From Marchantia polymorpha subsp. ruderalis (lineage: Eukaryota; Streptophyta; Marchantiopsida; Marchantiales; Marchantiaceae), in the NCBI GenBank assembly GCA_037833965.1, contig AP031354.1, forward strand, positions 32,032,001 to 32,096,000: 64,000 nt of DNA. The letters run 5' to 3'. A program made the translations under genes and the position numbers. Positions 1 to 64,000 of the stretch are shown piece after piece. The notes beneath the pieces are model-generated. The model ran no database searches. It had not been told where the DNA came from and saw only the letters and a list, made by a program, of their open reading frames with translations. Position 1 is the stretch's first letter. Every line of letters starts with the position of its first letter.

Positions 1-201
1 TGTTACGCTGCACTGTGCGACCTCCGAGTGCGCTCCGAGTGGACACTTGCAGTATTTCTGGGAGTGACAGTCGCCTGAGAATTCAAACTCCTCAATAGTC
101 TGTTAAAACGTGACACTTTGTACCCTGTGTGTTCCTCTGTCCCTGTGGGTTCGACCTTTCTACCACTATATTGCAGTTTTAGCCTTTAGTGGGTTATTAC
201 A
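1..201 (+). mobile_element. 3' end of an LTR (truncated by window start)
   Basis: This segment is about 90% identical to the last 200 bp of the solo LTR at 8500-11177. Both share the 'tatttctgggagtgac' stretch and the terminal 'gggttattaca'. The LTR therefore ends at base 201 in the canonical CA. The next five bases (ctacc) would be the TSD, but the left partner lies outside the window. No coding content. Confidence 0.85.
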
Positions 202-722
202 CTACCAAAAAGCTATCTCAAATTAAATTAAATCAAATTTGGAGATTACAATTCATATTGACGTTTGGAATTGCTTTCTCAAAAAATTGCTCTTTAGAAA
301 GTTATATTATGTATCATATCTTGATAATTGCTCAAAATTTGTGTAAACTTATTTACTTCACACAAAATTTTGAGATTTGATAACTTTTAAAAGTTTGAAA
401 TTCCAAGTCAAATTTGAAATTGGACACAATGTGAGAGAGTAACATGGTGGAATATGCTTTTGAAGAGTTTAGATTTTGTTGCAAAGAAAAAAAATTCAAT
501 TCTCATATCATTACAATTACAAAATACAATTATTTCTTTCTAATCCCATAAAGTATACGATGTGCTACTCGTTTAGCTGGCTTCCAGTTTCAATTTAGTG
601 TGTTCAACCAGCTTTGCAATAACCACTCCTAAAATAACCTTATTCTGCGAAGCAAGCAGGTGTTGATCATAAATCATTGGCTATAATTCATGACGGTAAA
701 CTTCTATAATATTGTTTTCAAT
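202..722. other. AT-rich spacer without recognisable gene
   Basis: No open frame of substance and no family similarity that I can see. Part of it may belong to the mitochondrial insertion that starts at 723, but no mitochondrial gene is recognisable here. Confidence 0.5.
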
Positions 723-792
723 GAGGATATAGATTAAAGGTAAAGTATCTGCCTTCCAAGTAGAAGACATGGGTTAGCTTTTCGTTATCCGC
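723..792 (+). pseudogene. trnG: mitochondrial-type tRNA-Gly(UCC), decayed
   Basis: The segment folds as a tRNA. The acceptor strands GAGGATA and TATCCGC pair with one mismatch. The anticodon stem TCTGC/GTAGA pairs around the loop CTTCCAA, giving anticodon UCC for glycine. The T-arm has lost its pairing and its GTTCGA loop, so the gene is probably dead. The sequence follows plant mitochondrial trnG(UCC). It sits 30 bp before the rps4 remnant in the same orientation, so both probably came in as one mitochondrial fragment. trnG(UCC) is kept in bryophyte mitochondria and missing from seed-plant ones, which is a hint about the host. Confidence 0.7.
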
Positions 793-821
793 AATGGCTA
801 AGAAAACAAATAAAACTTCAC

Positions 822-1478
822 ATGTTTGCATCAAGATTTAAAGTTTGTTGCCAAATTTTAGAAACTGTTTGGTAGACCAAAAATGTTACTCTAAAAAAAA
901 GATTCCTTATTTTGGAGCCTCAAAAACAAAAACAAAATTAAATTAATCTGACTTTTTCATAAAATTTCAAACTATAACTAAGTTGTTTCTTTTTTATGGA
1001 AAATTACCCATAAGAAAGATGCAAATGGCTAAAACTCACACTTATATAGATAAAACATAGTTTGCTATTCAGTATAGAAAAAAAAGTGGACGTTATTTTG
1101 GTTCGTCTTCATTTTTGTTCAACTATGTTTCAAGCAAAGCAACTAGTAAGTCATAAAAATATTTATGACAATTATAAAAAGGTCAATATTACTAGTTATC
1201 AAGTATCCAACGGTGATCTTATATTCATTCAAGAGATTTTTTTAGATTTTGTCAAATCAAACACAAGACAAAATTTTCAAACTAATCGAATAAGGAGAAT
1301 GAAACCTAATCATTTAGAAGTAAATTATAAAACACTAAAAGCTGTGGTATTATATGAACCAAAACAAATACAATTTCCTTATAAAATAGATCTAGACCTT
1401 TTTTTATTAAAAGGAAAAAAAACTTCATATTTATTGCCTTGTCAATGTTTTCCTGTCGGTTTTTTTTTTTTTCTCTAA
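822..1478 (+). pseudogene. rps4: mitochondrial ribosomal protein S4 remnant (nuclear copy)
   Basis: The product would be the small-subunit protein S4, which binds 16S-type rRNA. Three blocks in changing frames follow mitochondrial rps4 in order. An N-terminal block begins at the ATG at 822 (MFASRFKVC...). A middle block lies at about 985-1060 (FYGKLPIRKMQ...THTYIDKT). A 138-codon open block at 1062-1478 contains the S4 RNA-binding fold (RLHFCSTMFQAKQLVSHKN...YQVSNGDLI) and the typical C-terminal motif LEVNYKTLKAVVLYEP. In-frame stops (TAG near 873 and at 1058-1060) and two frame changes break it, so it is a pseudogene. The surrounding DNA is retrotransposon, so this is a nuclear insertion of mitochondrial DNA. 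The real C-terminus probably lies near 1400; the last residues of the open frame are poly-Phe from a T-run. Confidence 0.78.
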
Positions 1479-1489
1479 CAATCATCCTC

Positions 1490-1540
1490 GGGGACTTCTT
1501 CTTTTTTCACATGTTTTCTTGTGAGACAAAAAAAGTCCCC
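1490..1540 (+). other. strong stem-loop behind rps4 remnant
   Basis: GGGGACTT at 1490-1497 pairs with AAGTCCCC at 1533-1540. The stem continues through T6CAC against GTG...A7. A T-run precedes it. Stem-loops like this mark 3' ends of plant mitochondrial transcripts, so it may be the old rps4 3' end carried along. Function inferred only from position. Confidence 0.4.
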
Positions 1541-2139
1541 CATGGTAACCTCGACTCCTGTCGTAGCCTTGTACAACTCAGAGAATCCGAGGGTCATTGA
1601 GATAAGATTAGATGGTGTAGATGAAATCCAGATGAATTCTCAGCTTGACGATCCAAGATGGATAGTAAAATAATGCGTTATGACAAAAAAGTAAAAAAAA
1701 TATGATAGTAAAAGAAGAATTATTTTGTTTGATGCGAAGGGTGCTTTGGATACTTCTTTGGTTTTACGAAAGAAGGGCACGTAGACTCTCAAATGGCTCT
1801 TCCGCAAACGCCGGGTGATACAGCCGGAAATAGATTGTATATTTCCGATCACAAAGACTATAATCTCTCCATTAAAAATCCACCGCGTTTTATAAATTAT
1901 AATAAATGAAAAATCACTACTAAAATTATTTCTTAGTAGTGACACTCCATGGGGTTTTTATTATATACCTATCTTCTATTACTAAGTTGTGCTTTTGTAT
2001 AGTAATATTTCATGAAATAATTGAATTACTACATATGAGTTGTAAAGTCACCTTACAAGGAGTTGCCTTCCATGTTCTTTACATGTACACTTCCTAAAGC
2101 CTGTGTTAATTATTGGAACTTTTGTTTACCGCGGCTTGC
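1541..2139. other. spacer, no gene seen
   Basis: Mixed-composition sequence between the mitochondrial-type insertion and the copia remnant. A minus-strand 101-codon frame (1640-1945) is open but has no recognisable motif. The segment could be more mitochondrial intergenic DNA. Confidence 0.4.
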
Positions 2140-3238
2140 GTACAATGCTTTAAAAAAATACTTTTACACTCCACAACAAAGTGTTGTTTATGAAAAATTC
2201 AACCAAACAATATTGAAAAAGATGTGTAGTATGCCAAGACACTCTAATTTATCATATGAAATTTGTGTTGAAGCTATCAATATCAAAGTGTATTTCTTTT
2301 TCATTCTGGCGCAATCAGTTCTTTGACAATTTTTAAACATCTTTTGAATTGAATCACATACAAATGATTGATGATAGTCATTTCAGAAATTTTGCTTCTA
2401 CGGCTTATACTCTTAAATCTAAAGAAATAATTTCAAGTTGGATCTTTCATCAAAAAATATTGTTATCCTAATATGCTGGTGATGTGAAGTGTTGAAGAAT
2501 ATGAGATACAACAACATGTACTATTGTTGTCAATAAGGATGTTTTTCATTATTAGACTTGTTGCAGTGTTGAGATTAACTTTCCATTTAAGTATGTAGTT
2601 GAAGTGAATATTGATCATAATGGATTTAGTGATGTGATAAAAAAAAATCTTGGTACAAAAAAATGAAACAAATTTTTAAAGAACAAAGTATTGTTGAATA
2701 GATTAAACTAATAACATTAAACGATAGAAATTTATCAGATATATATAAAAGAGTATCATCAATTAAGATCAATAAAGTTCATACACGTTATAGTAATAGA
2801 TCAATACAAGTTCATATCCGTAATTTTTCAAGATCACAAAATTGAAATTAAGTATATTGATGACATTGCATTGATCTTTGAATAAAATTGACCTTCTTTC
2901 ATGAAAAAGCTTGTGTCTATGTTTATAAATTTGAGTAAAATGATGTAAGGGAGTGTGAGATCCAATTGATGATTATTAAGAAGATGTGGATAGTATTAAA
3001 GATTTCAAAAAATCAATCTTTGATTGATAGAAATTGAGTGTATAAACTAAAAACAAATATAGCACATCACCAAAGAATGAATTTCAAAGTAAAATTGATG
3101 GCAAGATGTTTCACACAAGAGAAAGATGAAAACTACAACAAAGTTTTTCCACTTGTAAAATATGTTGAAATTTTACTACAATGTATTTTTGATACACTTT
3201 TTTATTTGCTTATAAATATATAAGATCTGTAGTTGTTT
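2140..3238 (+). pseudogene. Ty1/copia pol remnant: integrase C-part to RT N-part
   Basis: Broken frames follow copia pol in the right order. At about 2165 there is YTPQQSVVYEKFNQ, matching the end of the integrase core with its catalytic Glu. Then comes SNLSYEICVEAIN, matching the usual LSYEFWAEA block. Near 2403 there is TAYTLKSKEI, and near 2480 a block resembling the region before RT (YAGDVK, VVNKDVF). At 3038-3223 there is the RT N-terminal block (VYKLK...KVKLMARCFTQEKDENYNKVF). Many stops and frameshifts make it non-functional. The RT active site is missing here but appears at 7856, beyond the unit at 3453-6948. I infer the copia copy was split by later insertions. Confidence 0.75.
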
Positions 3239-3447
3239 GAACACATTGGTTATAGATGAATCTAATAAATAAACCATGTTTCAATTTGCTATGATTTACT
3301 TAGTTAATTTTTACTAGAAACATTCATCTAGTTTGTACTTGACAGAATAATTAGAATGTATGAATGAACATTAGTATCATTTTTCATTCATTTTAGACTC
3401 AAATGAGGAAAAATTTTGACTACTTGTTTTTTTTTTTAATAAAATTG

Positions 3448-3452
3448 ACTAA
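3448..3452 (+). repeat. target-site duplication ACTAA (left)
   Basis: ACTAA stands directly before the TGTGGTGCC start of the 3453-6948 unit and recurs at 6949-6953 directly after its TTACA end. This fixes both element borders. Confidence 0.85.
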
Positions 3453-3859
3453 TGTGGTGCCTAGTTTTTTGTTTTTCTTCAAAAATCAACAAAAACTTAA
3501 ACATATTTGTGTAGAATGTAGACATATAAGTTAGAAGTGATAGAAGTAGAAGACTTATAGGAGATTTAGTTAGAATTTGCTCTCGGCCGAAGATCTTTGG
3601 ATCTTCAGACCTTCGGTGCAGTCTTTCAGGAGGATGCAATAGCTAGATCTTCGGCGAAGACCCAAACACCAATTTGAAATTCGCATGGATTGAACAATGT
3701 TCACACGTGCCAAGGATACTAATGCGTGCGCGTGGAAAGAATGCTTAGGCATCGAAGGTAAAAGTAGCAAGAGGAGCATTCGTGCCGACATTGCAATTCT
3801 TAGCGAGCACGAACGAAATAGGGGTAGAGCAAAATTGATCGACATTGTTAGCAGCGAAG

Positions 3860-6422
3860 ATGCATATCGCAGACATGGCACCACTGAAGACGACCAAGGT
3901 GCGGAAATTGGTCCCATTGAAGGTGCCCTACGAAGAGTTGCGGCCTTATAGGCGGGAGCTCAGCGAATTGCACCTCAATTTCCCTCTTGTGGAATTGGAA
4001 CTACATATTAGCAAGTATTTGTAAGTAGATTGTGGACAACAATATGAACGATGGTGAGGACCTCTGAGGCAATCCGATGTTGTGGACAATTGAGCATTGG
4101 ACGCGCGTGATGGGGCTGTGTGCAAGCAATGATGGAGATCTTATGTTTGAAAAGGATAGTGTGAAGATAACTCGCGCGGAAGAATTCACCTTTGGTCCAC
4201 TTTTCAAGAATGGAAGATCAGGGACGAATGGATAGAAGAGCACTGACTATAAGTATCCGCAAAGGCGAGCGATTGCGTTGGGCATTATGCATATCTTGCG
4301 ACTGCATTGAACGACTCATGTCACGGCTTGGAATATCGGGTTCTTTGAGCGGATTATGAAAGAAAATTGGGTACATTGGGCGAGTATCTTTTACGATCTA
4401 GTCTGGATTAATGCGAGCGCCCAATGGGAAGGATCATTGGGGAATCACTTGACTCCTTTTATCGTGAACTTCTACCAAGGAATGGAATTTCTCACGAAGG
4501 AGGAAGAAAAGCGATTTCCGAAGGAACTGAAAGTGCTAGCAGTCGAATCCAGTGAAGGGATTGAGGAAGAAGATAACAGTCGACCTAAGATACCACCTCA
4601 GACGACAACGCGCGAACCTGTGTAGGTGGATGTTCTGCCAACGCGAGAGAGATCAGAACGTTGATTGAGGAAGATACAGAAGGTAGTGACTGATTACGAA
4701 GAGGACTTGGAAACGGATAGTAGGAGTTTGGAAGTCAAGAACTTGAGCTAGGCTGAAGAAGAAGGCGAGTCGAGGGTTAGTGGTGACAAAATCTTCATAA
4801 CGTAGTGTGGAGAAAACAGTTGTGGCAACTAACGCGACAACCAAAGATACTACTGGCGAGCCGATACAGCAAGTGTTGGAAGGGGAACCTTCGGCGGTAT
4901 CAATTGAAGTTCCAACTAATGTAGCAGTGGAATCTTCGGAGGAGAGAAAAGAGATAGCTAGTCTAAGTTTTCTGTCTTCGGAGCAGACGCGGTCTGTTGG
5001 GAGTGAAGACATACCTCAGCCCAAGTCCAACGAAGAATTAGTGCAGGAGCTCACGTTGAGTGAAGCAATTTTGAATCAGATTGTCGCAGAGGTTAGTGGG
5101 ACGGTAGGAGACACCACAGAGATTTAAGAGCCGCCACCTTCTGAAGAGTAAGTGAGATCGGAATTCGCGACGAAGACTTCGGAGGAAGGGCCGAAGGTGT
5201 TAGAGATTACATTTCCTAACTTCTTGCAGGATAGCGTAGTACCTTTACTAAAGTACCTAGACACGAAGAGGAAAAAGTATATCGTGAGAAAAGAGCTAGA
5301 ATTTTATGTTGAGCTGATCAAGAATATGACGAAGCTCAAGAGAGTGGTAGCAATGAAGAGGGAGTGGGATTGGCGAAGGAGCGAGCTGCAAGCTTGATTG
5401 CGGAGTGCGCAGCGGTGAAGGCGACATTGCAGAAACGAGAAAATCAACTTCGGATGAAGGAGATGGAGTGCGAAGTGCTGCAATTAAACTTAGCAAAGAA
5501 GATTGATCGTTGTGCAGAGTTAGAACAAACCTGCATCAGTCTTTGTACCACTAATGAGAATGCACAGAAGGTGACGGTGGATTTGTGCGGGAGACTAGAG
5601 AAGTCCAAGGAAGCATACAAGGCGGCAGTGCAACGGGCGGAAAGATTGATTACCACTGCAAGATAACGAGAGCGGATGCATGCCGACGAGTTAGCTAAGG
5701 CATAAGAACGAAGGGCCGAAGAAGCATAGATCATCGAAGATCTTCAAGGGAAGATTGCAGAAGCGAAGACGGTAGAAGAAGAACTTTGCAGTAAGATTGC
5801 GGAGCTTGTGAGTGAGCGTGACAAGGAGTTCAAATGCGCGGAGGAGCTTACAGCAAGTCTGGCGGAAGAATTCTGGAAGCACGAGGGAGAATTGACTGTT
5901 TGGGCCAAGAAATTGGCAGATTGCGAATCGGCCAGATCTCCGGAGGTCGAATGTAGATTAATGGTCGGGTCCGAATGGCGACAGTTACAAGAGCAGTTGG
6001 GGAAGGCTGCCATGAGATTGGAAGAATTGCAGCGGAGAATTGAGAAGGCAGAGGCAGCATACCGTCACTTGCGGGATGAGACGACCGATGAGATGAGATT
6101 GCGAGTTGAGAAGTGTTTGCGGGGATTCACATTGTGGGAATTGCAATCAATTAAGTGGTTGAAGCTAGATTCACTAGAGCGACGGTTAGTGAGTGCAAAG
6201 ATCAGCGGATCCGCAGGACACAAGCAGTTAGTAGAGTTAGTTAATTCTTTCTCTTCAAGATTAGAAGAGGCACAAGAGAACATAGAGATAGAAATTCTAA
6301 ACGTTTTGCGTAGGTTAGGAGCAGACGTAAGCTTAGACGACGCTGTAACTGCTACGTCGGATGGCACCGCACCTGAGAGTAGTTCACCTCGGGTGGTTGA
6401 GATTCCTAGGCCATCATTGTGA
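3860..6422 (+). pseudogene. coiled-coil protein of the LTR-type unit (decayed)
   Basis: I do not recognise the family. The reading begins near the ATG at 3860 (PLKTTKVRKLVPLKV...). It passes a Trp/Tyr-rich domain around 4275-4625 (NWVHWASIFYDLVW, NHLTPFIVNFYQGMEFL) and an acidic Ser/Glu-rich linker (4626-5150). From 5364 to 6422 it runs as a long heptad-rich coiled coil rich in Glu, Lys, Leu and Ala. The last 353 codons share one frame with only three stops (TAA 5664, TAA 5703, TAG 5727), followed by 204 open codons. Upstream there are frame changes and stops (for example TGA near 4307, TAA 5125). The C-terminal part (LVNSFSSRLEEAQENIEIE) recurs in copies 2 and 3, so it was a real protein. 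The stop TGA at 6420 overlaps AATAAA. A structural or gag-like role is only a guess. Confidence 0.65.
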
Positions 6423-6454
6423 ATAAAGATGCCCAAGGCTCTTTCCTTGGGGGC
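6422..6454 (+). promoter_or_regulatory. AATAAA signal overlapping stop codon, plus hairpin
   Basis: TTGTGAATAAA is conserved at the end of the coiled-coil frame in all three copies (6418, 15835, 51520). TGA is the stop, and AATAAA begins on its last base. Here GCCCAAGG (6431-6438) can pair with CCTTGGG...C (6445-6454), followed by TTTT. It reads like a built-in polyadenylation signal. The hairpin is weaker in the other copies. Confidence 0.5.
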
Positions 6455-6948
6455 TTTTCTATTGATTGGCTTGTCTTGACTGTGAATCTGTATCTACTGT
6501 GTGTTGGTGTGTGATCTTGCCATTGATCACAATGCGCTCATGTTTGTCAAAGCTACCGCATCAAGAGTTGTGAGTGTCCAGCTTGAATGTTCCGAGTAGC
6601 ATGGGGTTCTTTGGGATTTAAGCAAATTCGGATATGGGTATTCGGATCAATAAGTCGGATGTATGCAATTCTAGGAAGTTTTCCCCCTGAAATCTAAGTG
6701 TAGGGTCGCAGGCGATTCCCACATGTGTTGATTGGACAAGTTTCAGGTTGTGAGGGTGATCATACTCTACTCTTCAGATCTTTGGCCGTAATTGAGCAGT
6801 GTCTTCTCGGATTGACATTGGCCTAAGAAGTAAAAATCATCAATAAAATGTTAACATGTGACAAATCGTGACTTTTGATGTTGTTTCTGTCCTCGTGGGA
6901 TCGAATCTGTACCATTATGCTCCATTTTGATATTTATTTGTCATTACA

Positions 6949-6953
6949 ACTAA
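6949..6953 (+). repeat. target-site duplication ACTAA (right)
   Basis: Exact match to 3448-3452, directly after the TTACA end of the unit. Confidence 0.85.
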
Positions 6954-7448
6954 ATAGTAGATTTTTTATTAGTTAGACTAAGTTTAAAGTTTGATTTAGT
7001 GTCAACTTCACACTTTAAAAGTCTCAACATCCCCAATGGCATGTTGCCATCAATAAGATCTAGTTACAATAATGGTGTGTTTTTGTAAAACATTTTTTTT
7101 TTGAGAATTAATCAAACCTATCAAAATAATTCTTGATGACAATATGTTAGATAATATAAATTATAAATTATAAATTATTACAGTTATTTATTTATTTATT
7201 CAAATTAAAAGGTAGATGACAGCATCAGAAATAAATTCAAAGAGTTTTTTGTGTAAAAAAGTTATTTCTTCAATGAAGAGTTTGAATTCAAAATTTTACT
7301 TGAAGTGAAGCGAATGAAGATATTTGTGAAAGTAAATTTAGACACATATGTACACAATATTCAAACTTCTAGAATCATAATGAGCTACACAAAATCATCT
7401 TAGATGAATTTTAGTAAGAATTATTCCAAACATAACTGTTTGAATGTA
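6954..7448. repeat. AT-rich dispersed repeat, no gene
   Basis: Two stretches recur elsewhere. About 6970-7070 ('gactaagt', 'ggcatgt-gc') resembles 12377-12480 and 11290-11370. About 7140-7440 resembles 13620-13930 ('tttttgtgt', 'acttatttc', 'aatttagacaca'). These are probably non-coding parts of one copia family. No open frame. Confidence 0.5.
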
Positions 7449-7831
7449 TGTGAATGAATATTCTATTTTTTTTCAAAAAGTGGAAGTTTGAGAAATAGAA
7501 GACTAGGAATTTTAAACTTTTTGTATAAGAACAATTTGAAGTAGACTAAATAGTGGATTCTATAGTAGAGGTCAAGTTGGGAGTAGTGGGATTCATGTAG
7601 CTTCCTCTCTTTGAAGTTAGTGTTTTTACTTGTAGGCAGTAAAGTTGAATTAGATGAGTTATGATCTAATAGACTAAATACCTCATCTAATTCAACTTTA
7701 TTGATTACAAGTTTGAGAAGTAGAAGACTAGGAATTTCAAATTGTTCTTATCCTAAAAGTTTGAAACTCCTTGTCTTCTACTTCTCAAACTTACTCTTCT
7801 TGAAAAAAATAGAAAAAACTACTATACCACA
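7449..7831. mobile_element. head-to-head pair of truncated LTR 5' ends
   Basis: The plus-strand part (7449-about 7683) matches the start of the copies at 14064 and 50274. Shared features are 'agtttgagaaatagaagac', 'ggattct-tagta', 'gttagtgtttttactt' and 'agttatga'. The following part (about 7684-7831) is the same LTR start on the minus strand, ending in ...CTATACCACA, which reads TGTGGTATAG in reverse. The junction is a perfect 18-bp inverted repeat (AAAGTTGAATTAGATGAG and its complement). Farther out, a second inverted pair of about 33 bp is centred near 7750. Confidence 0.65.
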
Positions 7832-7837
7832 TTAATT

Positions 7838-8290
7838 TTGATTTTTCAAGTGTTTTACGTGGATGATATACTTATTTTGACAAAAAGTATACTTGATGTT
7901 GATAGATAATAATCAATTGAAGTCTGTATTCAAGATTAAAGTATTTCAAGAACTTTAGAGGAAGTGTGCTTAAGAGATTTGACATAATTGATTATTAGGA
8001 AATTTGAATTCTTTTGGCATCACATTTTTTATTCTTTGCAACTCAATTTTTGATAAGTGTTATTAAAAATAAGAAGATGACATCAGTTCTTCTTTAACAA
8101 AAAAGTGAGCATTTTCATATAACCGATGATATCCACTTGACTCGATATTATTCTAGCTATGGACAATGTTAACATGTACATGTCAAATTCATGAAAGATG
8201 CATTGAAAACCTAAAAAATGAATTCTTGATTACCTCAAGATTGTTAATATCAATTAAATTTTGGAATAAATTTTAGTTAATCTAATCTAA
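7838..8290 (+). pseudogene. Ty1/copia pol remnant: RT active site onward
   Basis: The RT catalytic box reads FYVDDILILT, with Y-V-D-D at 7856-7867. A block like 'SMLDVDR...LKSVF' follows. Later there is a stretch resembling the region before copia RNase H (AMDNVNMYMSNS...KMH at about 8160-8210). Several stops and frame changes inactivate it. It continues the pol begun at 2140-3238, from which it is separated by the nested insertions. Confidence 0.7.
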
Positions 8291-8494
8291 GTTAGATGTA
8301 ATCAAGGCTATTTTTTTAGTCAAAATTTTCATTACTAAGCCTAGTTAGAATAAGATCTAAGATTTCATGCTAACATGCATATATAAAAGGTCATGTCAAT
8401 GTTTGCATCAAAAAATTTGTAGATTTTAATAAAAACGATGTTCTTGTGAACGTAGCTCAAGAATGACAAATTATATATTTTTGTCACTGTTGTG
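8291..8494. other. copia remnant or spacer, no gene seen
   Basis: AT-rich sequence between the copia RT remnant and the solo LTR. No supported frame. Confidence 0.4.
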
Positions 8495-8499
8495 CTTGT
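8495..8499 (+). repeat. target-site duplication CTTGT (left)
   Basis: CTTGT directly precedes TGTGGTAACCC at 8500 and recurs at 11178-11182 directly after GGGTTATTACA. Confidence 0.9.
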
Positions 8500-8716
8500 T
8501 GTGGTAACCCATTTTTTGTTTTTCGTCGGAATTAAAACATTTTTGAATGGTAAGTACCGCGGTAGCAGATGTAAATAGTAATCGGTACGCAAAAACAGAG
8601 TAAACAGAGGATCAAGTGCAGTCAAGGGGTTTTGGGCTTAGGCCACAGTCTGACGCTTGGGACACAACTGGCGGTTCATGCTGTAAGACCAGTTTTGAGC
8701 ACCTTCGGCGGTAGAT

Positions 8717-9598
8717 CACTCATAACTTTCTCAATTCGTAACGCCTTGAGTTACTTAGGGTCTTGTTAGAAAGAACTTGACGCGTTGGTTCTAACGAGCC
8801 CACAAACATGTGAAATGGATGAGAGGTCACTGAGTTATGAGTGTCAGAAGTTACTAATATAGGGGCCTTCAGTGGTAGAGCTACTTTGGCGGTACGCCTT
8901 CGGCGGAATAGTGAATCCCTCATAACTTTTTCAATTCATAACGATTTGACTTGCGTAGGGTCTTGTTGGAAAGAGCTCAACGCGCTGGTTCTAACAAGCA
9001 CAAGAACTTGTGAAACGGATGAGAGCTCACTGAGTTATAAGTGTCGGGAGTTACTGATATGGGGGACTTCGGCGGTAGAGCGACAGCGGCGGTACGCCTT
9101 CAGCGGAAGAGTGCCTTCGGCGGAATAGTGAATCCCTCATAACTTTCTCAATTCATAGTGAATCCCTCATAACTTTCTCAATTCATAACGCCTTGACTTA
9201 ATTAGGGTCTCATTGGAAAGACCTCGACACGCTTGTTCTAACGAGCCTAATAACTCTTGGAACAGATAAGAGATCAATGAGTTATGAGTGTTCGGAAGTT
9301 ACTGATAGGGAGCGACTTCGGGTCAACGGACTTCGGGTCAAGCGCCTTCGGGTCAACGGACTTCGGCGACGGACGTCTTCGGGGATACGCCTTCCGTGAC
9401 GGACGCCTTCGGGGATACGTCTTCGGCGATGTGGGAGAGTGTCTTCGGCGGAAGACTGGATTCCTCATAACGTTTTCAATTTGTAATGCCTTGACTTGGT
9501 TAGGGTCTCGTTGAAAAGAGCTCAACACGCTCGTTCTAACGAGCCCAAGAAGTCTTGGAACGGATAAGAGATCACTGATTTATGAGTTTCGAAAGTGA
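8717..9598 (+). repeat. four structured LTR modules (8717, 8917, 9136, 9461)
   Basis: Each unit begins CCTCATAACTTTCTCAATT and runs through 'agggtct-gttggaaagagct'. It then passes the palindromic GCTCGTTCTAACGAGC and ends CACTGAGTTATGAGTGTC. The outer CTCATAAC...GTTATGAG ends are inverted repeats, so a module can fold as one nested hairpin. The third unit carries a duplicated start at 9136-9190. The same module, reversed, sits in the LTRs at 55.4-59.8 kb, and single copies lie at 14279 and 50505. Confidence 0.8.
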
Positions 9599-9710
9599 AT
9601 AATATGGAGTGCCTTCGGCGGAAGAGTTCCTTCGGTGCAAGGGCCTTCGGGGCAAGGGCCTTGGGCGGTAGACGCCTTGGGCGGTACGCCTTCGGCGCCA
9701 CGTGGCAAAA
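9300..9710 (+). repeat. CTTCGG-rich minisatellite within the LTR
   Basis: There are many close CTTCGG or CCTTCGG words, as in the runs 'acttcgggtcaacgg' and 'cgccttcggggatacg'. They cluster at 9310-9440 and 9608-9700, on either side of the fourth module. In RNA each C(UUCG)G can form a very stable tetraloop. The in-frame reading (FGSTDFG repeats) looks protein-like only because of the repeat. Confidence 0.6.
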
Positions 9711-10180
9711 GATTTCCGATGGCAGAAATTGGCGGGATTATGTTAAGTGTGGGAAGGAGAACAGCGGGGCGTAAAGTCGCACGTGAGAAGCATGCCGTTA
9801 TCCATAATCTCGGGAACGGCATTCAAGCGGCCTGTGGGTCCCCCGTACCTCGGATTTTGGAGAAGGAATTTCGGCTAGGGTTCAGAGATCTTGCGGGGCC
9901 CATATCTTTGCAATGGACAGTCGGATGGACCTGAAATTTGGTGGGGCCGTTGGTCTAAGCCCGCCACGCATGCCTGGAACTTTTCAGCCGCAGATCTTGG
10001 ATCAAAAGCTGTTAATGACGCTGGCGGCTCTGTATAGTAGGCTTAGGATTCAGCTTAAGGGTTAGGGTTAGATTTAGGTTGTAAGTTAGAGGGGAAGGCA
10101 GCCTCCGACTCCTAAGGTGTAGGGTATGTTGCGGCTCGCACCATAGCAGGTAGAGTAGTGTTAGTTAGGATCTCAGAGGG

Positions 10181-10187
10181 TATAAAG
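10181..10187 (+). promoter_or_regulatory. TATA box of the solo LTR
   Basis: TATAAAG stands after the module-rich U3-like part and before the conserved 'ctctgcgtgtttgtg' and GAAGATACCGCAT boxes. This is the expected place for the LTR promoter. A start site about 30 bp downstream (near 10212) is inferred. Confidence 0.5.
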
Positions 10188-10349
10188 TAGTTCAAGGCGT
10201 CTTGCCTTGGGATTCTTCCAGTTTCGGAAGTGCAGATCAGGAACTCATTTTCTCTGCGTGTTTGTGTCCTTAGTTCTGTGACCGCGCAAGAGGAGCTACA
10301 ACTTGACGAAGATACCGCATTTTGTAGCTGAAGGCCTTCGGCCGAATGT

Positions 10350-10484
10350 TCAGAGCTAGTGTACTGGTTAGATACTTGAGCAGTTTGGATCTACACCTGC
10401 GGGTGATTGTTGAATGCTCAGAGCTAGTAACTGGTTAAATACTTGAGTAGTTCGTCCTTACACCTTCGGGTGATTGTTCCTGTT
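10350..10484 (+). repeat. ~70-bp tandem duplication in the LTR
   Basis: The stretch 'gaatgttcagagctagt...gggtgattgtt' is followed directly by a second version, 'gaatgctcagagctagt...gggtgattgtt'. The two copies differ by scattered substitutions. Confidence 0.6.
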
Positions 10485-11177
10485 TGTACTCCTTCGGATG
10501 TTTCCCCTAAATGCCAAAGTGAAGTTTTGATTATTTCGAGTAAGCCTTGGTTGTAAATTCAGATTACGCTGTAGAAGGCGCCCTCAGGGCAAACCTCTGC
10601 AGTATTTCTGGGAATGACTAGTGCATGAGAATTCAAACTCGTCAATAGACTGTTATGGTGTGCCACTGGATCTTTTCTCATTTGAGTTTCTCATGTCGGA
10701 TCTGTATTCTCTGCGCGTTTTGTGAGTTGAGTGTGTTGTTCACCGCGTGTGAGTGACTTCAGTTTGACGAAGATACCGCATCCGAAGTAGGAAGTCGAAC
10801 CCGGGTGCCGTGCGCCAGCAGAAACTAGTGAAAGGGTTGTAAAGGCCGGAGTTGGGAGTCACTACCTGCAGATTTGCTGAATGTACTTGTGAGAGACTTT
10901 CCCCCTGAAATCTTAAGTAGAAGTCCTAACCGACCTCTGAGTTGTGTTTCTATAGTTTCAGGTGTGTGTTGAGTGAACTACGCTGCACTGTGCGTCCTCC
11001 GAGTGACCTCCGAGTTGAGCACTTGCAGTATTTCTGGGAGTGACAGTCGCCTGAGAATTCAAACTCTTCAATAGTCTGTTAAACGTGACACTTTGTACTC
11101 TGTGTGTTGCCTCTGTCCTTGTGGGTTTGACCTTTTTGCTGCTATACTGCAGTTTTAGCCTTTGGTGGGTTATTACA

Positions 11178-11182
11178 CTTGT
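11178..11182 (+). repeat. target-site duplication CTTGT (right)
   Basis: Identical to 8495-8499. It confirms the right border of the solo LTR. Confidence 0.9.
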
Positions 11183-11689
11183 GATTATTATGTTTGTGGA
11201 GTTGATGAATTTAGGTGTTTATTGTTAAAATTGCTAGCAAAGCAAAGATGAGAGAAGCGATAGTAACAAGTGGAAGTTAAGATAGTAACAAGAGGAAGTT
11301 TGAACAATCTTAAACTTTCCAGTGACATGTAGTCATCTAAACCTAGAAACACACAAGTTTCTAGAAATTTTAAGTAGATCAATGATATGTTGTAACGTAA
11401 TGAAAATTATTATATCTATCAAGATTTATCTTAGTTAAAATAAATTAGATGATAATTTTCATATAATATTACAATAATTCTTAAGTAGTCAAGTAATAGA
11501 ACCAAATATTAAACTTTAAAGAAAATTTGAAAAGTTCAATATGTGAAAATTGTTTGATAAATAAAATTTTGAGTTCATTAATTATCTTAGAGTGTCAATG
11601 AGTGTTGGATTTGATTGATGAACTGATCACAGAGTGAAATATTCATATTATTAAAATTTGATTCTAAGAGACTCAATTGAATAATATTT

Positions 11690-12110
11690 GAAAAAATGCC
11701 CAATATGTTGAACTTATTAGATATATCATATGAATTTTGAGTTGAAGTTTTCAATGCCGTAGTATATTTGGTTCATCTTTCTTCTTTCAAATGCAATCAA
11801 TTTCTTGACATTGTTTGAATTACATCACAAATAAATGATTGATTGTATTTTTTTGAAATTTTTTGCTTATACAACTTATACTTTCATAAATAAAGAAATT
11901 AATATCAAAATATTGTCATCCGTCATCCAGAAAATATTGTTTTCTTGATCATGCTAATGATGTGAAGGTATATAGGTTATGAAATTCAATAGTCTGGAAG
12001 AACATTGTTGGTAGATATGCATCTTTTCATGAAATGTGAGATCATTGAAAGAGGAAAAAATTTTCAAGTTTCACAATTCGATAAGAATAAATCTCCATTT
12101 ATGAATTCTG
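11690..12110 (+). pseudogene. second Ty1/copia pol remnant
   Basis: Heavily decayed. It follows the same stretch as 2220-2540, with 'atcatatgaa-ttt-gttgaag', 'caatcaatttcttgaca' and 'cttatactt-cataaa'. Short readable bits such as NDVKVYRL and a following NIVGRYASFHE-like block match the segment between copia integrase and RT. Stops occur every few codons. Confidence 0.55.
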
Positions 12111-14058
12111 TTGGAGGAAAATTAATCATTATATGATTAATGATATGAATTTTTTTGATAGTGTTGTAAGACTGTAGCCAAAGATTTGATCATGGTTAAC
12201 TTAGTTATGACTAAATCTAGCTAATTATGAAAAATGTGAAATATCAGTTATGCACTTGGCAAAATCATAAGGATAGTTCTAGAAGAGTTGAGTGCTCTAG
12301 ATTCCAAGAAGTGAATAATTTGACTACATGTTAGTTTTGATTGATATGATTAAACAATGAACATATCATTGCTTAGACTAAGTTTTTTATTAATTTAGTG
12401 ACAAGTGTAACTTCTAGAATTTTAAAGACTTCAATTGGCATGTCGCAACCTCAATCTAGGAACAATAAAATTTTTTAGAAGGTTTGGTGAAATCAATGAT
12501 CTGTTGACATGTGATGAAAATTGATCAAAGCTCTTATGCATTATTTTACTATAAATCATGCTTTTGACAAGAAGATTCGAGGCACAACGTGTATCAACTA
12601 ATTGGCCTAGAGAGCAAGATACGAGTGTCCCAAAAAAAGAGAGCTGATGATGGAGCTCATGCGGCTTCCTTCAAACTCTAGTTGTAATCGTGCAATTTAT
12701 GCCTAAAAAAAATTGATTGATTGACACATGTTAGATTTGAAAAGCTAAATTGCTGCGTTAGTGTTTGGACATAGGCGCTACGATATGGTGCAACGTCACG
12801 ACTAGTCTAAGCTAAACAATAATGATGGCAACGGTTTCAAAGATGGCACTAAAAATAAAACTAGTTGTGACCTGATCATGGTACTCCATAGTGGCTTCTT
12901 CAAGATCATTTGCCGCTTTTATTCATTCATGTCTTTTGAATACAATTATTCTGGAATGTGATGATCCAACTATCCACCTTTATAAGATGTACAATCATCT
13001 TGAGTTGAACTTTGCCATCGTTTTTTTATCCTACCAATCAATCATAGAATACTTGAAATTTTGTATTGGTCGTACCACGACGACTTCATAATGTATCTGA
13101 GCATATGCTAATTGCAAAATCTATGAGGATTCAAGAAACTGTCTTCAGCTTCATCCATGCTCCGATAATTCTGGTGCATTTCACTTTTAATCTCTTCTTT
13201 TGCACCAAAGACTCCCCTAATTCAAACATCAATTTTTGTCTCTAGTCACTTTTTCCTTAAACGTTACTCAACTCCACAAGATATTATGTTTATTCAGATT
13301 TTTAGATTATTTTTCTTTACTATTTTTTAGAATAACAACACTTAATGTTATTCTATCTAAACTATGGAGGTTTTTAATTTTTTTGTCTCTCTAACTAATT
13401 AACAAAGGCTAATTCAAAGATTTTGTCAATCATAAGGTTAAATTTATATGGGCACATAATTGAACTCACACTAATGTAGGTCATAAAATTTTCAAAATTC
13501 AAAATGACATGTTCACATTTGAACTCAGGTTGTATCTAGATAAATCAAAGACATCTTCCTACATGATATATTTCATGAGCATTAGTCAGATCTAAAGAGA
13601 TTAATCTTAGTAAAGGTAAATTAGATAATTGATATCATAAGTTTCAATGCTATTTTAAAGTATAAAATAAACATAAAACTAGAGAATAAACTTCCAAACA
13701 AATTTTAAAATGCTTTTTGTGTGAGTACTTATTTCATTAAAAAAGAGTTGAAATATGCAAAGAATCATGGAATGTTGAGAATAATTTATAATGAATGAAG
13801 AAATTGTTTGAGAACAAATTTAGACACAAGCATATAAATGAAACATTTAGATTTTAGATTCCAACAAGTTATTAAAAAATCATCCGAGATTAATTTTAGT
13901 GAAAATCAACCTCAATGTCATAGTGCCGTTTGTCGTATCACTTTGAAATTTATTTCTGTCTTAGGTCCTTCATTTGCGTTTTTTTCATTCTTAAAGCTTC
14001 AAGCTCTCACATTGATCAATCTTGCAATCACTTTTGCTTTATTTTTGTCTACAATAAA
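12111..14058. other. AT-rich decayed repeats, no gene
   Basis: This stretch contains relatives of the dispersed repeats at 6970-7440 (here 12377-12540 and 13620-13930). Small open frames, for example 12891-13091 and 13838-14068, show no recognisable domain. I see no RNA gene. Confidence 0.5.
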
Positions 14059-14278
14059 AATACTGTGATAACGCAGTTTTTAATTTTTTTTGAGCAGTTG
14101 AAGTTTGCAGAGTAGAGGAATAGAAATTTACACTTTTAGAATAAAGATAATTAGAAGTGCAATTAAATAAAGGATTCTGTAGTAAATTCATGTTAGATAC
14201 ACTTTTGTTGGAGTTAGTGTTTTTACTTGCAGTCAATAAAGTTAAAATGAGATGAGTTATGATTAGATAGAGTAAATA

Positions 14279-14405
14279 CCTCATAAATTTTTCAATTAGT
14301 GGCGACTTGACTTAGGAAGGATAGAGCTTGACATGCTTGTTCTAACGAGTCCAAGAACTTCTAAAACAGATAAGGGCTCACCGAGTTTTGAGTGTTGGAA
14401 GTGGT
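14279..14405 (+). repeat. single structured LTR module
   Basis: A diverged copy of the module in the solo LTR. It reads from 'cctcataaatttttcaatt', through 'gcttgttctaacgagtcc', to 'caccgagttttgagtgtt'. Confidence 0.7.
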
Positions 14406-14409
14406 TGGT

Positions 14410-15839
14410 ATGAATAGGAGAAAACGAAGAAGGAAGTTTAGCCTTCACACCTTCAAAGAAGGACCTTCGGCCTTCGGACTTCGGACTTTGGCTTTGAAGA
14501 AGAAAAGCCTTCGGCGTTCGGAGTGGCGATCTTTGGACGTGTCCATGGATGGTCCGTCGGAGGAAGGAGAAGAACAAGAGGATGAGACCGAAACAAAGAG
14601 TCGGATCAATGTCTTCGGCCTTCGGAGCAACCATCAGCAAATTCAGCCAAAGATCTTCAGCCTACGGATAAGTAAACTTTGAATGTGCATGTAGTGTTGG
14701 AAGAGCCGGTGATGGAGCAAAAAACTTCTGAACTGAGTGGTAGCAGAAGTGAAGAAGACTGTCGCGGAGCAACAGACAATGCCTTTATGTCAGGTGTCTT
14801 TGGGTACAGTCGATTTTGATTGCGGCGAAGGGCCTTCGGCTGAAGAACCAAAGACTGCAGAGCTTAGTGAAGCTGATGTTTGGAGTGATAGGATAGTTTC
14901 CTTTGTCAGGTATTTAGATGAAAAGATGGCAAAGTACTCGGTGCCAGCGTCTGGAGAACTATCTTATGTAGAGTTAGTGTGCTGAAAGACTAAGGCAAAG
15001 ATGACAGCAACTACTGAGCTAACTAAACAAGTTGCAAGCTTGACTTTTGAGTGCATGAACGTGACGGCTACCTTCCAGGAGCGGAAAGAGCAACTTCGGG
15101 TGAAGGAGTTGGAGTATTCAGAACTTTGACGGAAGCTAGAGGCTGAGTAGAACCTTTGTACGTAAAAGGAGTTAGAGTGCAAGGAAGTTCGAGTTCACAT
15201 CAACAACTTGAAACTTCAAAACAAATTGGAATTGTCTCGGAAGGGATTTGAGAGAATTCAAGCGCACGGAGGAGCTGACGGCAATTTTGGCGGCAAGGAA
15301 TCAATCTCATGCTGCCGAATTAGCTCGTAGGGCGAAAGAATTGGCTGATTGCGAAGCTGTCCAAACTTTAGAGTTAGAGCGTGGAAAGAAATTGGATGCG
15401 GATTGCAGCAGATTGCAATCTCACCTGTCGGCAGTTGGTCGTGGCTCGAACAAAATTGGTGGAAACTGAGGCGATTGTCCAACAGCTGGAACAGTAGACG
15501 GATGCAACATTGCATGCAAGGGTAGAGCGATGTCTTCGCGGTTATGTGGAATGGGAGATCCACACCATAAAGTGGATGAAATTGGATTTGCTTCAGCGTT
15601 GATTGAAAGCATAAAAAGCCAGCGGAGCCGCAGGACATCGGTAGTTAGGTAGAATGGTCAATTCTTTCATTTCTGGTTTAAAAGAAATGAAGTAGAATCT
15701 AGAGTTAGAGCTTTCAGCAATTTTGAATATGATAGGAGTAGACAGGAGTTCTACGGGTGTGGCAAGTGCCGCATCTGCAAAAGTCGCATCTAATGAGGGC
15801 TCGCAGCTAGCGGTTGATGCCTCCAGATGTTCGTTGTGA
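14410..15839 (+). pseudogene. coiled-coil protein of the LTR-type unit (decayed, copy 2)
   Basis: Homologous to 3860-6422. The N-terminal part (14410-14682) differs and is rich in CTTCGG-derived Phe-Gly codons. The middle (14737-14985) is acidic (CGEGPSAEEPK, SEADVW). From about 15000 the coiled coil is recognisable, with stops TGA 15127, TAG 15148 and TAA 15163 in one frame. A readable stretch at about 15300-15400 (AELARRAKELADCEAVQTLELE) parallels the WAKKLADCE stretch of copy 1. The end (VNSFISGLKEMK..LELELSAIL) matches copies 1 and 3. It stops at TGA 15837-15839, overlapping AATAAA. Clearly dead, but shared structure shows the protein belongs to the element. Confidence 0.6.
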
Positions 15840-16063
15840 ATAAAGAGATCCAAGTCTCTGCCTTTGGGAGTCTTTTCCATGAATCAATTTCTAGTCTTGA
15901 GTTTGCATTCCTCCGCGCGTTTGTGAGTTGTGCGTTTTGTCATCGTGCGCGAGATGCTTCGGTTTGTCAAAGATACCGCATTTGAAGTAGAGATTTCAAT
16001 TTGAATGTTATGAGTGCTGTATAGTGTAGCTCAGGATTTAAGCAAATCTACACATTGGAAGCT

Positions 16064-16102
16064 CGGTGCAGCCGACACTCAGTCGGCTGCACCGACTGAG
16101 TG
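16064..16102 (+). repeat. two overlapping, mutually exclusive hairpins
   Basis: CGGTGCAGCCGAC (16064-16076) pairs perfectly with GTCGGCTGCACCG (16082-16094). CACTCAGTCGG (16076-16086) pairs perfectly with CCGACTGAGTG (16092-16102). Both use the centre, so only one can form at a time. Copy 3 has only the unduplicated 'ggtgcagccgactgg' here. Confidence 0.7.
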
Positions 16103-16392
16103 TGTAATCTTGGGAAGTTTTTCCCCTAAATATCAATTGGAAAGTCGCTTGCAGTTTCTATGGGAATCTATTGGATGAATTTCAGGATTTGAGTGTGATT
16201 TCACCCTGCATTGTGTCGCCTTCCGCCTTACCAAATGCAGATGCTTCTAGGAGTGACATGTTCCTGAGAAGTAAACTCTTCAATATAATGTTAATTCGTG
16301 ATGGTTGTTAAATATTTAGTGTTGTTTCTGTCCTCATGGGATCGGATCTTTATCATCTATGCTTCATTTTGATAATTATCTACCTTATCACA

Positions 16393-19300
16393 CAAGATTA
16401 AAGCCAAGGGCGTGGGTTTTTTTTTTATTACAAATAGTGAAAAAAACAAAATTGTTGTCAATTGTTTATAATTGCAATATAGCATCTTTGCAAGTGTTAA
16501 GACTGCCTTTGCAATAGAGGCCAACAATTTACTTCAAATCTGCACTCAAACCAGAGCATAATTATCAGCAGCGAAAAAATCCATCCATAACACTAAGTGT
16601 GACCATCTATGCGCACCCATGCTATTACACCAATTATTGGTTGGATCTTTACAAACAGTTTTCTTACCATTACTTATACCCATACATGGTAAAATATTGT
16701 CATTCAAAATCCATCCAAAACCATGGGCATGGATGGATAGGAGCATTCAATTTTGGGCTCTACTTTGCAATGCATTGCTTTGCTATTAGTTTTAATTATG
16801 CATACAAGCAAGTTACATTCTCACTAAAAAGAAAACACAAAAAGACAATCAATATGCAAGAATGAATGATTCATCGCATCATCCACAAAAAACTTAACAA
16901 TTGTTGAAAAATGTATTTAATTGTGTTATTAAGAGTTTCACTAAACTTCTTATGTATTGATAGATTAACTAGTTTAATTAAGTAAGAATTAAATGAAGAC
17001 CTGAATCAACTACTAGCAAATCATAACATGATACAAAAAGTCATTAAATAATTACATACATTACAAGATATCTTATATGTATTTTATAATTTTGAAATGA
17101 CATAAAAATTTACATTCTGAACAACAAATCTAATTTGTTTGCAGATTGAGGTTTGTATATTTGAAAAGAATAATAAGAAAAATTTTAATGCATTTCGTTT
17201 TTCAATTTAAATGTTTTCATCAAAAATATAAAAAATGAAAAATTAACTTACTTATATAAACCTAGTTTAATCATGATAAGTGGGACCAGTTAGCTGCATC
17301 TATATTTAAAGTCTGATCACACTAAAACTAAATACAAATGATGAATTTTTTAACGGAACTGTTTCATGTTTTGTGGACATAATTTCATAAAATTAACTCA
17401 TATATAATTTGTATTGATCAAATTATCTTTGCTTTTTTCCGTTTTTGTTGTAAAATGCTCATAATCATTCATCAAAAGGTATTATAATGTGTCACATATT
17501 TGCAGACTTTGTAACATCATTATTTGGATGAAATGATGATCTCATCTAGATCAAATTTGAGGTTGACACGCTCAAAGCTCGCTTGAGTTTTGAGTTTAGA
17601 ATTAAAAAATTGCAACAAGAATTATTTTGAAAAGGAGATGAAAAAAACTCGAAAGATCAAAATTTATAAATAACTCAAAGAAATATGCTAGAATATTATT
17701 TGCAATGCTCAACATGGGCAAATGCAAGGTTGCAAGTACTACTTTAGCTTTTCACTTTTATCAAATCTTTGTCTGAAAAGTGATTGGAAAAATATTTCAT
17801 GTTTAAGATTCCTTACGACAAGACAGTACGAATCTTCATGTTTTAGATTTTCTGCACTTTACGAGACACTGCTTTTCCGATGGATAAGATTAGCATATTT
17901 GTGTAAAATCCAAGAAAGATTCATTGGAAAACTGTGAAATATATTTTAAAGTAATAAAAGTGTATGATGAAGTTTAATCTTATGTTTGTTGCAAATTGTA
18001 CAATGTCAAATCAGTGAAAGGCTATGTAGATGTTAATTAAGATTAATTTATAAAATTAGAAAAAATTTACAAATGGATATGTGTTTACACGTGGAGCTAG
18101 ATGTACATTGCAAAAATGTGTTCTTCAATTCATTAGGAAAGTTTAGAATGTCTCAATATTTTAAATAACAAAAGGTTCAATTTGGTTATAAAAGCTTGTC
18201 ATTGCAATGAAACTAATGCATTATATTGTGAATATTCATTGTAACATTCAAAGTGCTTTAACATCTAATTGTCAATCAAATGATGAATAGTAGACTAAAG
18301 TACATGAACATCTTATATCATTTTTTAAAACTAGTTGTGTTTGACAAAATGTTTGAGCTAGTAATGATTTACGCTAAATTAAATATTGCTGTTATAACTT
18401 TCAAATTAAATCACTTGGAGAATTTTTGGAAAAATTGTACCATATTGCAAGACTTTTAAAAAAATTATGGTGCAAATAAAGTAGACTATTAATATTATAT
18501 ATATATTGCAATCTTGTACTGAACATGGCTTTAGTTTTGTTAACTTCAAATTTAAAAAAAATTAATATAAAATTTTCTTCTAAAATTGTTGGCAAAGCAA
18601 TCATAGAATTATGGAATTATAGTTTATAAAGACATGAGTAAAGAGGACGATCATTTGAAGATAGTTCAGATTTTAATTAACTCTAGTTACTTTAATCATG
18701 GCTAGTAAGATTGATTAGACTGCTATTATGTAAGAGAGCCGATCATAGTTTTCCAGTGACATGTTTTGGATTTTATGATTTCAACGCCCTTTGTGTTTTG
18801 TGGATGTAGCCTCGCCAAGATGAGCCGCAAAAATCTTGTGTTTATCACATGCTCTGTGATTTTTTTTCATTTGAGTTGTGAATTAATATAAGATATCTTT
18901 AAAAAATAATGAAAACTAATTATGGATAACGGAAAGATAAAAAATTGTATAATCTTTTATTTGGTTTTTACTAATGTATAAAACTCAAAAATAAAATGGA
19001 TATTTTTTCTGGTCAAAACCAATTTTTACCACAAGTTTGTTTAAAGAGATATAAAATGAAAAATTACTTATTCATGTCTATATAGGAATAAATGAATCAA
19101 AATAATAGATGTGTGATAAGTACTCACCCAATGTTCAAATGGTGAAATCGAGAGCATTTGGAATTTATTAGTATCAAATCGTTTACAATGCTTATGTAAA
19201 ACACAAAACAACACAGAAAATGAGATGTAGAGAATTAGAACTCCGGATTTCTATAATAAACGTAGTACAGTCAAGTAACTAGCATCATATGATCAATCTA

Positions 19301-20130
19301 GCGAACAAAGCAAATTACAAATTGAGTTTTTTAGCTCTCATTTTCACTTGTAATTATGAGGCTATGTTAGTCCAGGTTGAAATGGTTTGATTCTTTGGAC
19401 GTTTTGAGGTCGAATAATAGCAAGTTCGGATATTTTTTATTTAAAATGAAATAGTTGCCATTGTGAAGCTCTTCGAGGCTAGCTATGTTACCCATTTGGT
19501 TTCATCAGTAGACAACATAATTGATCTTCCTACCTTTTTTTGTGTAATAATAGGTGATACTCTCTTAACGAAAGTTTCTTTTCTCTCCCTTACTGGATAG
19601 TAGCCATGTTGTTTTTTTACTATGAGATAAAACTGAGAATATTAGTAATTACGCCGATGTCACAATGATTACATAAGACTCCCTGGCAATCATTACATAT
19701 GACTCGCTGTAGGTGTTAACTATTAGTAAAGGAGCTTTCTCAAATATATCGACCTTTCAATTCAGTATGGTCCCAAACGAAAAGTAAACAAAACAAATTG
19801 ATAATCATTTCATGTTTGGCTTCAGGCTCCGCAGAGACGTATAGAGTTTGGTGGCAAACTGCAGACGAGTTGAGACATTTCTCTAGTGGCGATCAGTTGC
19901 TCGTCTGGCAAGACGAGCAAAAGTGTCCAAACACTCATACTCTACTGTTAACTCCGAATGAGAGCAGGTGTCATATCGTCACATGACCGCAGCACGTGGT
20001 AGGCTATGCTCACTTGGGGCCAGATACAAAGTGTGTACTCTGAGCGTTTTGTAGATTTGCCTAGTACATGATGGAAATTTTTTTAAAAGGTTATGTTCTC
20101 TCAATCTGAAAAAGGGCTAATGCTTTACAG
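16393..20130. other. AT-rich, gene-free
   Basis: No long frame and no family motif. About 17.4-18.8 kb may be decayed copia gag or LTR, but stops are too frequent to support a call. Around 19.8-20.1 kb composition becomes more balanced. Confidence 0.45.
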
Positions 20131-20250
20131 GCGACTGTATATCTAGATGTTGGCTGCTTGGATTGTTCCGATATCTCAGTCTACCCTGAGGTTTCCGAGG
20201 AGGAGCGTCTTCCTTTCTTTCACAAGAAGCGGCCAAAGTTTTACAGTTGA
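20131..20250 (+). pseudogene. possible terminal exon of an unidentified gene
   Basis: A pyrimidine-rich acceptor-like 'tgctttacag' precedes a 39-codon open stretch (ATVYLDVGCLDCSDISVYPE...) ending in TGA at 20248. Codon composition differs from the AT-rich surroundings. I see no upstream exon that continues it and do not recognise the protein. It may be a gene relic or chance. Confidence 0.2.
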
Positions 20251-23200
20251 CGGCATTGAGAAAATCCTTTTCGAAAATGGTTGCTGACCCTTTGCACACC
20301 GGGAATTATCACTTTTTCTAAGGAAGTTTTAATGAATTAGTTTTATTGTGATATAATTGCTTCATGTTTAAGACCTGAATGTCAGTAATGAACTGTTTAT
20401 CTGTAATATCAATTCAAAGTCAAATGCGTATCTTTATATTCAATATCCTTATTTAAATTCACATTACGATGAAAGAGAGCCACTACTTTTCTAAACAATA
20501 AAGCCTAAATAGTTGCAAACAAGATGCAAAAAAATTAAGTTAAAATAAATTTAAAATCAATGACAAAAATTTTCAATCGAATTATATTTGAAATTGAGGC
20601 CTCTTGTTTTCATTGACTTACAAAATCTATAGCAAAATGATTAAAATATTGATCTAACAAAAGTAATCATTTACTTTTCTTCATTTGAAACATTGAAATT
20701 TTCAGAAAGTGGGTTTTGAAATTTGATTATTTTATCTACAATTTCACAACATTAGTGTAAAAATTTATCATAGAGTGATAATACATTAATTAGATTAAAA
20801 GATAATAATTTCATGCATTAGATATCAAATCAAAGACACCCTGTTTAAGACCTCATTGCAAAGATTGCACGTCCATCATATATTGATTTCTTAAATTTAT
20901 AGACTATGTTGTTAATTTGAAATATATGTTTAATGCAAAACACATTGTTATGATATCTACAATAGATGTTCTATATGACCTTACATGCAAGCAAATATGC
21001 AACTAGATATGAAGCCACCAATGTAACTACAATCTTGTAATTTTGAAAATGGAATTGAATCAAGTATATATATATACATACATACAGGGTTTTCTTTTGA
21101 TCACTTACGTCGTTTTTAGAAATAAATTTCAAAGATTTCAGTCTTATTTGACCAGTCTTACAATGTCCAGAAACATGACCTCCTCAAGCTAACTGAAGTC
21201 CATTGTAATGATATAAGAGGGAGAACTGCTGATGGCATTGAATATTGGGACTAATATATTTCAAGCTCAAAACCTAAGACAATCGGCAATAGTCTTAAGT
21301 ATATAGTTTCATATGAAAAAAGATTGAGGCTTGTATAAGTAATAGCCTTTTCTTATCTCTATTATTTTTTACCCTATCTTATTACCATTCTTTTTTTCAT
21401 TTCTGAAAATATATTACTCTCAACTTGATTCGAGATTTAACAATTCTTTTAATAACTCAGTAAATCCATTATTGAGTTTGCTAATAATGGATTTATCATT
21501 ATCACATGAAGGCGGTATAAGAACTTCCATGTTACAAATCTAACTTTAGTTAGATACATAGTTTTCTTTCGTATTTTAAAAATAGTTACGGAAACACAAA
21601 GAGTACGGGAAATTTTTTTAGGATATAAACGATGAAAGAACTTACCCCATTGAATCCGTCATCATGTGAATTGTCGATGTAACTACAGAACGATTTGGAA
21701 GATACAGACACGCACAAGAAATTGTAATCTTGAACACGACAGTCGAGGTCTTTCATTCGAATTGACTTCTTATATGGTTTGGATGCGTATATGAAATATT
21801 TTTTGCTATCACTCAGTAATTCGTGATGTCGTTACACTGAACTTATTCGCCTTCAATCAATCTCTCCTCCATTAAATGGGTGACAGATTTATAATGTTGG
21901 AGTACATTGAGATTCAACTCAAGAGGTACAATGCAATCCGAGGAAACACCACCATATCATACAGTAGAAGTCTTCCTAGTTAGTCTGGACGAACTTAACG
22001 CTGGAGGCTTGTGGGCCAGAGTATGCATGTAGCAAAAGACAACGGATTGTAAGCCACTCAAGAGGTGACTGCAATTCCTCACATGATGCTTTAGGAAAAG
22101 CCAAGACCTAGTAAAGAAGTCCATTTCGTAGTGAAGTTGAATTTAGCTATTGGGTGGTCGCCTGAGTTGACATGGTCGGTGTTGTTTGATAATGATGGGT
22201 TGCAAGACTCGGTGGGGAGATGATTTCACCAATGTTTCAGAGGTCCAACACGCTAGTTGGCCCATAGTGTTAGAACTTTAGGTCCCGATAGATTTGCTGT
22301 GCGAGACATGCAGTCGTCAGAATGTAGACATGTCGTCGTCAGAATGAAGTTTTTAGGGCCCCACTTCTTCTTTTCGTTTGGTGATCAAGTGATTCCAGTT
22401 TGTCTACTTGAAGACTGGCACTTCCAAGTTGGCAATGTAGCACACAAGATCAGATTATGTCATGGCGCTTTTGGATGGCGATGCACGATTCCTCATACTC
22501 GTGATTGGACACGCTGTATCAAAGAAGGCCATTGAGGTATTTGTTCATATGCACCATCAGTTCCCATGGGCTTTTTCTAAGCTTTTGGCGAAGTGGCTAT
22601 GAGTAGGCATGGACAGTGGGGAGTTGCTTATTCGTGCTTAGATCTTACTTATCTAAGATCTTTTCGTAAGATTTTTTATCTAAGATCTTTTCAGTTGTTT
22701 AAGTGCTGAAAATAAAAGGTACGATCAGATATTATACTTTAGAGATGAGATTTAGGATGAAGGTAGATTTAGCTCGAGAATTTAATCTCGTAAAGGGTTG
22801 TTATTCTAGCTCGAATCAAATCATAATCCAAAAGTATACAGTAATATAGATGTGAACGCAAGTTGGAATTGACCGACTTTCTTTTTTCGTTCACATTCCA
22901 TGGCTATGAAACACTGGAAATCTCGAAAAAGCAGGGTCCGTAATAGCTCGGATGACATTTGACTTCCCAGCACAACCGAGGAGATGGGCTTTCTCGGAAA
23001 TCTACTATTTGTGGAAATCTACCATTTGTGGATGATTTGTTTTGTGATTTCTAGCCTTTTGACCCTTGGGGTCCCACGGGCTTGATCTATTACCATTGGC
23101 AAAGCCAGATTGACGAGACGGGAGAACTTCCAGGAATCTTTTCGCTTCCGAGAATGCGAGGACTGTCACGGTGACATCAGACGACGCTGCAAGGCTCGGG

Positions 23201-23519
23201 AATGAACAAAGCGTCTCGTGGCACGAATACATGACTCAGAAAGGACATGACGGATTCGAACGCACTGAAGCATCAGCGGGTTGGACCTACTGGTGGCCCT
23301 TTTGACTGTCAGTGCAGATCGAAGAACCACCCGCACGGAAGTCGAAGACGGAAGATTCTAATGAGACAGAACAGAATTGTGGCAGCTTCTGTGGACTTGT
23401 TGGGACTTGCATGCACACTGTTGATGAGCTCTGTCGTTTAGGAACGGGCGCCATCGACGGGCGATGAGATCGACGACGGGCTAGAACCTATCGCTCGACT
23501 CCGCATTTTCTCACGCCCT
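20251..23519. other. no gene recognised
   Basis: AT-rich to about 22.2 kb, then balanced composition. A 92-codon plus-strand frame (22257-22535) and a 75-codon minus-strand frame (23005-23232) have no recognisable domain. This may be host intergenic DNA. Confidence 0.4.
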
Positions 23520-23846
23520 TCAAGGCGCTTGTCTGATGAGGTTTTTGATTCCTGTCAGAGTGGCAGATTTGGAAGGCGCAAAAAGACGACCGCTCGCGCC
23601 GCGGACAAAGTCCATTTCTTTTCGAACAGATTTCCCAGTCGTTTCCCTTGTCCGCCCCAGCTGTTTTTCATCCTCCGCGCACCCTTTCCAGACTCGGTCG
23701 CATCTGAGCGCGCCGGACTTCTCCGGAGCGTCCGCTGCTTTGTTCTCGTCAGAATCTACACGATCACTCGCTCCCCTATTTCGCCCTCGACACAATCGGC
23801 CGAGAATGGCATGTCTCGTCGTCACGCGCGACTGACGCAAGCGTAA
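23520..23846. other. GC-rich block open in several frames
   Basis: Three overlapping frames (two plus, one minus) of about 100 codons stay open. That is expected for GC-rich sequence and gives no evidence for any one of them. The predicted peptides are basic and low in structure. It could be a 5' UTR or promoter area, but nothing proves it. Confidence 0.3.
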
Positions 23847-23954
23847 AACAAAATCAGAGCCACGATCTTGACCAGACGGCAGCCTTTTGTAATTTTAATG
23901 TTTAGATAATAGATATCATTGCCAAGATTTGGTTTGAAGTCTGCAGAAAGAAGC

Positions 23955-24008
23955 GCGGAGAGAGAGAGAGGGAGAGAGAGAAAGAGAGAGAAAGAGAGGG
24001 AGAGAGAT
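23955..24008 (+). repeat. GA-rich microsatellite
   Basis: A run of GAGA/GAAAGA units about 54 bp long. Purine runs of this kind occur in plant promoters and 5' UTRs, but no gene follows that I can recognise. Confidence 0.8.
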
Positions 24009-24320
24009 GTCGACGATTATTCCCTCGATCCAGTCGCGATGTACTTGTTTGAGACTCGGGCCCCTGCGGCAGTAGCGTTCGAGGGCCATCGGGACCTCAC
24101 CCATGAATTTGACCCGCCGGCGGAGAACCCCGTTCCTCATTCTCACCTGACTGATACACTTTCTCGTGCTTTGCGAAAATTTTGATGACCACCACCGACC
24201 GCATCGCGAACTTTCAAACTCGTGGACTCCGGTCATCGAGACGTCGGTTCGGTTTCTCGACACGGCGAGCACCAGCGATTGGAACCACCGTTATGGAATC
24301 GCGCCCACGTTGACTACACG

Positions 24321-25012
24321 CAGTTTCCAATTAAAGACAGCTCCTCCTCCTCAGAAGAAAGCTTCCTAAGAGAAAAGAAAGCTTCGAGTTTCTTAGACTT
24401 GAAGCTCTGTACAAGATTGGAACTGTCACGATCAGCAGTAGATCCAAGCCGACTACAGGCTGTTTCCAATTAAAGACTGCTCCTCCTCCTGAGAAGAAAG
24501 CTTCGTAAAAAAAGAAGAAAGCTTCGTAATTCTTAGACTTTAAGCTCTGTACAAGATTGGAACTGTCATGATCAGCGGTAGATCCAAGCTGACTACAGGC
24601 AGTTTCCAATTAAAGACTGCTCCTCTTTCTGAGAAGAAAGCTTCGTAAAAAGAAAAGAAAGCTTCGTAATTCTTAGAGTTTAAGCTCTGTACAAGATTGG
24701 AACTGTCATGATCAGCGGTAGATCCAAGCTGACTACAGGCAGTTTCCAATTAAAGACTGCTCCTCTTTCTGAGAAGAAAGCTTCGTAAAAAGAAAAGAAA
24801 GCTTCGTAATTCTTAGAGTTTAAGCTCTGTACAAGATTGGAACTGTCATGATCAGCGGTAGATCCAAGCTGACTACAGGCAGTTTCCAATTAAAGACTGC
24901 TCCTCTTTCTGAGAAGAAAGCTTCGTAAAATGAAAAGAAAGCTTCGTAATTCTTAGACTTTAAGCTCTGTACAAGATTGGAACTGTCATGATCAGCGGTA
25001 GATCCAAGCTGA
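24321..25012 (+). repeat. tandem array, five copies of a 140-bp unit
   Basis: Units start at 24321, 24460, 24600, 24740 and 24880 with 'cagtttccaattaaagac'. Each runs through two 'gaaagcttcg' words, 'ctgtacaagattggaac' and 'atcagcggtagatccaag'. The middle copies are almost identical and the first two are diverged. Because 140 is not a multiple of 3, the minus-strand frames in it are repeat artefacts. Confidence 0.9.
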
Positions 25013-28000
25013 CGGGAGCGCGAACTTACCGACTGTGAGAGTCCACCATAGTCCGATCCCAGAATCTCTCTCAATTCAAACTCTGAATGATAACAGAAAT
25101 CTCTACGATCAGCATCGAGGGTTCCAATGTATGAAGATTCTTGTGATCTTTTGTCAAGGCCACAACGTTCATGTCTGATTGTCTCAGCTGGTCGGGCTTA
25201 TAAAAGAGAGATTGCGAATGCTGTACAACTAGACCTTGAAGAATAACTAGTCCAGATCGGATTGTAAATGGGGGCACCGCGTAGAGAAATGTCAATGGGA
25301 AATTTGCAAATCACCACAATGATGGCGACATTAGTGTCAGACGGGGATGCAGATCAAAATTTTCGGTCCATTGCAGTTGACAGCCCAATCTTCTTCGGCG
25401 AGGATACTGGAGAGGCTAGATAATATTCCGTGGCCCAAGCGATAAATATCAGATCGTTCGTGATGTGTTAAGTCAAGTATGATACGATTTCTTGCTTCCA
25501 AGTGACATTTTGGGATGACGTTGGGCCGACTTGAGCCTAGCGATCCAACAGTCCGCGAATAAAATCATGACTGTAGTGGACACGTGAAGTGAAAAAAGTC
25601 AGGGGAACATTTTTGAGTGAGAGCAGATGGACTCTTGAGAAAAGACAAGACAAAGTAGATAGGTGTGCATTATTCAATGACTCATGATGGTCAAATTCGA
25701 GAATGTGAGTTGTTTTGCTACGATTAGATAAGAAAGTTTCGAGCAGCCGAGAACATTGTCAGACACGAGAGCAAAAATATTCTGTCAGGGTTTTCTTCTA
25801 GAATACAGCAAATTCTCATCCAGAAGTATTAGCTCTTGTGAAACCCAGTTTCAAAGACAAGCTAGCCTACCCCAAGACTTTCTTTTAAGCATCGGGATAT
25901 CACGAGTGTTAAGAATATATATATTTAAAAGAGAGAAGAGACCAAGTGGATAACAAAAAATATCTGAGAAGACCCCATCAAGACCTACAAGGATGAACCC
26001 AGAGAGACCATGGGCTAGGCCCAAATAATGTAGTGATGGCTCGTGGGCCCTGCTTGGGGGATGTTTTTTCTAGTAGGCCTGTCTATCTTGAATCAAATGT
26101 TCTTGGTTTTTGAAGTACTTGCTCCATGTGCACGGACAGTGTGCAAAATTGTGAGTGTGTCAAGTGTTTGATCTTCGTGACTAAGCTCATTTGTTCAAGT
26201 TAAGCATGACACGTCTAAACTTGATTTCTTTGGAACCCGATTCACAGGTGCTGGTTTGAACACCATTTAGACCTTCTTCGTTCTAACAAGAATATTACCA
26301 AAAAAATATATTTTAACACTCAACTTATGTGATTCTCGCTAGGTAGATGCTAATTCAGTAACAAAGCACTTCTAAAAAAGACTTAGTTCGATATCATTCG
26401 AGGTTTTACTCGAAAGCTATATTAATTTCTTCCACATACACTACAGGGTTGACTTTACCGATATCTCTTATGTTATAGAGCTTATTAGGTTCATCTCGTG
26501 AGTCTGAATCAAATTTGATTCTGGTCAATTCTATAACGCTCGTAATAAATTGAAATGGTATCTATCTATTACCATATGCACCTAATATATAAGACTTCAA
26601 GGTCTAAAACCCTCGTTTGATACTTCTACTGCTGGCATGTACTATGCCTAGGTAGTTGACTACAAAAACTCCATGCATTGTCTACATCTACATATCACAT
26701 CTAACTAGTTGACTAAATGGAAAACAAAAAATACCTTTCAGTTCACTGCTAGCCAACGCTCCCAACTTGGATTCTCCATGAACCTGTTGATCATACTCAA
26801 TACACATGAGATGTAGAACAGAGTACTCACAATGTACATACGACCCCATATAGACCTTTTGAGAGTCACTTTGCTATTGTATACCTTCAACTTTTATGAG
26901 ATTGGACAAATCTTATGTACAGTTGGAAATATACATATTGCAGGCACATCAAATATCACAATAATGGATTTTCATTCAACATATATTACTTGAAACATTT
27001 ACTTCCTGCATCTAAGATTAAATATTATTTGTGCGTATAATGAGTCATCATTATTTTTCTTTTGACTTAAAAATCATAAGAAGATCAAATGATTTTGCAT
27101 ATCAATCGCATCAAGGAAATGTTAACAAGACATATGTAAGATTGTAGTGTAAGAATAATAAATCAATATATTGATCTCCACTCCCGTTTGAAGCATTTTC
27201 ATACAATAATCAAGTAGGAATATGTAGTAATACCTATGTTCGGAAAGTTTTATGATGAAAAATTATGTAGATGATTATATGATAAGGATTGATGACTTAA
27301 AACCAAAAGGATAGAGTTTAAAGCTTGACAGAGTTGTAGAAAGACAAAATTTGAAGCAGCATCATGTGTTTCTTTGTTAGAATTATGAAGAATGACATTC
27401 ACCTCCTCATATAGTAGCGTAACATATTTTTTCTAAATCGCAATCAAGTTTCCAGATAAAGTATGTTTTATTGTATAAATTTCTACCCTCTTTGTCAACA
27501 CAAGCTAATCTCAACATCAAAATCTATAACCATTAAGTACGAATATAAATATTAGTGATAATTTTGACAAACATGCTTGGTCAACACATGTATAGTACGT
27601 TGATATCATGCGATATGGGTATAAGACAAAAAGAAATGTATTTCCTTACAAATTTCTTTATTTTTCAGTAAAATAAATAAATAATAATCTACATTGGAAA
27701 TTTTATGTGTGTGATTTATCTTAATTTTTTCACAACATAGAATAGTAGAATCAATTTATTTAAGAGATAGTAATCACCTCCTAAAGCATACATTATGACG
27801 TTCATTAATAAAATATCATTCATAGAGTTTTGATTTTTTTCCCAACGTCATACGAATCCTTGACAGCGGTATAAATAAAAGTGTGCCTTGTAGAGTACCA
27901 TAACAGGTGCCATGTAACGTACCATTATATGACACACGTGAACTCTACCTAGTGTCGCTTTTCGTCATCATGACATTAGGGAGTATTAGTCATGTGGATA

Positions 28001-29699
28001 GATCTTTTGTATAAACAACATCGTATATATATGGGGAGTTTAATATACTGCACAATATAATATGACTGTGGATAAGTCTAGTAACTTTATATCTCAATAG
28101 GTGTATATAAGAGTTAAGGGAACAAAAGGTGATAATCAATTGCATGGAATATAGGTCTAAAAGTGTTCTCTAAACTTCAAAACAATTATACATAAATAAT
28201 TTTCAAAGCAACTTATGAAAGTGGAGACAAGGAACATAACAAAAATGTTGGAAGACCCATGGAGTCATACGCCAATTTAATCCAATTGGAAACATCTTAT
28301 AAAAAACTGATTTACTTTGTCCGATATCACTAACTCTAAAACTAGCTCCCGAGAAATGACTGGCGTGACGTAAGAGTCCCAAATATAGTTTGAAATTCTC
28401 TTGCACGTGTGCACTCATAAGTGTTTGCAAGTAGGATATATTTCACCTTTTCATTTTGCGGAGCAGTTGCATATTCGAATGAAAGAATTCCTCGCAGGAA
28501 AGATGTGGGGCGCCTAATTCTTTCCGTTTCCTTACTTTAAACTCTAGTCCAGGAAATCCCAAAGATGGATAGCCGGATTACTATGACGTGCATGGTATGC
28601 TGGAAAGCCAGGAAATCGTTTTTATGAAAGCATTATGGTAATTTCAGAGAGGTAGTGGAGAATTATTAACCCGTGAGATTTTATCCAGGGCCCAGAAATA
28701 AGTGCATCGTCCAGATAATACGTGCAAAGGCCCGAGCCTTGGCATGTAATTCTCCACGATTGGCACGAGCCCCGAGAATACAACAATGTGAGAACATCGA
28801 ATTGTAAAAAGCGCAATACGCTTAGGTAGCAGATGTGCTCTGTCTGACAGGTTGATCAGTAACAGGTTCAGTGGTCAGACCGAGGATACTACCACCGGGC
28901 CATACTCATAGCTTCAAATTTAACAGAGAGACTCAAAGGCTTCCCTCCCTCTACACCTAATACTCCTGACTTGAAAACAAAAGCTCGATACAGCCCGTCA
29001 ATCTCATATTGGCCGAGAAAGTGCTTTGAATATTTTACACAAATACATACTGCAAGGTCTCAGGTCCAAAAAAGCCTCCGACCGCTGCCAGCTCGATGAG
29101 ACTGATCGATGCAGAGCTAGCAGATCTGGAGCCATCGGTCGTCTATCCGATGAACGGTCGTTATGCACTTTCAGTCAACGGAACTCCTAAACAAAGAATT
29201 CGACACCATCCATGATATGAGTGCAGCACGAGCTGCTAGATCCGCAAAAGTTGAACCTCCAAAACTAACAGATACAAAAGTGCCAGACAAAGGAGGGACT
29301 CAAGGCTCTGTCGTCCAGAGGTCTCCTATAACCGTTCTGAACCTCAGATGTAGGCCTCTAGAGCTTAAGAATCAACCGTCATGAGTACCTTCTAAAATAA
29401 GGCACAAACCGTACAACACTTATGAATGTTTCGGACCTACGCCAGATAATACCGACATCTCCCTAGTCCAAATAGCAGCAGTAAGACCCTTCTTCCAGGC
29501 CCTTTTGAGTTTGCCTACCTCGCCTCCATGCGGCTCGGTACTTTTGATGGATTCCCCACCTATTCATGTTATCTGACTCCTCTATTTTCGGACGTACAGT
29601 TTCACCTGCACATGCTGCTCGTCGATGTTGTGAAATTGTTTGTAGCATGATGGTCACACGGTCTTAACGTGACCTCTCCAGAGCACGTCTTCTCACCTT
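25013..29699. other. no gene recognised
   Basis: Balanced composition to about 26 kb, AT-rich at 26.3-28.2 kb, then GC-richer. Short frames only (60-75 codons). No transposon motif or RNA gene seen. Confidence 0.4.
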
Positions 29700-30150
29700 G
29701 CAACATATAGAATCTGCAATATTAAGGATCTGCAGAAGATAATGTTACTATACTCCCCGAGAATCCACAATAGGAACATCGCATCCCAACCCATCTTGTT
29801 GCTGTGTTTGAACTTTCCGTCACATCTATTGACTGACGTGAACTTTACACAGCACATCTTTCTAGCCTTGGAACACATAGAATCTGCAGAAGATAATGTT
29901 ACTTTACTCCCCGGGAATCCACAAGGACCTTCGCATCCCAACCCATCTTTTCGAACATTAGATCTTTCCCTCACATTGCTTGACTTGGATCTGTGAACAA
30001 CACTTCTTCACCTCTTGAAACATGTAGAATCTGTACAAGATAATGTTATTTTACTCTCCGGGAATCCAGAGGAAAATTCGCATCCTAAACCATCCTGTTC
30101 TAGTGTTTGATCTTTACTTCACGTTGATTTGCGTGCGTGCTCTCGAAACA
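29700..30150 (+). repeat. three diverged ~150-bp tandem copies
   Basis: The landmark 'atctgcagaagataatgtta' occurs at 29728 and 29882 and in a changed form at 30029, giving steps of 154 and 147 bp. Each is followed by 'ttactcyccg-gaatcca' and 'cgcatcc-aacccatc'. A partial fourth copy may precede 29700. Confidence 0.7.
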
Positions 30151-31016
30151 AAACTCTTCTTCCCACCTACGAATGACATATGGTCTACACATAATCCTGT
30201 GCAGATTTGCCTACAAAGTCCATAATGTGAGTTTCTAGCAACATTCTTGCACGTTCATGATATTTTTGTCCTCTATGTGCTTGGATTTGAAAGGAAGTTA
30301 TCAAGAAATATATGACGGCCTATAACCTAGGAGCACTCTGGGATTTGAAATACCGTAGTACGAAATACTGATTAGCGAATAAGGGTCTAAAATCCTGAAA
30401 CAATCACTAGGTCTTTTGGAATGTTTTACCTAAAATTTAGGCTTATTTAGTATCCACATCGTTAACATTTCTTAACTATTATTAAATTTTGGGAGAGATT
30501 TAGGGTTAACTAACTAGCACTCACTAGTTAACTAACTAACTAGCATTCACTCTACTATATGTAATTTTATTATTGATCGATGTAGGGTAATAAAGATGCA
30601 ATAGCAACTATAGTATATTCGACCAATCAGATAATAATGTATATTAGGGTGAGTGCTAATAAACTTTTCGTCTTGAGTTAAAACTAGTCATTCATTAATT
30701 TTTTTATTTAAATAAATATTCTTGGACTTTTATTTTATTTTTGGATCAATTATTTTATGTATTCAATAAATTATTATCTTTAATATACATGATAAATATT
30801 TTTAATTATCATCAAATTTGATTTATTTGTAATCAAAATTTGGTAAGTTGTGTGTACATATTTGTTTGGAAGTTTAAATTTTTTTTGAGGATTTTTGTTT
30901 GGTTATATTTAAATTTTGATGAAATTGATATTTTTATATTTTAAAAAATAAAGAATTTTATGAATAAAAATTTATAAAATTTTTAAATTATTTACAATTA
31001 ATAACGTGTATGTTGA

Positions 31017-31049
31017 TGAACATTGATAAAGAAAAATTATCAATGTTCA
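31017..31049 (+). repeat. hairpin, 13-bp perfect stem
   Basis: TGAACATTGATAA pairs with TTATCAATGTTCA across a 7-nt loop. Outer ACGTG.ATG and CATGCACGT extend the symmetry imperfectly. It may be a MITE core or stable RNA fold. Confidence 0.55.
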
Positions 31050-34000
31050 CCTCCATGCACGTATTTAATTATATAATTTAAAATATTATAAATTTAATTA
31101 TGAAATTCAATATTTTTAAAAATAATAAAAAAACCAATTTTTTCAAAAAAGATTTAAGATTAATCTAAATAACATGAAATGATCTAGATCATGAAAGTCG
31201 TCATTTTCCAAAAGTGCATAAAGTTATTTTCATACAGCTTCTATTAGACTACTTTCATAATCTAGATTACGTCAAATTTTTTAGTAATTTTTTATTCAAA
31301 AAAGTCAATTTTGTCTGCACTCTGTCCCTACTAGTTGTATACATATTCAATTATGATGTAATGATTAGCTGTTGTCTGGTATTTGGATATTGGCTCCGAA
31401 CATGTGCAATGATTAACATTGACTGCATTGACACGTTCATTCGTGGTCGTTGACGTAAGAACAGTAAAATTGCCGGGCTCCATATATACACAGGTGGGTG
31501 CAGCTGCATGCATTAGGTAGACAGTGACTAAAGGAAGTAAAAGCCGGGACGTACGTGAAAATAAACTACTGTAGTATCTGGCATAATCCTGCAACCGGCA
31601 GAACCCCGACGCTGCGGGGCAACGCTTGGACGAGCAAAACCACGACCATGCGCACCTCAGCGCTGCCGGTTGTGTCTAGAGAGCAACAAGCAATTCCATG
31701 TCTTTCTGGTGCGAAGGACAAAGAACCTTAGCACCTGCTTCTCCAGCTGTGCAAACTTCGATGACTCGGGACCAAATGTCTTTCATGCCAGACGTAAACT
31801 GTTATCTCCGGGACAGTGTTCTCAAAACACTGGACCTGCTGTGAAACCTTCTTAACACTGGACCTAATGCTTGTCATTTCAGAGATGAAATTCGAGACCA
31901 TGCTCTCGGGTGGACTCTTGATCCAAAGCTTTCTGAGAGATCTGACGGCTGCAAACTGAACAAAGAGTCGGGCACTATTCGGTTTCTAGCGCTCCACAGT
32001 CGAGAGTGTCAGTGAAGCGCTACTGCGTGTTTGCAGATGAAGGCTGAATTACGACACCGTGAAACGCTACTTGGTGTGCGCAGATCAAGTCATGCTAGTT
32101 TGAACGAGATTTGGCTGGATTACGATACAGGAGAAGATTGCTGCAGTCAGTGGTGACGGGACGAATTGGGAAGAGTAGGCAACCAACTTAAAGGAGATCG
32201 AGAGTAGAATCTATCACGGAACAAGCTAGCGATGACAACAAAAGAATTTAAACCGGAGAATAGGAGTTTGACAGAGCGGCAAACATCGAGTTTAGAGCTG
32301 CATACGCGAAAGCTACGACAGCGGAAAGCAAAGAGCTGGATTCACCGGAACGACGTGATTCGTTGAGCTCCGATAAAAGACCGAGATAAGCTGCCGAGAC
32401 CTCGTGCCTCAGGTCGTCGGAAATTTCCGATGTTCCCATGACAGTACCGAATGTGTGCCAGGATGGTGCTTATGATGCTCGGGTCTCGCAGGTCTTTTCA
32501 AGTGGTCCAGACATCTGCACAACTGCGGTGCACTGCTAGCATTACGCTGGGGGCGAACACATGAACACTCCACAGCTCGGAATCCCGGTATCACGCTCGG
32601 ACACGCACTTCGGGAGGCGGTACCATGCGGTACTCGTCTCGTACTACCTGCAGAAGAATGTCTGTCTGCGACATACGCAGTGATAAGTCTCAAGTACGGC
32701 TTTAGCAGTAAACGTAGTAGTATTCGGAATTGGAGCAGCTTAAGACTATCCCAGTTGAGTTGCGTGCATGAGTTGTAAATGTGTTCAATGGGCAGATAAC
32801 GCGCCTCGAGTAATATTTATAGTCGAGCGGCTGGGGGCTGGGGACCTATCGGGCTACTCATGCGTAGGCTGTAGGACTCGACTAGAATATATGCTGATCG
32901 TCTGTTACTGCTCATCGACCCGCCCAAACCTAGCTAGTTGGTACAAGCGGGGTGTGCGGCGATTCTAACAACGCCCAAGGGAATCATGCATGCGCACTGA
33001 CTGGCGTTTGTGAAATGCCTGAAGATGTGACGCTGTGACTTTACATGCTTGACACCTGAAGGCAAAGGCGAGGGCAAGGCAAGGCCAGCAGTCTGTGTAA
33101 GCTGCAGCCGGCATGAAGGCAGACGTCATAGGACTGAATTGAGCAGGAGTGGCATTCACGCTTGCTCGAAAAAGGGACTCATCCTTCCCTGCTCCACTTC
33201 AGTACAGTTCTGTTCAGTTCTGTTCAGTTCAGTTGAGTGCAGTTCAAGTCGTGCTGATATTAGGTCGAAGGTTGTGACGACATCCAAGATTTTTGACTTC
33301 ACGAAGGTGGGCCGGGGACAGGAACGGAGACGGATACGAAGCTATGCCCGGAAGTGATAGTCATCACACATGCCCGGGCTGACTCAGCTCCTTGACGCGT
33401 CCGTCGTGAATGGTGATTAGAGCGCCACCAGTGATTGAGTTAGTAACTGGCTCCGGGTCAGCTTTTGCCATGCAAACTGTTATCTTAATCCGCAGCTATG
33501 GCTGTCGCCGCCCACGATATCGCTGCTAAAAACCACAAAGTTTGAAATGGCTCTGCAAATCTCCTCCGGTCCTGTCCCTCTCATGATTATCACGTTTGTA
33601 GGGTAGACTTGAGGTATGTTGGCCGTGTGGATCATAAGTGATGGGCGTAACACTTTTAACTTCTCGATACAAATCAGAACGCGTCTACTGCCATCATCTC
33701 CCGTCTACTATCCTTTTCTGCGTGGCCATCGTCTAAGGACAATGTCATCGCAGACTGTTCTGCTGTCGGGACCAGCTTTTGTGAGCCTCAACAGTCCTGA
33801 TGGTGTCATTTTTAGATCTGCTCCTAGTCAATGGTCGATGGTAGACTTCTCAGCGCTACCGTTAGCTACTTCAACAAAACGACTGACAAAAAGTCCAAAG
33901 GTACGCAGCGAACATGGTTGCTAAATTCAAGGGAATGTCAATTTCCAACACAGTGATGCGTTTTCGCCCCTGATGCTTTACTTACTGCTCCCATGTGCAT

Positions 34001-37000
34001 GTACATTGTCCAAAATGCTTCTTGAGTTGACAAGAACAGGCAAGTGGCCGGATTCGGGAACATACTTCGCACTGTGGTGCTATTGGGGGCCTAGCCCCGT
34101 GTTACCCCAATGGTTTCTTACCGGAATGGTCTTCCCATACTTTTTCTTATTTTACTGTGTCCTCTTTCGGATGTAAGGAGCAGGGGCACAGATGAGAATC
34201 TAGGCCAAGTGCGTTACTAAGGGTAACAAAACTGGGATCAGATATATCGTGCCTATTAATGACACTCTGGAGCATCTGATCCCGATTGGATTCAGGCTCA
34301 GGAGTAACGTATTTTCTTTTTGTAATATGTGCCAGCATTTAATGACAACCCGCAGATACCTTCGCTCTCGCTCCGGAGTCAAATATATGCATCACCGGTT
34401 ACCTACTGCTGTCCTGAGAGGACACTCTCGCGAAAATCTGCTCAAAAGACATCGCCGGTCTGAAAAGATTTGTTGTTCTGGAGTCGTAGGAGATCACAAG
34501 AGCACTGTGAACACGCAAGGTATTCACTAATTTAAGCCGTGAAATCCTCACCTCAATCTCTAAATCTGTCGTGTGCCACAGGTTTTAGTCGAGCACGTCT
34601 AGTAGAACACTGGTCAGCCATGCACACCGGTTTCCTCCAATTTAGAAATATTTAGAATTTTCCTCCTGCAACGAAATTTCATCTGACTCGAATGTCGTGT
34701 AGACCTGTTTCAAGATGCATGAAAAAAGTATGTCATTCTCTCTTTGTACTATCAGGCGAAGTTTTCTCTCATCGTTGGCGATACTCTCAGTAAACTCTCT
34801 CAGAACTTCAGCTGCCCCTTATTATCCCCATTTTACCATTCATTGTTTCAATATCAATCTAATGCGCCTCATGTACGTTGCGAAATACGTCTACCATTGT
34901 AATCACAGAGACATCATGCACTAAACCAAAACACCGAAACAATTCTTATTGAACGCTGATCTCAATGCTTTCACTAAGCACCAGGAAAACCACCAACAAC
35001 GACAATGTTTTTTAGATGCAGCCAATGCAGGAGTTTTTTTGCGGATCAAGTTGCGTTATTTTCGCTGGAGAAGGTGAATTCCAGGAAATTGTTTAACGAG
35101 TCTACTATTTATCGGAAGAGCACCATCAGCGAATAATATAACCGATTGTGGAATTATAAATGCATTCAAGAAATGTCAAATCATGTTCTATCACTTAGCA
35201 ATTACCACCAGGGTATAAGGGACTCCTGGCTTGAATTTTCGACTGAGGGAGAGGTGGCAGAGATCAAGAATGAAGATGCCGTAATATCAACGAATAATGA
35301 TGGAGATAAGTTTAGAACGATTAGGTTGATCCGTACTGATATGTATGCTGAGGGTACATGAGTGTCATGTGTACAGGAAACCAGATTTGTCTTGTACGGA
35401 AGACGTCACCATGAGTCTCAGTGCTCTGCTTGCAAGTAGAGTGGTCACAATGCCCAAAGTGGTTCAGCTCCCTTCTATTTGAAGAGCAGGCAAGTTTCAG
35501 AATGATAGGTAACGTGCACATAACTCGAGTGACGAAGTGCGCAGACTGTACAGAGCCAGCTGTGCTTGGTGTTGCATAAGGGCCTACTTTTTGAGAAAAT
35601 TTGCAAGGTGAATGTAACTTCGTGGAAAATGATCAAAAATCATGATCTCAAGTGGTCCGATTGGTGACGTGAGGCCGTCTACTGCTGCGATCATCTATTG
35701 ATGAGAACCGGCAGTATTTTTGATTCTTTACTTGGGTAGGGCATGCTTTAATTCGAGCGATCGTTCTTGAACTTTAACGTTTTGGACTAAAGTATTTTGT
35801 TTGCATGACCGTCTGTTAGAATGAAGAGCTGCAGAGATGATCATGAGATACAGTTCTTCTTTGTTATATTCGCTATGACAACATGTATGCAACGTACTGT
35901 TGATTTGATGCCATTTGTACCTTATAAAAAAACTGTGCATGCGTGTACTCAGAATGCCTTACAATGCTGGAGACTGCATCTCATGCCAATTTACAGGCCA
36001 TCTTCAGTCTGAGTTGACGAGAGGCGCACTGGGAAGGGGGAGTCAACACGCAATTTAATGTAACCATTTGGATTCTGAAAAACCAGATTTAAAGACTATA
36101 GGTATCGAGGTCCTGTTCCAGCTCGGATGAGCTGATATCCACAGTCATTTGAAGGATGGGTAACATTCTACAGGTGGCTACTTTGTTACAAATTCCGTCG
36201 ACAGATGCGGCCATTATCTTTCTTTTACAGAATGCGTCATCAAAATGGCGCATTAGTAAGAAGTGACGATCAATGCAGTTGCCATGGTACAGCTTTTCAG
36301 GTCATGTGCATTTTCATAATTTGTGATGTTTGTTCTTTCCCATATGCAGTTCATTCCATCGCAAGTCCGTTTGAGTTGTTGTAAAGGACGTCTACGTCAT
36401 ACTGAAGTCAAAGACAATTTTTTGAGGAAGGAAATGGGCCCTCTCGAACTTGATATCTGGAAAACATTTGATTCAAAGAAAAAATGACCTTTGCAGTATG
36501 TGTCCGTTATCTTCATTATCAATCATTGAGTGACATGTCCTTCACATTCTGAAAGTTTCACTAAATCGAAGCACATTTCCATTGTTCCCTGGAAAATGTA
36601 CACACGGGTGAGAAGAAAATCGGACTGCATGTAGTCAAATTGGTTGCGATGAATGTGAATGTGATGATCTCTATATCCATATCTACGCATTTGATATCAC
36701 CTTTGATCCACCTTCACAACCTTCAGAAATTGCCTCACCTCTTTCTTGACCTGAATAAAAGATTGTGGATGAAACTAACTGAAGCAACTTGATCAAAGTA
36801 CAGAATAAAGTCTAAGGTGCACAAGGAATCGACTATGCTAGGATAAAGGTGGAGGTGGAGAAACTCCAGACAGAAAAAGCCCACACAAATCCGAGGAAGG
36901 GATAGAATACTCTAAAGTGCTGTCCTTCCGAACGCGTGCAAACTGAGAAAGAAGGATTTGAAAACACGCAAGGACTAAAGACAGAAGAAAGTCACAACCA

Positions 37001-39880
37001 AGGACTTGAGTGTGCTACCTTATCAGGGACTATAAATCAATGAATAAAATCCGCTGTATCAGGCATTCTCAGATATTGTGCTTATGAGATGAGACGAAGT
37101 AAGATTGTACGAAGTAAGATTCTTTATTGAAACCCGTCAAATATGATTGTGAGAGTCAATCCGTCAGAATGAATAAGTTAGAATCAGTTAGAAGTTTCTA
37201 TTTCTTCGATGTTGGAACAGACCACTTGTGCTCTAACCAGACGATGCTACTGGCTCATTACCTACCTCGTACAGGAGAAACAGTCTCCTCCCATGTTTCG
37301 AAGCGAATGTCAACCAGTAAGTACTTTATATATCTTTATGTCTTTGATACGCTGTCTTTATGTCTTCAAGCAGAGCTTTAACGTTATGCAATTTTGATAT
37401 GCATAGCTTAAGATTCAGATAAAACAAAAAAGTCTACAAAACTTTTGAACACGTAATCATTTTGATCAGAACACCGTGATATATTTTGAATCTAAGTGGA
37501 GACACTATCTATTCTTAGGTTTACTTACCTTTTATATATGCATAATTCAATAAGAATGTTACATTGTGTATTTACTTTATTCAATATTTATAAACACTGG
37601 TTAGTGTGAATAAGAACATGACTTTAGTCAAACAAAATTATCATGTAAAAAAAATCCAGTAGAATTTCCTGATTTTAAGAAGTATCTTCAAATAACACTA
37701 ACAAACAAAATGAGATTTCAAAAATTGAAATTTTCATTATGAAATATTAGTAAAAATTTCAAGTCTGTTCATTCCTATATAAGTTGACTACAGAAAATGT
37801 TATAAACTTTAAGATGAAACATGTTAACCATTTTGTAACTATTTATAGTTCATATTTGGAAATAGATAGATAGAAATTGGATTCAAATCAACTGATGAAA
37901 TTAAAAGAAATATTGATTAAAAAAGTTAAGTTAAAAAAATGATTCTATAAGAGTCAAAATTTCATAAACTTATAATAAAATATTGAAAAATATTTTTAGA
38001 AAAACTGATATTTTTATAAATCAATAAATAATATTTTTGGGTGAGATTCAAAGGTAAGATAAACCTGTTTTTATGTATCCATTTATTCTAGATAAATAAA
38101 ATTATATTTAAATATATTTTTTTGACCAAATTAGCGTAAGATTTTAAGACAATTATAGAAACAATAATATTATGATAAAATAATGGTATCAAAAAGACTT
38201 CTGTTGAAAAAAGATACTTAAGAATGGAAATATTATGATAACATAATGAGTAAAAGATCTAATTACTTAAAGATATATTACAATTCTTAATTTTTTGCAG
38301 TAAAATCAAAAACCATTATTTCTACTTTCCAATGGTCAAATCAGAATCAGGCTACTTAAATTCTTCAATTTTATCAGATAACAAGAATTTATGAAAAAAA
38401 AGGGAAAAATATATATAAATAATTTCAAATAATAATAAAAAATTCAAATTTATTCTAAATATGATCAAGAATAATTTTTATCCAATTAACTAGAAAATCC
38501 AAAACTACATGGAAATTTATTTCATATAGAGATAAAAAATTGTCAATAAAAAATTTTCTTTAAAGAAAAAAACGTATGTGTTAATTTTATTTTAAAAAAA
38601 ATCAATCTAGAAATCAGCAAAAAACTTCAAATTAAATATTAAAGACATTTAGTACTTGATAGTAAATTTCAAATTTAAAAAATTTAAATATTAAAAATTC
38701 TTTCAGTAATTTCATGATGGTTATTGTTAACATATATATACATAACATATGTTTTTAATACATTAAAAGTTTTTTATAGATACAATGTGAATGAGGATGA
38801 ATGAGTTAATTTTTTCCAATTGAATATATTGGAAAAAAGCAGATTGGTCAAATTTTTAAGAAAAATATTATCTTCATTTTTCAAACACAATCTTTTTGGA
38901 TAGATATTTATTTTTCAGGTTTTTCAGAATGCTTTATATGCTATTCATATTCGTATCACTGGAATTTTCTTAATGATTTGTATAAAACTTATTTAATTCT
39001 TCATTCAAAACTTTGCTCACATCAAAGTATAAAATATCAAAAATATTAAAAAATATTTTGCTTCGCAAAATAGAATTTTAGAATATATAAATACTAGCAT
39101 TACTTGTATATATTTTGAAATTCATGTAAGGAAGAACATGCTATCCTGTTGCTGTAATGAAAGTATGTAGATTTTATCTTCTGAAAATAAATTTTTGGTT
39201 AAAGAAAATCAATCAATAGAAACTTATTCCTTATTTAATTTAAAGTGATATTTCTTAAACTTCTGTTCTTATGTATTAGTGTTAATTCATCAGATGGAAT
39301 TGATCAAACTTCACTATGAGATTAATTGATGCTACTATTTTGTAAGTTTGTTCAATTAATTTTAATTGAACAAAAACCTATCATGTTTATGCTTTCAGTT
39401 TTTCATTATGTTGTTTGAAGCTTCTTTCTTCAATTCTTATTATAATTTTATTATTAAAAATATAAATTGTACTCGGATTTATGATTTGCTAAGAATGTCT
39501 TGTTATATCTAGAATGCAAATGAAATAATTGTGAAATGTATATTCAAGACATAATCATTTACATCTTATTAGATTTTGAGTCATCATCTCATTATAAGAA
39601 ATTGTCAAATTTTATCAAAAGAGAAGTACAGAACAGTATCCTCAACGAAACATAGTTATAAAAAGTCTTCTTAGTATATTTTGATTTAGGAATTTACTTG
39701 TTTGCACTAAACTGTGTTATAATTTGTGATCTATGTAAATCGTACCGAGTACTGGTGCTCTACATTATGTTTTTGCAAGGTAAATCACTAAAAAGATGTA
39801 TGGAGACCCTAATACTCTCCATGAGGCATTCCTATAATAGGTATTTGATAATTCGGAGTTTTTGAAATGGTAACTCTACT

Positions 39881-39905
39881 AGTATCATCTATTATAGATG
39901 ATACT
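39881..39905 (+). repeat. perfect 25-nt palindrome
   Basis: AGTATCATCTA, then TTA, then TAGATGATACT: an 11-bp stem with a 3-nt loop. Role unknown. Confidence 0.6.
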
Positions 39906-41267
39906 GAAAATTTACTAACGCTGTCATAAGTTGAGCATAAACTGTATCTACATTTACAGCCTATACATCCTCTTGAATACCATGTACGGCTTTTCTCCGA
40001 TTGCTTCTTACTGTCAGCTTGTTGTTTTTTACGGAGAGGAGAGAATGTTGAAAATCGCGCTGTGTGCCAGCGCTTGCTATATGAAGATTGGTCCGTCGGT
40101 TTTTTAGGTACTCTTTGACGCTGCATTGGGCCTATAACTTGACAGCCTTACAGTCATTTTCTTATTGGTCGTCACAATTGTAGGTAGCTTGTCTGATGTC
40201 GGTCGTATAGAGCGACAACACATAAAACAAGGGATGAAGAAACCAGTCCATGACTGAACATAAGTAAAATGCTACCTTCAATTCCCTGTATTTAGACGAA
40301 AACTGAATATTACGAACATAAATTTCGACCTTCGACATGACAAAAGGGACTTTACATGTATGCACTCATGGACAAGAGGTCTACGTAATTATTATCTCCA
40401 TAATCGAGTAGTATAAAACTTACATGTTATATAAAGTACAACGTTATATTGTTACTGTAAGGTTTGCGTTGATGGCCAAACTGGCAGCTGATTCGTTTAG
40501 AGTAAAGTGAGCGTGAAAATTATTCTTCTTGGTCTTCACGAATCAGATCCGGTGTTGCCATCAAGATATTGGAGCCCGCATAACTGTCTTTGAAATAGTC
40601 GCAGATTGTAAAATCGCGACGACTATGGCGTAAATATGTGACAAAGTCTCCATCACGTCAAACTGCTACTAGATTAAAATTTTGTCGCCCACCGGTGACC
40701 GCACTCAGCGCTCGAGCAAACAAGAAAGAGAACAAGATGGGCTTCGTTGCATCCTTCACCCCTGACAACAGACTGGCATATCATGCACAAACAAATCTCA
40801 GCTTCACCACCCGTCCACTAAATGGCGTAACTACATTCAGCAATTAACAGTATGCTGATATAACTAGATATGACAGGTTGCGCCTTGTCATCCAAGATAC
40901 TCTCAGACTATATGATAATCTGCTGTTCAATCTTCTCAAAAGTTCACTCTTCTCAAACTTGAACCTTGGGACAACTGCAGGGTAAACTGCCCAGCCGCAG
41001 GCAAGAGTAAAGGCTTCGCTGGAAGGTCAACGTCTAACAATAAGGAAATTAAATCTGGGAGGAGAGATCGAGATACCTTGAAGAAGGTCGCTTCCCAATT
41101 CTTACATTTTACACACTGAACTCCTTTGGAGCATGGTAGAACAGCGTTCTTTTTGACCGCTGGGGACTCACCAGTGACGGTAGTTCGGGACTTGCTCAAG
41201 AAGAAGATGTTATTCTCAATCGGGATCTGCAAAATTTTAGAAACCGTTCAGGTCCACAGGACCGGGG

Positions 41268-41299
41268 GCACGATTGCACGAGGGCAAGTGCAATCGTGC
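41268..41299 (+). repeat. hairpin, 12-bp GC-rich perfect stem
   Basis: GCACGATTGCAC pairs with GTGCAATCGTGC across an 8-nt loop. It stands inside a GC-richer block without a gene. Confidence 0.65.
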
Positions 41300-43869
41300 G
41301 TAAGTGCAAACGTTGATCTTGAGCTCGGGAACGCGCAAGACGTAGGAGACAAAATACCACATTTCGTCATGGTTGTAAGAGTTTCAGATGAGCTGAAGTA
41401 AAGCTGACAGTCTGGACGACTGGGAAGGACTTAGAGTTCACAAACGATCGGGTGCCCTCGATGCACATACTATAAAAGAAATCGTCTACACGCCAGATAA
41501 CACACAAAAGGAATGAATGGACGCGCTAGTCGATAGACTAGTCCTTGTAACCTGATAGCTGCAATGGCTGCAAGCGTAGAGTAGGCGGCGCTCCACTTTG
41601 TCTTCTTTGGGATTCAAGAGTTGATCACTGGACCAGAATCCAACCACAATGGACAAGTTCAGCACATGATTGACGATCCTTTTCAACAGCGTTGCATGAA
41701 GTTCTACGTTCTTGCTGCAGTTGTAGCACAGGAGTATAAGCATGTTAAGCATTAAACAACGCTGTTTGAAGAACTCGGTGGTGAAAGCGGAGCGGAGTGA
41801 GTATGCTGTAACTGTAAAAGCCAGAGCCAGTATTTTAGGACGTAAGAGTAATCAACAGCATGAACAATAACAAGACACAGATGAAGGTCGAGATATGGAA
41901 AATGCAGAAATATTGCCAAGCGTTGTCGTCTTAGTCCCTCGTAGCTGCATATTACCACTTCGGACATATCTTCACTTTCTCCATGTCTCTGATTGACAAT
42001 ACTGATGCCGCGAAATCCAAGTGATATCCAAGTCGATTTTTCTCTCCTCCTGTGCTTTCGAAGGACATCACCTGCGGAGTCTTTGCTACTGCGGTATTGA
42101 ACGTAAACTGTCAGAATGCTTCCCATGCATGAATGGAACTTCTCAATGTATTACCTTGATTTGTGAGCGCTGCAAGTACGACATCGTCATTCTGTTTTGT
42201 AATATGCAACTCATCAAGGGATGCATCTCTTCAAAACACGTGGTATATGAGACCTGTCGCGCACGTGCGGATGTGATCTACTGTTACTCATCGGTAAAAG
42301 TATAAGCTTTCGAATCTATCTCGGTTACTCCAATTTCGGTAGAGATTGAGTTGGTAATTGTAGATTCAATGTTCAGAGTCTGGAGAAAGATAGATGTAGG
42401 TGGACGTCGATGAATTCCTCACAGTAATACTTTTCCCCTTCCCCTTCCAGCGCATGATGGAACCGTAGTCGAGATTTCTCGTCGGCTTTCGAATCTGGAT
42501 TCTGGGAGTCTTGAAGGTACTAACTAATCAGTGGGACTCATGTTGAAATCGCGCTCCAAGACTTCCAGTTTCCATACCTGAAGTTAAAGTTTTTATGATG
42601 ATAGCTTGCATGCCCCTCTGCTGGCAGACATCGATCACGTGAATGAAAGACTTCTGATCCTCCGAGATTTTTCTGCGAAGAAGGCGCGACTGTGCTCCGT
42701 ACGTACTGATCATACTAGCTTCAGGTGGACAGCTGTTTTGATTCGGCCTCCAACTAGACTAGTAGCAGTAGTAGCCTGGTTAGAGTGTCTTCCAAGTTGT
42801 CAAGTTAAAAAAAAAAAGACGAAGGATAAAGGCCAAAAACATTGGTTAAATACCATCTTTTTCCCTCTAAAGATATCAATAATCATCAACTGAAAGTGAT
42901 TTCTGTCTTATGTGTTGCACCCATCAGTGCTCCAGTTGGAGAATTGGTTAAGTACTTTATTAAGATCTTTAAAATATATAATATATAATAAGGAAGTAAT
43001 ATATTTCTCTTCATATGTCTCTGCTTAAAAATATTGGTGGCTTTATTCTCACTCACCTCACATAATGGAATATGTACAATAGCACACTATTAAGCTGCAT
43101 CACGCACTTCCATAACCATTCCAGAAATCATAGAATTGTGTAAATATATATTATAGCACAAATTCTAAATTTGATTCGATTTTGTCAATGCAAACACCAA
43201 CCCTCTAATAAAATTCTGGGAATTAGCTCCTTTCGGTCAAGTTAATTTGATGAGTTTCGATTTCACCTATAAATATGAATTAAGATTTAGATGATTCAAT
43301 CAAGCAAAGACAAACCTTTTCATTCTGTAAAAGAGGTAGATGATCAATGTTCAGAATCCTCATGCACAGTCAAAAAAAAGATTTGAGTAAAAATAATTTA
43401 TTCAATAACATTTGCACATCTTATAAGCCATGTAAGTAGGTCTAAATTTTGGAAAGAAGATAGTGGATTATTTGAAATCATTTTTCTAAATATTTTTGAA
43501 ATACATACAGTTAGTTTCTCTTTTTCTTACATACATCATTGCACAAGTTACAAAAAGATAAACTTTTTTTTACTCCATTCAAAAACACTCCTTCAGAAAT
43601 AGAACATGTCATAAACATCACCATGTTCACATCATATGATCTTGTGTCATTTCATGCTAATACATTTATATCATCATCTAACAAATGTATGGATTGCGCA
43701 TGTCACATTTACGAATAAGATATTATAAATCAACTCTTTATCGTCATCTTCATCTTAATTTTTCTCTATTTTTATTTTAACTAACTAGAAATGATCACAA
43801 AGATACAACGTGCTTTTGAAAAACATGTTCAAACTGTTCGTGTAAAACCAAAGAAAGACACATCAACAC

Positions 43870-44058
43870 AGAAATAACGTGGTTGACCCTTAGGAAGAGT
43901 ACTACTTCCACCGAGAATTCTCAGCACTTTACTCCAAATCTTCTTATAAAGATGTCAATATACAGGGAGAACCCCGAGTTATTTATTCCCATTCCATGCC
44001 ACCGTCCTAGCTATAAATAGCTAGGATCCGAGGTTACTCCTTAACTGGAGTTAACCTC
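43870..44058 (+). promoter_or_regulatory. copia-LTR-like segment with TATA box and two hairpins
   Basis: 'aacgtggttgacccttagg' followed by 'tacttccaccgaga' resembles a stretch common in plant copia LTRs. Further on, CCTAGCTATAAATAGCTAGG (44006-44025) is a perfect palindrome that contains the plant TATA consensus CTATAAATAG. It is followed by GAGGTTACTCC / GGAGTTAACCTC (44030-44058), a stem with one bulge. The LTR borders are not found. Confidence 0.35.
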
Positions 44059-45536
44059 AACGCAAACTCTTAAATTATAAAAAATTCATTCATTGCTTTA
44101 AAACTGTTTCTATTTAACACTCATCATCAAACTTGATGAAATATAAGTATGAGATAAATAGAAAAAACTTCATGAATATCAAATTTGTATATGCAATCTT
44201 TGAAATTGTAATCTATTTCACTTATATTATTGAATCTAAAATGAATAATCATAAATCTAGGAATTTAGTAATTATTTCCTAGTTAATAATCAATGAGATA
44301 TGCATGGATTTTTTACATCATTTCATTATTTCAATATAATCATTCAAAGATGTCAAAAAAATATTTAATACATACAATTTTTGAAATCAAACTTCTTGAT
44401 TTTCTTAAAAGAGGTATTGGATCCAATGAATTTTTAAATATTTTATTTTATTTTCCTTTAAGGTCAAACCACCTAACCAATTTCAAACAAGATGTGGAGA
44501 ATTATCTGATCTAAGTCGTATTCATATTTCTATATATGTGAGGATAGTTGGTGAAAATATGGCAGTTTATTGTTTTTTTAAAATGATCTTTAGATTAGAT
44601 TAGGTAATATTTCCTCAGAATACACAGAAATAACATCCAGATGTTCATCATCAAGATTTTATTTTCAAACTGGAAAATCGTGTTTGGTTATCTACAACAA
44701 ATTTTTCTATATAAATAACCAAAATTTAATATCAATCCATTGATCATTATTTGTATAAAAGATTTTCTGCCTCATATCCATAAGTGGGTAGAAGTATCGT
44801 GCAAAAAAATCACAAATTTTGTTCAAACTTTGGTGACTGTAATTCCTGTTTATGAGTCTTTTCTTCCTTGTACAAGCAACTTGATACTTTCTTCATTTTT
44901 GACCTTAGTTATTTTGATAAGCAAGGGTTCAAGGTGACATGCACCAGTGCATTGTGCTATAATTTTCAACTCATTGTCCGTGTTCCTGATACTGAAAAAG
45001 TGATTCATGATCGTCGTTGTCTTCTTGCTTGTGATATGGGCCCATTGAGATTTGGAAGTAGATACATCTTTCTTGTAGCATCTCGTAGTAGTACTCCAGG
45101 TTGTACTCAAAAGCTTAACAATGTAAAATTAAATCATTAAAAAATAGAATGAAGAACCTATACTTTAAGGTTTCCACTTTACGCAATGGTTGAAAGTACC
45201 TGTCTGCAAGAAGTTGGATAGGTCTTTATTTGCATGACAATATTACCAACTTTGCTTTGAATTATCTCCTTATAATTTATGCAGTTATAGATTTTAATTT
45301 GTTTTCTTTCATGATATAAACAAGTCATCTCATGAGGTAAATTGTGTCATCACACACAAAATACTGCAATTCAATAAGTTTTCAAATGTTATCAAAATTA
45401 TTTATTGTAATCTAGACGCAACAAATGTTCACATGAATCTTATTATATTTTTGTAAATAATATGATATTTTTCATGATACCACTAAAGATGTAGCGTGAT
45501 GTTGGGTAAGATCGTACATATCACGCATCATCATAT

Positions 45537-45597
45537 GATGTCTTGTACATGTGAGATATACAATTTGAAATCCTATGTCTCACATGTACAAGACATC
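45537..45597 (+). repeat. hairpin with perfect 20-bp stem
   Basis: GATGTCTTGTACATGTGAGA (45537-45556) and TCTCACATGTACAAGACATC (45578-45597) are exact reverse complements with a 21-nt loop. Outer arms pair imperfectly (TATCACGCATC and GATGTGCGATA). Size and shape are compatible with a small-RNA precursor or a MITE. No gene is adjacent. Confidence 0.65.
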
Positions 45598-48420
45598 GAT
45601 GTGCGATAAGGATTTATATGGATCAACATGCATACTTCCATTCTGATATCAATGAAACTTAGGTTCTGATAACTACTAGTTTTATTCCTTCTATTTCTTA
45701 AATTAGTCTTTTCATTACTTTTGCTATCCATTTATCTTGTACTCTATAAACCCTGTTGTGAAATACGATGCAAAAATTTGAAGTGATTTTCGTAGAACCA
45801 ACTGTTTTGGATTCGATGATTTTAGTTTTTTTTTTTTCATTTTTAAGTTACGTTAAGTACAATATGTGGGTTGATTATTGCGAACATGAAAACCAGATGA
45901 AGTGTTGTATGCAAGATATTTGTATTAATAGGAATGTAGAAATGGCCTGTATTACTTTTCACATACAAGAAAACATATCATCATATACTTCATGATACCA
46001 TCAACAATCTAATTGATGATGCAATCTAATTTGAAAATGTTGATAAATTATTATAAATTCTAAATTCTTTCACAGATGAATATATATCATGAATTTCATG
46101 GATCACAATTGTAAAAATCAATAAATAGAAATTTAAAACAAAAGTAATTTATAAATCTTGCAACATCAACTCCTCTATCCATCTTGACAATAAATTATGA
46201 AAAAATCAAGATAGACAAGAAACTCAAAAAATTTATTTGAACTTATAATTTAAACTACTTTTTTTGACTTATAAAAATACTATCTTGATATCAAGAAATT
46301 TAAAAACTAGGAAAAAAATCTAATTAATTCACTTTTGATTGTTATGATTCTAAATGTTTTTGCAACAAGAATGTTGCATATACATTCAAATTTTTAAAAA
46401 ATATATAATCACAAAAATGAAACAAAACTACATTGAAATTTTGTATGCAATAAAAGAAAGTAAATCTAAAATTTAAAGTAATTAGAAAGACATATATTTA
46501 ATAACTTTTTTCATGATAAAATGAAGATATTTAAAATAGTACCAAATATTATTTGTAATTGAAAATCTATAATTTTCATGTCAACAACCTATATGATGAA
46601 AGGTAAAGATTTGACTACGTTAGTTGAGTTCAACACATAAAAAATCTATGAATTTCTTAAGTTAAGGTTTAGTATTTAAGACGAATTTGACTTGTTTTGT
46701 GATGTCTAAGTCAATTTTCATTAAAATTTAACTCCGACAATTTATTGGTAGCTTATCATGATTCTAGAAGACAATGATTAATATTTGATGTCATATGAAA
46801 TAATTTTTCATATAATCTCTACACTCATCATGCAAATCCAATCACTCATCAACATTCCAAGATGATATTAAAACGCAATCTTCTATTGATGAAACTAGTT
46901 TTCACAGAATGAATGCTCTAAAATTGCTTAAGATTTTTTTTTACCTCTTTATTTATACTTATTAAGAAATTATCATAGTCACACAATAATTATCAATTCA
47001 TTAAATTTTTCTAACATCATCTTAGATTTGACTAATACTAAATATTTGTCAACATATTATAGATATATCTTAATGTTTAAATTTTTTTTTCCTAAGTTAA
47101 GATTACAACATGTTGTTGTGAACCTTGAGATATCTAGAACCTTCATTTGCCAGGAATTCAACTTCAATTGTAGTGTAATCAATAAAATTTAATTTACATA
47201 GTCAAACTAATCAAAAATAACATGCAATCACAAAAAATTCCTTAAAATCCACATTTTGATAGGTGAATAAATCCATTATTTGCTCAAAAATTTTAAAAAT
47301 AATATTAATTATCCCATCAAGTATTTACTTCATAGCTAAACCTAGTCAAAACTATTTAAACTTTGTAATTATTAAGCTAACCATGATCAACTCTTTCATA
47401 GATTATCTTAATAATTCACATATAACTATAGGTCCTACATTTTTCTTCACAATAAGGTTTTATTACATCTTTAGAGTGAAAAAATCTAATCTTTGATGAA
47501 ATGATTTCAACTTGTTGGATTGATCTGATCAAAATGTTGTCTTTCTAACTCCTAGATAAAACTTATGCACACCTTTTCACAAATCAAAGTATCAAATTAT
47601 GTATAAATTTTGTACAAACTTCTTTTATCTAACTGCATGAAAAAACATCATTCAATCAGTTTTCTTGAATTTAATCAACTTCTAACTTACAATTTGATTG
47701 TTGTGATATATTTTTTGCAATTGTTGAGCTTGCTCCACTCGTATCATGGTCATGGATCAACCTTGTCTAATTCTATCGATTGTTGTTGACAAGACTTGAT
47801 GTCTTCCAATTCATTTGTAATCTTCAATTTTTGTTGGAGTAAGAATTATGAGGCATCTTCAAGTAAAATTTCATGGAAATTTTTGACTCAAATCTATACA
47901 ATATTTAAAAATATTTAGAAGTTTCCAGTTTTCACATCGATAAATATTTCCACAAGATAGTTTGTAGATTTTAGTCTCAATCTACTTACATTTTTTCATG
48001 TCTTCATCATTGTCCAATATCATACAAAATGTGTGGTTGCTACTCTCCATCAATACATTAACATTGGATCTATAAAAAGTGAACATCCAAGCCTTGATGA
48101 AAAAATGCTCTAATATGACTTGATACATATTTTTCACAAGCTTTATGCCTCTATATTATATCAATTCTAAACTTTATCCAAATCCAATTATGGTTTTCTT
48201 AAGTAAGATACTCACGAACTTTTTAGTAAAAGTTTTACACACGTCACAATTCTTGAAAAATTTCACTACATCTTTGAAAATATACCTTCAATGATAATTC
48301 GCATTGTAGTGAAATTTATTTGAGGTTTGAAACTACAATGTAATTAGTGTTTTGTGTAAGTATAAGTTAGAGAGAAAAACAATGAATTGTGTGGGTGTTG
48401 TGTGTGTTTATTATAACTAG

Positions 48421-48640
48421 AGTTGAGTGCAGTACGTACTTTCAAATTATATTACCAACTCATATCACGTGTGGTATTAGAATTGAGTGTACTTTCAAGT
48501 TGTATTACAAACTTATACAACATGAATTGAGTGTAGTGCGTACTTCCAAGTTGTACTAAAAACTTTTTTCACATGAGTTGAATGTAATACATACTTCCAA
48601 GTAATACTATAAATTTATTACTCACGTACTAAGTTTTACT
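48421..48640 (+). repeat. diverged ~50-65-bp tandem repeats
   Basis: About four copies of 'gagt-gagtgtagtacgtactttcaagttgtatta' with changing spacers, near 48421, 48480, 48525 and 48583. Confidence 0.55.
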
Positions 48641-49435
48641 TTTAAAAGTTTTCTTTGAAACGCTATATAGTAAAGAATGAACAGCTCATTCCATGCAGTT
48701 CCACCTTTGGGTTTTCACAGGTTTACGGCTTGAGGATTTTCACGTTTCTTTTAGTATTTTTGTGTGTTCTGATTTGTTTTTCTAGGTGACTTGACATTGA
48801 ATATTGCAGGATTTTACGGAGCGAACGGAAGTAGTTAGTAGAAGAAGGTGCTATTTTGCTCTTTTTCCAAATTTCACTGAGAGATAATGTCTAGAGAGAC
48901 ATTTATGTTGTTTTGAAGTTCATGGGATACAAAACCAGGAAAAGAGATCAAAATTTTGGATAGTTTTTATTCGCAATTTTTTTCATGTGGAGAGCGTTTT
49001 TTCAAAGAGACCTTTTGAGTGTATTCATCTTATGGAATTGTTGTATGAGTGTGATAGATTTTTTATGCTAGCAGCCATAGATCTGGCGCCTTCTTCAGCA
49101 GTTATTTTTATCCCATACATAATTGGCGACCATGCTGGGCTAAGCTTAAGTCTGGCAAGAGTGCAGAGGATGTTAGCACGTCCTGTAGTTGTTTCTGCAT
49201 AAGAATTGATTCTCGTCAATGCACATGTTGTGGAGTCTCAAGAGATTGAAAATGCGCCTTCAAATGCAATACAAAACTTAGAGCCTTTGGTGATCAACAA
49301 TATTGATCACCAAATTGTTTTGGAAAGTTTATTTCAAGAATTACTGATTGATGGAGCTGAAAATTAGTTTTGAATACCTTTTAAAATCAAGTATAATTGA
49401 AGTTTTACTTGTTGGTACAATCAAGACGATATGAA
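48641..49435. other. spacer, possibly gypsy leader, no gene seen
   Basis: A 71-codon frame (48987-49202) has no known domain. Its place before the gag remnant would suit a gypsy 5' leader, but no PBS or LTR was recognised on its left. Confidence 0.35.
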
Positions 49436-50130
49436 AACTCAAGTACAAGTTGTAAGCAAGAAGTAGATGACGCATATGTTTATGAGCCTCATGTATGCAA
49501 AGGCTTGGAGGGATGCACCAAAGATACAAAAGAAGGAAGAGGCAATTAGGATTACTAAATGCCTATAGATTGTTTTGACCAAGCAAGGGCAATTTGATGG
49601 AAGGAAGGCCACAAAGTACTTAAAAGAGTATTAGATGAAAGTTTTCATTCAAAAGCTAATTACTAAAGTAGCCGTAGATGAGTTTCTAACTCTTGTGAAG
49701 CCGGAGCTTAAAGATCTTATTACAAGGTTTGTGACTGAGGCTAATGGAGATTGGAATATTTTGAGTTAAAGATGAAGGAGTAGTTTTGGTTTGAAGATCC
49801 GGATCGTGTAACGGCAGTAACGTTTATGAATTGGATGCATGAAAAGCATAAGAATTTGGAGCTACAAAAATTACTCAGGCAGTTTAATAGAAAGTATCAT
49901 CAACTCTCTACTAAAGATGTGGCAACCATCATCCCAAGTTGGAGTAGACTTTCGATAAGGGCAATAAATGTGAGTTTAAGATTGGAGCATATATATCTCT
50001 ATATCACATTGCTCCAGATGCTGAAGAAGTGACTAAGGAGCAAGCAGAATCGGCCATCCAAGAAGTCACCAAGCAGAGTCAGATGAGGAAGATTGATACA
50101 AAGTTAGAATCAGAATTGCTTGTCGTATGA
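49436..50130 (+). pseudogene. Ty3/gypsy gag remnant
   Basis: Broken frames read like plant gypsy Gag. Readable blocks are TKQGQFDGRKATKYLKEY, a stretch with VDEFLTLVKPELKDLITRFV, EANGDWNIFELKMKE, FWFEDPDRVTAVTFMNWM and LLRQFNRKYHQLSTKD. These are the core helices of a retrotransposon capsid. Stops (for example at 49631 and in the ELKMKE-FWFED join) and frame changes inactivate it. Protease and pol do not follow. Instead the LTR-type unit at 50274 begins about 140 bp later. Confidence 0.65.
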
Positions 50131-50504
50131 TTGAAGAAACCTAGCTCAAGTAAAATGACTTAGAAAGAAGTCAAGAATAAAACATACAAGATCAATCTAG
50201 AAATTGCTACATTGATATGTATGATATCCAAGCTTGCATTAGCCATTCAAGATTTGGACGAGAAGAGTATAACTGTGGTAACGTAGTTTTTCATTTTTAT
50301 TTAAAAGATGAAGTTTGAGGAGTAGATGAATATGAATCTATACTTTTAAAATAATAATAATTAGAAGTAGATGAAATAGTGGATTCTGTAGTACATGACA
50401 AGTTAGGAATAGTTGGTACCCATGTTAGATATTAATCAGTTGGAGTTAGTGTTTTACTTGCAATCAATAAAGTTAAATTAGATGGGTTTAATCTGATAGA
50501 GTAA

Positions 50505-50632
50505 ATAATTTTTCAATAAGTGGCGACTTGACTTAGAAAGTATTCTCGGCATGGTCATTCTAACAAGCCCAATAACTCTTAAAACGGATGAGAAATCATC
50601 GAGTTATGAGTGTTGGAAGTGATTGGTATGGA
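50505..50632 (+). repeat. single structured LTR module
   Basis: A diverged module: 'tttttcaataagtggcgacttgact', then 'tcattctaacaagccc' and 'catcgagttatgagtgtt'. It lies at the same place within the unit as in copy 2. Confidence 0.65.
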
Positions 50633-50639
50633 TAGGAAG

Positions 50640-51525
50640 AAGGCAAAGAAGTACCTTTGGCCATCAAACTTTGAACTTCAGCGTAGACACCTTCGGCTTT
50701 GAAGAAGAAGGGACTTCAGCCTTCGGCCTTTGAATCAACCAAAAGCGACTTTGGGTGAAGATCTTTGTTTTTTGGATGAACAAACTTTGAACGTGCGCGA
50801 AGGGATTTGGAGGCCTTCGGAGGTTCTTCCTTCGGACGAAGGGACTTTGGGTTGAAGTTTGCATAGTTCTGAAGTCAAAAGAAGAACTTCGGGATGGATT
50901 GGAGGAGTCTTGGGCAGCATTTCAGAGAGAATTCAAGCGCGCCGAGAAGCTGATAGTGCATTCGATAGCACTTGAGGCATTAGTGTTTGCCAAATTAGCT
51001 CGTTGGGCGAAGCAGGTAGCTGATTGCAAAGCTGCCTAAACTTTGAAGTTAGAGCATGGGAAGAAGTTGAACGCAGATTGCAGCAGATTGCAATCTCTAA
51101 TGTTGGCAGTTGAGGAGCAGTTGGTCGCGGTTCAAGCAAAATTGATGGAGACAGATGCGACTATCCAACAACTTGAACAACACACGTATGCTGATTAGCG
51201 CGCAAGGGTAGAACGATGTCTTTGCAGTTATTTGAATTGAGAGATTCTAACTATAAAGTGAACAAAATTAGACTCGTTGGAGCGTCAATTGAAGGAGTTG
51301 GAAGCCAACGGAGTCACAGAACATGGGCAATTAGGTAGAATAGTCAATTCTTTCATTTCCGGTTTAGAGTACACGAAGGAGAATATAGAGTTAGAGCTCA
51401 TAGCAGTTTTGAGTATGATAGAAGTAGGTAGGAGCTCTGTGGGTGTGGCAACTACCGCATTTGCAAAAGTTGCATCTGATGGGGGCTCGCAGCTAGCGGA
51501 TGATTACTCCAGGTGTTCATTGTGA
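50640..51525 (+). pseudogene. coiled-coil protein of the LTR-type unit (most decayed, copy 3)
   Basis: This is the shortest copy. The N-terminal part is CTTCGG/CTTTGG-rich low complexity. The region before the coiled coil is deleted compared with copy 1. From 50930 the frame parallels copy 2 (LARWAKQVADCKAA then stop TAA at 51037, where copy 2 has CAA). The last 82 codons (51277-51525) are open: LKELEANGVTEHGQLGRI, then VNSFISGLEYTKENIELE. It ends in TGA (51523) overlapping AATAAA. Confidence 0.6.
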
Positions 51526-52060
51526 ATAAATAGGCCCAAGGCTCTGCTTTCGAGTAGCTTTTTCATGAGTAAGTTTTTAGTTTTAACTCTGCATTCTTTC
51601 GCACGTTTGTGAGTTGTGCGTTTTGTCAAAATGCACGAGTTGCTTCAATGTGTCGAAGATACCGCATCTAAAGCAAAGAGTCCAATTCGGATGTTCTGAG
51701 TGGTGCATAGTGTAGTTCAAGATTTAAGCAAATCTGTGCATTGGAAGCTCGGTGCAGCCGACTGGACGTATAATCTTGAAAAATTTCCCCCTTTAATATC
51801 AATTGCAGAGTCGCTTGCAAAATTTGTGGGATCTATTGAATAAATTTCAGAATATGGATGTGATTGCACCCTGCATTTGTGTCGTCTTTGGCCTTAGCAA
51901 GTGCATATGCTTCTAGGAGTGACGTATGTTTGAGAAGTAAAACTCTTCAATAGAATGTTAATTCGTGATAGTAATTGAATCTCTAGTGTTGTTTCTGTTC
52001 TCGTGGGATCGCATTTTTAACCTTATGCTTCATTTTGATATTTATTAATTATTAAATTAT

Positions 52061-52080
52061 CATCCGGCGCGAGCCGGATG
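52061..52080 (+). repeat. hairpin at the left border of the GC-rich island
   Basis: CATCCGGC pairs perfectly with GCCGGATG around a 4-nt loop, exactly where the AT-rich LTR end gives way to GC-rich sequence. The following TCTAG resembles the CTRR of Helitron 3' ends, but spacing and the next base do not fit well. Confidence 0.6.
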
Positions 52081-53130
52081 TCTAGAACGCGTGTCTCAGC
52101 TGTGGTTCATTTACTTAGCCGCAGACAGGAAAAAAACGGCTACCAGTATAATTTTCGCGGACCAGAGAGGAGGGCGGGTCAAGCGAGTCCCAGAAGTATA
52201 TATGAGGGGGTAGTGATGCCCTCTCGAAGTGCCACACAAATCAACCGACGTCAAACATCTGGTGAGAACCCACGGTAAGGGGGTCTACGGGCCCACCGCT
52301 GTTGGGGAACTGCCCAGTCTCGATGGTGCAGGCGAACGTTGAGTGGTAGTACCGGCGGCGCAAGCCGCGGTGCAAACCCAAGGTGAACCTACCCGAGGTA
52401 CCGGAGCTTGGGCGCGAACGCGCATCCATCAGGCTCGAACCGTGCCGAGGGATACCGAGGTACCGGAGCTTGGGCGCGGACGCGCATCCATCAGGCTCGA
52501 ACCGTGCCGAGGGACGGAGAACCGCCAGCCCTTCCAGGTGATGAGGGGGCGTGCCGCGGACGCGTCGAAGGTTCTCAACGGGTTGCGGGACGGGCGGGCG
52601 ACCGCACGTCCTCAGATCTGACGGGGGCTTGTGTCTATACACGAATGTTGCATAGACCGAGACGCACGCTGTGTGTTTCGGGACTCCCACGGTGGTCTGC
52701 GAGCGGCGCAAGCCGTGCAGCGGACCGTCGGGAGGGGTCCCACGACGGCGCCATGGGGGCACACATTGTGACATCTTGCTAGTTTCGGCGCCGCGAGGTG
52801 CTGGGGCGAAGCTGGGGTGCCATGGCATGTTCCCTCGTGGCCTCGAGTGGTCGCTGGATCGGAATGCCCCGAAAGGGGCGCCCGAGTAGGCGGGAACGTG
52901 AGAACGTGGGAGCGCTCAGCCCGAACTAAGGGTTGTGACTTGAGGTGAGAGGCATGCTGTACACCCCATCTATGACGATGGGGGCGCCTCGGGTCGGGTC
53001 TTTCCCGGGGTGCCTCCTTGGCGAAGACGACGACCCGTCGAGCCTTCGGAGAAATCCTAGGTGAACACCCCGCGAGCCGGTTCCTGCATCGTCAAACCGT
53101 TGCGAATTCACCGGGTCAGGATATGGTCAG
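52063..53130 (+). other. GC-rich island resembling rDNA spacer
   Basis: GC content is far above both flanks, with abrupt borders near 52063 and 53130. TATATATGAGGGGGTAG at 52197-52213 resembles the plant RNA polymerase I promoter box (TATATA-GGGGG). A 62-bp unit is tandemly doubled (52394-52517), and the word GGCGCAAGCCG recurs (about 52356 and 52706), both typical of intergenic spacer and external transcribed spacer. Open frames on both strands are by-products of the base composition. No rRNA gene sequence is present, so the assignment rests on resemblance. Confidence 0.42.
52394..52517 (+). repeat. 62-bp direct tandem repeat, two copies
   Basis: 'cgaggtaccggagcttggg' starts both copies, at 52394 and 52456. 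They differ in very few bases. Confidence 0.85.
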
Positions 53131-53590
53131 AAAATCTCTTTATAATTTTTTCTGTTGATATATTGGTCTAATCTTTATAAAGGTGTTCAACCGAACTTGA
53201 GTAAATGATTTGTGATTCAAATGCATTAAATATTCAGTATAAAATGTATTTGGTATAATCTTAAGTCTAAATATAACCAACTATTGGAAGTATCAATGGC
53301 ACTTTCATCTCCATCATTATAGTAATAAAATCTGCATCAAAAAAACCACAAAGTACATATGAAAATAATATTTTTCCATACAACAAAGATAGATATCGAG
53401 TATGCCAAGAATCGACCAATGCAAAACTAGATTCTTGTCAAGCACTTCCATATTTATGAAACTACCAAAAAAATTCTCTTTTTTTATATGCAAATCAATG
53501 ATCTTTATCAACCTCTATACACTCTCAAAATATGCACTTTATGATCATTCACTTGCTGTTTCATAAGGTATAATACACACGTAAGTACAA
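53131..53590 (-). other. AT-rich, probable copia internal remnant
   Basis: It lies on the internal side of the copia primer site at 53591-53610. A 64-codon minus-strand frame (53317-53511) is open but not identifiable. Confidence 0.35.
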
Positions 53591-53610
53591 GCAAGGTTGC
53601 TCTGATATCA
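53591..53610 (-). promoter_or_regulatory. copia tRNA primer-binding site
   Basis: On the minus strand, TGATATCAGAGC (53610 downward) differs by one base from TGGTATCAGAGC, the initiator-tRNA-Met primer site of plant copia elements. The 5' LTR would lie to its right and the internal region to its left. Confidence 0.65.
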
Positions 53611-55140
53611 TTATTACATTAGGGTTTACAATTAAGTTGATTCAAAGATGAAACATAAAATTTGAAATAAAATATCTTGAATGATTTTACTCTTCCTTAT
53701 ATAGATATTTCAAACACATATACAAAAATAGTATTCTTTTCATAAACTAATTTACTCATATTAGATTGATGACATAGCGGATTTACCTAATAAGCACACA
53801 GATTGTTGATGAGAGCAACACTTCAGCAATCTTTACATAACAAACACATATATTTATAACATGTCGCTTCCAACTAACACTATAATTAGCACATTGATCT
53901 CTAACATCACTATAGATATTTCACTATCATCTATTTTATTTAATATTGCGTAAACTCTAATCTAGATCTAAATAAATAAAGATGATTACACTTTCAAACA
54001 CACGGATTACTAACAAGGTGACAATAGACTTTACATTATAATGCAACTCTATTTTCATTTTGAATTCAAACTAACTGAAGATGATTACAAAACTTTCTAC
54101 TTTTAAGATGCAATATCATTTTTAAAAATATATTCAATTTTTTAAAATATCAAAGATGCATTAGCTAAATTTGTAATCATTTTTTTTAATGATTTATATG
54201 ATAAAAAAAATTCACGGAATCAGATATTTTATTTTGAAATCTTTGTGATTTCAAATTTGTTTCGTCAAATCTTTTATGATCAACTATCAAAGTTAAAAAA
54301 GCAATTGATGTTGATTGATGTAACATTAAGGATTAAGATAAAAACTCATTTAAAGATGAAACATACCTCTAAAGATGAAATTTACCAAGAGTGAGATTTC
54401 TTTCCTTTATATATATCTTACCAACAAATAAAAGTTTATCATCATCGTCTATCCACTACTAGTGGATTGATAACATGAGAAATAATTTTAACAAACACGG
54501 GGATTGTTGATATTTGGTTCTCAAATAACATATTTATTTTGTATCTATTAAACATATAAATTGCTTATGTGGCAACTCAAGATTTTTCATATTAAATTTT
54601 ATCATACGCAACCTCTACTTTGGTTCTAATTAACTAATGATGAATACAAATCTTTCATCTTTTAACCCACAACGTCTTCATTGCACATATATTTCAATTC
54701 TTGAACTATCAAAGATGCATTAGTTAGATTGATTCATATGATGGATCCTTATTTATTCAATCAAATCATCTATTTTGAAATGTTGATATCAACTAACAAA
54801 CTTGATCTATTGTTACGAAGCACGCAAATAGCTAACGTGACAACTATTGATAATAAGTTATAATGTAATTAAAGTTTATATAGAAATTTTTCAAAGTAAA
54901 GTATTTGATTGAATGGAAAGACTTTTCGATCATATGAATCAACTTGGAAACTTGCTAAAAATATAGCAAATGCACCTTTGATAGTTTAGAAGTTTGAACG
55001 TATGTGCAACAAGGACGTTGCATTTTAAAATGAGGAAGATTTGTAATCATCTTTAGTTTGTAAGAATCAAAGTAGAGGTTATTCAAGATTGAATAGAGTA
55101 GATGATGGTGAAATATCTAGAGTGGCATGTCAGCAATTTG
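53611..55140 (-). mobile_element. copia LTR fragments, partly inverted
   Basis: Minus-strand LTR debris next to the primer site. Stretches around 54110-54200 and 54660-54740 are direct relatives ('caaagatgcattag', 'atatattca'). About 54930-55080 repeats the same sequence in the opposite orientation ('gcacctttgatagtttagaa', 'caacaaggacgttgca'). Exact borders were not determined. Confidence 0.5.
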
Positions 55141-55367
55141 TGTGCTAGTTAGTGTGTTAGTTGGAAAATACGTGTCATCAATCCGTGTGCTAGTTAGTGT
55201 GTTAGTTGGAAAATACGTGTCATCAATCCGTGTGCTAGTTAGTGTGTTAGTTAGAAACAACACTTCATAAATATGTGTGCTAGTTAGTGTGTTAGTTAGA
55301 ATCAACACTACATAAATCCGTGTGTTAGTTGAGTGTGCTAGTTGGAGTGTTAGTTGGAAACGACACG
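55141..55367 (+). repeat. 45-bp tandem array, five copies
   Basis: Units start at 55141, 55186, 55231, 55276 and 55321 with 'tgtgctagttagtgtgttag'. The first two are identical and later ones diverge. The array ends exactly where LTR A begins. The 15-residue minus-strand peptide repeat (TNTLTSTRIDDTYFP) follows from the 45-bp period. Confidence 0.9.
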
Positions 55368-56280
55368 TGTGAGCCAAACCTTCCCACCCTTCAGCGTTTG
55401 TAGTCCGGGTGGGGGTTCGAACTCCCATAATCTAACTTCTCTGATTGCAAGCCATGTACTCAAAGTGTATTCGGGACAATGAGATCATAAACACTTGCTC
55501 CTTCACAGACAAATTATCCAGAACTGAAAATAATAACCTTGCTGTCTACTATTTTCGCAAGAGCATCAGACAAGCTCTTTGTTACATAAAGATCTAACCC
55601 AACTCTGGGTGACTTCCTCAATACTACAGCCGCTGTGGGCTTTCCTAGATACCAGTCCCACTCCCAATTCCTACTTAGAGTTCAATGTCGACTTCTCAGC
55701 TCCCACCTTCAGACCCCACCAGATTTCTCTCTCGGATTCAACTCTCACTTTTCAAGTTCAAATTCAGATCCCGACTGTCAGATTTCAGTCTCAGATTTCA
55801 CTTCACTCACATCTCCCACTCTCAGGTCTTCCACTCAGATCTCAGCTCCCACTCACAGATTACACTTCAATCTCAGATCCCACTCTCAGGTCTTCCACTC
55901 TGATCTCAGCTCCCAGGCCGAGCACACCACTTCCGTCTCCACACACGCACACCACCAGCTCTCGCACACTGGTACACTACAAGCTCTCGCACACTAGGCC
56001 GAACACACCACCAGGTCTCAGCTCCCACGCCGAACTCTCCACTTCGAAGTCCAAGGCCGAGACACTCACAGCCCGCCTGCATGCCCCACTCGCAATGATG
56101 GATAGCTGCCTGCTCCCCCTGCGCGACTACACGCCGCCGCCGCCGCCACACCTGTACATTCTACATCCTGACCACCCGATATCCGCCGGAGGGGATCTTC
56201 TTTCGCGCACCGCCGAAGGCATCCACCCGCAGAAGACGCACGACCACACCTTTGCTTATCCATAACAGTCACTCCCGACA

Positions 56281-57090
56281 CCCATAACTCACAGACCCTA
56301 GCTCTGTTTCACAAGTTCGTGGGCTCGTTGGAACAACCAGGTCGAGCTCTTTCCAACGAGACCCTAACTGGGTCAAACCGTTATGAATTGAGAAAGTTAT
56401 GACTGTTTTACCCTTAGCCGAAGGCACACCGCCGAAGGCCTGTTACCTGTTATCGCCGAAGGCGCCGGCACAATGTTTGCCGGTTTGATGTCTTCCGGTT
56501 TGATGTCTTCCGGTTGGATGTTTTTCGGTTGGATGTCTTCCGGTTGGATGTTGTCCTACCCTATCTGCCGCTTTCGACGCTCATAACTCAGTGACGCCTT
56601 ATCCGTTTGAAGAGTTCTTGGTCTCGTTGGAACGAGCGTCGCGAGTTCTTTCCAACGAGACCCTAATCAAGTCAAACCGTTAAAAAATGAAAAAGATATG
56701 CCGAGTTTACTGTTTCGCCGATGGCCCTTGCACGATGTTCACCGGCTCGGAGCTCGCCGACCCCGAGTTCGCCGACCCCGAGTTCGCCGAAGGCCTGCTC
56801 GCAGTTGTCGCGAAGTCGTCCGAAGCCGGAGATGTTCGCAGCCGGAGACCCCCGGTGCCGAAGACGTTCGCAGCCGGAGACGTCCGGAGCCGAAGACGTT
56901 CGCAGCCGGAGACGTTCGCAACCGGACTTGCCTCAACCCTTCCCATCAGTAACTTCCGACACTCACAACTCAGTGATTCCTCATCCGTTTGAAGAGTTCT
57001 TGGTCTCGTTGGAACGAGCGTTGCGAGCTCTTTCCAAGGAGACACTAACTGAGTCAAGGAGTCACACATTGAAAACGTTATGAGGGTTTC
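56281..57090 (-). repeat. three structured LTR modules in LTR A
   Basis: Reverse-strand copies of the solo-LTR module at about 56281-56405, 56575-56700 and 56957-57087. Example landmarks are GGTCTCGTTGGAA...TTCCAACGAGACC (a 13-bp inverted pair) and 'accgttatgaattgagaaag'. Confidence 0.8.
56470..56565 (+). repeat. short-period repeat variable between LTR A and LTR B
   Basis: In A this is a repeat of 'gtttgatgtcttccg' and 'gttggatgtcttccg'. At the same place B (58945-59065) has 'gcgagtgcgccga' and 'gttcgatgtcttccg' units. Confidence 0.7.
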
Positions 57091-57317
57091 ACTGTTTCGC
57101 CGAAGGCCTTTCCCCGAAGGAACTTCACCGAAGGCTCTTCGCCGGAGACCCTGCCCTGAAAGCCCCGTTCCGGACCTTTGCCTACTAGCTATTACACCAA
57201 CTCCTAATCTTACCAAAACTTCCAAAAAACTCCGAGCATAATTTTGCAAGAGCTTAAATCTAAAACTTTAACTCTCACAAGGTTAAAAAGACATGTGAGC
57301 ACAATTTTGTGCTCACA

Positions 57318-57334
57318 CTTCGCTCCCCACTTTT
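57318..57334 (-). promoter_or_regulatory. polypurine-tract-like sequence beside LTR A
   Basis: On the minus strand AAAAGTGGGGAGCGAAG runs directly into TGTGAGCAC of LTR A. This is the expected plus-strand primer site before a 3' LTR. Confidence 0.55.
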
Positions 57335-57371
57335 CAACTTCCTGTGATATATGTACCGACATAAAAAATGG

Positions 57372-57840
57372 CTATATGGGCTTTACGAAACCATACATCT
57401 TTGATTCATCAAGAGCTGACTTTGAAATCTCACCCTTTGTCCGAGCTGTCTCTTCATCTTCGATGACACCCAGGTCTGCCATGCGCTTCATTCGACCTCT
57501 TAGAACGGTTTCTCCAAGATCAAGTTTAGCTTTCCTGCCCGTTGGACTATAGAGATAATCCAGAAATTTCAAGATTACATTCCAAAGATGGATTCCAGTT
57601 GGATTGTTCAATCCAACTGTACTTACCACAGAATACTATCCATTCTTTTGCCTCAGCTTTCAAATCGCTGCAACTGTCATCTGCACTCAAGATCGCCACA
57701 AGATCTTCCATGGCTTCAACTTCGTCAATGTCAATCTCTGACTTCTTCATACCTCGCCGTTGACTGCTCTTTCTGTTTTTGGCATGCTCTCTCTTCATCC
57801 ACTCTTGAATAGAATCTACGAACTGTGCCTTTCTCTTACA
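57372..57840 (-). pseudogene. captured host-gene-like fragment with intron-like join
   Basis: Two exon-like minus-strand blocks. The first, about 57840-57627, is lysine/glutamate-rich (QEWMKREHAKNRKSSQRRG, EAMEDLVAILSADD, AKEWIVFC). The second, about 57562-57372, reads SPTGRKAKLDLGETVLRG, then MKRMADLGVIEDEE and SKMYGFVKPI, and ends in a stop. Between them is a consensus donor GTAAGT (57626-57621) and acceptor-like ...CTATAG. I do not recognise the protein. It resembles neither Gag nor Pol. The simple splice does not keep frame, so an indel or a different acceptor must be assumed. Lying between two LTR copies, it looks like DNA-level capture of a host gene piece. Confidence 0.5.
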
Positions 57841-57845
57841 GGGAT

Positions 57846-59781
57846 TGTGAGCCAAACCTTCCCACCCTTCAGCGTTTGTAGTCCGGGTGGGGGTTCGAAC
57901 TCCCATAATCTAACTTCTCTGATTGCAAGCCATGTACTCAAAGTGTATTCGGGACAATGAGATCATAAACACTTGCTCCTTCACAGACAAATTATCCAGA
58001 ACTGAAAATAATAACCTTGCTGTCTACTATTTTCGCAAGAGCATCAGACAAGCTCTTTGTTACATAAAGATCTAACCCAACTCTGGGTGACTTCCTCAAT
58101 ACTACAGCCGCTGTGGGCTTTCCTAGATACCAGTCCCACTCCCAATTCCTACTCAGAGTTCAATGTCGACTTCTCAGCTCCCACCTTCAGACCCCACCAG
58201 ATTTCTCTCTCGGATTCAACTCTCACTTTTCAAGTTCAAATTCAGATCCCGACTGTCAGATTTCAGTCTCAGATTTCACTTCACTCACATCTCCCACTAT
58301 CAGGTCTTCCACTCAGATCTCAGCTCCCACTCACAGATTACACTTCAATCTCAGATCCCACTCTCAGGTCTTCCACTCTGATCTCAGCTCCCAGGCCGAG
58401 CACACCACTTCCGTCTCCACACACGCACACCACCAGCTCTCGCACACTGGTACACTACAAGCTCTCGCACACTAGGCCGAACACACCACCAGGTCTCAGC
58501 TCCCACGCCGAACTCTCCACTTCGAAGTCCAAGGCCGAGACACTCACAGCCCGCCTGCAAATGCAACACTCGCAATGATGGATAGCTGCCTGCCCCCCCT
58601 GCGCGACTACACGCCGCCGCCGCCGCCACACCTGTACATTCTACATCCTGACCACCCGATATCCGCCGGAGGGGATCTTCTTTCGCGCACCGCCGAAGGC
58701 ATCCACCCGCAGAAGACGCACGACCACACCTTTGCTTATCCATAACAGTCACTCCCGACACCCATAACTCACAGACCCTAGCTCTGTTTCACAAGTTCGT
58801 GGGCTCGTTGGAACGAGCAGGTCGAGCTCTTTCCAACGAGACCCTAACTGAGTCAAACCGTTACGAATTGCGAAAGTTATGCTGGTTTTACCCTTCGCCA
58901 AAGGCACACCGCCGAAGGCATGTTACCTGTTATCGCCGAAGGCGCCGGCACGAAGTTCGCGGACGGCGAGTTCTCCGGCCGCGAGTGCGCCGACTGCAAG
59001 TGTTCCGGCCGCGAGTGCGCCGACCGCGATGTCTTCCAGTTCGATGTCTTCCGGTTCGATGTTGTTCTACCCTATCCGCCGCTTTAGACGCTCATAACTC
59101 AGTGACGCCTTATCCGTTTGAAGAGTTCTTGGTCTCGTTGGAACGAGCGTCGCGAGCTCTTTCCAACAAGACCCTAATCAAATCAAACCGTTAACAAATG
59201 AAAAAGATATGCCGAGTTTACTGTTTCGCCGATGGCCCTTGCACGATGTTCACCGGCTCGGAGTTCGCCGACCCCGAGTTCGCCGAAGGCCTGCTCGCAG
59301 TTGTCGCGAAGTCGTCCGAAGCCGGAGATGTTCGCAGCCGGAGACGTCCGGAGCCGAAGACGTTCGCAGCCGGAGACGTTCGCAGCCGGACTTGCCTCAA
59401 CCCTTCCCATCAGTAACTTCCGACACTCACAACTCAGTGATTCCTCATCCGTTTGAAGAGTTCTTGGTCTCGTTGGAACGAGCGTTGCGAGCTCTTTCCA
59501 AGGAAACACTAACTGAGTCAAGAAGTCACACATTGAAAACGTTATGAGGGTTTCACTGTTTCGTCGAAGGCCTTTCCCTGAAGGAACTTCACCGAAGGCT
59601 CTTCGCCGGAGACCCTGCCCTGAAAGCCCCGTTCCGGAACCTTTGCCTACTAGCTATTACACCAACTCCTAATCTTACAAAACTTCCAGAAAACTCCGAG
59701 CATAATTTTGCAAGAGCTTAAATCTAAAACTTTAACTCTCACAAGGTTAAAAAGACATGTGAGCACAATTTTGTGCTCACA
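57846..59781 (-). mobile_element. Ty3/gypsy LTR, copy B (1936 bp)
   Basis: Same ends as copy A (TGTGAGCC...GCTCACA). The first ~700 bp are almost identical, and the remainder has indels, chiefly in the short-period repeat at 58945-59065. The flanks (gggat and tcatt) are not a TSD. On its right the gypsy pol ends only 57 bp away. Confidence 0.88.
58757..59550 (-). repeat. three structured LTR modules in LTR B
   Basis: Same three modules as in LTR A, at about 58757-58882, 59088-59211 and 59426-59550. Confidence 0.8.
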
Positions 59782-59785
59782 TCAT

Positions 59786-59802
59786 TGGCGACCATCAGGG
59801 GA
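59786..59802 (+). promoter_or_regulatory. primer-binding-site-like sequence beside LTR B
   Basis: TGGCGACCATCAGGGG follows LTR B after four bases on the plus strand. It begins TGG, as a complement of tRNA CCA must. Its first seven bases equal the tRNA-Arg primer site (TGGCGACTCC...) used by plant Tat/Ogre-type elements. Its direction is opposite to the adjoining pol, which is unexplained. Confidence 0.4.
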
Positions 59803-59838
59803 AGATTCCAGAATCCTAGCTCTGCAGGCTAGACAGCT

Positions 59839-62790
59839 TCAAATCCGGTACTGCTTGCATCTACTTCCCGCAGTGCGTGTGGGGAAAACTTCTCCATTCA
59901 ACGTTTCCAACTGCACTGAGTTGTTTGGAAATACCTCACGAATCAGATAAGGCCCTAACCATACTGCATCAAACTTTCCTGGGAACTCAAGCTTCCTACC
60001 ATCCTGGAGCATCACCATCATACCTGGCCTCAGCGTTCTTTTCTTATGCTTCTTGTCAAAGGTGATTTTTCTCCTCCGTTGAATGGCCTCAATATGTTGA
60101 GCACTCATTCTCCTCCTCTCATCAAGCTCTTCTAATGTCGTCAGCCTATTCCTTAATGACTGACTGTTTGTAAGCCGTGACTGCACTGCAACTCGGAGTG
60201 ATTCCACCTCGAATTCGATGGGGAGAGTGGCCTCCAATCCATACACTAACGAAAACGGCGTTGCCTGTGTTGTCACCTTGAAAGTTGTCCGATAAGCCCA
60301 CAATGCTACTGTCAGCTTGGTGTCCCAATCCCTTTTTGAGTCAACCACCGTTTTGCGAAGAATACTCACCAGAGTCCCATTGACTCGCTCTGTCTGACCA
60401 TTGGTTTGTGGATGATATGGAGTAGTTTTTCTGTGATCTATCTCAAACCTATCTGTTAATTCTTGAAACATCTCATTCAAGAAGTGCCTGCCCCTATCGC
60501 TAACCAGAATCTTGGGACATCCAAACCTTGAAATGATGTTTTCGTACATGAATGTGGCAGCATGAGCAGCTGTATTCGTCTTCACCGCTTTTGCTTCCGC
60601 CCACTTTGTCAAGTATTCTGTCGCAACTATGATGTAAGCCATGCCTTTTGACGAATGAGGATGAATCTCACCGATATAATCAATTCCCCATTTTTCAAAA
60701 GGTACAAGTGGCAATGAAACCTGTAGAGGCATCTCCATTCGAAGGTCATTCCTAGCATACCTCTGACAGGCATCACAGCGCTTCACATATTCATGAGAGT
60801 CCCTAAACAACCTAGGCCAGAAGTATCCCGCTCTAAGTATTTTCTGACCTGTAAGTTGGCCAGAGAAATGTCCTCCACAAGCACTGTCGTGGCAAGCCTC
60901 TAAAATTGCAGGAACCTCCACTTCTGACACACACCTTCTCAGAACACCATCAGCTCCCCTTCTAAACAATCTGTGGCCAATCACTGCAAAATGTCTACTG
61001 TTGACTCTCACCTTCCTCCTTTCCTCCTTAGTCCAATCACCTGACAACTGCTGAGTTGTCAAAAACTCTACTATTCCAGCGTACCATTCTGGCTGAGCTG
61101 TGACTACAAAAAGACTATCATCTATCAACCTATCATCTAATGGACTGGTCCCTACATCCTCCGACAACCTAGATAGATGGTCGGCCTGCAAGTGCATGCG
61201 ACCAGGTTTATACTCTACAGTGTAGTCAAATTCCTCCAGCAATAAAACCCACCTGGCCAATCTTCCACTAAGCTCCGCCTTGTTCACCAGATATTTGATT
61301 GCCATATGATCAACGAAGAAAACCACTGGATTGCAGATCAGATAATGTCTAAACTTCTTGACTGAAAAAACCATGGCCAAGCACTCCCTCTCAGTAGTAG
61401 AATAGTTCCTCTCTGCTGGATTCAACTGCCTACTGGCATAAGCGATTGGCAGGTCCTTCCCCTTCTCCCCTGTAGACTGACATAACGCACTACCCACTGC
61501 TACACTACTTGCATCACAGAAAACGTGAAAAGGCATGCTCCAGTCAGGAGGCCTCAACACCGGATAAGTACTCAACCTGGACTTCAACTCTTCAAAAGCT
61601 TCTTGACAAGCATCTGTCCACTCAAACCTGTTCTCCTTCCTCAACAGTTGAGTAATAGGCACTACAATCTTGGCAAAGTCAGGAATCAACTCTCTATACC
61701 ACCCTACATGTCCCAATAACTTGGCTACACCCTTAGCATTCGTGGGAGTTGCCAATCCTTCAATGACTGCAATCTTATCAGGATCCGGTTCTCTTCCCTT
61801 CTCACTCACGACATAACCCAAAAGAACTCCTCTCTGAACACCTAGGAATGTCTTCTCAGGATTCAGAGCTAGCTGCATTCTTCTACATCTAATGAGAGCT
61901 TCTCTAACACACTGCAGATGCTCATCAGCACTTGACTGAGTGCTAAAATCGTCCACAAAAACTGTCATAGATTTGTATAACAGATCTGTGAAAATATACA
62001 TCACTAACCTTTGGAATGTGGCAGGTGCATGGCACAATCCGAAAGGCATAACAACCCATACAAAAGTTCCCCACGGAGTTGTGAAGGCTGTCTTATGAAC
62101 ATCCTCTACAGCTATGGAAATCTGATTGTAGCCAGCATATCCATCCATGAATGTGTACCTCGCATGACCCCCAACTTCCTCCAAAAGCAGCGTGATAAAA
62201 GGTAAAGGAAAGTGATCCTTCTCAGTACAGGCATTTAGCTTCCTATAATCCACACACACTCTAAGTTTCCCATTCTTCTTCTTGACCAAAACCATAGGAG
62301 AAACCCAATCCGTGATCTCTACAGGCTTGATGAATCCAGCTTTGAGTAATCTCTCCAATTCTGCTCGAACTAACAACTGTAACTGTGGGTTCATCCTTCT
62401 CTCCTTCTGTCTAATAGGCTTAGCTCCAGGGACCAGCGAAATCCGATGCTCCACCATTTCACGAGGTACTCCCTTCAACTCATCATACGACCAAGCAAAG
62501 GTATCACTGAATTCGTCCACCAACTCACCATACTTCTGTATCTCATCCTCTCCTAGCTTGGAACCCATCTTCATTTGCTTCAGTTCTCCTCCTCTGATGG
62601 ACACCTCCACATATTTCCAGTCTTCTTCTGCCACATGAGTTTGTTCCTCCGAGCTTGATACCAATCTGGAGGGACCTGAGGATAATCCCTGACGTCTTGG
62701 CCCACCACAATTCCGGTTGATGTAGTCCTGAAATGCAAGGGTTCCTCCAACTTCGCATTTTTCACAGTAGTCTCCTCCTCTTGAGTTCCA
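59839..62790 (-). CDS. pol: Ty3/gypsy Pol: reverse transcriptase, RNase H, integrase
   Basis: Pol copies the element RNA into DNA and inserts it into the genome. Counting from codon TTG at 62664 (941 residues): RT at about 70-300 (VDYRKLN, MPFGLCHAPATFQ, catalytic FVDD 236-239); RNase H at about 378-500 (FCDAS, TTERECLA, ADHLSR); integrase zinc finger H592-H599-C630-C633; and DDE core D662, D723, E759 with the usual 35-residue D-E spacing. A GPYLIREVFPNNSVQLETLNG chromatin-side domain closes the protein. All catalytic residues are present and there is no stop. The frame is already open from 62790, 211 nt inside gag-pro and in the -1 frame, so Pol is probably made by -1 frameshifting. I see no classic slippery heptamer. 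No extra chromodomain is evident. Confidence 0.93.
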   Translation of the reverse strand, partial: WNSRGGDYCEKCEVGGTLAFQDYINRNCGGPRRQGLSSGPSRLVSSSEEQTHVAEEDWKYVEVSIRGGELKQMKMGSKLGEDEIQKYGELVDEFSDTFAWSYDELKGVPREMVEHRISLVPGAKPIRQKERRMNPQLQLLVRAELERLLKAGFIKPVEITDWVSPMVLVKKKNGKLRVCVDYRKLNACTEKDHFPLPFITLLLEEVGGHARYTFMDGYAGYNQISIAVEDVHKTAFTTPWGTFVWVVMPFGLCHAPATFQRLVMYIFTDLLYKSMTVFVDDFSTQSSADEHLQCVREALIRCRRMQLALNPEKTFLGVQRGVLLGYVVSEKGREPDPDKIAVIEGLATPTNAKGVAKLLGHVGWYRELIPDFAKIVVPITQLLRKENRFEWTDACQEAFEELKSRLSTYPVLRPPDWSMPFHVFCDASSVAVGSALCQSTGEKGKDLPIAYASRQLNPAERNYSTTERECLAMVFSVKKFRHYLICNPVVFFVDHMAIKYLVNKAELSGRLARWVLLLEEFDYTVEYKPGRMHLQADHLSRLSEDVGTSPLDDRLIDDSLFVVTAQPEWYAGIVEFLTTQQLSGDWTKEERRKVRVNSRHFAVIGHRLFRRGADGVLRRCVSEVEVPAILEACHDSACGGHFSGQLTGQKILRAGYFWPRLFRDSHEYVKRCDACQRYARNDLRMEMPLQVSLPLVPFEKWGIDYIGEIHPHSSKGMAYIIVATEYLTKWAEAKAVKTNTAAHAATFMYENIISRFGCPKILVSDRGRHFLNEMFQELTDRFEIDHRKTTPYHPQTNGQTERVNGTLVSILRKTVVDSKRDWDTKLTVALWAYRTTFKVTTQATPFSLVYGLEATLPIEFEVESLRVAVQSRLTNSQSLRNRLTTLEELDERRRMSAQHIEAIQRRRKITFDKKHKKRTLRPGMMVMLQDGRKLEFPGKFDAVWLGPYLIREVFPNNSVQLETLNGEVFPTRTAGSRCKQYRI

Positions 62791-64000
62791 TCATCATGCA
62801 CCGAATCCACCTCAGTAATATCCAACTCGTCCAACCATGGAGTGAGACCTCCATGTATCCACTCTTCCTCCATAAGAACCTCACATGGTTCTAGCAACAG
62901 ATACTCTTCTCGCTGTGAACTGATCACCTCCTTCTCGAAAATTTTGTGATGAGAAATCATCATGGCGTCACAACCTGACTCAGGATAATCTCTCAACCAC
63001 TGAGCAAACTCTCCATCATCGCTTCTGCTGTAAAAACTAGGGCCCAAGCTACCTGATCCTACATCTAATCTATTTTTTCTGTCATTTAAATGAACCACTC
63101 CCACTAAAGTGTCATCACACTTGGCCTCGTTTTTCTCTTCTTCCTTCCCTGAAGATAACTCAGGATCCTCTCTCATCCTTCCACCTAATGACCCTATTGA
63201 CACCTTGACTCTGTTATCATGAGGACCATATGTGATTGATGGCTTCAGTCCTCCCCAATCCACAATTGCATTAGCCATTCTCAACCAAGGTCTGCCCAAT
63301 AGAATGGGAAAGGTGTCCCTGTTCGAATGCATCTTAATCACATGAAATGTGACAATGTACTCCTCACCACCAGTGGACAACCTGCAATCTTTAATCATCC
63401 CCACTGGTACAGCTGAAGTCTGATTGGCCATATTGATAATGAAAGGTGAGGGGCCTGTCAGATTCAAACCTAACTTTCTCATGGTGTGTTCAGGTAGGAT
63501 GTTCAAACCACTACCCCCATCAACTAATACATTGGGAATCACCTTGTCTACCACTACCACCTCTATCTCCACAGGTTTGACATCCTGACTTCCTTTTTGC
63601 AAATGAACTCTAGCAGCGACTCTAGTCTTCGTCTTTCTACTCCTTCTATGCACTGGAATGCCCTCCTTCAAAGTCTTACGAGCAATGGGAGATATTTCCA
63701 GCAGCTGACCAAAAGTAATGTCTGCCTTCAGCGAACTCAGATCTGACCACAAATTGTACTTCTCCGACTCTCTCCTTCTCTGACCTCTCATGTTCTCCCA
63801 CTCTGTCACAGGAATCCCAGGTCCTTCCCACTCTCGTGATTGATTGCTTTCTGAATCTTGCGTGACAGGTGGCACCTCTACATCATGTAGAACCTCATCT
63901 CTTTTCTCCTCTGCCCTTGTAATCCTCCTTGCTCTCCTCGCCACTCTCTCAAGATCAGAGAGATGAGGAGGCTCCTCAGATGAAGTCTCCCCTTGCTCAT
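62580..64000 (-). CDS. gag-pro: Ty3/gypsy Gag-protease (5' part beyond window)
   Basis: The frame is open to the window edge, so Gag starts outside. Inside are a charged stretch rich in Arg and Glu, a helical segment (SDLSSLKADITFGQLLEISP) and then a retropepsin-like aspartic protease. The flap side has VEIEVVVVDKVIPNVLVDGG, with catalytic D-G-G at about 63521-63513 where most families have D-S/T-G; D-G-G is usual in some plant gypsy lineages. ILLGRPWL follows about 75 residues on, as expected for the protease end. A ~200-residue acidic linker leads to the stop at 62580. The protease would cut Gag and Pol in the virus-like particle. It precedes pol with a 211-nt overlap, in the same orientation. 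Confidence 0.9.
   Translation of the reverse strand, partial: EQGETSSEEPPHLSDLERVARRARRITRAEEKRDEVLHDVEVPPVTQDSESNQSREWEGPGIPVTEWENMRGQRRRESEKYNLWSDLSSLKADITFGQLLEISPIARKTLKEGIPVHRRSRKTKTRVAARVHLQKGSQDVKPVEIEVVVVDKVIPNVLVDGGSGLNILPEHTMRKLGLNLTGPSPFIINMANQTSAVPVGMIKDCRLSTGGEEYIVTFHVIKMHSNRDTFPILLGRPWLRMANAIVDWGGLKPSITYGPHDNRVKVSIGSLGGRMREDPELSSGKEEEKNEAKCDDTLVGVVHLNDRKNRLDVGSGSLGPSFYSRSDDGEFAQWLRDYPESGCDAMMISHHKIFEKEVISSQREEYLLLEPCEVLMEEEWIHGGLTPWLDELDITEVDSVHDDGTQEEETTVKNAKLEEPLHFRTTSTGIVVGQDVRDYPQVPPDWYQARRNKLMWQKKTGNMWRCPSEEEN

Follow-up and report, generated by a model that had tools for sequence, protein, structure and literature searches.

A conserved protein gene inside the long terminal repeats of a probable Ty3/gypsy retrotransposon family in Marchantia polymorpha

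The window analysed here is a stretch of 64,000 nucleotides from Marchantia polymorpha subsp. ruderalis (assembly GCA_037833965.1, contig AP031354.1, positions 32,032,001 to 32,096,000 of the forward strand). It contains a long terminal repeat (LTR), termed unit 1, that carries the relic of a long protein gene, two related LTRs termed units 2 and 3, and, at its left edge, the end of a young Ty3/gypsy element, L035 (table 1). Unit 1 starts with TGTGGTGCCTAG and ends with GTCATTACA, both termini being exact, and is bordered by the perfect 5-bp duplication ACTAA (3448-3452 and 6949-6953), which confirms the TG...CA unit and target-site duplication of the original prediction. Comparison of its first 500 with its last 600 bases gives short matches at chance level (best E 0.37) and no terminal direct repeats; rather than an element in its own right, unit 1 is a solo LTR. 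The AATAAA at the end of its gene could be a poly(A) signal instead of a TATA box. Judged by eye, the conserved hairpin that follows shows one compensatory change, in L035, and one mismatch, in L014.

Table 1. Positions of unit 1, its parts and its relatives in the window.
Feature	Position	Strand	Basis or remark
End of the 3' LTR (3972 bp, start L035:4230 = C5:32028230) of the young Ty3/gypsy element left of the window	1..201	+	encodes a homologous protein
Target-site duplication ACTAA, left copy	3448..3452	.	exact match read
Solo LTR (TG...CA), unit 1	3453..6948	+	genome matches; relative L009 with PBS and gag
5' non-coding part of U3, unit 1	3453..3874	+	relatives without codon-phase signal
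LTR (U3) gene relic, ~849 codons, with stops and frameshifts	3875..6422	+	reading frames, dN/dS, codon-phase divergence
Conserved N-terminal domain	3875..4590 (end approximate)	+	dN/dS 0.11-0.15 among relatives
Degraded nuclear-localisation-like motif (AKRRKVVTDDEED in relatives)	4656..4706 (ends approximate)	+	alignment of copies
Sole long open part in unit 1: C-terminal 204 aa, predicted helical	5808..6422	+	open frame; structure model
AATAAA, overlaps stop codon	6422..6427	+	same place as TATA box of sister LTRs (TATAAAA / TATAAAG)
Conserved hairpin CCCAAGG-CTCTTT-CCTTGGG	6430..6454	+	at predicted start of R
Rest of R-U5, unit 1	6455..6948	+	relatives without codon-phase signal; conserved blocks
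Related LTR, unit 2: shortened relic of the gene, starting near L036 residue 400	14064..16392	+	no target-site duplication seen
Related LTR, unit 3: C-terminal gene relic only	50274..52062	+	no target-site duplication seen

The gene relic of unit 1 runs from an ATG at 3875 (MAPLKTTKVRKLVPLKVPYEELRPYR...) to a TGA at 6420-6422. It is split over frames. Compared with L036 (C1:4832800-4836500), a copy whose gene stays open over 710 codons counted from the ATG and is broken thereafter, its first 710 codons contain 13 in-frame stops and 3 indels that shift the frame. No wholly intact gene of the unit-1 family occurs among the copies read: besides L036, L037 is broken, and each of the 21 further copies in the alignment has 3-15 stops. 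The reading frame of about 2.5 kb that had been predicted is real as the relic of one long gene, but it is broken in the window copy, where the last 204 amino acids alone are open. The predicted C-terminal homology of units 2 and 3 holds. Both are related LTRs in which the C-terminal part of the gene is left as a relic (tblastn, best E 4e-26 and 2e-22); the N-terminal domain has no match in either, and neither has a target-site duplication at the ends first assigned to it. A gypsy element within the window (59839-62790, minus strand) was rejected as an autonomous partner, since its LTRs (59775-57846 and 57318-55368) are a different young family; in a comparison within the window, what they have in common with the solo LTR at 8500-11177 is limited to short repeats.

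A search of the assembly (241,466,482 bases, 9 contigs) gives at least 63 matched stretches for unit 1, with the best 40 of 1285 candidates scored. Flanks were examined in 22 copies, the window copy and 21 loci; this count leaves out L013 and L022, which are fragmented, L004, L006, L007 and L008, which repeat L009, L010, L011 and L012, and L001, which repeats the window copy. A perfect 5-bp duplication is present in nine of the 22 (in L017 and L018 only after the 3' end is shifted by 10 and 4 nt) and one matching at four of five bases in six; ends are truncated or trimmed in five (L016, L020, L024, L025 and L027), while L009 and L010 have no duplication. Sequence shared beside the units in the 22 copies was discounted: it consists of scattered or nested repeats, and a junction with a primer-binding site (PBS) and gag is present in L009 alone. 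The downstream flank of L010 has Ty1/copia-like frames, identified by eye, and no PBS and gag; its junction may be a rearrangement. These flanks lend some support to the view that the unit is never an LTR but a small, complete, non-autonomous element that carries its own gene and is moved by a partner, in that no PBS and gag follow 21 of the 22 copies and 15 have their own duplication, full or at four of five bases.

The remaining copy argues against that view. In L009 (C1:1337892-1341423, minus strand), the terminal CA is followed by 17 nt, then by TGGCGCCGTTGCCGGGGA, broken gag frames, two CCHC-form motifs and a protease-like frame. We take TGGCGCCGTTGCCGGGGA to be a PBS, putatively of tRNA-Asp form; in the loci read and the window, sequence with up to three mismatches to it is found at one place only, L009 (listed also as L004). 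The gag matches PF03732 above the cut-off (8.3e-06), whereas the CCHC motifs fall below theirs. The protease-like frame has no Pfam match; it is 50% identical to the protease frame of L035, which passes PF13650. An element bearing a unit-1-type LTR therefore possesses gag and protease. The TGT...ACA ends of the unit resemble those of a Ginger-like DNA transposon, an identification rejected because gag follows in L009.

The genome was queried with the LTR of L009 and, separately, with the 2992 bases after it. An LTR match ending at C4:18610715 abuts an internal match starting at C4:18610716, and at C5:28803161/28803147 the two matches lie 14 bases apart, the internal match beginning at query base 6. 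At least 14 of 30 gag-side starts (matches beginning at internal base 1-6) have an LTR or LTR-gene match at the expected upstream distance, and all of these junctions except L009 are read from coordinates alone. L009 and the C4 and C5 places are identified by LTR DNA, seven by the C-terminus of the protein 538-553 bp away and four by its N-terminus 3026-3108 bp away. The other 16 starts have none among the matches listed; one of them, with a C-terminal match 831 bp away, is not counted. A further candidate pair, C1:4220170 as the 3' LTR of the element at C1:4208736, was rejected, as L038 shows the LTR inside what reads as another relative's gene.

The remainder of the element architecture is seen in the sister element L035, directly left of the window. 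It contains protease, reverse transcriptase (RT), RNaseH and integrase, followed by the polypurine tract GAGGAGGGGGGCA and an LTR that starts with TGTGGTACCCC at L035:4230 and ends at window position 201. Its pol has the order RT-RNaseH-integrase, and the best solved relative is Ty3 Gag-Pol. The protein encoded by its LTR is 37% identical to that of L036 in the N-terminal domain and 29% in the C-terminal part, where the two share stretches such as VIPLLRYLD / VVPLLKYLD. The gene lies in U3, since TATAAAA and the hairpin come shortly after its stop. The best reading of the unit-1 family is that of a Ty3/gypsy LTR retrotransposon; pol order was read in L035 alone, paired or serial LTRs are placed by coordinates and in the sister family alone, and no element of the unit-1 family with both LTRs is among the copies read.

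L035 and L009 together bear out the part of the original prediction that described an LTR of a larger retrotransposon with an accessory gene inside it, copied at insertion and persisting in solo LTRs; a unit that is always a whole element would have spoken against it, and in these loci the unit is an LTR of a larger one. The small stand-alone element, by contrast, falls. It conflicts with the PBS and gag of L009, with the series of pol, polypurine tract and LTR in L035, with the gag-side starts that have LTR or LTR-gene matches upstream and with the unlike ends of unit 1, and we give it next to no credence.

The family of L035 is young and has recently multiplied, as indicated by nearly identical half-length matches and by clustering. 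A same-strand copy of its LTR, 99% identical, lies 13.9 kb upstream (C5:32010573-32014368); other DNA is probably present between the two, because this distance exceeds the 11.2-kb period. Among 47 matches of a 3772-base query, two are the L035 LTR and this copy, 13 match bases ~2-1916, 28 match bases ~1908-3772, and the last four are smaller pieces; identity is 97-100% in the 41 half-length matches. Second-half matches form six clusters of two or three same-strand copies spaced at 11.2-12.3 kb, by coordinates only, as would be expected of LTR-internal-LTR series. In L035 itself the two gene halves meet out of frame, and the two match sets overlap by 9 bases at the join (query 1908-1916); in L039, the second half is preceded by an open Pro/Ala-rich frame of 141 aa that continues in the frame of the C-terminus. 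The join in L035 is read as a linker deletion or as recombination between two LTR types, and the sister family at large would have a longer gene.

Position within the element also bears on whether the gene is simply an env-like or other additional open reading frame (ORF) of the Athila kind, which lies between pol and the 3' LTR and does no more than overlap the latter. Its strand and its place after pol are those of the sense additional ORFs described in the available part of PMC7264820. However, the polypurine tract and the TG precede the ORF in L035, placing it wholly inside the LTR; the gene is found in solo LTRs, and the 710 residues of L036 contain no transmembrane segment (maximum KD19 0.92). 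Such an overlap is unlikely, and origin by a shift of the polypurine tract that swallowed an additional ORF is possible.

Across LTR subfamilies, the gene was conserved by purifying selection. The alignment comprised the LTRs of 23 copies, with L016 (2560 bases) excluded, and dN/dS was estimated by NG86 with codons containing gaps or stops dropped and related copies counted as separate comparisons. Values are 0.201-0.326 for L036 against the 22 others and 0.19-0.28 for L037 against ten others, while the window subfamily (10 copies, 45 pairs) has a median of 0.29. The window copy and L002, its closest relative among the matches listed, give 0.51, as expected because neutral decay after insertion adds up. 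A value near 1 in the youngest copies would have spoken against the original prediction; the closest pair of near-intact copies gives 0.33. Over 21 comparisons, divergence at the three codon positions is 0.265/0.234/0.456 within the ORF, against 0.308/0.302/0.318 in the first 423 bases of the LTR and 0.245/0.238/0.237 in the last 500. Regional medians of dN/dS (20 comparisons, L028 excluded) are 0.11-0.15 for the N-terminal domain, 0.34-0.38 for the linker and 0.17-0.38 for the C-terminal part. The long gene of unit 1 is beyond chance, given the genome matches, codon-phase divergence confined to the ORF and dN/dS well below 1.

Selection of this kind weighs against a host gene captured into the LTR and carried passively, without function for the element. 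Capture of genes by plant LTR elements is known (PMC7264820, in the part available), and every copy of the unit-1 family that was read is broken, as passive carriage would allow. Conservation across subfamilies, the presence of the same gene in a sister family at only 37% N-domain identity and the thousands of first-look candidates point the other way, and passive carriage seems very unlikely. Protein searches gave 7832 and 6920 such candidates, the best 150 of each being scored. Frames that are open across the N-domain match, without stops, reach 632 aa (C6:22317049) and 727 aa (C1:4833280). Fifty of the best 150 N-domain places lie on C1, which has 5,591,195 bases or 2.3% of the total; this excess is suggestive only, as the query came from C1 and the closest 150 places alone were counted.

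The encoded protein can be divided into an N-terminal domain with several conserved Trp and Tyr residues, a linker and a C-terminal part. The linker has a basic core, K[KR][RK]K[VM]. Of 23 copies, 17 keep it intact and four have a change at one of its basic residues, and in two, the window copy and L024, it is degraded; we take the motif AKRRKVVTDDEED to have the form of a classical nuclear-localisation signal. A long coiled coil had been predicted. The 204 C-terminal residues are almost wholly helical in a single-sequence model of low confidence (mean pLDDT 51.6), but heptad periodicity reaches p<0.05 in only four of 30 windows, two of these in the linker, so that a coiled coil is plausible, not proven. 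Matches of the protein to Pfam are all below the curated cut-offs, two proteins have no match in PHROGs, and the N-terminal domain as query has no credible match in the PDB. The protein would add to Marchantia a large family without assigned relatives.

Taken as a whole, the sequences make it likely that this is a Ty3/gypsy clade with a U3-encoded, presumably nuclear accessory protein that is placed like retroviral sag and nef and would raise transcription or oppose silencing of its own LTRs. The TATA box is placed such that a transcript begun in the 5' LTR would have the gene, in the 3' U3, as its final cistron; alternatively, a short RNA may start in the first ~420 bp of the LTR. The product would enter the nucleus by means of the basic motif in the linker and self-associate through its helical C-terminus, while the N-terminal domain would act on the element's own DNA or RNA, the most likely effect being more transcription or less silencing of the family's LTRs. 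Lying within the LTR, the gene is present at both ends after reverse transcription and is left behind in solo LTRs by LTR-LTR recombination.

The same anatomy could instead belong to a cofactor of the particle or pre-integration complex, with a role in structure or nuclear import, that regulates neither transcription nor silencing. The basic motif and helical region fit such a protein too, and pre-integration complexes need nuclear entry (PMC7264820, in the part available). Nothing counts directly against this reading, which we regard as possible but the less probable one; the gene's place in U3, beside the promoter position and a conserved hairpin, is only weakly suggestive of regulation, and we modestly favour regulation of the family's own LTRs over a role in nuclear entry. 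A more specific proposal, which we consider rather doubtful, is a regulatory loop in which the nuclear protein from U3 acts at the LTR to trans-activate or de-silence its family, perhaps via the hairpin directly after the TATA position, in a Tat/TAR-like or Tas-like manner. Solo LTRs would then be a dispersed multigene family that supplies the protein in trans or, as decayed copies, competes with it.

LTRs are usually treated as regulatory DNA. If they carry a selected gene, solo LTRs would become gene copies and not mere scars, and it could be tested directly whether activators or anti-silencers are encoded by plant retroelements themselves. Searches of open-access literature brought up no account of plant LTRs with a conserved protein gene in them, a weak absence as subscription papers lie mostly outside that scope, and none is described in the available portions of PMC3485330, PMC11963269, PMC9985172 and PMC5408684.

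Several known systems resemble the Marchantia gene in part. Cassandra TRIMs also have a gene-like feature in the LTR, but according to the accessible text of PMC10853983 this is a 5S rRNA-related sequence and not a protein gene. The rice elements Retrosat2, RIRE3 and RIRE8 combine unusually long LTRs (~3 kb or more) with an extra ORF, ORF0; as far as the description in part of PMC3485330 goes, ORF0 lies upstream of the gag-pol ORF and is not placed in the LTR. Additional ORFs of other plant elements, such as the env-like ORFs of Athila and Bagy2 and the antisense ORFs of Grande (gene23), RIRE2 and Retand, also encode an extra conserved protein, which for Grande gene23 is nuclear (PMC7264820, in part). 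These ORFs lie between pol and the 3' LTR, some in antisense orientation (same source, same part), whereas the Marchantia gene lies inside the LTR in sense orientation and has no transmembrane segment in the part examined.

The closest parallel is found in retroviral LTRs, where sag and nef sit at this position (PMC2664473, in the part available). In MMTV sag and lentiviral nef, as here, a sense gene occupies the 5' part of the LTR and is consequently present at both ends. An ORF that lies within the LTR and precedes TATA and R is found in L035, where TATAAAA follows the stop; unit 1 has AATAAA at that place, which is ambiguous. The retroviral genes differ in host kingdom and retroelement family, and no protein similarity to them is known; the Marchantia gene has ~850 codons and occurs in several LTR subfamilies. 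A long-conserved, selected protein gene in plant LTRs would extend the U3 strategy of complex retroviruses to Ty3/gypsy elements.

A repeat of about 145 bp, with the pattern CATAACTTT..CAATTCATAACG..TTGACT..GGGTCT..GTTGGAAAGAGCTCG..., recurs inside the LTRs of several families, including those of a young Ty3/gypsy element, and lies within the U3 of an additional solo LTR. This solo LTR also contains TATAAAG and the TATA-proximal hairpin of the gene-bearing LTRs (unit 1 and its relatives). The hairpin directly follows the TATA position and is conserved in several LTR subfamilies, with a compensatory pair change in L035, the young sister element just left of the window, and one mismatch in L014, a locus carrying a unit-1-related LTR; it is possibly the 5′ end of R. 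A tandem repeat is also present in the window.

Features of the window
Feature	Position	Strand	Details
~145-bp repeat	8700-9690, 14280-14410, 50490-50630, 56250-57150, 58740-59610		second and third places recognised partly by eye
Solo LTR	8500-11177		ends TGTGGTAACCC...GGGTTATTACA; TSD CTTGT
Hairpin	6430-6454		homologous sites in other LTRs
Ty3/gypsy element	55368-62790	minus	pol frame open, 983 aa
Tandem repeat	24228-25067		140-bp unit, 5-6 copies

On its 3′ side, the young gypsy element has two LTRs that enclose ~530 bp. The relatives among the matches listed are 97-99% identical, many of them having frames of ~2039 aa, and some are arranged serially (e.g. C8:5921729-5947753, with a spacing of 8120 bp).

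At locus L028 (C9:1324000-1333500), one unit-1 LTR lies within another as a nested insertion, and the two outer pieces overlap by 5 query bases (1330-1334). Among the best 150 places listed for the conserved N-terminal domain of the LTR-encoded protein, 50 are on C1, the contig taken as the U chromosome (2.3% of the genome); old LTR copies may pile up on this non-recombining sex chromosome.
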